From IMG/VR virus record IMGVR_UViG_3300028897_000412, positions 1-36,220 of that record: 36,220 bases of DNA; one strand, written 5' to 3'. Of this stretch, positions 1 through 36,220 are shown piece by piece (within the stretch, counting starts at the first letter, position 1; every line of letters starts with the position of its first letter). The notes under the pieces are model-generated. The model worked only from the letters and a program-made list of their open reading frames with translations, made no database searches and had not been told where the DNA came from. The DNA is from a virus. Position numbers and translations under genes: made by a program.

Positions 1-3000
1 ACACGTCTGCTGGCTTCTAGTTCCTCGCCCCAAACCTTTACATCGTCAATATAGTGTTCTGCCGTAGCCGACCAAGCGCTTCTGAATCGTATCCCGTCTA
101 CCGTGCTGGCGCTGTAATAAAAACCATAGGGGCCATACTTTGTGCCGTTAACCCATACATGAAATTCATTTACGTTGCAATCGACGCGGTAAACCAACTC
201 GTACCATGTGTCGGCGGAAATGTCGCAAATCTTAATAAAGGTCTTACCGTTGTCATACTGAAATTCTGTTTTTGTCATTTGCGTGCGAACAGTTTCGCTG
301 GTGCTGCTATATACAGAAGGGCAACCGGCATAAAAACCAGCACTCTGTCCACTACCAACCTTGACACGACATTTGATCCAAGCAATCTCTGAAGCGGCAA
401 ATCTGGCGGTCATATTAAGACCGGCATCGCCAACACTGTCTACGGTTTTTACGCACTTACCAATACTGCCATAGCCGTCCTCAAAGGTGGTTGTCGCTGT
501 GTCGGTAATATCGGTCCACTTGTCAGAGAGTTGGCTCGATGCAGTATAGTGCTCAAACGAGTCAGAAAAGAGCAGTTCGCCCTTTTCTTCGACGATAGTG
601 CCAAACGGCGTTACGTCAGCATTATCCTCCGGCTTCCCCGTGCCCGTGACAGATGCCCAAATCGCCGTATCACCTAGGCTTGCGCCATCAGTAAGTTGAT
701 TGGTGTTGTCGTAGGCATTGCCAACCAACTCCCAACCGCTGCCGCTATGGCGATAGAGAAGATAATCGTCGGTGTCATACCAAATATCACCTTCTTGTCC
801 AGACGGCTGGCCGGTTTGTCGATAGATAATGTTTTTTGTGGCATTGTCCGCTGGCTTACCTGTTCCGGTAATCTTGCTCCACGTTGCCACGTCATACGGC
901 ATTTCTACCCACGATGCGCCACTCCACCTATAAGGCTTGTAGTTGTCGTCTGAATCAAACCACAAGTCTCCAGTTGCTTCGGCGGTCGGGGCGGATGCCT
1001 GAATGAAGGTTATTATTTTGCCGTCGGCTGTCGCTTGCGCATCTGCGGCATCGCTCAGTGCTTGCGCTATGTCTTCATCCTGAATCTCTATCCACGATGC
1101 CCCGTTGTAGCGATAGATCAAATTGTCATCGGAATCGATCCAGTAATCTCCGGTTGACATACCGGAGCCGGGCGCAGTGGCCTGGTAATAAATTATGCAT
1201 AAATTGGTCGGGATATTTGTCAGATTCGTATCCCAATCCGCGCCGACTGTGGCATTGTCCGCTGGTTTACCTGTGCCGGTGACGCTATTCCAAACTGCCG
1301 TATCGCCTAGGCTCGCCCCGTCAGTAAGTTGGTTTGTGTTGTCATAAGAATTTCCGACCAACTCCCAACCGCTGCCGCTATGGCGATAGAGAAGATAATC
1401 GTCGGTGTCATACCATAGGTCGCCTTCCTGTCCGGACGGCGTTCCGGTTTGTCGATAAATAATGTTTTTTGTGGCATTATCATCGGGCTTGCCAGTACCT
1501 GTTACATCTGTCTGCCAATCGGCGGTGTCTTGCGTTGCCAAATCACCAGCATCAGTTAGGCTTGCGATCCCCGAACCGCCGGTGATAGTAATATTGCCTT
1601 TAACGGTCAGAGAGCTGCCGTTCCAGCTTACATAATTATTCGCATCACCCTTGAACGTGAAGTTGCCGGAATTATCTATATAGACGTCCCATGCTGACCC
1701 GCTGTAGTAGCCAAGGTAGTCGGCCCCTAGGTACAACCCGGCTCCCGCCGGTGTGCCGACATTTGATCCCGGCAAAACTTTAGTTATTAACGCGCTGTTC
1801 GCATCAAACCCGACCTCTGCCCGATCAACCTGCGTGTCTATGGTCGACAGGCTGTTTGTAAATTGATCCTCTGTTACGTCTGCGTTGTCTGCCGGTTTGC
1901 CCGTGCCAACAATTTTTGACCACGTTGCCACATCGTAAGGCACTTCAACCCATCCCGAACCGCTCCACCTATAAGGCTTATAGTTGTCGTCGGAATCAAA
2001 CCACAAGTCTCCAGTTGCTTCGGCGGTCGGGGCGGATGCCTGAATGAAGGTTACCACCTTACCGTCGGCTGTCGCTTGCGCATCTGCGGCATCGCTCAGT
2101 GCTTGCGCTATGTCTTCATCCTGAATCTCTATCCACGATGCCCCGTTGTAGCGATAAATCAAATTATCGTCAGAATCGATCCAGTAATCTCCGGTTGACA
2201 TGCCTGAGCCGGGCGCAGTGGCCTGGTAATAGATTATGCAGAGGTTAGTCGGAATGTTTGTTAGATTCGTATCCCAATCTGCACCGACCGTGGCGTTGTC
2301 CGCCGGTTTACCTGTGCCGGTAACATCGCTAGACCAATCGGCGGTGTCTTTGGTCGCCAAGTCTCCCGCATCAGTTAAGGTCGCAATCCCCGAACCACCG
2401 GTGATCGTGATACTTCCGGTCATCGTAATGTTCCCGGAAGCATCCCAGTTCAATTTGCCATCACCGGCCAGCCAGCCAGAGCCATCTATTGCTAGGCGTA
2501 TTCTTTCTTGTGAGTTGCCGTAAAGGCGTACTCCGTTGGACCCGTCGATTGTTATGTAATCGCCGTTAGAAGTTAGACCCAGCGTAAGCACACCGCCCGT
2601 TAAATCGGCATAAACATTGGAGCCGTCCTTTATCTGAATGGCTGTGTTGCTAATAGATACATGCTCGTTTGTTGTGTATCCGAGCGTCCACGTGCCAGAG
2701 GAAAGCTGCGCCCTAACAACGTCGCTACTGTCTAAAAACCTAATGCCGTTCGATGCGTCAATGGTGAGATAGTCGCCACCAGAGTATTTCCCCAGGCCGA
2801 TTCCGTATGTATTCGTACCGTAACCATAAAGCCCGTTCAGGTTGCCAATGGCCCAGTATTCAGTCCAATCATTATACGTCCCGCTGTTTCTTACGTTGCC
2901 CACAATGGCAGGCCCGGTGCCAGAATCCACGCCACTCACAGAGTAAATATCAATAAAGCCATCGCCAGTTGTTCCGGTATTAAAAACAGCATCCCCGGCG

Positions 3001-6000
3001 TACCATTGATTTGCTCCCGTGCCGTCGAGGTTTCGGGTAACCGTATATTGATAGCCGCCACCACCTTCTCCGAGGCTTGCGGTAACCGCCATAAATTCAA
3101 CCTTACCGCCAGCTTCCATGTATATTCTGTCATTAACCGCTAACACACCATTATGTTTGACAGTAATAGTACTTGGGCCCGCTTCCGCAGCTAAGTCAGC
3201 AATAAGAGTAGTTGTTGGCCCGACAAGAATCCTGCCGCCTATTGTCGCCAGGGTTTCCTGGGCGACAAGTGTTTCTACCCATAGCTCGGCGGCATGCAGT
3301 GTAAGGTATTTCTTGCTCAACGAGCCAATGTTGAGATCGTAATTCGTGTTCGGTAAAATATCATTTCCGGTTGGATCGAAAACAACATCGCCCGTCGGAG
3401 CAACGGTTAGGTTGCCATTGGAGTTAACCGTAAAAGACGCATAGTTTGAAGCGTTATATTCAAGTCGTAATTGCTCTGTCGTCTTACGCACTTGAAGCAT
3501 CGCATTGCTGGGCGAAACATCAAGACCCAAAGCACCTTTAAGTTGTGACTTGGCATTATGCAAAGAATAGATGGCCCATTCGTTCGTTACTGAAGCACTA
3601 CCACTCTTGTTGGCAATATAGATACTGTAAGCGCTGGTGACCGTGCCACCGTCCGCGTCTAGCGAGGGGATTACCTCTAAACCCTTTGCGTTTGCCAAGG
3701 TGCCCTCGTGGCTGCTCGTGCTCCCATACCCTACGCAGATACCGGTTGCCTCTTGTGCATACGCACTTGCTCCCGCTTCGGCTCTAGCATAACCAAAAAC
3801 ACCCCTAGTTATACCAGCATAGGTTTGACTAGCCGCGACGGTTGTTAGGGCATCAAATTGAAGGCTGTTTATCGTTTGTGTGTTTGTGGAAGTGATACTT
3901 ATGTCCACATCGGCTTCAAGTGCAGCCATGGCAGAAGATGGATTGGTTCTATCTATATCGGTAAAAAGCAGATCGTCTATCGAAATCTTGCTGCCATCCC
4001 AGGCTATCTCCGCGTTTCCGCCCGTAGTCCTGCCGAGGATTAGCTTGACAGTTACGTCGTCCAGGTCTGAATTGACCGTAAAAGTGTCGGCAATGGTAGA
4101 GCTTATGTTGAGATTTTTGTTAAACGAGATGGCGCTGCCATCCCAGGCCATCTCCGCGTTTCCGCCCGTAGTCCTGCCGAGAATTAGCTTAACAGTCACG
4201 TCGTCCAGGTCTGAATTGATAGTAAGGGTATTGGCAACGGTTTCATCTATGTCGGCAACACCGATAAAATGCCCGGTAATTGTTAGGTCGGAACCGTCCC
4301 ACTTTAAATGATCGCCTGACGGGTTGCCAAAATGCACCTTGTAAGCACTGGAATGTTGGCCCATCCAGATACCCGTTCCGGTCATATAGTCTGTGGCGCT
4401 TCCCATCCGTATTGCCGGAGCCGACGAATCAAGGTAAATGGTATCCGAGTAAAAATGATCCAGACCAATCGTCCAGCCACCAATCTGCATTGACGCCGTG
4501 ACGCTAACAGAGTCATCGGCTGACGTCGGAAACTCTTCCTTTATTCCATTGTTATTAACTGCAACCAGCCTTACATAAACCGTGTCGCCGGAAATGTACT
4601 TCTGACCCATGCCAACAATACGAAAGCCTGTACCGTCGGGATCGTTCCCATAATATTCGTAAGTTGAGTCATCGGTAGAAATCCATACTTCCGCATGCGA
4701 CCAAAACGGATTGTCAGTATAGTCAAACGTGAGATTAAGATACGGCTCGTAGGCAGAGCTGCCAGTGTCGGATACCTGGCTAAGACTGATGTTTGTCGGG
4801 TGATCCAGTTCGGTCCACGGGTTCGGCAAATTCACAGCCTCATTGGCCTGGACTTCTGCCAATCGGTCGTGATAAATCGTACCGATGTACTCTTCTAGCT
4901 CAAATTTTATCCGCCCGTATTGATCGTGTGCTATGCGCTTTACAATAAAACTTTTGTTGCTAAATCCGGGCAATTCATGGGTTACTCGTACCCTATCGTA
5001 AAGTTCTATAGCAGCCGCGCTGGAAAAGGCAGTAAAACTACACTTGTAGGTTGTGTATTTTGCCTTGTCAAACTCATACTGCAAGCGCCGCTTAGCTATC
5101 TCGTGGTCGGTAATGTAAAACGCGTTGACTTCCTTTAATATCTCACCGTGTGTTTCTATGCCAAGCTGGTCTGTAAGGCCAATCTCTGCTTTTTTGTAGG
5201 AATTATCCGGATCGCGATAGCTCACCCGCACCTTGTTAGGTCTTTCCAGAAATCCCCAGTTAAAAGTGCCATGGACTATATTGCTAACCGTGAAATCAAA
5301 AACGTAAGATTTTGAATACTCCCAAACGGGTTTGGTTTTGCCTTGGCTCTGAACGGTGCGTCCGCGAAAGGCAGACCAGATAGTCTTTTTGGTATCGGTT
5401 ATGTCTTGCAGTGTTCGCCAGTGGTAGTCAAACTGAAATCGTTTCGATGTGCCACCGGTGGGCACTTGGTCTGAGTATTTCTTTAGCTCTTTGAACCAAT
5501 GCCTACTTAGCTCGGTAGAGTAATCATACCCTTCAATGTCAATACAGAAATCCCACATGATCGTACCTGGGTTTCTGCTAAAAATTCGATAGTCGTCGTC
5601 GGTGGCGTCAAGGCCCAAATCAACGCAGCCCGCTGTGCCAGTAAAGGCTTCGCTTGTACCACTACTGTACGATGAAAAGGCGTAAGCATATTGAAAGTTT
5701 TGCGCCTCTGTCAGGTTGATAGACTTGCTGTCCACTAGAGTCGCCCGGTCAACATCGCTGTAAATATAGACAGTCAGCGTGTCCGGTGTACCGCTTTCGT
5801 CGCGCACTATCGTCAGGTAATAAGTTGTATCGAGACTCAAGCCGGTTTTAGTATTTGTTGTCAGGCTCCCATTATTGCACTCTTGCACCCCTAGCGTAAA
5901 AGTAGTTGATGCAGCCTGAGCATAAACGCCCAGGTAATCTCCGCTGGCGACGTCGATGTTTTGAAAGTCGTTGGTGGAGTTTGCCAGCCCCCAACAATAA

Positions 6001-6749
6001 ATCCGGCTATTGCTCGCGCTGGCAGAATCAACGTAAATTTCGGTGTAATGTGTAAAGTTGCCAGAGAAAAATCCTGCCCCCCTGTCATAGCAGACATAAG
6101 ACGTTTCGTTTCTGGTAACCCCGTCTATTTCAATTTCCGAATCGGTAGCACTGTAGTTGGTTTCGTTTTGTTTGGTGTAGAGCGAATAATCTTCCGCAAG
6201 ATAGCAGCATTTCTTCGCCTTGATTAGCACTTCAAAGTTAGGCTTAATGCCGGGGTTGTAGTTTTTCTTTTTAAAAGCGGCCAGCGTGTAGGCTTGCCCA
6301 CGATATGCACACTCTTTGTCGGAGAAGAAACTGTCACCGGCTGGGTTCTGGCTTTTTGTGCCGTAGAAGTGTGTTTTACTTTTCTTGCTCGTACCTATAT
6401 CGGTCCAGGCTGTGTCGTTAACATAGGTATTTTCGTATGATTGTATCGGACCAAGACAATGCGAAAAGATATACTTCTGCCACGTAGAGTCGGTTTGTTC
6501 GCTGACCCGAACAATATTGCTTCCAATCCTTACTTGTCCGTAGGCCAGGGGTACTGGCAAGCCCTCTTGTACTGTGGTAACTTCACGATCCCGCACGTCT
6601 TCGCCTGAAGGAATGTCGGGCATTTCAGGCATAAACCAATCAGATACGGCATCCCAAATTGGGTCGAGCACAATATCGTGGAGCGCCATAACGGGATGCG
6701 CCACCGCTTTAAACACATCTCCAACGCTTTTGAATACACCACCAAACAT
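1..6749 (-). CDS. Central tail hub / tail fibre protein (gpJ-like), C-terminus outside window, more than 2249 aa
   Basis: The ATG at 6749 has AGGA 5 bases upstream and follows the GNAT-like stop by two bases. The frame is open to base 1; phase was checked at about 5040, 3900, 3120, 1020 and 60. The N-terminus has a short hydrophobic helix region and GLPVPLAYGQVRIGSNIV, the gpJ-type hub start. Around residues 210-330 is a concanavalin-like insertion (EIYVDSASASNS, YLGVYAQA). Hub-like RNPGTIMWDF, ELYDRVRVTHE and LEEYIGTIYHDR follow, then an FN3-like unit near 4550-4850. The rest is fibre: repeated NSDLDDVTVKLILGRTTGG units, ITITGGSGIA and GDLWYDTDDYLLYRHSGSGW modules, and near base 1 a laminin-G-like HYIDDVKVW strand. 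It binds the receptor at the tail tip. Confidence 0.88.
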   Translation of the reverse strand, partial: MFGGVFKSVGDVFKAVAHPVMALHDIVLDPIWDAVSDWFMPEMPDIPSGEDVRDREVTTVQEGLPVPLAYGQVRIGSNIVRVSEQTDSTWQKYIFSHCLGPIQSYENTYVNDTAWTDIGTSKKSKTHFYGTKSQNPAGDSFFSDKECAYRGQAYTLAAFKKKNYNPGIKPNFEVLIKAKKCCYLAEDYSLYTKQNETNYSATDSEIEIDGVTRNETSYVCYDRGAGFFSGNFTHYTEIYVDSASASNSRIYCWGLANSTNDFQNIDVASGDYLGVYAQAASTTFTLGVQECNNGSLTTNTKTGLSLDTTYYLTIVRDESGTPDTLTVYIYSDVDRATLVDSKSINLTEAQNFQYAYAFSSYSSGTSEAFTGTAGCVDLGLDATDDDYRIFSRNPGTIMWDFCIDIEGYDYSTELSRHWFKELKKYSDQVPTGGTSKRFQFDYHWRTLQDITDTKKTIWSAFRGRTVQSQGKTKPVWEYSKSYVFDFTVSNIVHGTFNWGFLERPNKVRVSYRDPDNSYKKAEIGLTDQLGIETHGEILKEVNAFYITDHEIAKRRLQYEFDKAKYTTYKCSFTAFSSAAAIELYDRVRVTHELPGFSNKSFIVKRIAHDQYGRIKFELEEYIGTIYHDRLAEVQANEAVNLPNPWTELDHPTNISLSQVSDTGSSAYEPYLNLTFDYTDNPFWSHAEVWISTDDSTYEYYGNDPDGTGFRIVGMGQKYISGDTVYVRLVAVNNNGIKEEFPTSADDSVSVTASMQIGGWTIGLDHFYSDTIYLDSSAPAIRMGSATDYMTGTGIWMGQHSSAYKVHFGNPSGDHLKWDGSDLTITGHFIGVADIDETVANTLTINSDLDDVTVKLILGRTTGGNAEMAWDGSAISFNKNLNISSTIADTFTVNSDLDDVTVKLILGRTTGGNAEIAWDGSKISIDDLLFTDIDRTNPSSAMAALEADVDISITSTNTQTINSLQFDALTTVAASQTYAGITRGVFGYARAEAGASAYAQEATGICVGYGSTSSHEGTLANAKGLEVIPSLDADGGTVTSAYSIYIANKSGSASVTNEWAIYSLHNAKSQLKGALGLDVSPSNAMLQVRKTTEQLRLEYNASNYASFTVNSNGNLTVAPTGDVVFDPTGNDILPNTNYDLNIGSLSKKYLTLHAAELWVETLVAQETLATIGGRILVGPTTTLIADLAAEAGPSTITVKHNGVLAVNDRIYMEAGGKVEFMAVTASLGEGGGGYQYTVTRNLDGTGANQWYAGDAVFNTGTTGDGFIDIYSVSGVDSGTGPAIVGNVRNSGTYNDWTEYWAIGNLNGLYGYGTNTYGIGLGKYSGGDYLTIDASNGIRFLDSSDVVRAQLSSGTWTLGYTTNEHVSISNTAIQIKDGSNVYADLTGGVLTLGLTSNGDYITIDGSNGVRLYGNSQERIRLAIDGSGWLAGDGKLNWDASGNITMTGSITITGGSGIATLTDAGDLATKDTADWSSDVTGTGKPADNATVGADWDTNLTNIPTNLCIIYYQATAPGSGMSTGDYWIDSDDNLIYRYNGASWIEIQDEDIAQALSDAADAQATADGKVVTFIQASAPTAEATGDLWFDSDDNYKPYRWSGSGWVEVPYDVATWSKIVGTGKPADNADVTEDQFTNSLSTIDTQVDRAEVGFDANSALITKVLPGSNVGTPAGAGLYLGADYLGYYSGSAWDVYIDNSGNFTFKGDANNYVSWNGSSLTVKGNITITGGSGIASLTDAGDLATQDTADWQTDVTGTGKPDDNATKNIIYRQTGTPSGQEGDLWYDTDDYLLYRHSGSGWELVGNSYDNTNQLTDGASLGDTAVWNSVTGTGKPADNATVGADWDTNLTNIPTNLCIIYYQATAPGSGMSTGDYWIDSDDNLIYRYNGASWIEIQDEDIAQALSDAADAQATADGKIITFIQASAPTAEATGDLWFDSDDNYKPYRWSGASWVEMPYDVATWSKITGTGKPADNATKNIIYRQTGQPSGQEGDIWYDTDDYLLYRHSGSGWELVGNAYDNTNQLTDGASLGDTAIWASVTGTGKPEDNADVTPFGTIVEEKGELLFSDSFEHYTASSQLSDKWTDITDTATTTFEDGYGSIGKCVKTVDSVGDAGLNMTARFAASEIAWIKCRVKVGSGQSAGFYAGCPSVYSSTSETVRTQMTKTEFQYDNGKTFIKICDISADTWYELVYRVDCNVNEFHVWVNGTKYGPYGFYYSASTVDGIRFRSAWSATAEHYIDDVKVWGEELEASRR
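641..1503 (-). repeat. Fibre module duplication, offset 633 bp
   Basis: The stretch at about 641-870 recurs at about 1274-1503, in frame (211 codons apart). It encodes the TDGASLGD plus HSGSGWELVGN and QEGDLWYDTDDYLLYR module. Copies differ mainly at third positions. Confidence 0.85.
880..2329 (-). repeat. Fibre module duplication, offset 1041 bp
   Basis: About 409 bases at 880-1288 recur at 1921-2329 (347 codons apart), including the block cacaagtctccagttgcttc at 961 and 2002. The module encodes ATGDLWFDSDDNYKPYRWSG, the DIAQALSDAADAQATADGK helix and the STGDYWIDSDDNLIYRYNG unit. Smaller copies of ITGGSGIA-LTDAGDLAT lie near 1518-1610 and 2340-2432. Confidence 0.85.
3991..4222 (-). repeat. 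144-bp tandem duplication in the fibre gene
   Basis: The plus-strand block ctgccatcccaggc at 3991 recurs at 4135 with about 90 near-identical bases following. It encodes two successive copies of the DLDDVTVKLILGRTTGGNAE unit, 48 codons apart. Confidence 0.85.
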
Positions 6750-6751
6750 AA

Positions 6752-7168
6752 TTATCCTATCCTATGTTCCCACAACTCACCGGTCTTGCAGAAATCCGAC
6801 CGCCTTAGTAGCTCAGAGAATCCCGCATCAACCGGGGTTCTACACATTATCTTTGCAGCCCTACAGCTCTTTGCCCATCTGGCTAGGTGTCGAAGAAGGC
6901 TTTTTACTGTTTCGTCACCGCCGGTTATGTAAATCAAATCGACACTATCGGAAAGGGGCGGAAAAACAGCATCCATTGCGACTGCATATCCCGCAATTCT
7001 GAAGCCTTCCTTGTACTGTATGTATAAACACAGCTTCGGTGATTTAACTGCGTCAACGAGCCATTGAATCCACTCGCCACGTTCGCACGGAAAACACTCT
7101 TCGGCATTGTCCTTGAATTTGATTAACTTTGCCACTTCGTAAGGATCGTCTACCTTCTTGATTTCCAT
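6752..7168 (-). CDS. GNAT-like protein in the tail-tip gene cluster
   Basis: 138 residues, with GGGGAG filling the 8-base gap before the ATG. The pattern LYIQYKEGFRIAGYAVAMD, SVDLIYITGG, then helix TVKSLLRHLARWAKS and strands KIMCRTPVDAGFSELLRRSD FCKTGELWEHRI looks like the second half of a GNAT acetyltransferase (beta 4 to beta 7). The acyl-CoA loop (Q/R-x-x-G-x-G/A) is not clear, so it may be catalytically inactive. In most siphoviruses a NlpC/P60-type peptidase occupies this position, between the gpL and gpJ homologues; here there is none. The fold is a judgement from pattern only. Confidence 0.55.
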   Translation of the reverse strand: MEIKKVDDPYEVAKLIKFKDNAEECFPCERGEWIQWLVDAVKSPKLCLYIQYKEGFRIAGYAVAMDAVFPPLSDSVDLIYITGGDETVKSLLRHLARWAKSCRAAKIMCRTPVDAGFSELLRRSDFCKTGELWEHRIG

Positions 7169-7176
7169 AGCTCCCC

Positions 7177-8052
7177 CTATTCAACCGCAACCGCTTCAGC
7201 TTCGGGATCGGTCGAAATATGAATATGCCCGCCAAAATTATTCTGATTATTTGAACTGGGGCCGTATGCCGATCCAGCCCCGCAAGCAGCCCACGTTTTC
7301 GGACACCCCTTCCAAACCGTATAGGAATCACCGCTACCTACGGCTACAGGTAGCTCCACGTCAAAAGTGATTGTGTCGGTAGACGCATTAAAATCCCGTA
7401 CTATCCGTCTATACGTGTAGCCATCTATCGTTATCTCTATAGCACCGTAATTCCAATAATCAGCGGCCTGCGTCAGTGCATTATCCGTTAGGGTTGTTAT
7501 ACTTCCAGAATCAGCCGTTCCGCTAGCTTTCAATGAGGTCAGATCGGCGTAACCATTATAGTTACACTGTGCATCGCCAAACGTGTGGCCGCAATTTCTG
7601 CCATAGATTAGTTTTTGCGTCGAGCGCCGTATGCCCTTTTGGGCTATGGCTGTTATCTTCATCCAGTTGCGGTCGGTCCCGCTCGGTTGTTCCATTAACC
7701 CGCGAAACATCTCTATGTAATTCTGAGAATTGGCCAGCGCATCGCGAAATACTCGCCACCATTCTATGACCTTGTTCTGAAACTCTTCTGCATGAGCATA
7801 CGAAGCCATACTCCGATCGGTATTGTCGAATTTAAAAGTTACCCGCTCTATGGTTCCTTGTGCCGATTGATCCAGACCGGAAACGGTGATCGCTTTTGCC
7901 GTGTAAGTATTGCCACCGGAACTTGGAAACACCACATTCGTTTTCGATGCGGCAAAACGTACCGTACTTGACAGGTGCAAAATAAACAGATTGACGGGTT
8001 GCTTTTTTTGTGCGGCAAGTTGTGTGTCTACCGCAGACGGAAAGTTTTTCAT
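7177..8052 (-). CDS. Tail tip hub protein, gpL / DUF2163-like with four-Cys C-terminal site
   Basis: 291 residues. The N-terminal half (VNLFILHLSS, YTAKAITVSGLDQS, IERVTFKFDNTDRSM) is the beta-rich ring domain of gpL/BR0599-type tail tip proteins. The C-terminal half has GRNCGHTFGDAQCNY and GCPKTWAACG followed by NNQNNFGGH, the four-Cys pattern which in lambda gpL binds an iron-sulfur cluster. It forms the ring between the distal tail protein and the central hub. The start is three bases after the upstream stop. Confidence 0.85.
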   Translation of the reverse strand: MKNFPSAVDTQLAAQKKQPVNLFILHLSSTVRFAASKTNVVFPSSGGNTYTAKAITVSGLDQSAQGTIERVTFKFDNTDRSMASYAHAEEFQNKVIEWWRVFRDALANSQNYIEMFRGLMEQPSGTDRNWMKITAIAQKGIRRSTQKLIYGRNCGHTFGDAQCNYNGYADLTSLKASGTADSGSITTLTDNALTQAADYWNYGAIEITIDGYTYRRIVRDFNASTDTITFDVELPVAVGSGDSYTVWKGCPKTWAACGAGSAYGPSSNNQNNFGGHIHISTDPEAEAVAVE

Positions 8053-8055
8053 CTT

Positions 8056-8409
8056 TTACACGTCTTTCTCAAACAAGATTTCGACGTTCCAGCGTGCCAT
8101 CCTCGCCGGAGCTATACTCAAACTCTTTTCCACCCAACGCCCCGTAAGGTTTGACCCGCTTTCTATATAGGACGGCACCGACGTCCAGGTGAAGTTGTCA
8201 TAGCCCCCATAGCACGAGCTGTAGTGATCCAAAATGCTGTTCATAACCGTTGTGCTTATGGCATTAAACACGAGCCGGTAGCGAACCGTGGGAGTATTAC
8301 TTAGTTTGTAATACTCCTTTTTCATATCCTCGGCCTGGGTTTCGATAATATTGTGATCGCGGAGGTCGTGCTCGACAACCGTCGGCGTAACAGTAAAATT
8401 AGCTGCCAT
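8056..8409 (-). CDS. Minor tail protein, probable distal tail component
   Basis: 117 residues, first gene after the tape measure, joined by TAATG with GAGG 8 bases upstream. The sequence is beta-rich with one long helix (VRYRLVFNAISTTVMNSILDHY), then DNFTWTSVPSYI and ending LSIAPARMARWNVEILFE. In position it corresponds to lambda gpM or a short Dit, which starts the tail tip under the tube. The match to a named family is weak; the role rests mainly on gene order. Confidence 0.65.
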   Translation of the reverse strand: MAANFTVTPTVVEHDLRDHNIIETQAEDMKKEYYKLSNTPTVRYRLVFNAISTTVMNSILDHYSSCYGGYDNFTWTSVPSYIESGSNLTGRWVEKSLSIAPARMARWNVEILFEKDV

Positions 8410-11400
8410 TATTCTCGCCTCTGCATAAGTTTTCTGACAATTCCGTCGTTGTAATAGTCATCGTATATTGCCTGCGGAGCCAGCCTTTCTGTAATAGTCC
8501 GCGCTATCATCATCATGGTTTGTCGTTGCGTTTCAAGGTCTTGGAATGTTGGATTTTTCAATATGACATTCACGGTCTTTTCTTCGACAGGTCTGGCCGC
8601 AACCTGCTGCTGCACCTCGTCGGAAAGAGGTATAACCTTTTCCGTACCGTGCAACATAACCGGATAGCCGCTGGCTGGCCCCGTAACTATACCGCCGCCC
8701 TCAAGGCTTGGTACGTCGCTGGAAAAGTCGGCTAGGCGTTCCAGGTTTGAGCTGAAACCGGCCTCTATCACCCGTGTCATCTCCGCCCTTTCAATCGTGC
8801 TATCGTGGGCTTGAGTAGTTAGTCCGCCCGCTGCATACGATGATAACTCTCTATAATCACTGACATTTGATGCGAGTGAAGTAATCGTACTTGCCATACC
8901 ACCGTATTGCATGGCGGCTACGATTTCGCTTTCTGCATGAGAGGTGCGGTCTTCGCGCAGTAGTCTTTCGCTTTCCCTGGCGGTCACCAGCGAAGCGATT
9001 GTACTTGCCATGCCACCTTCGGCGAATGAGGACACTAAGCTGCGGTCGCTTTCCCGGCTACTTGTTACCAGCGAAGCGATTGTACTTGCCATGCCACCTT
9101 CGGCAAATGAGGACACTAGGCTGCGGTCGCTTTCACTGACATTCGACACCAGCGAAGCGATTGTACTTGCCATGCCGCCTTCGGCAAACATTGCAGTAAT
9201 GCGATCCACTTCACTCGTTTTTTCCAGTTCTGTACCGAAAAGTCCGCCCTCTTTGTATTGTGCCGACACGATGGATTCTCGGTCGATCGTTGATCCGTAA
9301 AAACCAAGCGAATCCACGCGCCCCGCATCGCTCGCGAACCGATTCGCTGTTATCGTGTACGTTGAAGATTTGTCGCGGTCAAAAACTCCACCTTCGGCAT
9401 AATAAGCCGTCGCATAAATCGCACGTTCGGTTGTCGGCACTCCAGCCTGCACAAACGGTGCAATGCCGCCCCTGGCGTAGCCAGCCGTTGACAAAATAGC
9501 CTTTATCCCTCGGCCTCCGGGCAACGGTATGATCGTTTGCGTGCCGCTAAGAAATTGCTGGACTTCACCTTCAACATCGGCAGGGATGCCGTACAGGTCG
9601 ATACTTACTGTTCTGTCATCTGGTGATACGGGAATAACAGCCTCGGTGCCATGCAGCATTACTTGGTAGCCCCGATCTGTTCCGACAGACAGACCACCAC
9701 CGGCATACGTGCGCACGCTTGATGTGGATTCAGATATGTTTATGTTCGCCGGTAATGACCGGCCCCCAGGTAGTGAAACGTAAGCCTTCGCATTTGTCAC
9801 GGATTCGTATGCCGACTCAGAAAGCCCCTGCGGGGCTCCCCTTATCTCTACCGGTACTTGCCTGTCTGCCCCTAGAGGTACAATCGCTTCGGTGCCATGA
9901 AGCGTGGCAATGTATCCAGTTGCCGGGCCAGTTGCTATTCCACCTTCGGCATATCCTGGGCTTTGTGAAGCTATTACGGACACCCTCATTAAACCAGCCG
10001 CCACAGCAACACCGGCGGCAGCGGCACCGAGGGCTGGGCCCACTACAGGAATACCGGCCAATGCCTTAAAAGCCGCCTGAGCGCTCTGGTATGTATCTAT
10101 GATTGTTTCGGCTATAGCAAAGGCTTTCCACACAGCGAACATTTCTTTTTTGTGCTTTTTCGTATGCTCCGCTATGTACCGCATATTGTCCGAGGCTCTG
10201 GCGGTTTCCTGTTTGCCTAATTCGATCTTTTGCTCGGTATTGATTTTCTCCCAATCAACAACCTTTTGCCCCCAAACCTTTTTCGTAGCCACCAAATTGC
10301 TTGCCGTTTGAACGGCTTGCTCCGCACTCCACCCCTCAAGTGCCACGTACTCTGAGGCTTTCTTTTTTTGGTATTCAGAAAGCTCGTCGTAGCCCTCTAT
10401 TAAGTGCATCTTGTGCTGTTCCGATATTATTAATTGCTGTTCTGCCGCCTGGACAAGAGCCTGGGTGCCAACTTCTTGCGCTTCGATTTCCAGTGCTACC
10501 GTTTCTCTTGCAATTTCAACCGCCTTGGCAGATTGCTTTTCTCTTTCGTCAACTTGAGTTTGTATAAGACCAATGGCATCTTGAGCGGCCACCCCTTCAA
10601 CCTCAACCTTTTGCCGCACCATCCTCTGGTGGTAAAGCCCCATTTCTTTATAGGCTTGGCTGGATGCCATTTTTTCCATTTCAAGGGTTTTTGTTTTACC
10701 AATTAGCGACTCATACAGCTTCGTCCGTTCCTCTTCGGCGCGCTTGGCATCCCATTCGCTTTTTGCCTCCGTAACGCCTTTGTAAAATTCAAAAAATGCC
10801 TCCGTGTCTTTTTTGGCTATTTCCAGACCTTTTCGGTAGGCTTCTGGAGAAATAAGAGATAATTTTTTTAGCGCTTCGGCTTGCTTCTTGGCATTTTCTG
10901 CCATTTCATTTGTCGCATCTCTGGATTCGACAAGGGCATCTTCAATTCCACCAATACCAATATCTATGGTTAGCCCACCAGCTATTGCTGCAAGGCTATC
11001 TTCCAGCGACCTTATGTCAGAAGGGCTTGGCGGAACAACCTTGTATTCAAGCTCTCCAAGGTCTGTCAGTTCTCCGGTTTCTATATCCCTTAACCCTCGG
11101 AGCACATCAATTATTCTTCGGACAGCCGTTGTCGCATCACCGTACTGCTCAGACCAATCCACGCCGCCAGTAAACCGATCAAACCATAAAAGCCACTCCT
11201 TCCATTGATTGAGCGTTTCGACTGCGGGCCTTACCGTATCATCCATTTTTTTAATAGCTGCCGTAAGGGCATCGAGTCCCATTTTGACCGCATCAAAAAG
11301 TCCGGCTTCCATAACAGCATTGCGAAACGCAAACCAAGCGTCCTTCATCATGGACACCTTGCCTTGCCACGTTTTAGCCAGTTCGTCGGTTACACCCTTA

Positions 11401-12050
11401 AACTTGCTCTCCGGGTCTTTCCAGGCATCGATCAGCATCTTTTTTGTTTCATCAACCGTATATGAAACACCGGACTTAAAACCAAGCATGGCCAGGACGC
11501 CACGCTCTCTAAACATTTCCGCAGCCTGGGCACCAGCCGAAAGCATCCGCATGACTTGGCTCGTAGTAAGCTGTATGTCCAACCCAACAGCAGCCGCGAG
11601 GTCGCCAATAAGCGGAATCCACTCTGTAATTTCTTTGCTTCCCCCCTTCAGGATTCCGGCAAGCATTGTGGCGGAGCCCATGATCTTCTCGTACTCAAAA
11701 GGCACGCTCGCAGCATAATCGGCCATATCCTTAAAAACTTTGGCCCCCTCTTCCTGTGATCCCAGCAATGCTTTTAGTCGCACCTCATATTGTTCCGCCG
11801 TAGAAGCCGCATCAATAAAGCTCGACGCCATAGAATGTATGCCAAGCGCACCAATACCTAGCGCCCCTGCCAGTAGCATATAAGAGCCACGAAGCCTGTT
11901 AAGCACGGTTACTGCACCGGCTTGCTCTCTTGAAGTCTTTTTCATTTGCTGGGACGTTTTTTCTACTTCGCCTCGGAAGTTTTTTAGAACCGTAGTTCCG
12001 TCGTCCCTGACTTCGATAATTGCCCGGATTTTGTGGGCTGTTTCCGCCAT
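8409..12050 (-). CDS. Tail tape measure protein, 1213 aa
   Basis: The longest tail-module gene before the tip, following the chaperones. Residues 1-45 are charged and helical; residues about 55-85 are hydrophobic (LLAGALGIGALGIHSM); residues 85-330 match the tape-measure N-terminal region (EVRLKALLGSQEEGAKVFKD, SQVMRMLSAGAQAAEMFRERG, TWQGKVSMMKDAWFAFRNAV). Long helices fill 380-680 and a hydrophobic Ala/Gly stretch lies at about 690-715 (GIPVVGPALGAAAAGVAVAAG). The last 500 residues hold about eleven [YF]-A-E-GG units and three GY-x4-LHGTE-x-VIP blocks. At about 0.15 nm per residue the tail would be up to about 180 nm, less if the C-terminal array is not helical. SD GGAGG lies 10 bases before the ATG. 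Confidence 0.92.
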   Translation of the reverse strand: MAETAHKIRAIIEVRDDGTTVLKNFRGEVEKTSQQMKKTSREQAGAVTVLNRLRGSYMLLAGALGIGALGIHSMASSFIDAASTAEQYEVRLKALLGSQEEGAKVFKDMADYAASVPFEYEKIMGSATMLAGILKGGSKEITEWIPLIGDLAAAVGLDIQLTTSQVMRMLSAGAQAAEMFRERGVLAMLGFKSGVSYTVDETKKMLIDAWKDPESKFKGVTDELAKTWQGKVSMMKDAWFAFRNAVMEAGLFDAVKMGLDALTAAIKKMDDTVRPAVETLNQWKEWLLWFDRFTGGVDWSEQYGDATTAVRRIIDVLRGLRDIETGELTDLGELEYKVVPPSPSDIRSLEDSLAAIAGGLTIDIGIGGIEDALVESRDATNEMAENAKKQAEALKKLSLISPEAYRKGLEIAKKDTEAFFEFYKGVTEAKSEWDAKRAEEERTKLYESLIGKTKTLEMEKMASSQAYKEMGLYHQRMVRQKVEVEGVAAQDAIGLIQTQVDEREKQSAKAVEIARETVALEIEAQEVGTQALVQAAEQQLIISEQHKMHLIEGYDELSEYQKKKASEYVALEGWSAEQAVQTASNLVATKKVWGQKVVDWEKINTEQKIELGKQETARASDNMRYIAEHTKKHKKEMFAVWKAFAIAETIIDTYQSAQAAFKALAGIPVVGPALGAAAAGVAVAAGLMRVSVIASQSPGYAEGGIATGPATGYIATLHGTEAIVPLGADRQVPVEIRGAPQGLSESAYESVTNAKAYVSLPGGRSLPANINISESTSSVRTYAGGGLSVGTDRGYQVMLHGTEAVIPVSPDDRTVSIDLYGIPADVEGEVQQFLSGTQTIIPLPGGRGIKAILSTAGYARGGIAPFVQAGVPTTERAIYATAYYAEGGVFDRDKSSTYTITANRFASDAGRVDSLGFYGSTIDRESIVSAQYKEGGLFGTELEKTSEVDRITAMFAEGGMASTIASLVSNVSESDRSLVSSFAEGGMASTIASLVTSSRESDRSLVSSFAEGGMASTIASLVTARESERLLREDRTSHAESEIVAAMQYGGMASTITSLASNVSDYRELSSYAAGGLTTQAHDSTIERAEMTRVIEAGFSSNLERLADFSSDVPSLEGGGIVTGPASGYPVMLHGTEKVIPLSDEVQQQVAARPVEEKTVNVILKNPTFQDLETQRQTMMMIARTITERLAPQAIYDDYYNDGIVRKLMQRRE
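8986..9190 (-). repeat. 81-bp tandem repeats in the tape measure gene
   Basis: Units begin at 8986, 9067 and 9148 with the shared plus-strand start accagcgaagcgattgtact; the third is partial. Each encodes a 27-residue unit, FAEGGMASTIASLV followed by a Ser-rich linker. A diverged fourth copy lies near 8875. The near-identity of units 1 and 2 suggests recent duplication. Confidence 0.9.
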
Positions 12051-12397
12051 TTAATTCTTGCCTCCGTAAATTTTTGGCCGTAGTAGACTATCTTTTCAAA
12101 CAACTCCAGCCGCAAATCATGGGGTACTTTGTAGAGGTCAAACACAAGTTCAATAGCCCCATAGTCCATTTCACCGCGAAAGCGAAAAAGACCCGGTGCT
12201 ATTTTGTCCAGTAAAAACACGCAGTATTGATTTTGTTTGTGAACCCTTGGGATGCGCTTGCAGTCATCGCACGATTTCGGCACACCGTAGCGGCGCGGGT
12301 TAACTCCATCCCTTTCGGCAACCTTTCGCACTCCAAGGCACGTTTCGCAGCTCCACCTGTTTGGTTGTGCTGCCCATTCCGCCAGTTCAGCTAAGTT
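11984..12397 (-). CDS. Tail assembly chaperone frameshift extension (gpGT-like), zinc-binding
   Basis: This frame is entered by -1 frameshifting from the chaperone gene. It adds about 137 residues starting NLAELAEWAAQPNRWSCETC. The extension has CETC and CDDC 22 residues apart, a four-Cys zinc site. The first CxxC lies upstream of the only in-frame start-like codon (GTG 12331), so an independent product would lose half the site; this supports frameshifting as the real route. The remainder is helical (IELVFDLYKVPHDLRLELFEKIVYY). The end overlaps the tape measure start by 67 bases. In lambda the T part binds the tail tube protein. Confidence 0.8.
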   Translation of the reverse strand, partial: NLAELAEWAAQPNRWSCETCLGVRKVAERDGVNPRRYGVPKSCDDCKRIPRVHKQNQYCVFLLDKIAPGLFRFRGEMDYGAIELVFDLYKVPHDLRLELFEKIVYYGQKFTEARIKWRKQPTKSGQLSKSGTTELRF

Positions 12398-12828
12398 TTT
12401 TTTTCTTTCTCCAGGGCCGAGTCGCGAGCCAAAACGCTATCCCTCATGTGACCAACGATGAAATCGGCCAGCCCTGTTTGGTCATGTAACAAAAGGGTTT
12501 TTGCCGATTCCGGAGTAAAAGGCAATTCGTCCGGCAACCCTTCAGTACTTGCCAGGCACATTTCGGCAACGTGCTCAGCTCGCAATCCTGTCCAACCGAT
12601 AATCACGTCAGAAAGCAATTCGGCGTATCGCTCTTCGTTAAACTGAACATCGCGCTTGCCTTTTATAAACTTGACGTCCATCGCATCGTTCAGCAACTTG
12701 GTAGCCGAGTTCTTGTCGACGAATTTGAGTGTCAAGGTGAAACCGGGGCGGTATTCGCCCGTTTTAACTATAGCCCGCTCCCTGAATCCTGTATCAACTA
12801 TGTGCTTGGCTAAATCAAAATCTTTCAT
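12391..12828 (-). CDS. Tail assembly chaperone (gpG-like, zero-frame product)
   Basis: 145 residues, between the tail tube and tape measure genes, where the lambda gpG equivalent lies. It is mostly helical in the second half (NEERYAELLSDVIIGWTGL, AEHVAEMC, SAKTLLLH, TGLADFIVGHM). The SD AGGGG is 6 bases before the ATG and inside a small hairpin. The 3' end carries a run of nine A one codon before the TAG, so a fraction of ribosomes should shift to the -1 frame and make a longer gpGT-like protein. These proteins bind the tape measure during tail assembly and are absent from the virion. Confidence 0.85.
   Translation of the reverse strand: MKDFDLAKHIVDTGFRERAIVKTGEYRPGFTLTLKFVDKNSATKLLNDAMDVKFIKGKRDVQFNEERYAELLSDVIIGWTGLRAEHVAEMCLASTEGLPDELPFTPESAKTLLLHDQTGLADFIVGHMRDSVLARDSALEKEKKT
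12395..12404 (-). promoter_or_regulatory. Programmed -1 frameshift slippery site (A9C)
   Basis: On the minus strand the zero-frame codons are GAA AAA AAA ACT TAG, giving an A-AAA-AAA slippery heptamer. A -1 shift continues as AAC TTA GCT in the frame of the downstream gene. The zero-frame stop is one codon past the site. I could not find a convincing downstream stem-loop by eye. Confidence 0.8.
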
Positions 12829-12834
12829 CTTTTT

Positions 12835-12901
12835 CCCCTTTAAGGGGCTCCGGCCCCGAAGGGCCGGAACCGTGTTTCCCCGTAGCGTGCTTGCGCACGC
12901 T
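12835..12901 (-). other. Three stable RNA hairpins between tail tube and chaperone genes
   Basis: Within 67 bases the minus-strand RNA can form: AGCGUGC-GCAA-GCACGCU (12884-12901, 7 bp with a GNRA loop); UCCGGCCC-UUCG-GGGCCGGA (12849-12868, 8 bp with a UUCG loop); and CCCC-UUAAA-GGGG (12835-12847). The last one holds the SD of the chaperone gene. None is followed by a U-run, so these look like mRNA-stability, processing or translation-control elements rather than ordinary terminators. Confidence 0.7.
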
Positions 12902-12907
12902 CAGTTA

Positions 12908-13306
12908 TTACGTTTTGCTGAATGTGGGAATACCGGAAACGTTGAACGGAATCTCAATAGAGATAACGCCAGCCTGGGCCACACTGATCCGCACGCCACC
13001 GAGGATCGCGGTCACTTCGTAATAATCTGTGCCGTCGGTGTAGAGTTTCAGTATTACCTCGGCTCCCGGCTCGCTCGTTACAACCAACTGATGAATCTGG
13101 TACTGATAGCTGTCATCAGGGTTGTACCAGCCCCTCAGTGTTCCGCTCGCACCAGCCATGCCGTCAATATAGGTCTTCCATTGCTGGCCGAATGCACTTG
13201 TTTCCAGAACATCAACGGTGACGTCCAGGGACCACTCGTGCAAGTTTCCAACGAGTCCGCTGTTGTAAACTACTTTTGCCGCTCTTCCTGAAGTTGGGTA
13301 AGCCAT
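12908..13306 (-). CDS. Major tail tube protein
   Basis: 132 residues, beta-rich: GNLHEWSLDVTVDVLETSAF near the N-terminus, then WKTYIDGMAGASGTLRGWYN and IPFNVSGIPTF at the end. This W-S-V-ET-FG-W-G-G pattern is typical of small siphovirus tube proteins that stack as hexameric rings. GGAGG precedes the ATG at 8 bases. Two stops in a row (TAATAA) end it. It is bounded by a terminator-like hairpin upstream and three stable hairpins downstream, consistent with separate high expression. Confidence 0.85.
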   Translation of the reverse strand: MAYPTSGRAAKVVYNSGLVGNLHEWSLDVTVDVLETSAFGQQWKTYIDGMAGASGTLRGWYNPDDSYQYQIHQLVVTSEPGAEVILKLYTDGTDYYEVTAILGGVRISVAQAGVISIEIPFNVSGIPTFSKT

Positions 13307-13325
13307 CGTTTTTTACCTCCAAATA

Positions 13326-13357
13326 AAAAAGCCAGCTCTCCATCGAACCGGCTTTTT
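13326..13357 (-). terminator. Terminator-like hairpin before the major tail protein gene
   Basis: On the minus strand AAAAAGCCGG pairs with CTGGCTTTTT (one mismatch, 12-base loop), followed by TTTTTTATTT including the stem end. Because the stem is A/T-flanked it could work on both strands. It separates the tail terminator gene from the major tail protein gene, whose GGAGG site lies right after it. Confidence 0.7.
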
Positions 13358-13380
13358 CGTGTGTTGTTGTCTGTTTGTTT

Positions 13381-13815
13381 TTATCCACCCGATCGCGGGT
13401 AAATGTACTCTATCCGTAAGGTCATCTCAAACTGACCGTAATTATCCAGTACCCAATCTATTAAAGATTCGACGTCGGTACTGATAGCATAACCACCTCT
13501 GGTTGGGTCCAGCAAAACCGCATATTCTACGTCGGCTATTAGCTGGTTCAATTCGGTTACTGCATTTGTTTGATTGTTAACGTATCCGGCGATTACCGCA
13601 CGAAACTCCGCCTTGTCATTGGCAAAATCAAACCCCGCGTGCATACTTCCACCCCCAGGCAAATAGAGTGCCGGAAACGATCTGGTTGACTCTATAGTTC
13701 TCTGCCCGCGCTCTATAGTCAGCGGAGTAAGATTAAACCCGTTGTCTGTAGAAATACCCTGCAACGTGCTAAGCAAATTGGATAATATGCTTTCTCTGTA
13801 TGCCGCTACTGCCAT
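13381..13815 (-). CDS. Tail terminator / tail completion protein
   Basis: 144 residues. An N-terminal helix (YRESILSNLLSTLQGI) and then strands with FPALYLPGG, AEFRAVIAGYV, a helix TELNQLIADVEYAVLLDP and ending FEMTLRIEYIYP fit the small alpha-beta terminator fold (lambda gpU-like) that caps the tail tube. The gene order (gp10-like, this, major tail protein) supports it. A terminator-like hairpin follows its stop. Confidence 0.75.
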   Translation of the reverse strand: MAVAAYRESILSNLLSTLQGISTDNGFNLTPLTIERGQRTIESTRSFPALYLPGGGSMHAGFDFANDKAEFRAVIAGYVNNQTNAVTELNQLIADVEYAVLLDPTRGGYAISTDVESLIDWVLDNYGQFEMTLRIEYIYPRSGG

Positions 13816-14228
13816 TATTTCTCCAGTGCCTTCTTAACAGCATCCGTCAGTTGTTTTTTTACTGTTTGAAATTTTCGAAACATCGCCATGCTAAGCCATG
13901 GCCTTCTTGGCCGCTCTTGCAATTCAACCAACTGACCACTTTCGTTTATTGCCCTGCCGGTTTCCCATAGTTGCCCATACCAGACGTTTGTACCAATGAT
14001 GCCAAAAATAGCACCGGGTTGAACCTTGGCTTCAGAGCCAACCGACCCACGAAGCCTGCCTGTTCTCACCCGCAAAAACTCGCCCGTCAAATGCAACTGC
14101 GCCTGGGCCTTGACGAACTTGCTCGACCTGTCTACCGCTCCATACAGCTCAGAGCGCAAGGAGTTTATTTTTTTCTCCATGTGCTCGTCGATTTCTTCTG
14201 TGTGCGGTATTAGTGTAAAACGGTACAT
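13815..14228 (-). CDS. HK97 gp10-like neck / minor tail protein
   Basis: 137 residues. RVRTGRLRGSV followed by GIIGTNVWYGQLWETG and RPRRPWLSMAM is the signature of the HK97_gp10 family, thought to lie at the head-tail junction between the connector and the tail terminator. The N-terminal part is helical. Position between connector and terminator supports the call. TAATG junctions on both sides indicate coupled translation. Confidence 0.85.
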   Translation of the reverse strand: MYRFTLIPHTEEIDEHMEKKINSLRSELYGAVDRSSKFVKAQAQLHLTGEFLRVRTGRLRGSVGSEAKVQPGAIFGIIGTNVWYGQLWETGRAINESGQLVELQERPRRPWLSMAMFRKFQTVKKQLTDAVKKALEK

Positions 14229-14809
14229 TACCTGCTCCAGCGCTGTATAAGCGACAAGTATTCGGGCAAATAATTAGCCTTCACAAAATTCGTACTGCCG
14301 CCGTGAGGCGTTGATTCGCTTTCGATCCATGCACGCTGCTTTTTCATCACATGATGCCAGTGGGCCACTTGTCTCGCCAGAATCCGGGCCGCGTTTGCTG
14401 GAAACGTCGAAGTATCATAGCCAGCCGTATAAGTAACTTTCAGTGCATGGTGGCCCAGTTCAAAACTATCATAAATATCGAGCATGATAATGCCCTTGCC
14501 GTAGTCCACCTTGTAATCAGTATTCTCAGTTAGTAAGTCGCCAGACGCAAAGGACCATTCAGAGTCTTCCCATACTTGTACTGCGGGGCTGGTTGCTACC
14601 GGGTATCCCCTGAGAATCACCTTGTTTCGCTGCGGCCCTATATCAAAGTATTCTGTGATGGATTGTTTCACCAACACTCTGTCGGTCTGTTCTTCAAAAT
14701 CCTCTTCCACGGCAATGATAATATCTTTGATCTCGTTTGCTTCCGGCTCCGACGCGAGTTGGCACTCTTTTAGTGCCAGAGCTAATGTAACCAGATTACC
14801 GTCGGCCAT
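14228..14809 (-). CDS. Head-tail connector (gp6-like)
   Basis: 193 residues. The N-terminal helices (LALALKECQLASEPEANEIK and following) and the pattern ILRGYPVATSPAVQVW, YKVDYGKGIIML and LKVTYTAGYD match the gp6/YqbG-like adaptor proteins that sit under the portal ring and join head to tail. The C-terminal helix ARQVAHWHHVMKK is also typical. In most siphoviruses this gene directly follows the capsid gene; here 11 kb of accessory genes lie between. The stop overlaps the next start as TAATG. Confidence 0.85.
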   Translation of the reverse strand: MADGNLVTLALALKECQLASEPEANEIKDIIIAVEEDFEEQTDRVLVKQSITEYFDIGPQRNKVILRGYPVATSPAVQVWEDSEWSFASGDLLTENTDYKVDYGKGIIMLDIYDSFELGHHALKVTYTAGYDTSTFPANAARILARQVAHWHHVMKKQRAWIESESTPHGGSTNFVKANYLPEYLSLIQRWSR

Positions 14810-15848
14810 CTTTGTCTCTCCTAATTATATCGATCAGTTTCTCGGCAGCTTGTTCCCAGGTAAACTGAGAATGTATGCGCTTTGACGCCGCCTTGCCTAG
14901 TTGTTTAACTTTGCCATAGTGCCGATAACAATAATCCATTGAATCGACCAAATGCTGTACGTGTGGAAATGCAGCCCCGGTTACAAAGTCTTCGACACCC
15001 TCTGATTCAGGTAACCACAACCGTACCTCGGTATCTTTAACTGTGTACTCCAAGGGTAAACCTACTGTTTTATCAAAAAAATCCGCCGTTCCAGACCACG
15101 GCGTTGCAATACACGGCAACCCCGTGCTCATGGCCTCACATAAAATCAATCCCCAACCTTCACCTCTGGTCGGATGCACGAGTACATGTGCGGAATGGTA
15201 AAGCGCCACAAGTTCCTCTAGGGGCAACTTCCTGCTATCGAATATTATGTTGCCCTTTTTCTCGTAGTCGGGGATGCGCTTAAACCTTGCCGCCATCTTG
15301 GGATTTGTGGCTTCGTCTACAGGTCGTACCTTTGTTGTTTTGAGATATAATTCGACATGCGGATCATTAATGAACCCACCACCGATCCAAGCCGCAATAG
15401 TTTCCTCGTAGCCCTTGCGCGGGTTTGGGGCACCGATCCATAAGTATCTGAAAGGATACGAGAAATTCCTTTTCTTATATTGGAATATCTTAGGTTCTGC
15501 TCCCTCCGGGCAAATGTAAATCTTTCCATTATAGTGCTGACCAAAAAGATCACGACAAAAACGACAGGGAACAAGCAGGCGATCAGCACGGTGAACGTTT
15601 TCTTTGTATGCGTCTGGAATTTTCGTCCCTTCAAACATGGTAAAAAGCCAGTTGATTTTTCCTGGGACACCACTTTTGAAAATGTCAGCCGACGTGATCG
15701 TAAGCGCATCTTCTGCATCCTCAGCAAGTTCAACATCTTTCCGCCTCGACACATACTCCAGCATCGTACTATTATGGACCGAATACCCAAGTTGATTGGA
15801 AACCAAATCCCTATATTGAGAGGCCCAGTGAAGTTTCAACCTACCCAT
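14796..15848 (-). CDS. GT4-type glycosyltransferase (GT-B fold)
   Basis: 350 residues. The C-terminal half has the retaining GT4 donor site: HSAHVLVHPTRGEGWGLILC followed by EAMSTGLPCIATPWSG; the central linker FRYLWIGAPNPRKGYEE is the usual start of the second Rossmann domain. NWLFTMFEGTKIPDAYKENV in the N-terminal half resembles enzymes acting on surface or flagellin-like glycans. No membrane helix. The ATG at 15848 is favoured over an upstream TTG because AAGGG lies 6 bases before it. The 3' end overlaps the head-tail connector start by 14 bases, so the glycan island is physically fused into the structural operon here. Confidence 0.88.
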   Translation of the reverse strand: MGRLKLHWASQYRDLVSNQLGYSVHNSTMLEYVSRRKDVELAEDAEDALTITSADIFKSGVPGKINWLFTMFEGTKIPDAYKENVHRADRLLVPCRFCRDLFGQHYNGKIYICPEGAEPKIFQYKKRNFSYPFRYLWIGAPNPRKGYEETIAAWIGGGFINDPHVELYLKTTKVRPVDEATNPKMAARFKRIPDYEKKGNIIFDSRKLPLEELVALYHSAHVLVHPTRGEGWGLILCEAMSTGLPCIATPWSGTADFFDKTVGLPLEYTVKDTEVRLWLPESEGVEDFVTGAAFPHVQHLVDSMDYCYRHYGKVKQLGKAASKRIHSQFTWEQAAEKLIDIIRRDKDGRR

Positions 15849-16020
15849 TAGCAACCCTTGTTAAATCACTATCGCTTTCATCGACTATAAGCAAATACTC
15901 GTGGTTCTTATGAAGTTGCCCTATCTCTTCCGGTAGCAGCATTATCCGTGCAATCCCAGCTTCGTAAATTTCGCCTACCTTCTGGTAGCGCTTTTTGCGA
16001 TACAGGAACCATTCAGTCAC
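15841..16020 (-). CDS. Small hypothetical protein, 59 aa
   Basis: The GTG start at 16020 lies 5 bases after the barrel stop, with AGAG upstream. The protein (N-terminus TEWFLYRKKRYQKVGEIYEA, then a strand-like EYLLIVDESD) has a basic N-terminus and acidic end and no recognised domain. Its TAG overlaps the ATG of the GT4 gene by 8 bases, with AAGGG for that gene inside its own 3' end. It fills the only gap in this part of the operon, which supports it as a real gene. Confidence 0.6.
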   Translation of the reverse strand: MTEWFLYRKKRYQKVGEIYEAGIARIMLLPEEIGQLHKNHEYLLIVDESDSDLTRVANG

Positions 16021-16025
16021 TATCT

Positions 16026-16625
16026 CTAAAATGTGTAGCCGACGCCCAAAAACATTCTGAGCCCACCGGCATCGAAAGTTGTTTGGTTGAACGTCTTGCT
16101 CATTTCGCGATTAAAAGAATACCGGGCATGTAATGTGGTGAAAAAACCGGAGTCGTGCTTAAACTGCAACCCCATGAGTACGTCCGGCCCCACGTTTGGC
16201 AGGGTTTCACTTCTGGCCCATGCACTGCCATCGCTGCGCCTGTAATCGTTTTCCAGGATCGTATAATTGACACCGGTTCCAACGTATCCTGTGAGCCAAT
16301 CCTTAAAGTCCTTGCGTATCTTCAGTCCGGAGCCAAAATAAGTTACATCGGCCTCATAGTACCGCCCATCAAACATTTCTACTTTTGTCGGATGGTCTTT
16401 GCCGCCATAAAAATACAATCCCGTGTTGTCCCACCAATACGTCGCCTCGGCTTGATAGCATGGGCCATTAAATTCCTTGTCTTCCTTTTCGCTATGAATG
16501 AACGTATGCCCGCTCTGCGACCAAATGTGGTATCCGCCACTGAATGACAATTCCAATTCATTCTTTGCGTGGGCCGACGTGGCAATGAATATCGCGGCTA
16601 CTAGAAAAAACAGTACCTTTCGCAC
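16026..16625 (-). CDS. Outer-membrane beta-barrel protein with signal peptide
   Basis: 199 residues. A classical signal peptide (MRKVLFFLVAAIFIATSAHA) has a probable cut after AHA. The rest alternates amphipathic strands (LELSFSGGYHIW, ATYWWDNTGLYFYGG, GSGLKIRKDF, GYVGTGVNYTIL, VLMGLQFKH, FTTLHARYSFN) and ends in GGLRMFLGVGYTF, the C-terminal Phe signature read by the BAM machinery. About eight strands fit an OmpA/Lom-size barrel. In lambda-like phages such proteins alter the host surface or block further infection; that role is inference here. GTG start has GGAGA 5 bases upstream, one base after the SQD1-like stop. Confidence 0.85.
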   Translation of the reverse strand: MRKVLFFLVAAIFIATSAHAKNELELSFSGGYHIWSQSGHTFIHSEKEDKEFNGPCYQAEATYWWDNTGLYFYGGKDHPTKVEMFDGRYYEADVTYFGSGLKIRKDFKDWLTGYVGTGVNYTILENDYRRSDGSAWARSETLPNVGPDVLMGLQFKHDSGFFTTLHARYSFNREMSKTFNQTTFDAGGLRMFLGVGYTF

Positions 16626-16626
16626 G

Positions 16627-17760
16627 TCATCTCCATTTTGTCTTTGGTGCTATGGCTTCCGGCTTGGCATGCTTAGCAAAACCGACGCACGCTCCCAGTA
16701 GCTTGACAAGTTCATCGTTGAAATTTCGGGGTCTGAAACCGAGATTTCGCAGTTGCACGCATTCCGGCAAGTAGAAATGTTCCTCTGCTTCTATGCGCGG
16801 GTTTTCCACCGAGCCGTATTCGGCCTTTATTAAACCAAAGTGTTTATGCGCACACTCGCAGACCAAGCGGCCCAGCTCTTCTATGGAAAACAAATCTCCG
16901 AATTGATTGAAAACTCTGTGTTCCCCGGCTTTTGGCGGGTTTAGCATGGACAACTCAAAGCACCGCATAGAGTCGTTGATATTGATAAAGCCTCTGGTTT
17001 GCCCGCCTTTACCGTATACGGTACATGGCATTCCAAGTGCCGCCTGGACACAAAACCGATTGATAACCGTGCCGAAACATTCGTCGTAGTCAAATCTGGT
17101 CCACCACACCGGTTCGTTTTCGGCATCGTCGATATGAGCCCCGTAAACCACACCCTGCATTATGTCTGTGGCTCTGAGCCCCCATTGATTGCACGCCATG
17201 GCAATATGATTAGTATCAGTCACCTTGGTTTGGTGATACCAGCTACCGGCCTGTTTCGGAAAAGGCAATCGATCCTTGCAGTTCCGATACTCTATTTCAA
17301 AGTACCCTTCGGGAATCGGCATGTTGGGCGTGCCGTATTCGCCCATGGTTCCCAGCTTTAAAAGGTGCGCTTCCGGACACGTTTCTTTCATGGCCCACAA
17401 TACATTGAGAGTGCCGACAATGTTGTTGACCTGAGTTTCCACGCACGTTCGTACCGATTTCATAGAGTACGGCGCAGAGGGTTGTTCGGCAAAATGCACT
17501 ATGGCGTCAGGTTTGTGGTTTGTGAACATCTGCTTGAGGTCTGCATAACTCGTGGCAATGTTCCCCTTGTAGAAATCGGCAAGCAATTTTCTCCGTGCTT
17601 CCATGGTGAGTATCGGGATCAAGCTGTCGCTGCCGACCCTATTTACTATTGATCTCCGATAGCCGTTGTCTACGCCCCAAACATTGTGGCCCCGATTTTT
17701 CAAGTACAGGGCCAGACTCCATCCCAGGTAACCGTCTATCCCCAATATGCAGACTTTCAT
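16627..17760 (-). CDS. sqdB: UDP-sulfoquinovose synthase family protein (SQD1/SqdB-like SDR)
   Basis: 377 residues from the ATG that overlaps the upstream TGA. SQD1 enzymes make UDP-sulfoquinovose from UDP-glucose and sulfite. Family signatures run throughout: ILGIDGYLGW, VDNGYRRSIVN, DSLIPI, IVHFAEQPSAPYSMKS, LGTMGEYG, SWYHQTK, FDYDECFGTVINRF, YGKGGQTRGFI, NPPKAGEHRVFNQF and PRIEAEEHFY. Candidate catalytic residues are Thr138, Tyr175 and Lys179; their spacing (37 and 4) equals Thr145, Tyr182, Lys186 of the plant enzyme as I recall it. A relative acting on another sugar is possible, but the FAEQ, QTR and EAEEH blocks are specific to this group. No lipid sulfoquinovosyltransferase is obvious, so a glycan use is more likely than sulfolipid. 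Confidence 0.9.
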   Translation of the reverse strand: MKVCILGIDGYLGWSLALYLKNRGHNVWGVDNGYRRSIVNRVGSDSLIPILTMEARRKLLADFYKGNIATSYADLKQMFTNHKPDAIVHFAEQPSAPYSMKSVRTCVETQVNNIVGTLNVLWAMKETCPEAHLLKLGTMGEYGTPNMPIPEGYFEIEYRNCKDRLPFPKQAGSWYHQTKVTDTNHIAMACNQWGLRATDIMQGVVYGAHIDDAENEPVWWTRFDYDECFGTVINRFCVQAALGMPCTVYGKGGQTRGFININDSMRCFELSMLNPPKAGEHRVFNQFGDLFSIEELGRLVCECAHKHFGLIKAEYGSVENPRIEAEEHFYLPECVQLRNLGFRPRNFNDELVKLLGACVGFAKHAKPEAIAPKTKWR

Positions 17761-17918
17761 TTTTCTACCACTCCCTTTTGTTTTTTCCACGCATCCCACG
17801 CATTCTCGCAATACACACAAACGTAAAGCGGTTTACCGTAAACCGCCGGATCATACTCAGGGTGAGCATGGCACACCGGCGGTATGGTGCGATTCAACTT
17901 GCGTGATCCCCTAACCAT
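17757..17918 (-). CDS. Small Cys/His protein, 53 aa
   Basis: Basic N-terminus (VRGSRKLNR), then CHAHPEYDP and YVCVYCENAWDAWKK, a pattern able to bind one zinc. The start at 17918 overlaps the upstream TAG by a few bases and has GAAAGAG before it; a GTG at 17939 is a less likely alternative. The TGA overlaps the following ATG as ATGA. Function unknown. It is one of three Cys-rich small proteins in the island. Confidence 0.6.
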   Translation of the reverse strand: MVRGSRKLNRTIPPVCHAHPEYDPAVYGKPLYVCVYCENAWDAWKKQKGVVEK

Positions 17919-18726
17919 TTTGTCTCTTTCTCTTCGCACGGTTTCTCCATCTAATTAAATCCTGTTTCATTCGATCCCTTGCAGACCAGCCCAGTACGTG
18001 ATATGCCATACTTGGATCGGGCGGCACGGCCTTCGGCTCCAGCTTAAAACCGTATTCCCAGTTTAACCCTATGGCATCAACCAGCTCGCGGATTGTTCTG
18101 GTCACTCCGGTACAGATTTCCAGGGGCACTCCAGGCAATGCCTTTGTTTCGATAACCGCCTTGATAGCCGAACACACTTCCCATACGTGGATAAAGTCGC
18201 GTTGCTGATTTCCGTCACAATAAACGGTAACGGTTTCCCCGCTCTCTATGGCTCTTAAAAACCTAGCGACCACGGTGTCTTTCTTTTGGGTAAAACAAAA
18301 CCCGCCGTACACATTGGAAAACCGCAAAACCCACGCTTGAACCAATCTTGTGGTTTCGCAAAGTTTTTCCACGGCCTGCTTTGTCTTGCCGTAAACCGTG
18401 TAGGGATTTTTGGCGGCGGCACTAGAGGCCACTATAAGTTTTTTTACTCCGGCACGTTTCGCTGCCAGCACGGCATTCACTGTGCCAACGTAATTAATCT
18501 GCCATGCAAGTTCGGGATTGTCATTACAGGGTGCTACGCCTGGAATCGCCGCAAGATGTATCATGGTGTGGCAATTCCGTGCGTACCGCGTGAGCGTCTT
18601 TAAATCCAATATGTCTAGCTCGCTTTGCAGATCGTACAGGACGACACTGTGCCCCAGCATCGTAAGAAACGTACCGAGGTTTAAACCAATATAGCCTTCG
18701 CCCCCGGTAATGAGGATTCTCACCAT
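17911..18726 (-). CDS. NAD(P)-dependent nucleotide-sugar epimerase/dehydratase (extended SDR)
   Basis: 271 residues. The N-terminal ILITGGEGYIG is the glycine-rich dinucleotide motif; HLAAIPGV, VASSAAAKNPY and the catalytic YGKTK (Tyr-x-x-x-Lys) follow, then RFSNVYGG and QQRDFIHVWEV as in GalE/RmlB-type enzymes. At 271 residues it is short for GalE (about 330). The exact reaction (C4 epimerase, 4,6-dehydratase or 4-reductase) cannot be decided. The Ser/Thr before the Tyr motif appears to be in the SSAAA block. It is adjacent to the 2-epimerase and the SQD1-like gene, so it likely shapes the same or a second nucleotide sugar. Confidence 0.85.
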   Translation of the reverse strand: MVRILITGGEGYIGLNLGTFLTMLGHSVVLYDLQSELDILDLKTLTRYARNCHTMIHLAAIPGVAPCNDNPELAWQINYVGTVNAVLAAKRAGVKKLIVASSAAAKNPYTVYGKTKQAVEKLCETTRLVQAWVLRFSNVYGGFCFTQKKDTVVARFLRAIESGETVTVYCDGNQQRDFIHVWEVCSAIKAVIETKALPGVPLEICTGVTRTIRELVDAIGLNWEYGFKLEPKAVPPDPSMAYHVLGWSARDRMKQDLIRWRNRAKRKRQNG

Positions 18727-18932
18727 TCAACCTTTTTGGCCTCGTAGACCGTTACTTCGCCCTTGGGGTTGCCGTCCTCAACCAATGCTTCCGCCTTGGC
18801 TATGGCTGCTTCCATGGAGTCTTCAAAGAAAACGGCGTGCCGGGCCCGCACGTGAACCGGGTGCATGATAACGTAAGAAACTTCTTCCCTTACCTCTTGT
18901 TCTGGTGCAAAATCTTCCTCTTTACCAAACAT
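18720..18932 (-). CDS. Small hypothetical protein, 70 aa
   Basis: Acidic protein with an ATG and GGGAG 6 bases upstream, three bases after the 2-epimerase stop. The pattern is strand (VSYVIMHPVHVRARHAVFF), helix (SMEAAIAKAEALVED), strand (GEVTVYEAKKVEW), a small alpha-beta fold. No family recognised. It overlaps the next epimerase gene by 7 bases and is probably translated with it. Confidence 0.7.
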   Translation of the reverse strand: MFGKEEDFAPEQEVREEVSYVIMHPVHVRARHAVFFEDSMEAAIAKAEALVEDGNPKGEVTVYEAKKVEW

Positions 18933-18935
18933 TGT

Positions 18936-20060
18936 CTACTCCCATAAAATTTTAGTTAAAATGTCACATATACGTTCGCCCGCCAATCCGTCGCCAAAAG
19001 GGTTACGCCACTCTTTGTGTGTGTCAAAGTGCTTCACTCCCCGGATAAGATCGTCGTAGTCGTGACCAGCAATGTAATTCGCTCCCACCTCTACAGTTTC
19101 GGGTCGCTCCGTATTGTCTCTCAATGTGATACAGGGAACGCCTAAAATGCACGCTTCTTCCTGTACTCCGCCTGAATCCGTAAGCACATAAGCCGCATTT
19201 TTTAGCAAGTTCAAAAAACTCAAATAGCCCACAGGCTCTATGACTTTGATATTTTCCTCTTTTACCAAATATTGAAAAATGCCGTATTTGTTCATCTGTT
19301 TCTTTGTCCTGGGGTGTATGGGGAAAACCATCTCTTTGTCCCAATGCCGGGCCATTTTGACCAGATTGGAAACGAGATAGGAAAACGTGCTCCAGTTGTC
19401 CACGTTTTCCTCCCTGTGGATCGTAACTAGAGCGTATTCCTTACTGAAAACCTCCAGGGCGCGTAAAATGCTATCCCCCGACACTAATTCTATGTTTTGA
19501 TACACGGCATCCACTATGGTATTACCAACAACTTCAATCCGCCCCCTTACATTGTCAGCCACAAGGTTTTGCTGGGCCTGCACCGTAGGTGCTAAGCACA
19601 CGTCGGATATATGGTCGATCATCACCCGGTTATGTTCTTCCGGCATGCGCCAATCGCCGCTTCTCAGTCCTGCTTCCATGTGTACCAGGGTTAGACCCAT
19701 CTTTCTGGCCGCGAGCGCACCGGCCAGATTCGTATTGGCATCGCCACCAACAATGACGACTTTGGGTTTTTCCACCCATAGTTCAAGTTCGATAGTGGTA
19801 AGCATCTGCGCCGTTTGATACCCATGCAGAGAAGCCGGGGCCATCTTGTTGTGGTACTTCGGTTTGGGTAGTTGCAGTTCCTCAAAAAACACCTTGTCCA
19901 TGTTTTCCGAGTAGTGCTGGCCCGTATGTATGACAAAAAACGGCAGTCCTCTAGTCCCTAGGGAACGTACCACCGGAGAAAACTTTATTATTCCCGGCCT
20001 CGTACCTACCACTACGGCAATGTTCTTCGCCAAGTCTTTCTTTTGTAATATCTTCGACAC
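18936..20060 (-). CDS. wecB: UDP-N-acetylglucosamine 2-epimerase, non-hydrolysing
   Basis: 374 residues, the normal WecB/MnaA length. It interconverts UDP-GlcNAc and UDP-ManNAc. Family blocks are intact: VVGTRPGIIKFSP at the N-terminus (the usual GTRPE has Gly in place of Glu), VIHTGQHYSENM, VIVGGDANT, HMEAGLRSGD, PEEHNRVMID, TIHREENVDN, FPIHPRTKKQ, TDSGGVQEEA and NTERPETVEVGAN. The GTG at 20060 is preferred because GGAGGGG lies 5 bases upstream and the resulting length fits the family; longer reading to 20180 would only run through the esterase gene. It supplies a nucleotide sugar for the local glycosyltransferases. Family assignment is very secure. Confidence 0.93.
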   Translation of the reverse strand: MSKILQKKDLAKNIAVVVGTRPGIIKFSPVVRSLGTRGLPFFVIHTGQHYSENMDKVFFEELQLPKPKYHNKMAPASLHGYQTAQMLTTIELELWVEKPKVVIVGGDANTNLAGALAARKMGLTLVHMEAGLRSGDWRMPEEHNRVMIDHISDVCLAPTVQAQQNLVADNVRGRIEVVGNTIVDAVYQNIELVSGDSILRALEVFSKEYALVTIHREENVDNWSTFSYLVSNLVKMARHWDKEMVFPIHPRTKKQMNKYGIFQYLVKEENIKVIEPVGYLSFLNLLKNAAYVLTDSGGVQEEACILGVPCITLRDNTERPETVEVGANYIAGHDYDDLIRGVKHFDTHKEWRNPFGDGLAGERICDILTKILWE

Positions 20061-20634
20061 CGAATCCCCTCCGCCGAATAATTGCGTCCATGACCCGTCT
20101 TGCCATCTCTTTCGATCCTTTATTGTTGAGATGCACCGAGTCGGGGTAACAGTCCTTTGGAAAGTTTGAAAGGTCGACAAAATTGCCGGTTCCGCTGGCC
20201 AGATTCGCCAGGATTGCGTTATATTCTTTTATGAGAGTTAGGGATTGCATATCGTATCCCGTACTCCCAAAACGCCCAAAATCCGGAACCGAACACAAAT
20301 ATACAATTCGGCCCAAAACGTTCAGCGCTCGCAAAATGCCTCGCATGTTTTTTTGAAAGATCAACGGCGGCGTCTGAACCGACGGCTTGGAATCGTTCGT
20401 GCCTATGCACACTACAACCTCCACCGCTTCCGGATACCTTTTTGTAAGATCGTAAGCGTTTCTTAGTAGGTCGGCGCTTGTCCAGTTGTTGACCCCTTTG
20501 TTTATGCAAATCCATTGCTGTTCGAATTTATTCGACAGCATGTCCGATAGCTCAAACGGGTAAGCCCGGTTATATTCATCTCGCGCCCCATTTGTAATGC
20601 TATCCCCCAGGCAGAGTATAAAGCCGTAAATCAT
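19951..20634 (-). CDS. SGNH/GDSL-family hydrolase (probable carbohydrate esterase)
   Basis: 227 residues. Block I is LCLGDSITNG at residues 7-16 (nucleophile Ser12), block III is CIGTND, and block V is DSVHLNNKG with the catalytic Asp and His. There is no signal peptide, so it acts in the cytoplasm, or on exit if carried in the virion. SGNH enzymes of this size often remove or move acetyl groups on sugars, which fits the surrounding genes. The ATG overlaps the upstream TGA as ATGA. The C-terminal tail of about 36 residues overlaps the start of the 2-epimerase gene by 110 bases in another frame, unusually long for this region. Confidence 0.85.
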   Translation of the reverse strand: MIYGFILCLGDSITNGARDEYNRAYPFELSDMLSNKFEQQWICINKGVNNWTSADLLRNAYDLTKRYPEAVEVVVCIGTNDSKPSVQTPPLIFQKNMRGILRALNVLGRIVYLCSVPDFGRFGSTGYDMQSLTLIKEYNAILANLASGTGNFVDLSNFPKDCYPDSVHLNNKGSKEMARRVMDAIIRRRGFGVEDITKERLGEEHCRSGRYEAGNNKVFSGGTFPRD

Positions 20635-21146
20635 TCTTTCCTCCAGGCCCAAACATTTCCTGGCATCTCTTCCACTTCGCCCAAAAGTTTGGTTACCGCC
20701 TTGCGCACTGTGGCAAAGTGAAAATCGTGCCCGCAAAGCACCCCTCCGCTTTTTACTTTCGGCAACCACGATTCCACATCAATAAGTACGGCATCGTAAG
20801 CATGGTCGCCATCTATAAAAACCGTATCAAAAAAATCTTTCCGAAACATTTTCGCTGCGGCCTCGGAAGTCATGCGCAAAACGCGCAACTGCCTAAACTC
20901 ACCTGTCAACCATACGGCATCAAAATACATACGATCCCACTCTTCGGCGGACAGCTTCATTAACCGTGGCTCGGAAGCACATTCAACGTTCCACGGGTCT
21001 ATGGCCCAGTATTGTTTTATTTCGGGCAAGTTCGCCAAGACCACTTTTGGCATAAGGCTGTCCCAAACGCCGATTTCGGCTACACGAACAGCCCCTAATT
21101 GTCTGATGATTTGCATCCACGATTGCCTATGTGGGCCTATCTTCAT
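20631..21146 (-). CDS. SAM methyltransferase-like, second Methyltransf_24 type
   Basis: 171 residues. The start at 21146 is chosen because TAATG joins it to the previous gene and GAGGA lies 7 bases upstream; a frame opening 30 bases earlier lacks this. Visible motifs are VRVAEIGVWDS, WAIDPWN, FDTVFIDGDHAYDAVLIDVE and GGVLCGHDF, typical of Methyltransf_24. The glycine-rich motif I is degenerate (GVWDSLMPK instead of a G-x-G), so SAM binding should be tested. It differs from its neighbour enough to be an old paralogue or separate acquisition. It ends in an ATGA overlap with the esterase gene. Confidence 0.75.
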   Translation of the reverse strand: MKIGPHRQSWMQIIRQLGAVRVAEIGVWDSLMPKVVLANLPEIKQYWAIDPWNVECASEPRLMKLSAEEWDRMYFDAVWLTGEFRQLRVLRMTSEAAAKMFRKDFFDTVFIDGDHAYDAVLIDVESWLPKVKSGGVLCGHDFHFATVRKAVTKLLGEVEEMPGNVWAWRKE

Positions 21147-21709
21147 TACAGTTTCCTCGCTATTGCCATACCACATTTGCCGGGCTGTCTATGGAGCCTC
21201 GGCTTGCCATCGTAAGGTAGAAGTATTCCTTGGAAATTGGCTTTATCCAGAAAGGTATCAACCGCCCTTCTTATTTCTTCGGAACAGTAATAGTCGTGGA
21301 CAACAATCAAACCGTCCTTTCTTATGGCCGCAGCAAAATTGAAAAGCAGTCGTACCTGGGATTCGTAGTCGGTAAGAGCGTCCACAAAAAGCAAGTCAAG
21401 AGGTATGTTCCACTCGCAATTTGTGGCATCAAGGCAGTGGAATTTCATTCTTAATTCGTGCCTGCGGTTTGCCCCCGCCACATAGAGTTTTTTGCGTTCA
21501 TTTATGTCGATAACATGATGATCGCCACCGAAATACTTCGCATGAAATCCCAGTGCAATGCTGCAATACCCGCCGCCGTAGCCTATTTCTGCGGTTGATC
21601 TTGCTTGCATCAAGCGGGCTAAATGATAAAGGATAGGCGCAACCCAATCAGTTAAGGACGGGCGTGCGTCTTCGGCCAGCTTTTGCCAAAACTCATTCGG
21701 GCTTTTCAT
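21146..21709 (-). CDS. SAM methyltransferase, Methyltransf_24-like
   Basis: 187 residues with motif I TAEIGYGGGYCSIAL, the acidic ribose-binding strand HHVIDINE, DLLFVDALTDYESQV and the post-motif GLIVVHDYY. These resemble the Methyltransf_24/TylF-like group, which often O-methylates sugars or small molecules. ATGA overlap with the GT2 gene upstream and TAATG with the next methyltransferase place it inside a tightly coupled group. A sugar O-methyl transfer is the likely role by context; the acceptor is unknown. Confidence 0.8.
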   Translation of the reverse strand: MKSPNEFWQKLAEDARPSLTDWVAPILYHLARLMQARSTAEIGYGGGYCSIALGFHAKYFGGDHHVIDINERKKLYVAGANRRHELRMKFHCLDATNCEWNIPLDLLFVDALTDYESQVRLLFNFAAAIRKDGLIVVHDYYCSEEIRRAVDTFLDKANFQGILLPYDGKPRLHRQPGKCGMAIARKL

Positions 21710-22554
21710 ATCGGCTCCAATCCTGCTTTTACTCGTTTCTCGCGGATGGAATCCACAGTATCAAGGCAGTTGCGAATGACGCCACGGTCTATCTCTTCGC
21801 GAATTACTGCCGGGTAGTCCCAAAACCTCCAAACTTCTGGATTAGGACAATCATCGGTTTCAAAAACTTTTCGTAAAAGCCACTTTTCAGCAACTTGATT
21901 AAAATCTCTCAACTCAAAACCCCTGTGTTCCGCTATCCATTCTCTTCGCGGCTTGACTCTTCCTGCATGTCGCCATTGCGGCCAAAACTGTCGTTCGTAA
22001 ATACGTTCGGGCCGCTTGATGCAGATATTCCAGACACCCCACCACGTTCGTAAGGCATTTTCGCGAGCCAGGCTCGTCGGCAAGTTGCGCGTTCCTGCCG
22101 CCGGAGCCCATACTTGAGGGTTGTTGCAGTAGAGGGTTTTGTGTGGCGGCTGAAAAGGCAATTTCGCGCTCGTATGTTCGTAGTCGTAAAAAAGCCGTAT
22201 GAGCGGAAACTTGTAGGTCATTATTTTTTCACTTCCGACCAGCTTCCTCACTTTGCGCATCGCGTATGGCCCCTCGGTTTGCAGAACATGGTCGCCGTCG
22301 TGAATAAAAATCCAATCGGTTTCACATTTTTCACAACTGAACGTCCTGGCGTCTTTTAATGTGCCCTCAAACTTAAAAGTCCGGGCCTTCAATCCCCAAG
22401 CGTTGATGCACTCACCCACGATTTCCATGGTGCGATCGCTGCACCCGTTGTCCACGAAAACAAATTCATCAACAATGTCTTTGGCCGACTTAATAGACAG
22501 GTCGACCATTAACTCTTCGTCGTACAGCACCATTGCTGCCGAAATAGTTTTCAC
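21706..22554 (-). CDS. Family 2 glycosyltransferase (GT-A)
   Basis: A 282-residue single-domain enzyme. The N-terminal ISAAMVLYDEE strand, FVFVDNGCSDRT, and the acidic metal-binding motif DWIFIHDGDHVL at about residue 85 define the GT2 fold; no membrane segment is present. It resembles the SunS/WaaE-like group of cytoplasmic GT2 enzymes, which use a nucleotide sugar to glycosylate lipid A core or peptides; which one applies is unknown. GTG is used as start because the family strand begins at residue 2 and the GTGA overlap couples it to the gene before. Its stop overlaps the next ATG as ATGA. Confidence 0.85.
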   Translation of the reverse strand: MKTISAAMVLYDEELMVDLSIKSAKDIVDEFVFVDNGCSDRTMEIVGECINAWGLKARTFKFEGTLKDARTFSCEKCETDWIFIHDGDHVLQTEGPYAMRKVRKLVGSEKIMTYKFPLIRLFYDYEHTSAKLPFQPPHKTLYCNNPQVWAPAAGTRNLPTSLARENALRTWWGVWNICIKRPERIYERQFWPQWRHAGRVKPRREWIAEHRGFELRDFNQVAEKWLLRKVFETDDCPNPEVWRFWDYPAVIREEIDRGVIRNCLDTVDSIREKRVKAGLEPI

Positions 22555-22760
22555 CGCCTTTTTCTCCCGCTCCGTTTTTTACGTTCCTTTTCCATAGCTT
22601 TTTTGCCGACGGTCTTAGGCTCCGGCCACACAACACCGCGCTGGTAAAAAGCGCTCTGCTGGCACTCCTGAGATGTGTATAGTCGGCATGCCACGTTGAA
22701 ACAAAACTCCGAGCCATCCCTGGCTACAAATTCTCCCTTCCCCAATTCACAAATCCCCAT
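22551..22760 (-). CDS. Small Cys-containing basic protein, 69 aa
   Basis: ATG at 22760 has GGAGG 4 bases upstream and overlaps the decarboxylase end by 14 bases. The N-terminal half has four Cys (ICEL, EFCFNVACRL, QECQQ), possibly a metal site; the C-terminus is strongly basic (KERKKRSGRKRR). No family recognised. The TGA overlaps the GTG start of the following GT2 gene as GTGA, so translation is probably coupled. Confidence 0.65.
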   Translation of the reverse strand: MGICELGKGEFVARDGSEFCFNVACRLYTSQECQQSAFYQRGVVWPEPKTVGKKAMEKERKKRSGRKRR

Positions 22761-23232
22761 CGTACCTCCAAATGATTTTGCCGTCGTTGCGATCAACCAC
22801 GAGAGCCACACCGACAAAGCCCTTAAAAAAAGCCTTGAAGATTTTCAGCGCTTTTTCGTAGTTAAATGGTTTGCAGGAAAATATGTCGAAATCCACCTCC
22901 CAATAATCAGTCCACGAATGTACCGTAACATGGCTCTCCCAAAGCATGGCGCAGCCTGTTATTCCTGAATCTTTCGGCTTGGAAGGATGATTGGCCCTAA
23001 TAATCATCGGGTTGTCTATGTACGGTATTAATTTCATCCCTATTTTTTCGGGAAGGGCGCGTACCAACTTAAATATGCCAAACCGCCATGCCAGAAAACC
23101 CGGATCGCATCTGACTAGAGTTCCCAACAAGTGAATCCCGCGATCCTTGCGCTTTAAAGGTTTTTGGCGAGCTGGACGAGCCAGTTGTTTAACTTGTCTA
23201 TATTTGAATCCACGTCGTATTTTCTGCCCCAT
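22747..23232 (-). CDS. speD: S-adenosylmethionine decarboxylase-like pyruvoyl enzyme (SpeD/SpeH class 1b)
   Basis: The core from about residue 32 matches class 1b AdoMet decarboxylases: IHLLGTLVRCDP corresponds to the N-terminal HLL-CD strand, and WESHVTVHSW to the family ESHxTxHTW. Using the Thermotoga enzyme as I remember it, Ser63 (cleaved to make the pyruvoyl group), His68 and Cys83 all have counterparts here at the same spacing (S, +5 H, +15 C in DIFSC). The usual WPE is WTD, so the substrate may have changed; relatives with arginine or ornithine decarboxylase activity are known. The ATG at 23232 has GAGG 7 bases upstream but adds a basic 31-residue leader over the glycosyltransferase 3' end. 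A later start such as TTG 23130 would give about 127 aa, the normal family length. Confidence 0.8.
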   Translation of the reverse strand: MGQKIRRGFKYRQVKQLARPARQKPLKRKDRGIHLLGTLVRCDPGFLAWRFGIFKLVRALPEKIGMKLIPYIDNPMIIRANHPSKPKDSGITGCAMLWESHVTVHSWTDYWEVDFDIFSCKPFNYEKALKIFKAFFKGFVGVALVVDRNDGKIIWRYDGDL

Positions 23233-25706
23233 TCCACAACCTCACCCATGTCCCAACCCTCTTTCAATTTCTGCACTATGATCTGGTCGGGATCGCGCTG
23301 ATACACCGTGCCGAAATTGCCCACCTGTTCGCGTATCGCCCCGGTTTCGTAGGCTACGGGCCAGCACCCGGCGTTCAATGCTTCGTAAATCGCCACCGAG
23401 GCCGATTCATAGATTGACGGGTGAAAATAAATCTTGCTATTGCCCATCATCTCGGCCACTTGCGATTTCGGAACATCAATCCAATAATCAACCCCGGATT
23501 GCTCGATGTGTTTGTTGCCGCCTATCGCGCAGATAGCCCCTTTAAGATTATTGTCTTTGACTACCCGCAAAAATTCCTCTACCCTTTTTTCCGCCGTGTT
23601 GGTTCGTGTGGCATAGCAAATGTCATACTTGCGCTCGCTGAGCGGCTTTGCGGCTTCCCTAAACATCTCGTAGCTATACGGTGGGAAAATCCACCTGTCG
23701 CATTTCAGCTCCCGGCATTTCGTTTCCGTATTAGTCCAGTATTCCTTTACTGGGCCTAAAGCCGTTCCTGTCGGGGAAATTGTCCAGCTTATAACTGGCG
23801 GCGCCCCCTTTGCTTCCACGGCACGTTGAGCTACTACCCAAGAAGCAAAAATTAAATCCCTGCCGCGCCACTCTTCTGGAGCCTCACCGTAAATCCTTTT
23901 CAGCGTAAGCCTTACATCTTCATCGGTAAGATACTTTGCGTCGTGCATTCGCAAAACGTCTTCTTCGCTCCGTATGTCTTCCGGATAAAAACACGAGTGT
24001 AAAATCACATCGTGACCAAGGCGCTTGAACGCATCGGCAAATCTCACCATGGTTGACATTCGTCCGGATATTCTTGCTATATTCCATTCGCATACGGTTA
24101 TTTTGAGTTTGCGCCGTGCATTTGCCAGTTCTTGCAATCGTCCCTTTAACCGACCTTCGATTGTCGGCCACTTGGGTACTACTACAGGTTTTGGCTTTCG
24201 GCTACTGTTCTTACCGTGCAAATGAACAACGCTAAAAGTCTCTTGCTGATATTGACTTCTGTAGCCAAGCCATCGCAAGGCATAGCTCAAACGCCAATCC
24301 GGCCACGGGCCAATACACCAATATTCTGATGCTTTCTGTATTGCCGACTTGCGAAAAACATTTGTCGAACCTATTGGGTTGGCAGTCATGTCAGAGCCAT
24401 TCCGGTGGTAGCTGCGACCGTACAAAACGTGGTCTACTTCAAAAACGTCGCCGTGAATCGTCGCCACGTCCTTTGGCGCGCCAATCAAATACGGCCTAAC
24501 ATCATGCCGCATTTCATCATCGTCATCACACATTCTGACCCACTCGTGGCTGGCCTCGGTTATGGCTCTAATTGTCAAATCGCGTGTATGTTGCCAGTAC
24601 CTCAGTAACATCTCTTCAGGGATTTCCGAAAACATGGAGCTGTCTATAGGAAGATCGTCAAAGCTCTGCTCGCGAACCACGATCTTGCTATAATCGGAGT
24701 AGCGCTGGGCTTCGTACTTCACGTTCCACCTGACGTCCGGAGCAACATACAAATTGATTTCGTCCGGATGCTGATAGGTTACTATCGATTTCATCGCCCG
24801 GTGAAATAACCCCTCGGAACGCGATACCAGCATGCTTACCGAGAGTTTTTCTGCGCCCGCTTCCAGTTTCGTCGTCCACCTTTCGACAAACCGTTTCATG
24901 CTGTTTTTCTTGGCTTCGTTGGAGTCGAAAGTTGTTTGAGTCGTAACGGTTGAGTTTTTCAAGTGCCGTATGCCAGTATTTGGCTCATGGTCAACTAGGT
25001 AACCCTTTTCTTTGGCTCTGAAAATAAAGTCGGTATCCGCATACCATGCCGGGGCATATCCTTCGTCGTAGCCGTTAAGACTTTCAAAAGTCTCTCTTCT
25101 CAGTATCATCCCGCCGGAGCCCACATAGAATGATTTGTTCCTTTTTGAACTGCACGGCATTGCCCCGCCGTCAATGGAGATGTACCATAGCTCGGAACCA
25201 ACAATGTCGGCCCCCTGTACCAGCTTTGAAAAAAGGACTCTGATAGTTTTCGGCTCAACGTACTGATCGTTGTCAAAAAACAAAAGCCATTCCCCGGTCG
25301 CCCGTTTCGCCCCTACGTTTCTTCCCATGGCGCAGCCCAGGTTGACCTCGTTTCGTACATAAACAAGGTCTGGTTGTGTCAGCGCCCAATCCCTTGTGCC
25401 GTCACTGGAACCATTGTCTACCAGGATAATTTCGTAAGGCCGCAAATTAGACGCCCGCAGCCTATGGATACATTCCTTGGTTATTTCCAAAAGGTTGTGA
25501 CATACAACAACCACGGAAATCCTGGCGCAGTTGCCACCGGTTTCCATTTCGGTTTTACATTCAGAATCGCTGGGCTCCAGCCCGAAAACGCTTACCTTGA
25601 AAGCGCTCGCCCCGCATCCTTTTTTTTGACACCGAATCGTAACCGGATAGTCTGCATCAAAAGTAAAGCTCCACCCGCAAACAGCACACTCGCCCCTTAG
25701 TCGCAT
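23154..25706 (-). CDS. Multidomain glycosyltransferase: zinc knuckle, GT2, second GT-A-like, GT4-like, 850 aa
   Basis: Residues about 5-40 form a Cys knuckle (ECAVCGW and RCQKKGCG). Residues about 65-270 are a GT2 domain: ISVVVVCHN, EIILVDNGSSDGT, NLGCAMGRNVGA, the LLFFDNDQ acidic motif and WYADTDFIFRA. Residues about 285-530 look like a second GT-A unit, with VSMLVSRSEG, an acidic MCDDDDEM motif and PDWRLSYALRW. Residues about 545-850 are GT-B/GT4-like: VCEWNIARISGRM, SWTISPTGT, DICYATRTN, and the donor-site helix FHPSIYESASVAIYEALNAG. It could therefore add several sugars in sequence in the cytoplasm. The ATG at 25706 has AGGA 9 bases upstream; a GTG two codons earlier overlaps the previous stop. 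The C-terminus overlaps the decarboxylase homologue by up to 79 bases. Domain calls are firm for units 1 and 3, weaker for unit 2. Confidence 0.88.
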   Translation of the reverse strand: MRLRGECAVCGWSFTFDADYPVTIRCQKKGCGASAFKVSVFGLEPSDSECKTEMETGGNCARISVVVVCHNLLEITKECIHRLRASNLRPYEIILVDNGSSDGTRDWALTQPDLVYVRNEVNLGCAMGRNVGAKRATGEWLLFFDNDQYVEPKTIRVLFSKLVQGADIVGSELWYISIDGGAMPCSSKRNKSFYVGSGGMILRRETFESLNGYDEGYAPAWYADTDFIFRAKEKGYLVDHEPNTGIRHLKNSTVTTQTTFDSNEAKKNSMKRFVERWTTKLEAGAEKLSVSMLVSRSEGLFHRAMKSIVTYQHPDEINLYVAPDVRWNVKYEAQRYSDYSKIVVREQSFDDLPIDSSMFSEIPEEMLLRYWQHTRDLTIRAITEASHEWVRMCDDDDEMRHDVRPYLIGAPKDVATIHGDVFEVDHVLYGRSYHRNGSDMTANPIGSTNVFRKSAIQKASEYWCIGPWPDWRLSYALRWLGYRSQYQQETFSVVHLHGKNSSRKPKPVVVPKWPTIEGRLKGRLQELANARRKLKITVCEWNIARISGRMSTMVRFADAFKRLGHDVILHSCFYPEDIRSEEDVLRMHDAKYLTDEDVRLTLKRIYGEAPEEWRGRDLIFASWVVAQRAVEAKGAPPVISWTISPTGTALGPVKEYWTNTETKCRELKCDRWIFPPYSYEMFREAAKPLSERKYDICYATRTNTAEKRVEEFLRVVKDNNLKGAICAIGGNKHIEQSGVDYWIDVPKSQVAEMMGNSKIYFHPSIYESASVAIYEALNAGCWPVAYETGAIREQVGNFGTVYQRDPDQIIVQKLKEGWDMGEVVEWGRKYDVDSNIDKLNNWLVQLAKNL

Positions 25707-25708
25707 AT

Positions 25709-25942
25709 TCACTCTTCCTTATGTTTTCTCGCGTAATGCCTTTTGGGATGAATCGGGCAATCGTAACAAACCATAAAACTGCCCGACCGCAGCAACTTAC
25801 ATGAACACTTTCTCTTTTTTTCGATACTTACTGTCTCTTCCGGTTTATGGTCTTGCTTCAGTTCCACATAACACTCCGCACATAAATTCTCGACAGCTCG
25901 CGGACTCTTTTTACAGTTGTCGCACCAAATATCTTTCGGCAT
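25709..25942 (-). CDS. Small Cys-rich (zinc-ribbon-like) protein, 77 aa
   Basis: The protein has two clusters: WCDNC near residue 7 with LCAEC near residue 20, and CSCKLL near residue 46 with VCYDCPIHPKRH near residue 58. This is the spacing of two small zinc-binding knuckles. It is the first gene after the capsid terminator. The only SD-like GGGG lies 9 bases before the ATG and is part of the terminator stem, so initiation may compete with hairpin formation. Its stop lies just before the giant glycosyltransferase start, and that protein also begins with a Cys-rich knuckle. Function unknown; nucleic-acid or protein binding is only a guess. Confidence 0.7.
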   Translation of the reverse strand: MPKDIWCDNCKKSPRAVENLCAECYVELKQDHKPEETVSIEKKRKCSCKLLRSGSFMVCYDCPIHPKRHYARKHKEE

Positions 25943-25944
25943 AG

Positions 25945-25983
25945 AAAAAAGCCCCGTTGTTTAGCTAAGCAAGGACACGGGGC
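25945..25983 (-). terminator. Rho-independent terminator after the capsid gene
   Basis: On the minus strand GCCCCGT pairs with ACGGGGC (25977-25983 with 25951-25957), and the stem is followed by TTTTTT. The 19-base loop contains a TTG/CAA pair and the palindrome TTAGCTAA, so it can extend the hairpin. The run of T ends 2 bases before the start codon of the next gene, so the accessory island begins exactly at the terminator and probably depends on readthrough. Confidence 0.8.
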
Positions 25984-26004
25984 AACGTCCTTTCGGGGCG
26001 GGGA

Positions 26005-26025
26005 GGGGCGCAGGGGGAACGCCCC
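26005..26025 (-). other. Second hairpin in the capsid 3' gap
   Basis: A GGGGCG / CGCCCC stem of 6 bp with a 9-base loop lies between the capsid stop and the terminator. It has no T-run, so it may stabilise the capsid mRNA 3' end rather than terminate. The whole 25943-26041 gap is unusually G-rich on the plus strand and holds no gene. Confidence 0.45.
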
Positions 26026-26041
26026 TTCCTGGGGGATTATC

Positions 26042-27301
26042 TTAGGAATGGGTCAGCATCCGCACGAAAGCAGTAGTTAACGCCGCTTCCAAATCCCACA
26101 TATTCCACAGTTTGAACCGGGTCTTGTTCTCAACGAACAAACCATAGGGGTCAACATGGAGAGCCATGCTGCCGACTCGGCGACCTACCCAAAAATACCG
26201 CAAGTTGCCGAAGGTCAAGAATGCGGTGTTAGCCGCATCAGTACCGGGGCACTTGGTATTCTCGTAGTAGGGGAACCCGTAAATGGTAGGCGGCTTGTTG
26301 CCAGCCGGTTCGTAGAAAATGGGACGACCATTGGAGTCCTTAAGGGTGCGCACGTAATGCATGGCAAGGCCGTGCATGTGGAAAGAAGCATTTTGCTTCC
26401 GGCGTCCGTCAAGTTTCTGGATCATTTCACTGAGCAGATCAGCGGTGGTATTGGCGAACGAAGTTGATCCAGCTCCCATGACAACTGAATGACCACACCA
26501 GGCGGTCAGAAGACCAGAGCAGGGATTGCCAGTACCGTTCCACGCCTGGTTATCCAACTCAAGCCCCATAGCCTCCGCAAACAACTCGGTCAGCCAGGAC
26601 ACTATGTCGTAGTTTGCGTCATACAGGGTCTTGTTTCTCACGGTTGAGTAGGCTCCCACTTCCTGCGGGTCCAGCTCAACTTCCGTGATAGTTGGATCAG
26701 ATGCGGCTGCGGTACTAGACCACGTTACCGATACCCCGGCAGATTCGACAGGCAGCGACAGCTTGCCTGGTCCCATTTCAACCACAGTACCTTGCTGTAG
26801 GATCAGAGACTCTTCACGGGCAAAGCGAACAACCTCGTCCTCCACAACGTCCGGCATGGGCCACAGGTTTCCGGGGTCACCGATTGCGGTTTTTTCCCTG
26901 CGAAGGTGACCGTATTCCTGGTCAAAAAGCTGGCGTGCGCGGTAGTCTTCCTTTACAGCCGCTTCCACGAACAGAACCATATACTTGGCGATCTGCTCGC
27001 GCACCGCATGATCTTCGATGCGGTACTTGTGGCCGCGAAGCTGTTTGTCCATGAGCCGCAAGCCCAGCCGCGAGATACTCCGTCCCAGTTCCTTTTCGAT
27101 GAATCCCTTTACAGGGTCATCTCCCAGGTGAGAAGTATCCCACATCTGGAAAGTGCCAGCCTTCTGCTTTTCGACTGCCTCGGCAATCTTGGCCTGTTCC
27201 TCTTCGGCCTTTTCCTTTGCCTCAAGATAGGCATTGAGCCCGGCGGTTTGCTTTGCCAGGTCTTCAATTACCTCAATCAGTTTCTTTTCGTTCTCTTCCA
27301 T
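26042..27301 (-). CDS. Major capsid protein, HK97 fold
   Basis: A 419-residue protein downstream of the prohead protease. Residues about 1-60 are a highly charged coiled coil (KKLIEVIEDLAKQTAGLNAY and following), typical of the delta domain removed by the protease. The mature part contains the HK97-family core: LPVESAGVSVTWSSTAAAS, LDPQEVGAYSTVRNKTLYDA, the spine-helix region LTELFAEAMGLELDNQAWNG, then GNPCSGLL, YYENTKCPG and LFVENKTRF near the end. It forms the icosahedral shell. AGGAG lies 9 bases before the ATG. Terminator-like hairpins on both sides suggest its transcript level is set apart from its neighbours. Confidence in the family is high; the cleavage site cannot be read from sequence alone. 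Confidence 0.95.
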   Translation of the reverse strand: MEENEKKLIEVIEDLAKQTAGLNAYLEAKEKAEEEQAKIAEAVEKQKAGTFQMWDTSHLGDDPVKGFIEKELGRSISRLGLRLMDKQLRGHKYRIEDHAVREQIAKYMVLFVEAAVKEDYRARQLFDQEYGHLRREKTAIGDPGNLWPMPDVVEDEVVRFAREESLILQQGTVVEMGPGKLSLPVESAGVSVTWSSTAAASDPTITEVELDPQEVGAYSTVRNKTLYDANYDIVSWLTELFAEAMGLELDNQAWNGTGNPCSGLLTAWCGHSVVMGAGSTSFANTTADLLSEMIQKLDGRRKQNASFHMHGLAMHYVRTLKDSNGRPIFYEPAGNKPPTIYGFPYYENTKCPGTDAANTAFLTFGNLRYFWVGRRVGSMALHVDPYGLFVENKTRFKLWNMWDLEAALTTAFVRMLTHS

Positions 27302-27322
27302 CGGGTAGTTCTCCTAAACAAA

Positions 27323-27341
27323 AACCGCCTTTGCGGCGGTT
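27323..27341 (-). terminator. Rho-independent terminator-like hairpin between protease and capsid genes
   Basis: A 7-bp perfect stem (AACCGCC / GGCGGTT, loop of 5) is followed on the minus strand by TTTTTGTTT. It sits in the 70-base gap between the protease stop and the capsid start. It could attenuate readthrough from upstream or act as a processing site; the capsid SD (AGGAG) lies just downstream of it. No separate capsid promoter could be identified with confidence. Confidence 0.65.
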
Positions 27342-27371
27342 GTGATTTTTGGTTATTGGTTTCGTTCTTGC

Positions 27372-28886
27372 TTACTTCTTGCCGATCTTCTCTTTGATGG
27401 AGCGCAAATTGCTTGACACTTCCGCGAGCCTTTCGACAAGTTCATTCGGAATACCGGCTTCATCGACTTCTTGAGTCAAAGCCAGTGCAAAAACGCTATC
27501 GGTTTCGGCATGAGCCTCGGCTTGCGCCAGCCCATCCACCATAACGTCAATTTCTTCCTCGCTCTGCGTTTCGGCAGAGTTTAAAACGTCCTGAATTAAC
27601 TCCTGGGCTCTTTGCAGGTTTTCCTTGTTCTTGCGGTTCAACACCGCGCCAGCCTTCGTTGCCAGAACCACAGCTTGGTCACATATCGGACACATACCAT
27701 TGCCGGTAACCATCAGCTCATTGTCGCTCTCAAGGAAGGGCTCAAGTGCGTTGTTTGCATCCCGCAACTCCCGCATAAGCCTATGAATCTCTTTCTCCAT
27801 TTCTTCGGCAACATTCTTGTAAAATTCCAATTCAGTATCTTTGGCCGGTTCAAATTCGATCCCTTCGCGGCCTTTACAGTGATTACGGGCGGCTTCCGCC
27901 GTCCACACATCTTTCGGATAACGCAAGGCGGCGATTTCGCTCTTTCCACCTTTGATGCCGTAAATAACATCGATACATTTGCCGTCGTGCTTCTGTTCGC
28001 AGTTTTTCCTGGCAAACCTGTCGTATTTGCCCGGATCGTTGATTCGGCAGCTATGCTCGTTCTCATACGGTTTTTGAAAATGGTCTTCTGACGACAAAAA
28101 CTCTTCGTCCGGTCTGTCCTTTGTGTTGGGGTCCAACTCAGGCAGAAATTCGCATTCTTGCGCGTTTGGATCACACACCGGCTCGACTATTTTTATGCGA
28201 CCGTCTTCATCAAATTCAACACCGACCACCCAGTGGCTAGGGGCGTTGATTTCGTGCCAAGTAGTCGGAAACAAAATCCTGGCATCAGAACGTGTCAAAA
28301 CGCCCTTGCCGAATGCTTCCCTAATGGCATCCCTGTTTGAAGGTACTGGAACCCACGACGTTTCCAGTTTTTCGATCGCTTCAAAGTAAATCCCGCGAGG
28401 CCCAAGACCCAATGCAGCCCGCTCTTCTTCTGCCATCGGATTGACCATTGTCTTTGGAATAAACCCGATACTTGTGGCGTTGAGGCTACCAAACTCGACC
28501 ATCTTCCAAGCCGCGTCAGACACCTCATACGTTCCAGGCGGATTGAATTGGTGCAACTCGCGTGTTACGGTATAAACCCGATCACTCTCCTTTTTTTTGC
28601 CAACCTGGTGAGCGAGTATTTTGCCGATAGGTAAAAACGTTCGTCCGTAATCATGTGCATACAACACTGATTTGGTTCCCATGTGATAAGAATGGTCGAT
28701 GCCCTCTTGCCGTATTCGGTCGCCATCGCGATCCTGGGTATCCGCAGAGGTAACAACTTCAACCAATCTTTTTCCGGGGTCTTTTATCGCTCGTTCCATA
28801 AGGGTTTCGACCATATCGCAGCCGTAAACCTCTTGTCCGGCATGTGTGCGCACATTTCCATCCGGATTAAGTATTTTATAACTCAT
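27372..28886 (-). CDS. HK97-type prohead maturation protease with C-terminal scaffold-like extension
   Basis: Residues about 40-195 match the U35/HK97 gp4 prohead protease fold: VEVVTSADTQDRDGD, then YAHDYG (candidate catalytic His78), FGSLNATSIGF (candidate nucleophile Ser139) and EKLETSWVPVPSNRDA. The enzyme cleaves the capsid delta domain and itself during head maturation. Residues about 265-345 carry a Cys-containing segment (ENEHSCRINDP, YPKDVWT, NHCKG) that I recall next to proteases in other phages, then a long helical region, a MCPICD motif and coiled-coil-like helices that may act as scaffold. At 504 aa it is more than twice the usual protease length. The start has GGAG 7 bases upstream. 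It directly precedes the capsid gene, as usual. Confidence 0.92.
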   Translation of the reverse strand: MSYKILNPDGNVRTHAGQEVYGCDMVETLMERAIKDPGKRLVEVVTSADTQDRDGDRIRQEGIDHSYHMGTKSVLYAHDYGRTFLPIGKILAHQVGKKKESDRVYTVTRELHQFNPPGTYEVSDAAWKMVEFGSLNATSIGFIPKTMVNPMAEEERAALGLGPRGIYFEAIEKLETSWVPVPSNRDAIREAFGKGVLTRSDARILFPTTWHEINAPSHWVVGVEFDEDGRIKIVEPVCDPNAQECEFLPELDPNTKDRPDEEFLSSEDHFQKPYENEHSCRINDPGKYDRFARKNCEQKHDGKCIDVIYGIKGGKSEIAALRYPKDVWTAEAARNHCKGREGIEFEPAKDTELEFYKNVAEEMEKEIHRLMRELRDANNALEPFLESDNELMVTGNGMCPICDQAVVLATKAGAVLNRKNKENLQRAQELIQDVLNSAETQSEEEIDVMVDGLAQAEAHAETDSVFALALTQEVDEAGIPNELVERLAEVSSNLRSIKEKIGKK

Positions 28887-28897
28887 TTGGTTGCTCC

Positions 28898-31800
28898 TTA
28901 TGTCGCAATGATAAAAACTTCATTGTCATCATTGAGTTTTTTAAGTTTTTTCTCTAATTCTTTTATTTTGTCCTCTACGTACAAGATCATCGTAGCCGTA
29001 GAGTAAACATAGCTTGTTTCGGCAGCGTAAGTCCCTGTAATTTGTAGCTTCGCCCCGTCACTCTGCCACACAAACACGGGACAAAAATCTGTATCCCCGT
29101 CGCCATACGCAACCAGCCAACCATCGCTTTTGACTGTAAATAGTCGTAAAAATTTTACGTTGCTTTTGCCAGTTGCTCTAGGCCCGCCACTTCCTTCTAT
29201 AGGATAGGAAAAAGTTTGCGGTATGTATTCTGTATCAGCTTCGCCCCTTACCTCAATACGGCCCCAGGACAGTTTGTACTCAAAAACATTTACCCAAAGG
29301 AGCCGTGGCGGCGGCTTAAAGATATAGTGCGGGCCCGTGGAAATCGGAACGTGAGGTGCCAATTCGGTATTGGCGGCACCGGACGTTTCAACAACCCCGG
29401 AACCTTGGTAAACATTGATCCCCTTGATTGAGGTTTCAATGTGAGCCGCGCCGCCTGTTTGGATAGTTCCGGAGCCGATCCAGCTAAGGCTCTTTCCTAT
29501 AACAGCACTGCCGGATACGGCAATTTGCCCGGAGCCGACATATTCGAAAACATCAATTCTTTCAATGTCAGCGGCTCCACCTGTAACAATTCCCCCCGCC
29601 CCAACGTAAGAATAAACCGCTGTTATAGATGTTATCGCCGCACCGCCGGTTGTCGCGGTTCCGGATGCTTCGTATATGAAAAGTTGGCTTATTCCGGTAT
29701 CAGCAGCTCCACCGGTTTGAATCGATCCGCTGGCTTCGAAAGTAAGCGTTTTGGCGACCTCGGCTTCGCCGGAAACTATTATTTCACCGCTGCCGACATA
29801 GCCGAAAAATTCAATCAAAACAGCGTCAGCCGCGCCACCTGTTTCGATTTGCCCGCTGGCTTCGTAACTAAAGGAAGTTATCTCGACATAATCAGCGCTG
29901 CCGCCAGTTTGTATCGTACCGGATGAAATCCAGCTAAGCGTCTTGGCTAAGGTTGCCGTGCCGGAAACCGTTATTTGCCCGGAGCCTTCAAAGGCTTTCG
30001 TGCGACAAATCTCGGCGACGCCGAAAGTTTGTACTCCCCCTGAACCTTCGTAGGTTTTTGTGCGCGACACATTAGCCGCGCCATTTGTGGCTATTTGCCC
30101 GGAACCTTCGTAAGTCCAGACGCCGCCCATGGAACAGTCTGCGGCACCACTTACAGTAATACCGCCAGACGCTTCAACAACAACCGTTATGACAACGAGT
30201 GCCGCCCCACTGATTGCGATTCCGCCGGTTGCCGTATGGCAAAAGGTTCTTTTGACTATAGCGGAGCCACCGGTTACCGCAGACCCCGTACCCTCGTATG
30301 GATATACTAAGGCTTGCCCTGTTTGCGCTGCACCTTCTGTCTGGATTGACCCGGTTGCTTCAAAATCTTTTGTTGTCGAAACAGAAGCGGCTCCGGATAT
30401 GGTTATTTCTCCAGAGCCGACATAAATCTCGACCTCTATTAAAACTGTATTTGCCGAGCCAAAACTCTGAACAGCACCACTGGCTGTAAATACCTTTGTT
30501 TTTGACCTGTCGGCGGAGCCTGAAACCGTTATCGTACCGGACGCTATAAAACCTTTTGTCTTGGCAAGATCAGCCGCACCGGAAACTGTTATTTGGCCGG
30601 AGCCCTCGTAAGACTTCGTTCGACAATAATCGGCAGCGCCTGAAGTTTGTGTCTTGCCAGAACCCGTATAGGCCCACGTTCCTGCCGTTCCTGTAGTTGC
30701 GGCTCCTGACATGTAAACTGTGCCGGAACCTTCGTAGGGAAAGACCCTGGCAAGCTCTGTACTTGCCGCGCCGGAAGTGGTTATCTGGCCCGACGCTTCG
30801 TAAATACAGATGTGCTCATAGGAAGTGCTTGCAGCGCCGCCGGTTGTTATTTCTCCAGAGCCAATCCAGCTCAACGTTTTGGCAAGATCAGCCGCGCCTG
30901 AAAGATCGATCGCCCCGGATGCTTCGTAGGTTTTTGTCCGGCAATAATCGGCAGCACCGCTGACTATTATTTGTCCCGAACCTTCGTAGGTAAACATACC
31001 AAGGCCGGAAACGTCAGCCGCACCTGAAATTACTATCGTGCCGGAACCAATATGGGTCAGCGTTTTGGCAAGACCGGCTGTGCCGCTTAGTACAACTTGC
31101 CCGGAACCTTCATACGGGAATACTTCCGTCAGTACCGTATCGGCAGACCCGGAAACGGTGACCGCGCCACTTACTTCAAATACCTTTGTTTTGGCAAGGT
31201 CGGCTGCACCCGCAGTTTGTATGTCACCGCTGGCCGTGTACCAATAAACCCTCGACTGTCCCGTAGTAGCAGCACCAGAAGTTGTTATCTGGCCGGACGC
31301 TTCGTAAGCCTTCGTTTTTCCAAGGTCGGCAGCACCGGAAACCGCAACAGTTCCGCTGGCCTCGTAAACACAAATATGATCGTATTCGGTAACCGCAACA
31401 CCAGCAATAACGACAATTCCAGAGCCCTCGTAAAGCCACACATTTCCAAACAAGTATTCGGCGGCACCGGAAATTGTAATCTGTCCGGAACCTTCATACG
31501 ATTTGCTCTTGCTGAAATCTGCCGATCCGGAAGTGGCAATTTGCCCCGATCCGTCGTACACACAAATATGATCGTACTGTGTAGCCGCAGCACCGTCTGT
31601 CTGCACTGCACCGGAGCCGACATAGACAAGTATCTCGACGCCCTCGGTATCCGCAGCACCGCTCGTCGTGATCCCGCCAGTGCCGGAATATACTTTCGTC
31701 TTGCTTACTGTAGCGGAACCACCGATTGTAACCGCGCCCGATCCTTCATAACTAAAGATCGCGCCGGTTGAAGTTTCTGCCGCACCTCCCGTCTGAACAA

Positions 31801-34213
31801 GGCCGGAGCCTTCAAACGATTTTGTCTTGGAAAATAAACCGGCCCCAGCCGTAACTATTTGACCGGAGCCAGTATAGGGATAGACTTGAATCCCTTCAAC
31901 ATATTGCGTAACCGCAGCACCGCTCGTTTGGGCAGTACCAGACGCAACATAGATAAATGTCTGAGTAGTGCTCGTGTCCGCAGCACCGGCGGTTGAAATC
32001 GTGCCGCTTGCAACAAATACGAGCGTCTTTGCCAGCCCAGCCGTACCGGCTATTGCAATGCCGCCGGTCGCTTCAAAGATTTTGGTTTTTGAAACGTGGG
32101 CTTCCCCGCCAGTTGTTACCGCACCTGAGCCAACATACGGAAATACTTCTGTTAGCGTGGTATCGGCAGCACCGCTGGCTTGAATCGACCCGCTGGCCTG
32201 GAAAGATTTTGTCTTGGATATTTCGGCGGCTCCGCCAGTTGTTACCGTCTCTACTTCTATAAGGAGTGTATCCGCACTTCCTGAAGTATCAGCCGTACCG
32301 GACGCGACAAAATCCTTTGTCCGCGCCACACCCGCCGATCCCGCAATTTGAATCTCACCGGAACCCGTGTAGGCATACGTTGTAACAAAAGCTACATCAG
32401 CCGCCCCGGAGGTTTCTATCGTGCCAGAGGCGACAAATGTCTTTGTTTTGGCGACACTTGACGCGCCACCCGTCTGGATCGTTCCCGATCCTTCATAGAC
32501 ACAAGTATGCTGGTACGTCGTGTCAGCCGACCCGGCAGTTTGAATCGTTCCCGACCCAGTGTACTCCCAGGTATTGACAAAAACACAGGTTCCCGCGCCG
32601 CCCGTCTGTGCAAGCCCTGACGCCTCAAAACTTTTTGTTTTGGCCAGAACGGCACTTCCGGACGTTTCGACCAAACCACTTGCACTATACGGATATATGT
32701 AACTCTTTTCTATATCCGCCGATCCGCCGCTCTGAATTAGACCACTGGCTGTGAATGCTTTTGTCGTAAAAACATCAGCCGCACCAGCAGTTTGTGCCTG
32801 ACCGGAACCGTCGTAAATAAAGGTTACGGTCTTTGCCGTATCAGCCGCACCGCCGGTTTGAATCAGACCGGATACTGGATATACAAAAGACCTGCATATT
32901 CCCGCTGAACCAGATGTGGTAACACCGCCGATGGCAGTCCACGCTTTTGTCTTGCAGAACAGGGCCGCGCCGCTCGTCTGCGCGGAGCCTGAGCCGGTAT
33001 ACACAAAGGTTTGAAAGCCTTCAACGTACTGTGTGACCGCAGCACCGGAAACTGTAATTCCACCGGAACCTGTATAGGAATAAATCGCGCCCGCAGACCA
33101 TTCTAGTACTAGGTCGTCGAGTAGGGAGCCCGTGGTTCTAGTGGCGTTGCTATGTAAGCCTCCAAGGCTAATATTGTGCCAGCTTGTCAACGACCCTACT
33201 TGCACCGGCGAAGAATGATCGGTCGTGTCACCTTGGCCGAGTTGGCCGTATACGTTGCGACCCCAGGCCCATATAGTACCGTCGGTTTTAATGGCGACTG
33301 TGAAGTTGGCCCCGCAAGATGTTTGACTCCAATTTGTCAATGATCCCACTTGTACCGGAGAAGAACGATTAGCCTCAGCGCCGCTGTCGCCCAAACCAAG
33401 TTGGCCGTAATTGTTGCGACCCCACGCCCACAACGTACCGTCGGTTTTTAGGGCAACGGTGTGAGCGCCTATACCGGATGATATACCGGCTGAAACGTGG
33501 GCCCAGTTAGATAGTGCCCCTATTTGCACCGGCGAAGAACGATTGGTCGTATCGCCCAAACCAAGTTGGCCGTAGTCATTCTCACCCCAGGACCAAAGTG
33601 TGCCGTCGGTTTTGATGGCGATAACGCTATTGCTGCCGCACTTAGCCTGACTCCAATTCGTCAGTGCTCCCACCTGTGCCGGAGAAGACCGGTGAGTTAT
33701 GTCGCCGAGGCCGAGTTCGCCGTGTGTATTATAACCCCACGCCCATAATGTCCCGTCGGTTTTTATGGCGACTGCGAAGTTGGCCCCGCAAGATGTTTGG
33801 CTCCAATCTGTCAACTCCCCCACTTGTACCGGAGAGGAACGCCAGCTCGTGTCACTCTGGCCAAGCTGGCCGTAGGTGTTAATACCCCACGCCCACAACG
33901 TACCGTCGGTTTTTACGGCGATGGCGTGGCTGTCGCCACACCCAGCCTGACTCCAATTCGTCAACTCCCCCACTTGTACCGGGGATGAACGATTAGCCGT
34001 AGCGCCGCTGTCGCCCAAACCAAGCTGGCCATAATAGTTGTCACCCCACGCCCACAACGTACCGTCGGTTTTTACGGCGAGGGTGTAATTATTCCCGCCA
34101 AAAGCCTTGTCCCAGTTTGGCCCCCCCACCTGTACCGGAGAGGAACGATCATCCGTGTCGCTCTGGCCGAGTTGGCCGTAATAGTTGCGACCCCATGCCC
34201 ATAAAGTAGACAT
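28898..34213 (-). CDS. Giant RCC1 beta-propeller / 59-repeat fibre protein, 1771 aa
   Basis: The start ATG follows the methyltransferase stop directly (TAAATG) with GGGGAG 7 bases upstream. Residues 1 to about 360 hold seven RCC1-type blades, each with G-TLWAWG-N-YGQLG, a SSPVQVG turn and a VAIKTDG strand; seven is the number that closes an RCC1 propeller. Residues about 375-1605 hold about 59 copies of a 20-22 residue unit, roughly Y-E-G-S-G-x-I-x-T-S-G-A-A-x-x-x-K-T, with 20- and 22-residue units often alternating. Residues about 1605-1771 are unique and end in a short coiled coil (VEDKIKELEKKLKKL). There is no signal peptide. Lying immediately upstream of the capsid protease, it is most likely a virion surface fibre or adhesin. 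The repeats are rich in Ser, Thr, Gly and Ala and could be glycan acceptors (inference). I recognise no named family for the 21-residue repeat. Confidence 0.9.
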   Translation of the reverse strand: MSTLWAWGRNYYGQLGQSDTDDRSSPVQVGGPNWDKAFGGNNYTLAVKTDGTLWAWGDNYYGQLGLGDSGATANRSSPVQVGELTNWSQAGCGDSHAIAVKTDGTLWAWGINTYGQLGQSDTSWRSSPVQVGELTDWSQTSCGANFAVAIKTDGTLWAWGYNTHGELGLGDITHRSSPAQVGALTNWSQAKCGSNSVIAIKTDGTLWSWGENDYGQLGLGDTTNRSSPVQIGALSNWAHVSAGISSGIGAHTVALKTDGTLWAWGRNNYGQLGLGDSGAEANRSSPVQVGSLTNWSQTSCGANFTVAIKTDGTIWAWGRNVYGQLGQGDTTDHSSPVQVGSLTSWHNISLGGLHSNATRTTGSLLDDLVLEWSAGAIYSYTGSGGITVSGAAVTQYVEGFQTFVYTGSGSAQTSGAALFCKTKAWTAIGGVTTSGSAGICRSFVYPVSGLIQTGGAADTAKTVTFIYDGSGQAQTAGAADVFTTKAFTASGLIQSGGSADIEKSYIYPYSASGLVETSGSAVLAKTKSFEASGLAQTGGAGTCVFVNTWEYTGSGTIQTAGSADTTYQHTCVYEGSGTIQTGGASSVAKTKTFVASGTIETSGAADVAFVTTYAYTGSGEIQIAGSAGVARTKDFVASGTADTSGSADTLLIEVETVTTGGAAEISKTKSFQASGSIQASGAADTTLTEVFPYVGSGAVTTGGEAHVSKTKIFEATGGIAIAGTAGLAKTLVFVASGTISTAGAADTSTTQTFIYVASGTAQTSGAAVTQYVEGIQVYPYTGSGQIVTAGAGLFSKTKSFEGSGLVQTGGAAETSTGAIFSYEGSGAVTIGGSATVSKTKVYSGTGGITTSGAADTEGVEILVYVGSGAVQTDGAAATQYDHICVYDGSGQIATSGSADFSKSKSYEGSGQITISGAAEYLFGNVWLYEGSGIVVIAGVAVTEYDHICVYEASGTVAVSGAADLGKTKAYEASGQITTSGAATTGQSRVYWYTASGDIQTAGAADLAKTKVFEVSGAVTVSGSADTVLTEVFPYEGSGQVVLSGTAGLAKTLTHIGSGTIVISGAADVSGLGMFTYEGSGQIIVSGAADYCRTKTYEASGAIDLSGAADLAKTLSWIGSGEITTGGAASTSYEHICIYEASGQITTSGAASTELARVFPYEGSGTVYMSGAATTGTAGTWAYTGSGKTQTSGAADYCRTKSYEGSGQITVSGAADLAKTKGFIASGTITVSGSADRSKTKVFTASGAVQSFGSANTVLIEVEIYVGSGEITISGAASVSTTKDFEATGSIQTEGAAQTGQALVYPYEGTGSAVTGGSAIVKRTFCHTATGGIAISGAALVVITVVVEASGGITVSGAADCSMGGVWTYEGSGQIATNGAANVSRTKTYEGSGGVQTFGVAEICRTKAFEGSGQITVSGTATLAKTLSWISSGTIQTGGSADYVEITSFSYEASGQIETGGAADAVLIEFFGYVGSGEIIVSGEAEVAKTLTFEASGSIQTGGAADTGISQLFIYEASGTATTGGAAITSITAVYSYVGAGGIVTGGAADIERIDVFEYVGSGQIAVSGSAVIGKSLSWIGSGTIQTGGAAHIETSIKGINVYQGSGVVETSGAANTELAPHVPISTGPHYIFKPPPRLLWVNVFEYKLSWGRIEVRGEADTEYIPQTFSYPIEGSGGPRATGKSNVKFLRLFTVKSDGWLVAYGDGDTDFCPVFVWQSDGAKLQITGTYAAETSYVYSTATMILYVEDKIKELEKKLKKLNDDNEVFIIAT
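29400..33095 (-). repeat. About 59 tandem 60-66 bp coding repeats
   Basis: The array encodes about 59 copies of a 20-22 residue motif centred on GSG or ASG followed by SGAA or GGAA. Copy 14 (VETVTTGGAA) is shortened. DNA copies differ by many synonymous changes while the protein pattern is kept, which suggests selection on the protein rather than recent amplification, although some pairs remain close. The frame is continuous throughout, so this is coding and not a CRISPR or satellite array. Confidence 0.9.
33140..34213 (-). repeat. Seven RCC1-type coding repeats
   Basis: Seven direct repeats of about 150 bases encode the WAWG-N-YGQLG blade. At DNA level the shared blocks include ccccacgcccacaacgtacc and gttggccgta on the plus strand. 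Units 2 and 6 carry a three-residue insertion (SGAEAN or SGATAN) and are the most alike, suggesting duplication by unequal exchange. The blades form the N-terminal propeller of the 1771-residue protein. Confidence 0.9.
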
Positions 34214-34831
34214 TTATTTCTCCCCGTTACAAAACAGGGATACAAACGACCGTACCCGTATTTCTTCCGGGCCAACGGGTAAATCCCAGTTGTCTATTTC
34301 GGTGAAATTGTCTTGGAGCATCTGACGCACATTCCTGCCATCATCGGCCCAGCCTTTATTTGTCGGAATCAGCATTCCGGCATTGTTTACAACGTATAGG
34401 TATCCTCCTTCTTTAATAGACAATTTGATTCGCTCTATTTCCTGTTCCACTCCGGGACAATGTTGTAATACCCATACTGCCAGGGCATGATCCGCTACCG
34501 GCCCGTAACTGCTTGCCGCTTGCAGTTCTTGTGGTAGGACAACTTTAAACCTGTCGGAGTCGACATACTCCCGCGCCATCCGCATCATGGAAGCACTAAT
34601 TTCCGTACCAATAACCTTGCAGCCGTAGCGTTCTATGAGCGGTTTTGCCAGCCTACCCACGCCGCAGCCGTAATCCAAAATCACCGTATCTTTGGTAGGC
34701 TTTAACAACTTACCGATATTCTCAGCAAGGTATTCGGTTTCCGGACCCCATCTTTCAGGGGAAATTATGGCGTGTTGTGCTTCCTCAAAACTTCTCACGT
34801 CATAAATGTGGGGTGTATAGTAAATCGTCAA
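34214..34831 (-). CDS. Class I SAM-dependent methyltransferase
   Basis: About 205 residues with a complete Rossmann-type methyltransferase core. Motif I is VILDYGCGVGRLAKPL, followed by the acidic strand end VIGTEIS and the helix MMRMAREYV. The region HALAVWVLQHCPGVEQEI is the usual motif IV/post-IV of Methyltransf_11/25 enzymes. Substrate is unknown. I prefer the TTG at 34831: it overlaps the preceding TGA as TTGA and has AGGAG 8 bases upstream. A frame opening at 34858 also begins with TTG and would add 9 residues. The stop is directly followed by the ATG of the RCC1-repeat protein, so the two are probably co-expressed; modification of that protein or its glycan is a possibility, not shown. 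Confidence 0.8.
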   Translation of the reverse strand: MTIYYTPHIYDVRSFEEAQHAIISPERWGPETEYLAENIGKLLKPTKDTVILDYGCGVGRLAKPLIERYGCKVIGTEISASMMRMAREYVDSDRFKVVLPQELQAASSYGPVADHALAVWVLQHCPGVEQEIERIKLSIKEGGYLYVVNNAGMLIPTNKGWADDGRNVRQMLQDNFTEIDNWDLPVGPEEIRVRSFVSLFCNGEK

Positions 34832-34983
34832 AAGCGGGGCTCCTGTAATTTCTTCCAAATCCTGTCCAGCATGGCACTCTGTTTTCTCAGGGCATCCCTG
34901 ACGTCCATGAGTTCCCGCAAGATTCTACCCATAGGAACCAAGTCTTCCGCTGGCACTACTTCCATCTTCTTTTTGGTAGCCAT
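34828..34983 (-). CDS. Small hypothetical protein, 51 aa
   Basis: A 51-residue frame with an ATG preceded by AGGTGA at about 5 bases, filling the gap between the 153-aa gene and the methyltransferase. The protein has a Lys-rich start (MATKKKMEVV) and then an amphipathic helix from about residue 18 to 48 (RILRELMDVRDALRKQSAML), which could form a short coiled coil. Its TGA overlaps the likely TTG start of the methyltransferase as TTGA. That tight packing, the SD site and the absence of any other gene here support it being real. No family recognised. Confidence 0.6.
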   Translation of the reverse strand: MATKKKMEVVPAEDLVPMGRILRELMDVRDALRKQSAMLDRIWKKLQEPRF

Positions 34984-34991
34984 CGCATCAC

Positions 34992-35453
34992 CTATTGTTG
35001 CACTATTCGCTCAAATTGAATGATTTCGTCAGTGTCTTCCCAACACAGGTACAGCCGGTTGTAAAGCGTTCCGGTGTCGAGCATATACACCTCAACAATC
35101 GCCATCTTTTTCTCTTCGTCGATTTCCCGTATCGACCCTTTTTCGATGGCTCCGGCAGTCACCTTGGCGGCGATCCCGTCCTCCACTGCCTGCCTGAAGG
35201 CGGAAGTTGTGTCGTTGTACTCAATCTTGTCGGGCGGTATGCCGTCTTTGTAATAAGCCGCTTCTCCAGCCCCGCCCTCGTCGTACACAACGATGTGAAC
35301 GCTCTGGTTAAATGCCGATTCGTTTCGCAACGCCTTAAAAACCAGCAAGTACCACTTGCCGTAAGACGGCGGATCGTTTTCGTTCATCAGCTTTGATTCC
35401 AAAAGCTCGCCGTATTTCGTGTTCAATTCGGCTATCAGTTCTGCTTTGGTCAT
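34992..35453 (-). CDS. Hypothetical protein, 153 aa
   Basis: I do not recognise the family. The protein is soluble and acidic, with no signal peptide, membrane segment or Cys pattern. The N-terminal 20 residues are helix-like (TKAELIAELNTKYGELLESK); the middle is strand-rich (WYLLVFKAL, VHIVVYDE); a helix follows around FRQAVEDGIAAKV, then two strands (AIVEVYML, YNRLYLCWE). The start is chosen because ATG overlaps the previous TGA as ATGA, implying translational coupling. Its place between a glycosyltransferase and the region upstream of the protease is compatible with either a structural accessory or a glycan-related role. No function is proposed. Confidence 0.7.
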   Translation of the reverse strand: MTKAELIAELNTKYGELLESKLMNENDPPSYGKWYLLVFKALRNESAFNQSVHIVVYDEGGAGEAAYYKDGIPPDKIEYNDTTSAFRQAVEDGIAAKVTAGAIEKGSIREIDEEKKMAIVEVYMLDTGTLYNRLYLCWEDTDEIIQFERIVQQ

Positions 35454-36220
35454 CTCCCCATTCTCCTTAAATTTTTTTTAATTTTCGCAAAAGGCTCTTT
35501 CCACGAGCCAAACTTTTCCTGCCGAAACAATTTTACGCTTTTGTACCAGGGCGATTTATTGCCCGGTTTTGCCCATACCCAATAAGGCAAGATGGGCGGC
35601 ACGATCCATGTTGGGATTCCCAGCGCTCCACCTAGATGCCCTATTGCCGTGCATGAGGTTACAATTAAGTCCATGTTCATCATTATCGCCGCCGTATCAT
35701 CCCATGCAGTAAGAAACTCTTCCATATCAACTATGAATCTCGGCGGTCTGTAATCCAAATCTCTTTGTAGTGAGTATGCTTGCACATGCGGGTGTTCAAC
35801 TGCATCAAACAGTAAATCTTCCGGAAATATCCGAAACTGTTCGTGCTCAAATTTCGGGTTGCCCCGCCAGCGGATACCTACCTTCAGTTTGTCGCTCCGC
35901 AAAACCTCTGCGTACTTGGCGACCAACTTTTCGTTCGGCATCAAATACGGATCGCCCTTAATATCTTTGTATCCGGCATTTAAAATCACCGGTACACCCA
36001 TCGATGGTATCCAGTAGTCATGGTACGTTGCCAGCACCGCTTCGTGCCTTACCACGCTTTTCACTTCGGGTATCCTGGCAAACAAAGGCATCATCCCTTC
36101 GCTACAGGCAACCGTGAGTTTGTCTATTTTTAAATTCTTGACAAACCGGATAAAAACAATTTCATCCCCAAAACCCGCTTCTGTATAAAAGAGAACGTGT
36201 CCGTCCTGGCCCTGCCATAC
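35450..36220 (-). CDS. Glycosyltransferase, TPR-associated / GT9 heptosyltransferase-like, 5' end outside window
   Basis: The open frame continues to the window edge at 36220, so the N-terminus is missing; 256 codons plus a stop are visible. The visible start reads WQGQDGHVLFYTEAGFGDEI, matching the GQ-D-G-LL-YTEQGLGD block that opens the transferase domain of TPR-repeat glycosyltransferases. Further on come KVGIRWRGNP, SLQRDL and DLIVTSCTAIGHLGGALG followed by PTWIV and SPWYKSVKLFRQ, which are the nucleotide-sugar-binding half of the GT9-like fold. Such proteins transfer a sugar from a nucleotide donor in the cytoplasm; donor and acceptor cannot be read here. It is the first of four glycosyltransferase genes in the window. 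The stop overlaps the next start as ATGA. Family call is good; function beyond glycosyl transfer is unknown. Confidence 0.8.
   Translation of the reverse strand, partial: VWQGQDGHVLFYTEAGFGDEIVFIRFVKNLKIDKLTVACSEGMMPLFARIPEVKSVVRHEAVLATYHDYWIPSMGVPVILNAGYKDIKGDPYLMPNEKLVAKYAEVLRSDKLKVGIRWRGNPKFEHEQFRIFPEDLLFDAVEHPHVQAYSLQRDLDYRPPRFIVDMEEFLTAWDDTAAIMMNMDLIVTSCTAIGHLGGALGIPTWIVPPILPYWVWAKPGNKSPWYKSVKLFRQEKFGSWKEPFAKIKKNLRRMGR

Follow-up and report, generated by a model that had tools for sequence, protein, structure and literature searches.

Virion glycosylation has been documented in few phages, and piecemeal annotation hides its genes. In mycobacteriophage Corndog, gp35-38 encode an O-methyltransferase, two glycosyltransferases (GTs) and a GlcNAc transferase in the virion operon; their products were seen in infected cells, and capsid modification was proposed (PMC4351075). 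Glycans on the capsid and tail tube of mycobacteriophages have also been reported, according to a paper citing that work (PMC12619734). The Pseudomonas phages D3, Psp6 and P7869 have an HK97-type capsid (phrog_10 was tested for Psp6) like that of the window, by which we mean the whole stretch of DNA analysed here, a complete and linear IMG/VR record of 36,220 bases that is probably a fragment of a phage genome. These phages carry sialyltransferase-like and methyltransferase genes in the region from capsid to neck, and P7869 also a GT9 gene. The sialyltransferase-like gene of D3 lies in the slot behind the capsid gene and its methyltransferase gene further down among the neck genes, while the Psp6 slot holds three or four such genes in 2.7 kb. 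In Tetraselmis viridis virus S20 (NC_020840), capsid (phrog_10) and adaptor (phrog_442) are of the same families as in the window, and GT, sialyltransferase-like and methyltransferase genes are found between the capsid and head closure genes. A further viral gene of relevance, from a Mu-like virus of the Cariaco Basin, belongs to the same enzyme family as one in the window; it was read as a UDP-sulfoquinovose synthase and a host-glycosylation AMG (PMC7785012).

Gene order and borders of the island

All noteworthy genes of the window are on the minus strand. With falling coordinate, the structural genes follow the order protease-like, capsid, island, adaptor, neck1, tail terminator, major tail, chaperone, tape measure and J-like central fibre. 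A sequence-only reading had placed a glycan island between the HK97-type capsid gene (27301-26042) and the head-tail adaptor gene (14809-14228), and both this order and the coordinates are correct, giving a capsid-to-adaptor gap of 11.2 kb. Its description of the content was likewise borne out, although its count of about 16 genes was too high, as 15 same-strand island ORFs are present. The three GT genes are a GT2-GT4 fusion, a GT2 and a GT4, with four GT domains recognised by Pfam, and the two methyltransferases, the esterase, the 2-epimerase, the two SDRs and the decarboxylase homologue were all matched in Pfam or NCBIfam. The SQD1-like nature of one SDR, the presence of four GT domains and the recurrence of the slot in many phages had escaped the sequence-only reading. 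The features are as follows.

35450..36220, minus strand: partial GT9-like protein, running off the contig; weak relatives immediately ahead of the GT2 genes in contigs L005 and L014
34214..34858, minus strand: SAM methyltransferase of the upstream cluster (PF08242, E 1.2e-10)
28886-27372, minus strand: protease-like protein (phrog_617/3017)
26042..27301, minus strand: major capsid protein, HK97 fold, upstream border of the island (PF05065, E 3.8e-41; phrog_10)
25944..26012, minus strand: intergenic stretch in the gap separating the capsid gene from the first island ORF, with a terminator-like hairpin GCCCCG ... CGGGGC-TTTTTT (sequence and folds)
25709..25942, minus strand: small Cys-rich (zinc-ribbon-like) ORF of 77 aa, start codon uncertain (sequence; Pfam and PHROG searches without match)
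23154..25712, minus strand: multi-domain GT of 852 aa with a Cys-rich N terminus, GT2 (residues 66-186; PF00535, E 2.1e-27) and GT4 (692-802; PF00534, E 2.9e-10)
22747..23232, minus strand: pyruvoyl decarboxylase of the AdoMetDC/SpeD family (PF02675, E 1.6e-13; alignment to 1tlu)
22551..22760, minus strand: small ORF (ORF list)
21706..22554, minus strand: GT2 glycosyltransferase with a DGD motif (PF00535, E 4.1e-7)
21146..21709, minus strand: SAM methyltransferase, Methyltransf_24 (PF13578, E 2.6e-10)
20631..21176, minus strand: SAM methyltransferase, Methyltransf_24 (PF13578, E 1.7e-13)
19951..20769, minus strand: GDSL-type esterase or acylhydrolase (PF13472, E 1.6e-16)
18936..20180, minus strand: non-hydrolysing UDP-GlcNAc 2-epimerase of the WecB type, whose real start is closer to 20.0 kb (TIGR00236, 361.7 bits, cut-off 210)
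18720..18932, minus strand: small ORF (ORF list)
17911..18726, minus strand: extended SDR nucleotide-sugar enzyme (PF01370, E 6.9e-34)
16627..17760, minus strand: SQD1-like SDR, Pro type, first ATG of the homologous part at 17760 (NF041015; SQD1 alignment; residue table)
16026..16625, minus strand: secreted protein (signal peptide present) that may be an outer-membrane barrel (from sequence; Pfam search without match)
15841..16020, minus strand: small ORF (ORF list)
14796..15854, minus strand: GT4 glycosyltransferase, last island gene (PF13692, E 6e-11; phrog_2170, E 1.4e-30)
14228..14809, minus strand: head-tail adaptor, downstream border of the island (phrog_442, E 2.6e-11)

The start positions of several island genes are approximate. 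A Shine-Dalgarno-like motif of at least 4 bases precedes 27 of the 31 chosen starts compared to 13% of random positions, a contrast which is overstated as the motif partly guided the choice of starts. Island and structural genes share strand and overlaps, as had been noted from the sequence: the adaptor gene has its AGGAG and start codon within the 3' end of the GT4 gene, and the two genes have 14 bp in common. This overlap argues against a chimeric contig, in which a bacterial polysaccharide locus would have been joined into a phage sequence during assembly. While the gene content is reminiscent of a glycan locus from a bacterium, and close relatives of the contig were not found, we regard a chimera as highly improbable, given that the GC content of the island (46-50%) is similar to that of its flanks, that GC and strand are uniform over both junctions, and that the same arrangement occurs in independent contigs and sequenced phages.

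Glycan-type genes are also located outside the island, at 36220-34214, and encode the GT9-like protein, a 153-aa protein and the SAM methyltransferase, a cluster which recalls the one between portal and protease in Corndog. The GT9-like fragment had no match in a Pfam search, and its AlphaFold model (pLDDT 29) is unusable. Between the methyltransferase and protease genes (34213-28898, minus strand) lies the gene of a 1771-aa protein with an RCC1-like N-terminal part followed by dozens of Ser/Gly/Ala-rich repeats (SGAAD...), which could be a virion adhesin or a target of glycosylation.

Transcription signals

Late co-expression of the island with the virion genes, as predicted earlier, is plausible, since the start of the adaptor gene is embedded in the final gene of the island and consensus promoters are no more frequent than in shuffled sequence (18 promoter-like sites compared to 19.6). 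With the adaptor start in this position, transcription of the adaptor and tail genes would have to pass through the island, barring a promoter inside it. The hairpin between capsid and island is only suggestive, since its fold is no more stable than usual (z -1.0), but the six T behind it make it plausible that some transcripts end after the capsid gene, which could keep island expression below that of the capsid. T-run hairpins are seen on both sides of the capsid gene (27341-27323 and about 26007-25946, minus strand) and may insulate the capsid transcript.

Enzymes of the island

The SQD1-like SDR aligns end to end with UDP-sulfoquinovose synthase over residues 21-397, with 49% identity to Arabidopsis SQD1. 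It matches NF041015 over positions 1-384 of 384 (E 2e-138) and, using phmmer, 1i24 (E 1.7e-109), but does not reach the NF041015 equivalog cut-off (461.6 bits compared to 575), a level attained by 0 of 50 viral homologues. The [ST]MG...YxxxK motif, which is the active-site fingerprint of UDP-sulfoquinovose synthase (PMC8987622), is intact (T158 M159 G160, Y195 and K199), and the His, Met, Tyr and Lys positions of SQD1 and Agl3 are kept. Homology to the plant (SQD1) and Sulfolobus (Agl3) enzymes is full-length, and the fingerprint is shared, but their essential Arg101 is Pro114 in the window protein. The R101A mutant of Agl3 is inactive, and the primer table of the same study gives AEQ-R-SAP as the context of this arginine (PMC4388408). 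Owing to this replacement, plain UDP-sulfoquinovose synthase was not kept as a settled identity. Pro is likewise present in 78 of the 80 viral homologues and in 50 of the 80 bacterial ones, which leaves the product uncertain: the Pro-type enzyme may yield UDP-sulfoquinovose, the 5,6-ene sugar that UDP-sulfoquinovose synthase forms in the absence of sulfite (PMC8987622), or another 6-modified sugar.

The Pro-type subfamily constitutes an unexplored enzyme group that extends to bacteria. Homologues of the SQD1-like enzyme are encoded by at least 99 IMG/VR contigs (best identity 56%) and by bacteria (up to about 51%), and a tblastn search of 50,697 phage records returned no full-length SQD1 homologue, only partial matches of about 25% identity. 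An SDR gene on the same strand and at most 1.5 kb away from the SQD1-like gene is found at 14 of 128 Pro-type loci compared to 0 of 30 Arg-type loci, which is only suggestive of a tie between the Pro type and a neighbouring SDR.

The decarboxylase homologue retains the pyruvoyl Ser and the catalytic His and Cys (ESHVTVHSW...FSC in the comparison with 1tlu), and Thr replaces the Pro of true AdoMetDC at the HTWP position, as read from the 1tlu alignment. This Pro is completely conserved in true SpeD, and phage AdoMetDC homologues can be ornithine or arginine decarboxylases (PMC10407285). The lack of the diagnostic residue suggests that the island enzyme may likewise be an arginine or ornithine decarboxylase. 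Relatives of the methyltransferase at 20631..21176 are found near sqd genes in several other viral islands. The best solved relative of the WecB-type epimerase is PDB 4neq (394 bits), an archaeal enzyme; other solved 2-epimerases score at most 269 bits. As to the proposed surface barrel, it is deduced from a signal peptide, predicted strands and a C-terminal Phe of the secreted protein, the structural model (pLDDT 33) being unusable.

The slot behind the capsid gene is a variable insertion site

The earlier reading held that capsid and connector genes are normally adjacent, and in phages of the same capsid family this is indeed so, the gap being 34 bp in HK022 (up to gp6), 288 bp in Mesorhizobium phage P1, 459 bp in Vibrio phage Cla and 292 bp in Xerxes, with 440 bp in P. 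stutzeri phage pAN. Within this family the distance extends from 34 bp in HK022 over 2.7 kb in Psp6 to 11.2 kb in the window, the largest example met in this comparison. A comparison of filled and empty genomes had been proposed as a means to find the ends of the insertion. IMG/VR searches gave no close relatives of the window's capsid, a single contig with one domain in common with the J protein, and no empty-slot relative of the window's own close lineage, and an empty site was therefore sought in other lineages, where the insertion ends are visible.

Seventy-one loci were gathered by the capsid protein of contigs L004 and L048 alone, blind to sugar genes and in a lineage unrelated to the window's capsid. 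For loci with an identifiable conserved marker downstream, its distance from the capsid gene is bimodal, being either 0.22-0.70 kb or 2.4-9.6 kb, and after merging of near-identical contigs 14 empty and 14 filled slots remain. A PF00535 or PF00534 domain is encoded in 10 of the 14 filled records but nowhere in the 14 empty ones (Fisher p 1.5e-4, or 0.004 when the empty records are restricted to long ones). Across 48 whole records, 25 of 27 GT-domain matches fall either in the slot or no further than about 11.5 kb behind the capsid gene. Where the slot is resolved, 14 of 16 matches are inside it against 4.2 expected under uniform placement (exact p 4e-8, which is optimistic as some of these records are near-copies), and each of the 10 distinct records with a GT shows one match or more there. 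These recurrence statistics are drawn from metagenomic contigs, some of them fragmentary. The lineage of the L081 capsid is mixed, as four contigs (L240, L249, L251 and L252) carry a sialyltransferase-like gene directly after the capsid gene while four others (L241, L244, L248 and L250) do not; for the phrog_1005 capsid lineage no further relatives were found.

Filled slots are encountered in several capsid families, namely phrog_10 (the window, Psp6, virus S20 and D3), phrog_771, phrog_29 and phrog_1005. The capsid-to-connector slot is a real, variable insertion site, and its filling with varying sugar genes in unrelated phages suggests that the virions of many phages bear unusual glycans of the phage's own making. 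Such a variable slot, recurring after the capsid gene, also offers a simple rule for finding such phages, including the culturable D3 and Psp6. The commonest first slot gene is of the sialyltransferase-like family phrog_4603 (L004:4075-4575, L081:4594-5301, D3 orf7), which includes the morphogenetic genes pmgO/pmgP of P1 (PmgO/PmgP). As the activity of this family is only putative, the statistics above rest on GT2 and GT4 domains. Radical SAM proteins recur in filled slots (L004:7256-8233, L014:5699-7474 and L173:12904-13995), and none was found among the island proteins of the window.

Location and recruitment of viral sqd genes

In at least 32 of 80 viral loci the sqd gene adjoins a block of ParB/DNA-methyltransferase (ParB-like fusion) and DNA polymerase genes, contigs L010, L013 and L015-L024 being among these. 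Such loci fall mostly in one clade of the tree, and the association is apparently separate and old. Other sqd genes are situated among structural genes, in the following contexts.

L004: protease, decoration, capsid (phrog_771), island, neck1, major tail, tape measure
L014 and L005: capsid (phrog_1005), island, minor tail, tape measure
L081: portal, protease, capsid (phrog_29), island, tape measure
L048 and near-copies: capsid (phrog_771), two small genes, island, minor tail, tape measure
L029 and L079: sqd gene upstream of tape measure genes

In a quick maximum-likelihood tree with structural-slot labels set from local context, these sequences are scattered, with 9 label changes of which at least 6 are forced by well-supported branches. 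A single origin of the structural-slot genes is unsupported by this tree, and the scatter points to repeated recruitment of sqd genes into structural slots. A more far-reaching proposition is that phages with unrelated capsids have independently and repeatedly taken the Pro-type enzyme into the capsid-to-connector slot, and thereby coat their virions with a 6-modified, possibly sulfonated, sugar made by no characterised UDP-sulfoquinovose synthase. We put this forward as a conceivable but rather doubtful extension.

Proposed function of the cassette

The catalytic motifs of the island enzyme set are intact, and we favour, with moderate confidence, the interpretation that the products of this late-region cassette synthesise nucleotide sugars and, within the cytoplasm, transfer a modified glycan onto virion proteins. 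The WecB-type epimerase would supply UDP-ManNAc in the cytoplasm, while the SQD1-like enzyme, perhaps together with the neighbouring SDR, would make a 6-modified UDP-hexose. The soluble GTs would then attach a short glycan directly to at least one kind of virion protein and extend it, and the methyltransferases and the esterase would finish or trim it. The cytoplasm is also where virion proteins accumulate. The benefit may lie in shielding from receptors, antibodies or defences, or in host binding. The gene content, the catalytic motifs, the position of the island, and the recurrence and presence or absence of slot contents across phages are observed, whereas the acceptor (the capsid or another virion protein), the identity of the sugar, the timing and the benefit are inferred. 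Should the SQD1-like enzyme feed the cassette, anionic or unusual virion sugars could affect adsorption, persistence and immune recognition.

Four observations count against virion glycosylation: the terminator-like hairpin between capsid and island, the sqd genes beside ParB and DNA polymerase genes in many other phages, the lack of an empty-slot relative in searches for the window's own lineage, and the secreted, possibly outer-membrane protein, which points to the host surface. Modification of that surface, late in infection or in a lysogen, might keep released virions from sticking to debris or exclude superinfecting phages, with the secreted protein (16625-16026) acting in a Lom-like manner. 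The WecB and SDR enzymes, which are typical of surface polysaccharides, and a weak likeness of the GT2 domain to the GtrB type (phrog_841, E 5e-9) would fit such a role. On the other hand, no flippase, polymerase, ligase, GtrA, polyprenol-phosphate transferase or membrane-anchored GT is found among the annotated island proteins, and none of the island proteins has a transmembrane segment (maximum 19-residue Kyte-Doolittle mean 1.74). The lack of hydrophobic segments and of surface-glycan machinery fits a cytoplasmic protein acceptor better than an exported glycan. A slot within head-tail genes, recurrently filled in several lineages, is moreover an odd site for host-surface genes, and we consider this explanation unlikely.

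Less likely still is a general metabolic load, in which host nucleotide-sugar and polyamine pools are adjusted with no specific acceptor, or else DNA is modified. The AdoMetDC-type gene, of which phage homologues may act as ornithine or arginine decarboxylases (PMC10407285), the SQD1-like genes next to ParB and DNA polymerase genes in at least 32 contigs, and the AMG interpretation of the earlier viral UDP-sulfoquinovose synthase (PMC7785012) are in line with such a role. A set of four GT domains with two methyltransferases and an esterase nevertheless implies a defined glycan. Searched for genes of modified-nucleotide synthesis with DNA glycosyltransferases, the 36-kb window, a genome fragment, yielded none, and no DNA hydroxymethylation gene was found in it either.

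Comparison with known systems

The island differs from the Gtr-type O-antigen seroconversion cassettes, which comprise the flippase GtrA, the polyprenol-type GtrB and a Gtr with transmembrane helices: neither a GtrA-like protein nor transmembrane segments were found in it, and the one point of likeness is the weak GtrB-like match of a GT2 domain. The Cariaco Basin virus gene is described in the available part of its report as a lone AMG, without the structural-slot context seen in the window (PMC7785012). Virus S20 comes close in its capsid and adaptor, but its glycan genes flank the adaptor on either side, amount to about 6 kb in total and lack annotated SQD1-like, WecB and AdoMetDC genes. 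The slots of D3, Psp6 and P7869 hold one to four genes as compared to fifteen in the window, and none for nucleotide-sugar biosynthesis. Corndog, a cluster O phage and the closest precedent that has been studied, shares with the window a cassette of GT and methyltransferase genes inside the virion operon, but its four genes are placed between portal and protease, and no sugar-synthesis enzymes are reported among them. Taken together, the island of the window is a large and enzymatically unusual form of a known kind of cassette, that exemplified by Corndog and D3.

Follow-up and report, generated by a model that had tools for sequence, protein, structure and literature searches.

Tailed phages that decorate their own particles are known among the mycobacteriophages, whose virions are glycosylated by phage glycosyltransferases, and to our knowledge no sulfonated sugar donor has been described in phage virion glycosylation. 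Virion glycosylation has also been suggested for phage Maravista (PMC11256854). The phage studied here resembles these systems in that tailed phages carry glycosyltransferase genes and capsid protein is the proposed target. As for enzymes, the closest described systems are SQD1 of Arabidopsis (PDB 1qrr, 1i24), which serves plastid sulfolipid synthesis, and Agl3 of Sulfolobus acidocaldarius, the product of an archaeal chromosomal gene that serves a glycan and not a lipid (PMC4388408). A putative UDP-sulfoquinovose synthase was also reported in a Mu-like virus of the Cariaco Basin, with a proposed change in host N-glycosylation (Mara et al., 2020; PMC7785012), so that this enzyme class is not new in a virus. 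The opposite direction to that of the phage considered here is taken by a virus of archaea, which attacks a glycan of its host that presumably bears sulfoquinovose (PMC12042106). The original prediction, according to which no phage system of this kind had been described, must thus be narrowed: a putative viral enzyme was already on record, while no description was found in the literature of a head-tail glycan cassette, of a pairing with cysH, or of the active-site Pro variant detailed below. These three features are what is new here. The likeness to the Cariaco virus is one of annotation, and the accessible portions of that report describe none of the three (PMC7785012).

The window, by which we mean the whole stretch of DNA analysed, is a linear IMG/VR virus record of 36,220 bases. 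It contains, at 16627-17760 on the minus strand, an SQD1/Agl3-family gene for a predicted UDP-sulfoquinovose synthase of 377 aa. Its ATG lies at 17760, preceded by GGGAG, its stop codon ends at 16627, and stops interrupt the plus strand over the same interval. The coordinates first proposed were exact, and the strand, which had been omitted, is minus. All of the motif blocks then listed are present (HFAEQPSAPYSMKS, LGTMGEYG, YHQTK, GGQTRGFI, FNQF and EAEEHFY), and the suggested catalytic triad is confirmed by alignment, Thr138, Tyr175 and Lys179 corresponding to Thr145, Tyr182 and Lys186 of SQD1. The protein carries the SDR signature, with G7, G10 and G13 (GxxGxxG, here GIDGYLG), T138 and the YHxxK residues Y175, H176 and K179. 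With Agl3 it shares GIDG, TMGEYG, YHxTK, TDIMQG and GGQTRGF, and it lacks about seven residues of that protein after residue 61. In the dehydratase-like stretch T138-M139-G140-E141-Y142, residues M139, E141 and Y142 are Met145, Glu147 and Tyr148 of Agl3; SqdB-like proteins, in a small alignment, carry Val at the Glu site. Mutagenesis showed that Agl3 requires His95, Met145, Glu147, Tyr148, Ser180, Tyr182, Thr185 and Lys186 (PMC4388408), and these are kept in the window protein as H89, M139, E141, Y142, S173, Y175, T178 and K179. The Agl3 sequence used for comparison (393 aa) was located by means of the primer DNA published for its mutagenesis; H95, T144, M145, E147, Y148, S180, Y182, T185 and K186 are in place in it, and the Arg numbered 101 in the paper is its residue 100.

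Membership of the UDP-sulfoquinovose synthase family, as claimed beforehand, was borne out by sequence, tree and predicted fold. A phmmer search against PDB sequences returned Arabidopsis SQD1 (1i24) over the whole length at E=1.7e-109, with the next molecule at about 1e-7, and the NCBIfam model NF041015 ("UDP-sulfoquinovose synthase") was matched in full at E=1.6e-138. The corresponding score of 461.8 bits is below the equivalog cut-off of 575 bits, so that the protein is not filed under this equivalog; a Ca. Falkowbacteria protein encoded beside a sulfite operon (L145, see below) is also under it, with 456 bits. In a small alignment, identity reached 48% with SQD1, over the full length, and 39-40% with SqdB-like proteins of Sinorhizobium and Marinovum. 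Annotated phage records offered as closest matches epimerases at only 24-28% identity, and in a library of predicted viral structures an SQD1-like entry was absent among the matches listed, the best being a dehydratase at 19% identity. An AlphaFold2 model built from nine aligned relatives (pLDDT 78.6; poor at 140-159, 164-171 and 322-327) matched the SQD1 crystal structures with Z 46.2-46.4 over 356-358 residues (1qrr: Z 46.4, rmsd 2.7, 356 residues), and UDP-glucose 4-epimerases came next, at Z 30.6.

The phylogeny against GalE-like epimerases, which the original prediction had called for, likewise grouped the protein with the SQD1 family. This family formed a single clade against an outgroup of E. 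coli GalE and RmlB, supported at 98 in a quick tree of 106 rows and at 100/98 in a careful tree of 78 rows. An ordinary GalE- or RmlB-type nucleotide-sugar enzyme would share the SDR superfamily, and the only Pfam names obtained for the window protein are "Epimerase" and "GDP_Man_Dehyd"; yet in the rooted trees the window protein falls within an unbroken SQD1 family (support 98 to 100%), apart from GalE and RmlB, and Z values of 46 versus 30 agree, which rules such an enzyme out to the point that we give it hardly any credence. Within the family, the careful tree revealed a split supported at 99/99, one side holding SQD1 together with the SqdB-like and most of the bacterial proteins, the other holding the window protein, Agl3, proteins of Thermoplasmata and of two other archaea, and many phage proteins. 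Since SQD1 and Agl3 lie on opposite sides, verified UDP-sulfoquinovose synthases occur on both sides of the split. The earlier comparison with the plant triad had missed this position on the Agl3 side. The nearest protein, at 55% identity and with poor branch support (80/34), is encoded by L008, a 45-kb phage contig with a large terminase gene. As judged from sequence, tree and modelled fold, membership of the SQD1/Agl3 family, inside a phage virion module, is real and well supported.

At one active-site position, also overlooked at first, the window protein differs from SQD1 and Agl3 alike: Pro94 replaces the Arg of EQR(S/A)APYSM that is found in SQD1, SqdB-like proteins and Agl3. Substitution of Ala for the corresponding Arg (Arg101) abolishes Agl3 activity, and Agl3 itself yields UDP-glucose-5,6-ene when sulfite is withheld (PMC4388408). 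A Pro94 enzyme could thus have a sister activity, stopping at the 5,6-ene, adding another nucleophile or using another UDP-sugar, in line with the score below the equivalog cut-off and with the frequency of Pro at this site (90/134 viral and 21/86 cellular members, these being best-matching members only and hence a biased sample). By contrast, both sides of the SQD1/Agl3 split include Pro-type as well as Arg-type proteins, which means that the site has changed more than once, and two Pro-type archaeal proteins exceed the NF041015 cut-off (L088, 578 bits; L109, 612 bits), so that the Arg of EQRSAPYSM is not family-defining. Taken together, these two observations point to a recurrent variant and not to a single separate subfamily. 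The idea of Pro94 as the mark of a separate subfamily that does not use sulfite is further weakened by the occurrence, in three unrelated contexts, of Pro-type genes immediately after cysH or cysHDN, and we consider a sister activity unlikely. No paper assaying a Pro-type enzyme was found in the literature. Such Pro-for-Arg variants bear on the handling of sulfite by this enzyme class.

The three contexts, which the original prediction had not noticed, deserve description. In L008, a gene for CysH (APS/PAPS reductase) lies directly upstream of the SQD1 gene; its product has the CC, CxxC and ECGIH motifs and scores 179 bits against NCBIfam NF002537, above the cut-off of 154. In L195, which carries terminase, portal and major head genes, and in its near copy L194, cysH is 230 bases upstream of SQD1; these two contigs form one lineage, apart from L008 in the tree. 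Of 130 SQD1-bearing virus records that were searched in full, these three alone contained PF01507 (cysH), each time (3/3) immediately upstream of SQD1 and in the same orientation, so the pairing is rare among viruses and confined to two lineages. A cysH query in viral contigs, with patterns that were too narrow, matched the L008 record alone. The third context is cellular: in Ca. Falkowbacteria L145, cysH, cysD, cysN and a Pro-type SQD1 gene form a consecutive series, preceded by a cytidylyltransferase-like gene and followed by a NeuB-like gene, and a search for similar operons in 286 Patescibacteria genomes added one further, distant relative. All being Pro-type, the three contexts are the best evidence that Pro-type enzymes would use sulfite, and they make the synthesis of UDP-sulfoquinovose out of UDP-glucose and sulfite the most likely activity of the window protein as well. 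The 36-kb window is without cysH, so that this phage would depend for sulfite on its host or on genes beyond the fragment.

Other glycan-related genes were seen near SQD1 in relatives. A NeuB-like, sialic-acid-type synthase adjoins it in two viral loci (L038:92-922; L013:1275-2069, the latter recognised by eye) and in the Falkowbacteria operon (L145:7157-8182). Sulfotransferase-like genes occur near Pro-type SQD1 in some phages (L014:9145-9975, L044:8345-9187, L037:16736-17416); those of L044 and L037 matched Sulfotransfer_3, and that of L014 was recognised only through 25% identity to L044. It is possible that such phages make sulfated as well as sulfonated glycans.

The placement of the gene between head and tail genes, as initially put forward, is correct: the major head protein gene lies upstream (26042-27301; phrog_10 E=1.1e-36), and the genes for the head-tail adaptor, neck, tail terminator and major tail protein lie downstream (14809-12908). 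Between the major capsid and adaptor genes extends an 11-kb glycan cassette in which all genes are on the minus strand and mostly overlapping, the largest gap being 171 bases. The first large gene after the major head protein encodes a GT2-GT4 fusion glycosyltransferase (23154-25712). It is followed by an S-adenosylmethionine decarboxylase-like gene (AdoMet_dc, ESH motif; 22747-23232), which could supply an aminopropyl donor, a GT2 glycosyltransferase gene (21706-22554), two Methyltransf_24 methyltransferase genes (21146-21709 and 20631-21176), an SGNH/GDSL hydrolase gene (19951-20769) and a WecB-type UDP-GlcNAc 2-epimerase gene (18936-20180; TIGR00236, 361.7 bits for a cut-off of 210), whose true start is probably downstream of the listed TTG. 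Two genes upstream of SQD1 is an NAD-dependent epimerase/dehydratase of the SDR type (17911-18726), and in between, an open frame of 60 aa without Pfam match (17757-17939) shares 4 bases (ATGA) with the start of SQD1. Directly after SQD1 comes a gene for a 199-aa protein without Pfam match (16026-16625), which is probably exported, given its signal-peptide-like N-terminus, and whose beta-barrel-like appearance by eye would point to a Gram-negative host. The last cassette gene encodes a GT4 glycosyltransferase (14796-15854) and overlaps by 14 bases that of the head-tail adaptor (14228-14809; phrog_442 E=2.6e-11), so that a common transcript for cassette and virion genes is very likely. The window cassette is indeed one with glycosyltransferase genes co-directional with the capsid and tail genes and overlapping them, and the base composition of SQD1 resembles that of its neighbours. 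Scans for promoters and terminators stayed at chance level, and no sulfoquinovosyltransferase or sulfolipid-synthase partner was identifiable among the GT4 matches from family models.

Two further large frames lie in the window outside the cassette. Upstream of the capsid genes, 28898-34213 encodes a 1771-aa protein with RCC1 repeats followed by dozens of short degenerate repeats like YEGSGQITVSGAAD. The giant open frame at 3-6749, which matches Phage-tail_3, encodes at least 2249 aa and is interrupted by the record end.

The SQD1-family gene was found by scans in 134 IMG/VR contigs. These relatives came from alignment queries; scans that used a single query sequence, either the SQD1 or the major head protein of the window, gave zero viral relatives. 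A layout like that of the window recurs in other phages. In L011, L014 and L178, the major head gene is followed by glycan genes including SQD1, then by connector and/or tail genes; in L008, L012 and L025, SQD1 comes downstream of the major head gene, and in L009 it lies between the tail tube and tape measure genes. An SDR epimerase gene is near SQD1 in the window, L011 and L014 (within two genes) and slightly further away in L195, and the window, L014 and L195 each have a GT2-GT4 fusion after the capsid gene (its second half being weak in L195). This repeated placement among virion genes suggests that the product is needed at particle assembly, which makes virion glycosylation the first choice. 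Elsewhere in the family, 29 viral loci form a starred clade (L181:9986-11185, L184, L186, L188 and others), in which many SQD1 genes are without glycosyltransferases and sit within a DNA-replication module (dCMP deaminase, ParB-DNA methylase fusion, UDG and DNA polymerase A); a link of these genes to nucleotide or DNA modification is possible.

We consider it fairly probable that the window gene encodes an NAD-dependent UDP-sulfoquinovose synthase which, transcribed with virion and glycan genes, builds a sulfonated glycan late in infection, with a virion protein as the likeliest target. From a mechanistic point of view, the enzyme would oxidise UDP-glucose at C4, water would be lost between C5 and C6, sulfite would be added at C6, and reduction of the 4-keto group would give UDP-sulfoquinovose. 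The gene would be expressed together with capsid, tail and cassette genes; the GT2-GT4 fusion, GT2, GT4, UDP-GlcNAc 2-epimerase, SDR epimerase and methyltransferases would assemble the sulfonated glycan late in infection, with sulfite presumably supplied by the host. Of the earlier proposal of a sulfonated glycan on the virion or host surface, the family is supported and the glycan role gains from the cassette and from the same layout in other phages; use of sulfoquinovose on the virion is plausible from the gene content. The same activity could instead place sulfoquinovose on the host envelope (LPS, capsule or glycolipid), blocking re-infection or altering surface charge. Known sulfoquinovose products are indeed lipids and cell-surface glycans (PMC4388408), and the gene after SQD1 (16026-16625) resembles, by eye, an exported outer-membrane beta-barrel. 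Against this, the window genes tested included no recognisable flippase, polymerase or transferase for initiation on a lipid carrier, and the cassette genes are embedded among virion genes and overlap them; we therefore hold an envelope target to be a minor, rather doubtful possibility. An auxiliary metabolic gene that only alters host glycosylation or sulfur metabolism would follow the proposal published for the Cariaco virus, according to which the viral enzyme modifies host N-glycosylation (PMC7785012). This seems very improbable here, the window gene being one of about ten glycan genes within a virion module and not an isolated one.

Modification of the virion might extend beyond this phage. 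As relatives pair SQD1 with a sulfite-making gene, these viruses may add a coat of sulfonated sugar to themselves or to their host. We tentatively propose, from gene neighbourhoods, that in diverse tailed phages CysH may make sulfite, a Pro-type SQD1/Agl3 enzyme may make UDP-sulfoquinovose from it and UDP-glucose, and GT2-GT4 fusions may put sulfoquinovose on the capsid. No link between viral cysH and sulfoquinovose was found in the open-licence literature. Viral cysH is usually read as an aid to host sulfur assimilation. If the proposal is true, cysH would in some phages serve virion decoration and not host sulfur assimilation, which would give some viral cysH genes a testable function. Phages would then make a strongly acidic C-sulfonated sugar, so far known from sulfolipids and from the surface glycans of archaea, and would probably use it as a coat for their own particles.

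Follow-up and report, generated by a model that had tools for sequence, protein, structure and literature searches.

An AdoMet decarboxylase-fold homologue with a changed loop before the cleavage site in the glycan gene block of a tailed phage

The decarboxylase gene and its glycan gene neighbourhood

The window, which is the whole 36,220-base IMG/VR virus record that was analysed, belongs to a tailed phage with genes for an HK97-type capsid protein, a tail tube, a tail terminator and a tape measure. A block of glycan genes lies between the capsid gene and a head-tail adaptor gene (14228-14809), and one ORF of this block encodes a member of the AdoMet_dc superfamily with a predicted class 1b fold (Table 1). 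This ORF was matched by Pfam PF02675 (AdoMet_dc) with 51.4 bits (E 1.6e-13; gathering score 25) and, in profile searches, by two PHROG AdoMetDC families. Its score against TIGR03330, the NCBIfam AdoMetDC equivalog, was 37.9 bits and thus below the cut-off of 75.65, which is a weak criterion, divergent phage AdoMetDCs having been left out of the scoring. No second AdoMet_dc homologue was found elsewhere in the 36,220-base record.

Table 1. Positions of the genes and protein features discussed in the text.
Feature	Position	Strand	Details and basis
HK97-type major capsid protein	26042..27301	-	profile matches; upstream of the glycan cluster
GT2 + GT4 fusion glycosyltransferase	23154..25712	-	852 aa; Pfam; upstream, 79 nt overlap with the decarboxylase gene
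AdoMetDC-fold pyruvoyl decarboxylase homologue	22747..23232	-	161 aa; ATG start; ORF intact
N-terminal leader (residues 1-28), basic and predicted to be disordered	23149..23232	-	recoding test, model; overlaps the upstream gene
Changed loop, residues 70-89 (PYIDNPMIIRANHPSKPKDS)	22966..23025	-	alignment columns
Thr92, at the T. maritima Ser55 position (G-V-S-G)	22957..22959	-	alignment columns
Glu99-Ser100, where self-cleavage is expected, with Ser100 as the presumed source of the pyruvoyl group	22933..22938	-	spacing and alignment
His105 (T. maritima His68)	22918..22920	-	alignment, spacing
W107-T108-D109, replacing WPE	22906..22914	-	alignment
Cys120 (T. maritima Cys83)	22873..22875	-	alignment, spacing
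Small ORF	22551..22760	-	69 aa; GGAGGT ribosome-binding site; four Cys; basic KRK-rich tail
GT2 glycosyltransferase, phrog_13126	21706..22554	-	282 aa; Pfam and PHROG
Methyltransf_24 methyltransferase	21146..21709	-	187 aa; Pfam
Methyltransf_24 methyltransferase	20631..21176	-	181 aa; Pfam

The genes around the decarboxylase form a chain of overlaps, which runs from the GT2/GT4 fusion through the decarboxylase (79 nt), the 69-aa ORF (14 nt, at the decarboxylase stop), the next GT2 gene (4 nt, at its start) and the first methyltransferase (4 nt) to the second methyltransferase (31 nt). These overlaps suggest translational coupling. A GDSL gene and a WecB-type epimerase gene were also found downstream, in addition to the GT2 and the two Methyltransf_24 genes. 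Absent from an earlier sequence-only reading of this DNA, the 69-aa ORF downstream of the decarboxylase gene had no match in Pfam or PHROG.

Two further observations concern the genes for head proteins. A 1771-aa protein with many RCC1 repeats is encoded at 28898-34213 (-) of the window and adjoins the head genes. Genes for portal, terminase-like or capsid proteins lie close to the AdoMetDC homologues of phiYS40 (L005), contig L032 and the window (22747-23232), whereas the neighbours in HTVC115P are DNA polymerase and ribonucleotide reductase genes.

Processing site, predicted structure and start codon

The distances from Ser100 to His105 (5 residues) and to Cys120 (20 residues) were identical to those between Ser63, His68 and Cys83 of the T. 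maritima enzyme, the roles of which are taken from PMC10407285. The motif ESHVTVH was the sole ESHx[ST]xH across the six frames of the window. All eight positions that are invariant in an alignment of 49 sequences (G90, E99, S100, H101, H105, D116, C120 and R148) are kept in the protein, which is 21-36% identical to its relatives. A threonine at the T. maritima Ser55 position is common to many of these relatives; directly before Glu99, nearly all of them carry Ala at the place of Trp98 (22939-22941).

An AlphaFold2 model of the 161-aa protein had a mean pLDDT of 88.2, with 92-98 in the core and about 52-69 in the first 30 residues. It was aligned by VIA-align with T. maritima AdoMetDC (1vr7) over 113 residues with a Z of 16.5 at 2.0 A, and Foldseek agreed with this placement. 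Judged by the model, the class 1b AdoMetDC fold may be assigned to the core with confidence. Because the residues, their spacing and this fold all fit, self-cleavage would be expected between Glu99 and Ser100. The earlier description of an AdoMet decarboxylase homologue with Ser, His and Cys intact, exact class 1b spacing and expected processing at the ESHxTxH site was thus well supported.

The sequence-only reading had also remarked on an unusual basic leader, provided that the ATG start was right. This ATG at 23232 is preceded by GGTGAGG. The gene overlapping the leader was recoded at random with synonymous codons according to phage codon usage; the leader frame stayed open in 345 of 20,000 recodings, and none of these 345 reached the observed net charge of +9. 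Because the frame was so rarely kept open, and never at this charge, the basic leader is probably translated from the ATG. It is predicted to be disordered and is not present in the relatives, whose starts lie close to the G-x-H motif. The codon TTG at 23130 was rejected as the start since translation from it would leave out both the beginning of the first strand and His34, which is nearly invariant; an alternative ATT at 23136 has AAGGA 7 nt upstream, ATT being a very rare start codon.

Relatives and substrate motifs

Relatives were collected by scanning IMG/VR and 84,980 species, each represented by one genome, which yielded both SpeDC/SpeDA-type and AdoMetDC proteins. Pyruvoyl ornithine (SpeDC) and arginine (SpeDA) decarboxylases derived from AdoMetDC are known, and phage homologues with either activity have been published (PMC10407285, PMC9992855). 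In the tree, the protein formed one clade (support 98/96) with three uncultured phage proteins from IMG/VR (L010, L026 and L027). This separate, long-branched phage clade sits inside the part of the tree holding SpeDC/SpeDA-type proteins, a label that rests on published relatives and not on assays of the sequences used. The branch of the protein itself is very long. In AU tests, neither its grouping with AdoMetDC (p 0.205) nor that with phiN3 and HTVC115P (p 0.262) was rejected, and the SpeDC side of the tree also contains phiN3, an AdoMetDC confirmed by experiment.

Further scans for the subfamily added L027 and otherwise returned the same contigs. A contig scan found no members in genome contigs, and single-protein scans of IMG/VR found no close relatives of the decarboxylase, the capsid gene or the 282-aa glycosyltransferase. 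From these sequences, the subfamily appears to be rare, so far from phages only and nearer to SpeDA/SpeDC than to classical AdoMetDC. The homologue on contig L032 (4.2 kb), where HNH and terminase-like genes are its neighbours, could not be placed because of its divergence.

The label of the SpeDC/SpeDA part of the tree draws on the grouping of L053 and of the SpeH_1 protein of Microcystis phage MaAM05 with Vampirovibrio, the SpeD2 protein of which decarboxylates arginine (PMC10407285). MaAM05 (MW495066.1) carries tandem speD homologues followed by speE and speB (L002:3513-6291); one of the pair has WPE and the other resembles the Vampirovibrio arginine decarboxylase type, and the region would appear to give this single phage a complete pathway from arginine to spermidine.

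The replacement of WPE by WTD, from which the sequence-only reading had derived a possible change of substrate, was confirmed at residues 107-109, but as a sign of the substrate it failed. The proteins of phages phiYS40 and phiN3 were shown to be AdoMetDCs, as they gave spermidine back to E. coli lacking speD (PMC9992855), yet they read WID and FCD, respectively. Since a profile search found a single AdoMet_dc gene in phiN3, no phiN3 sequence other than the one analysed here is a candidate for the protein assayed in that paper. This phiN3 gene (L118:780-1196) also has DSH in place of ESH. When the WTD region was aligned with the subfamilies, as had been proposed, Trp107 was found to be kept as in AdoMetDC, and Asp109 keeps an acid at the position of the WPE glutamate, as in phiYS40. 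A change of WPE alone is uninformative about the substrate.

A changed substrate is still favoured on the basis of the tree position and of the loop that precedes the cleavage site. Residues 70-89 contain neither F-x-P-x-G of AdoMetDC nor QPYVFPY...PED of the SpeDC-type relatives, and the whole clade is without F-x-P-x-G and PYVF in this loop. SpeDC-like marks (IGM, GITG and FSCK-x-F) are present. Gln, Thr, Phe and Tyr, at positions shown only in a figure, are diagnostic of SpeDC; the protein studied here has the Thr of GITG and neither the QPYVF loop nor the HTF seen in SpeDC-type relatives. One proline, at a position that the text of PMC10407285 leaves unstated, separates AdoMetDC from arginine decarboxylases. 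Prolines are missing at the equivalents of T. maritima P51 and P71, as far as the uncertain loop alignment allows, and the P71 equivalent is also missing in phiYS40 and phiN3, which makes it a weak criterion against AdoMetDC. Loss of the AdoMetDC proline matches SpeDA without being specific to it.

Proposed function and comparison with known systems

Judged by its sequence, the protein has about an even chance of decarboxylating L-arginine or L-ornithine. The position on the SpeDA/SpeDC side of the tree, the IGM, GITG and FSCK-x-F marks, the shortfall against TIGR03330, the published phage homologues with ODC or ADC activity and the lack of a spermidine synthase, both among the families recognised in the window and in all 23 related virus records searched, count for this. 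The two AU tests, the long branch, phiN3 on the SpeDC side, the absent QPYVF and Trp98 count against it, and so does the lack of a recognised agmatine- or putrescine-using enzyme in the window, itself possibly a fragment.

From the residues, spacing and fold, we infer that the proenzyme would cut itself between Glu99 and Ser100, that Ser100 would become the pyruvoyl cofactor and that His105, Cys120 and probably Thr92 would assist. L-Arginine or L-ornithine would be the most likely substrate, giving agmatine or putrescine. Because the gene overlaps its neighbours in a glycan cluster beside head genes, the enzyme would probably be translated together with the glycan genes, late in infection. The likeliest use of the product would be more polyamine for phage DNA or translation. 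The chances for this reading as a whole, a pyruvoyl arginine or ornithine decarboxylase whose agmatine or putrescine raises the polyamine supply, are evenly balanced.

A divergent but genuine AdoMet decarboxylase feeding the spermidine synthase of the host is a rather unlikely alternative. It would agree with the confirmed AdoMetDCs that also lack WPE, with the retained Trp107, with Asp109 as the acid at the position of the WPE glutamate, like that of phiYS40, and with the AdoMetDC grouping left unrejected by the AU test; however, the tree position, the loss of F-x-P-x-G, the score below the TIGR03330 cut-off and the failure to recognise speE in the window or the related virus records argue against it.

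The alternative that agmatine, putrescine or dcAdoMet, an aminopropyl donor, supplies an amine that is attached to a phage-made glycan, the enzyme being a member of a decoration pathway, is derived from the gene neighbourhood. The place inside a glycan cluster, pointed out earlier from the sequence, was verified and recurs in two relatives. In L010, the order is GT2, methyltransferase, decarboxylase, radical SAM and Methyltransf_24; in L026, the end of a GT2 gene (E 2.9e-4, below the Pfam cut-off) overlaps the start of the decarboxylase gene; and in both, methyltransferases and sugar-modifying enzymes surround the decarboxylase. A GT2 gene thus adjoins the decarboxylase in three of the four subfamily phages, whereas 19 other SpeDC-type virus records had no GT2 match within a distance of 3 kb. 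Calculated by hand, this difference would have a p of about 0.002, but it is a post hoc comparison on a small sample whose records are not independent (L013 and L014 share the gene sequence), and some records are cut near the gene. In those 19 records, the nearest GT2 was about 4-6 kb off, in three related records. The overlapping genes also speak for decoration. However, the L027 member comes after lysis-region genes near a contig end, its record holds no match to GT2, and literature searches gave nothing useful joining AdoMetDC with phage glycosyltransferases or on amine-linked glycans. Because no enzyme attaching an amine to a glycan (ligase, amidotransferase or aminopropyltransferase) was recognised in the window or among the examined neighbours in L010 and L026, decoration is a possibility and not a finding, and a quite unlikely one. 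It is very doubtful that a phage branch of the AdoMetDC fold was recruited to glycan pathways, with an amine or aminopropyl donor built into the glycan of the virion or the host surface.

A homologue with little or no catalytic activity, retained to regulate or partner another protein like the trypanosome prozyme, would fit Trp98 beside the cleavage site and the very long branch but is highly improbable, as all family-invariant catalytic residues are retained and the record holds no second homologue to regulate.

The protein with the proposed arginine or ornithine decarboxylase activity is a previously undescribed variant of a familiar enzyme type and has so far been found only in phages. Substrate shifts in the AdoMetDC family are already known, and few phage members have been assayed. 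Since simple motif rules fail for divergent members such as those of phiYS40 and phiN3, changes of WPE should not be read as changes of substrate. With its new loop and its repeated location next to glycosyltransferase genes, this distinct phage clade offers a compact test of whether phages use polyamine chemistry beyond spermidine synthesis.

Among known systems, the phage SAM lyase (PDB 6zm9) has a distant likeness in fold, with a Z of merely 6.7 as against 16.5 for AdoMetDC, which according to the tool is a range that may reflect just a common arrangement; identity with this lyase was rejected. The class 1b AdoMetDCs of T. maritima (TM0655) and phages S-PM2, phiYS40 and phiN3 share the fold, the ESH...H...C spacing, W107 and the acid at the WPE glutamate position, whereas the protein studied here lacks F-x-P-x-G and WPE, has no recognised speE and is placed apart from them in the tree, although this separation is not significant. 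With SpeDC and SpeDA, it shares the fold family, the processing residues, IGM, GITG, FSCK-x-F and the lack of a spermidine synthase found nearby; it differs from them in the missing PYVF loop, in HSW instead of HTF, in the 28-residue basic leader and in its location in a glycan cluster. L010, L026 and L027 belong to the same clade and are likewise without the PYVF loop, and two of these three lie beside GT2 genes; unlike the protein of the window, they have WPE or WPD, Ala before ESH and no leader, and they are only about 35% identical to it.
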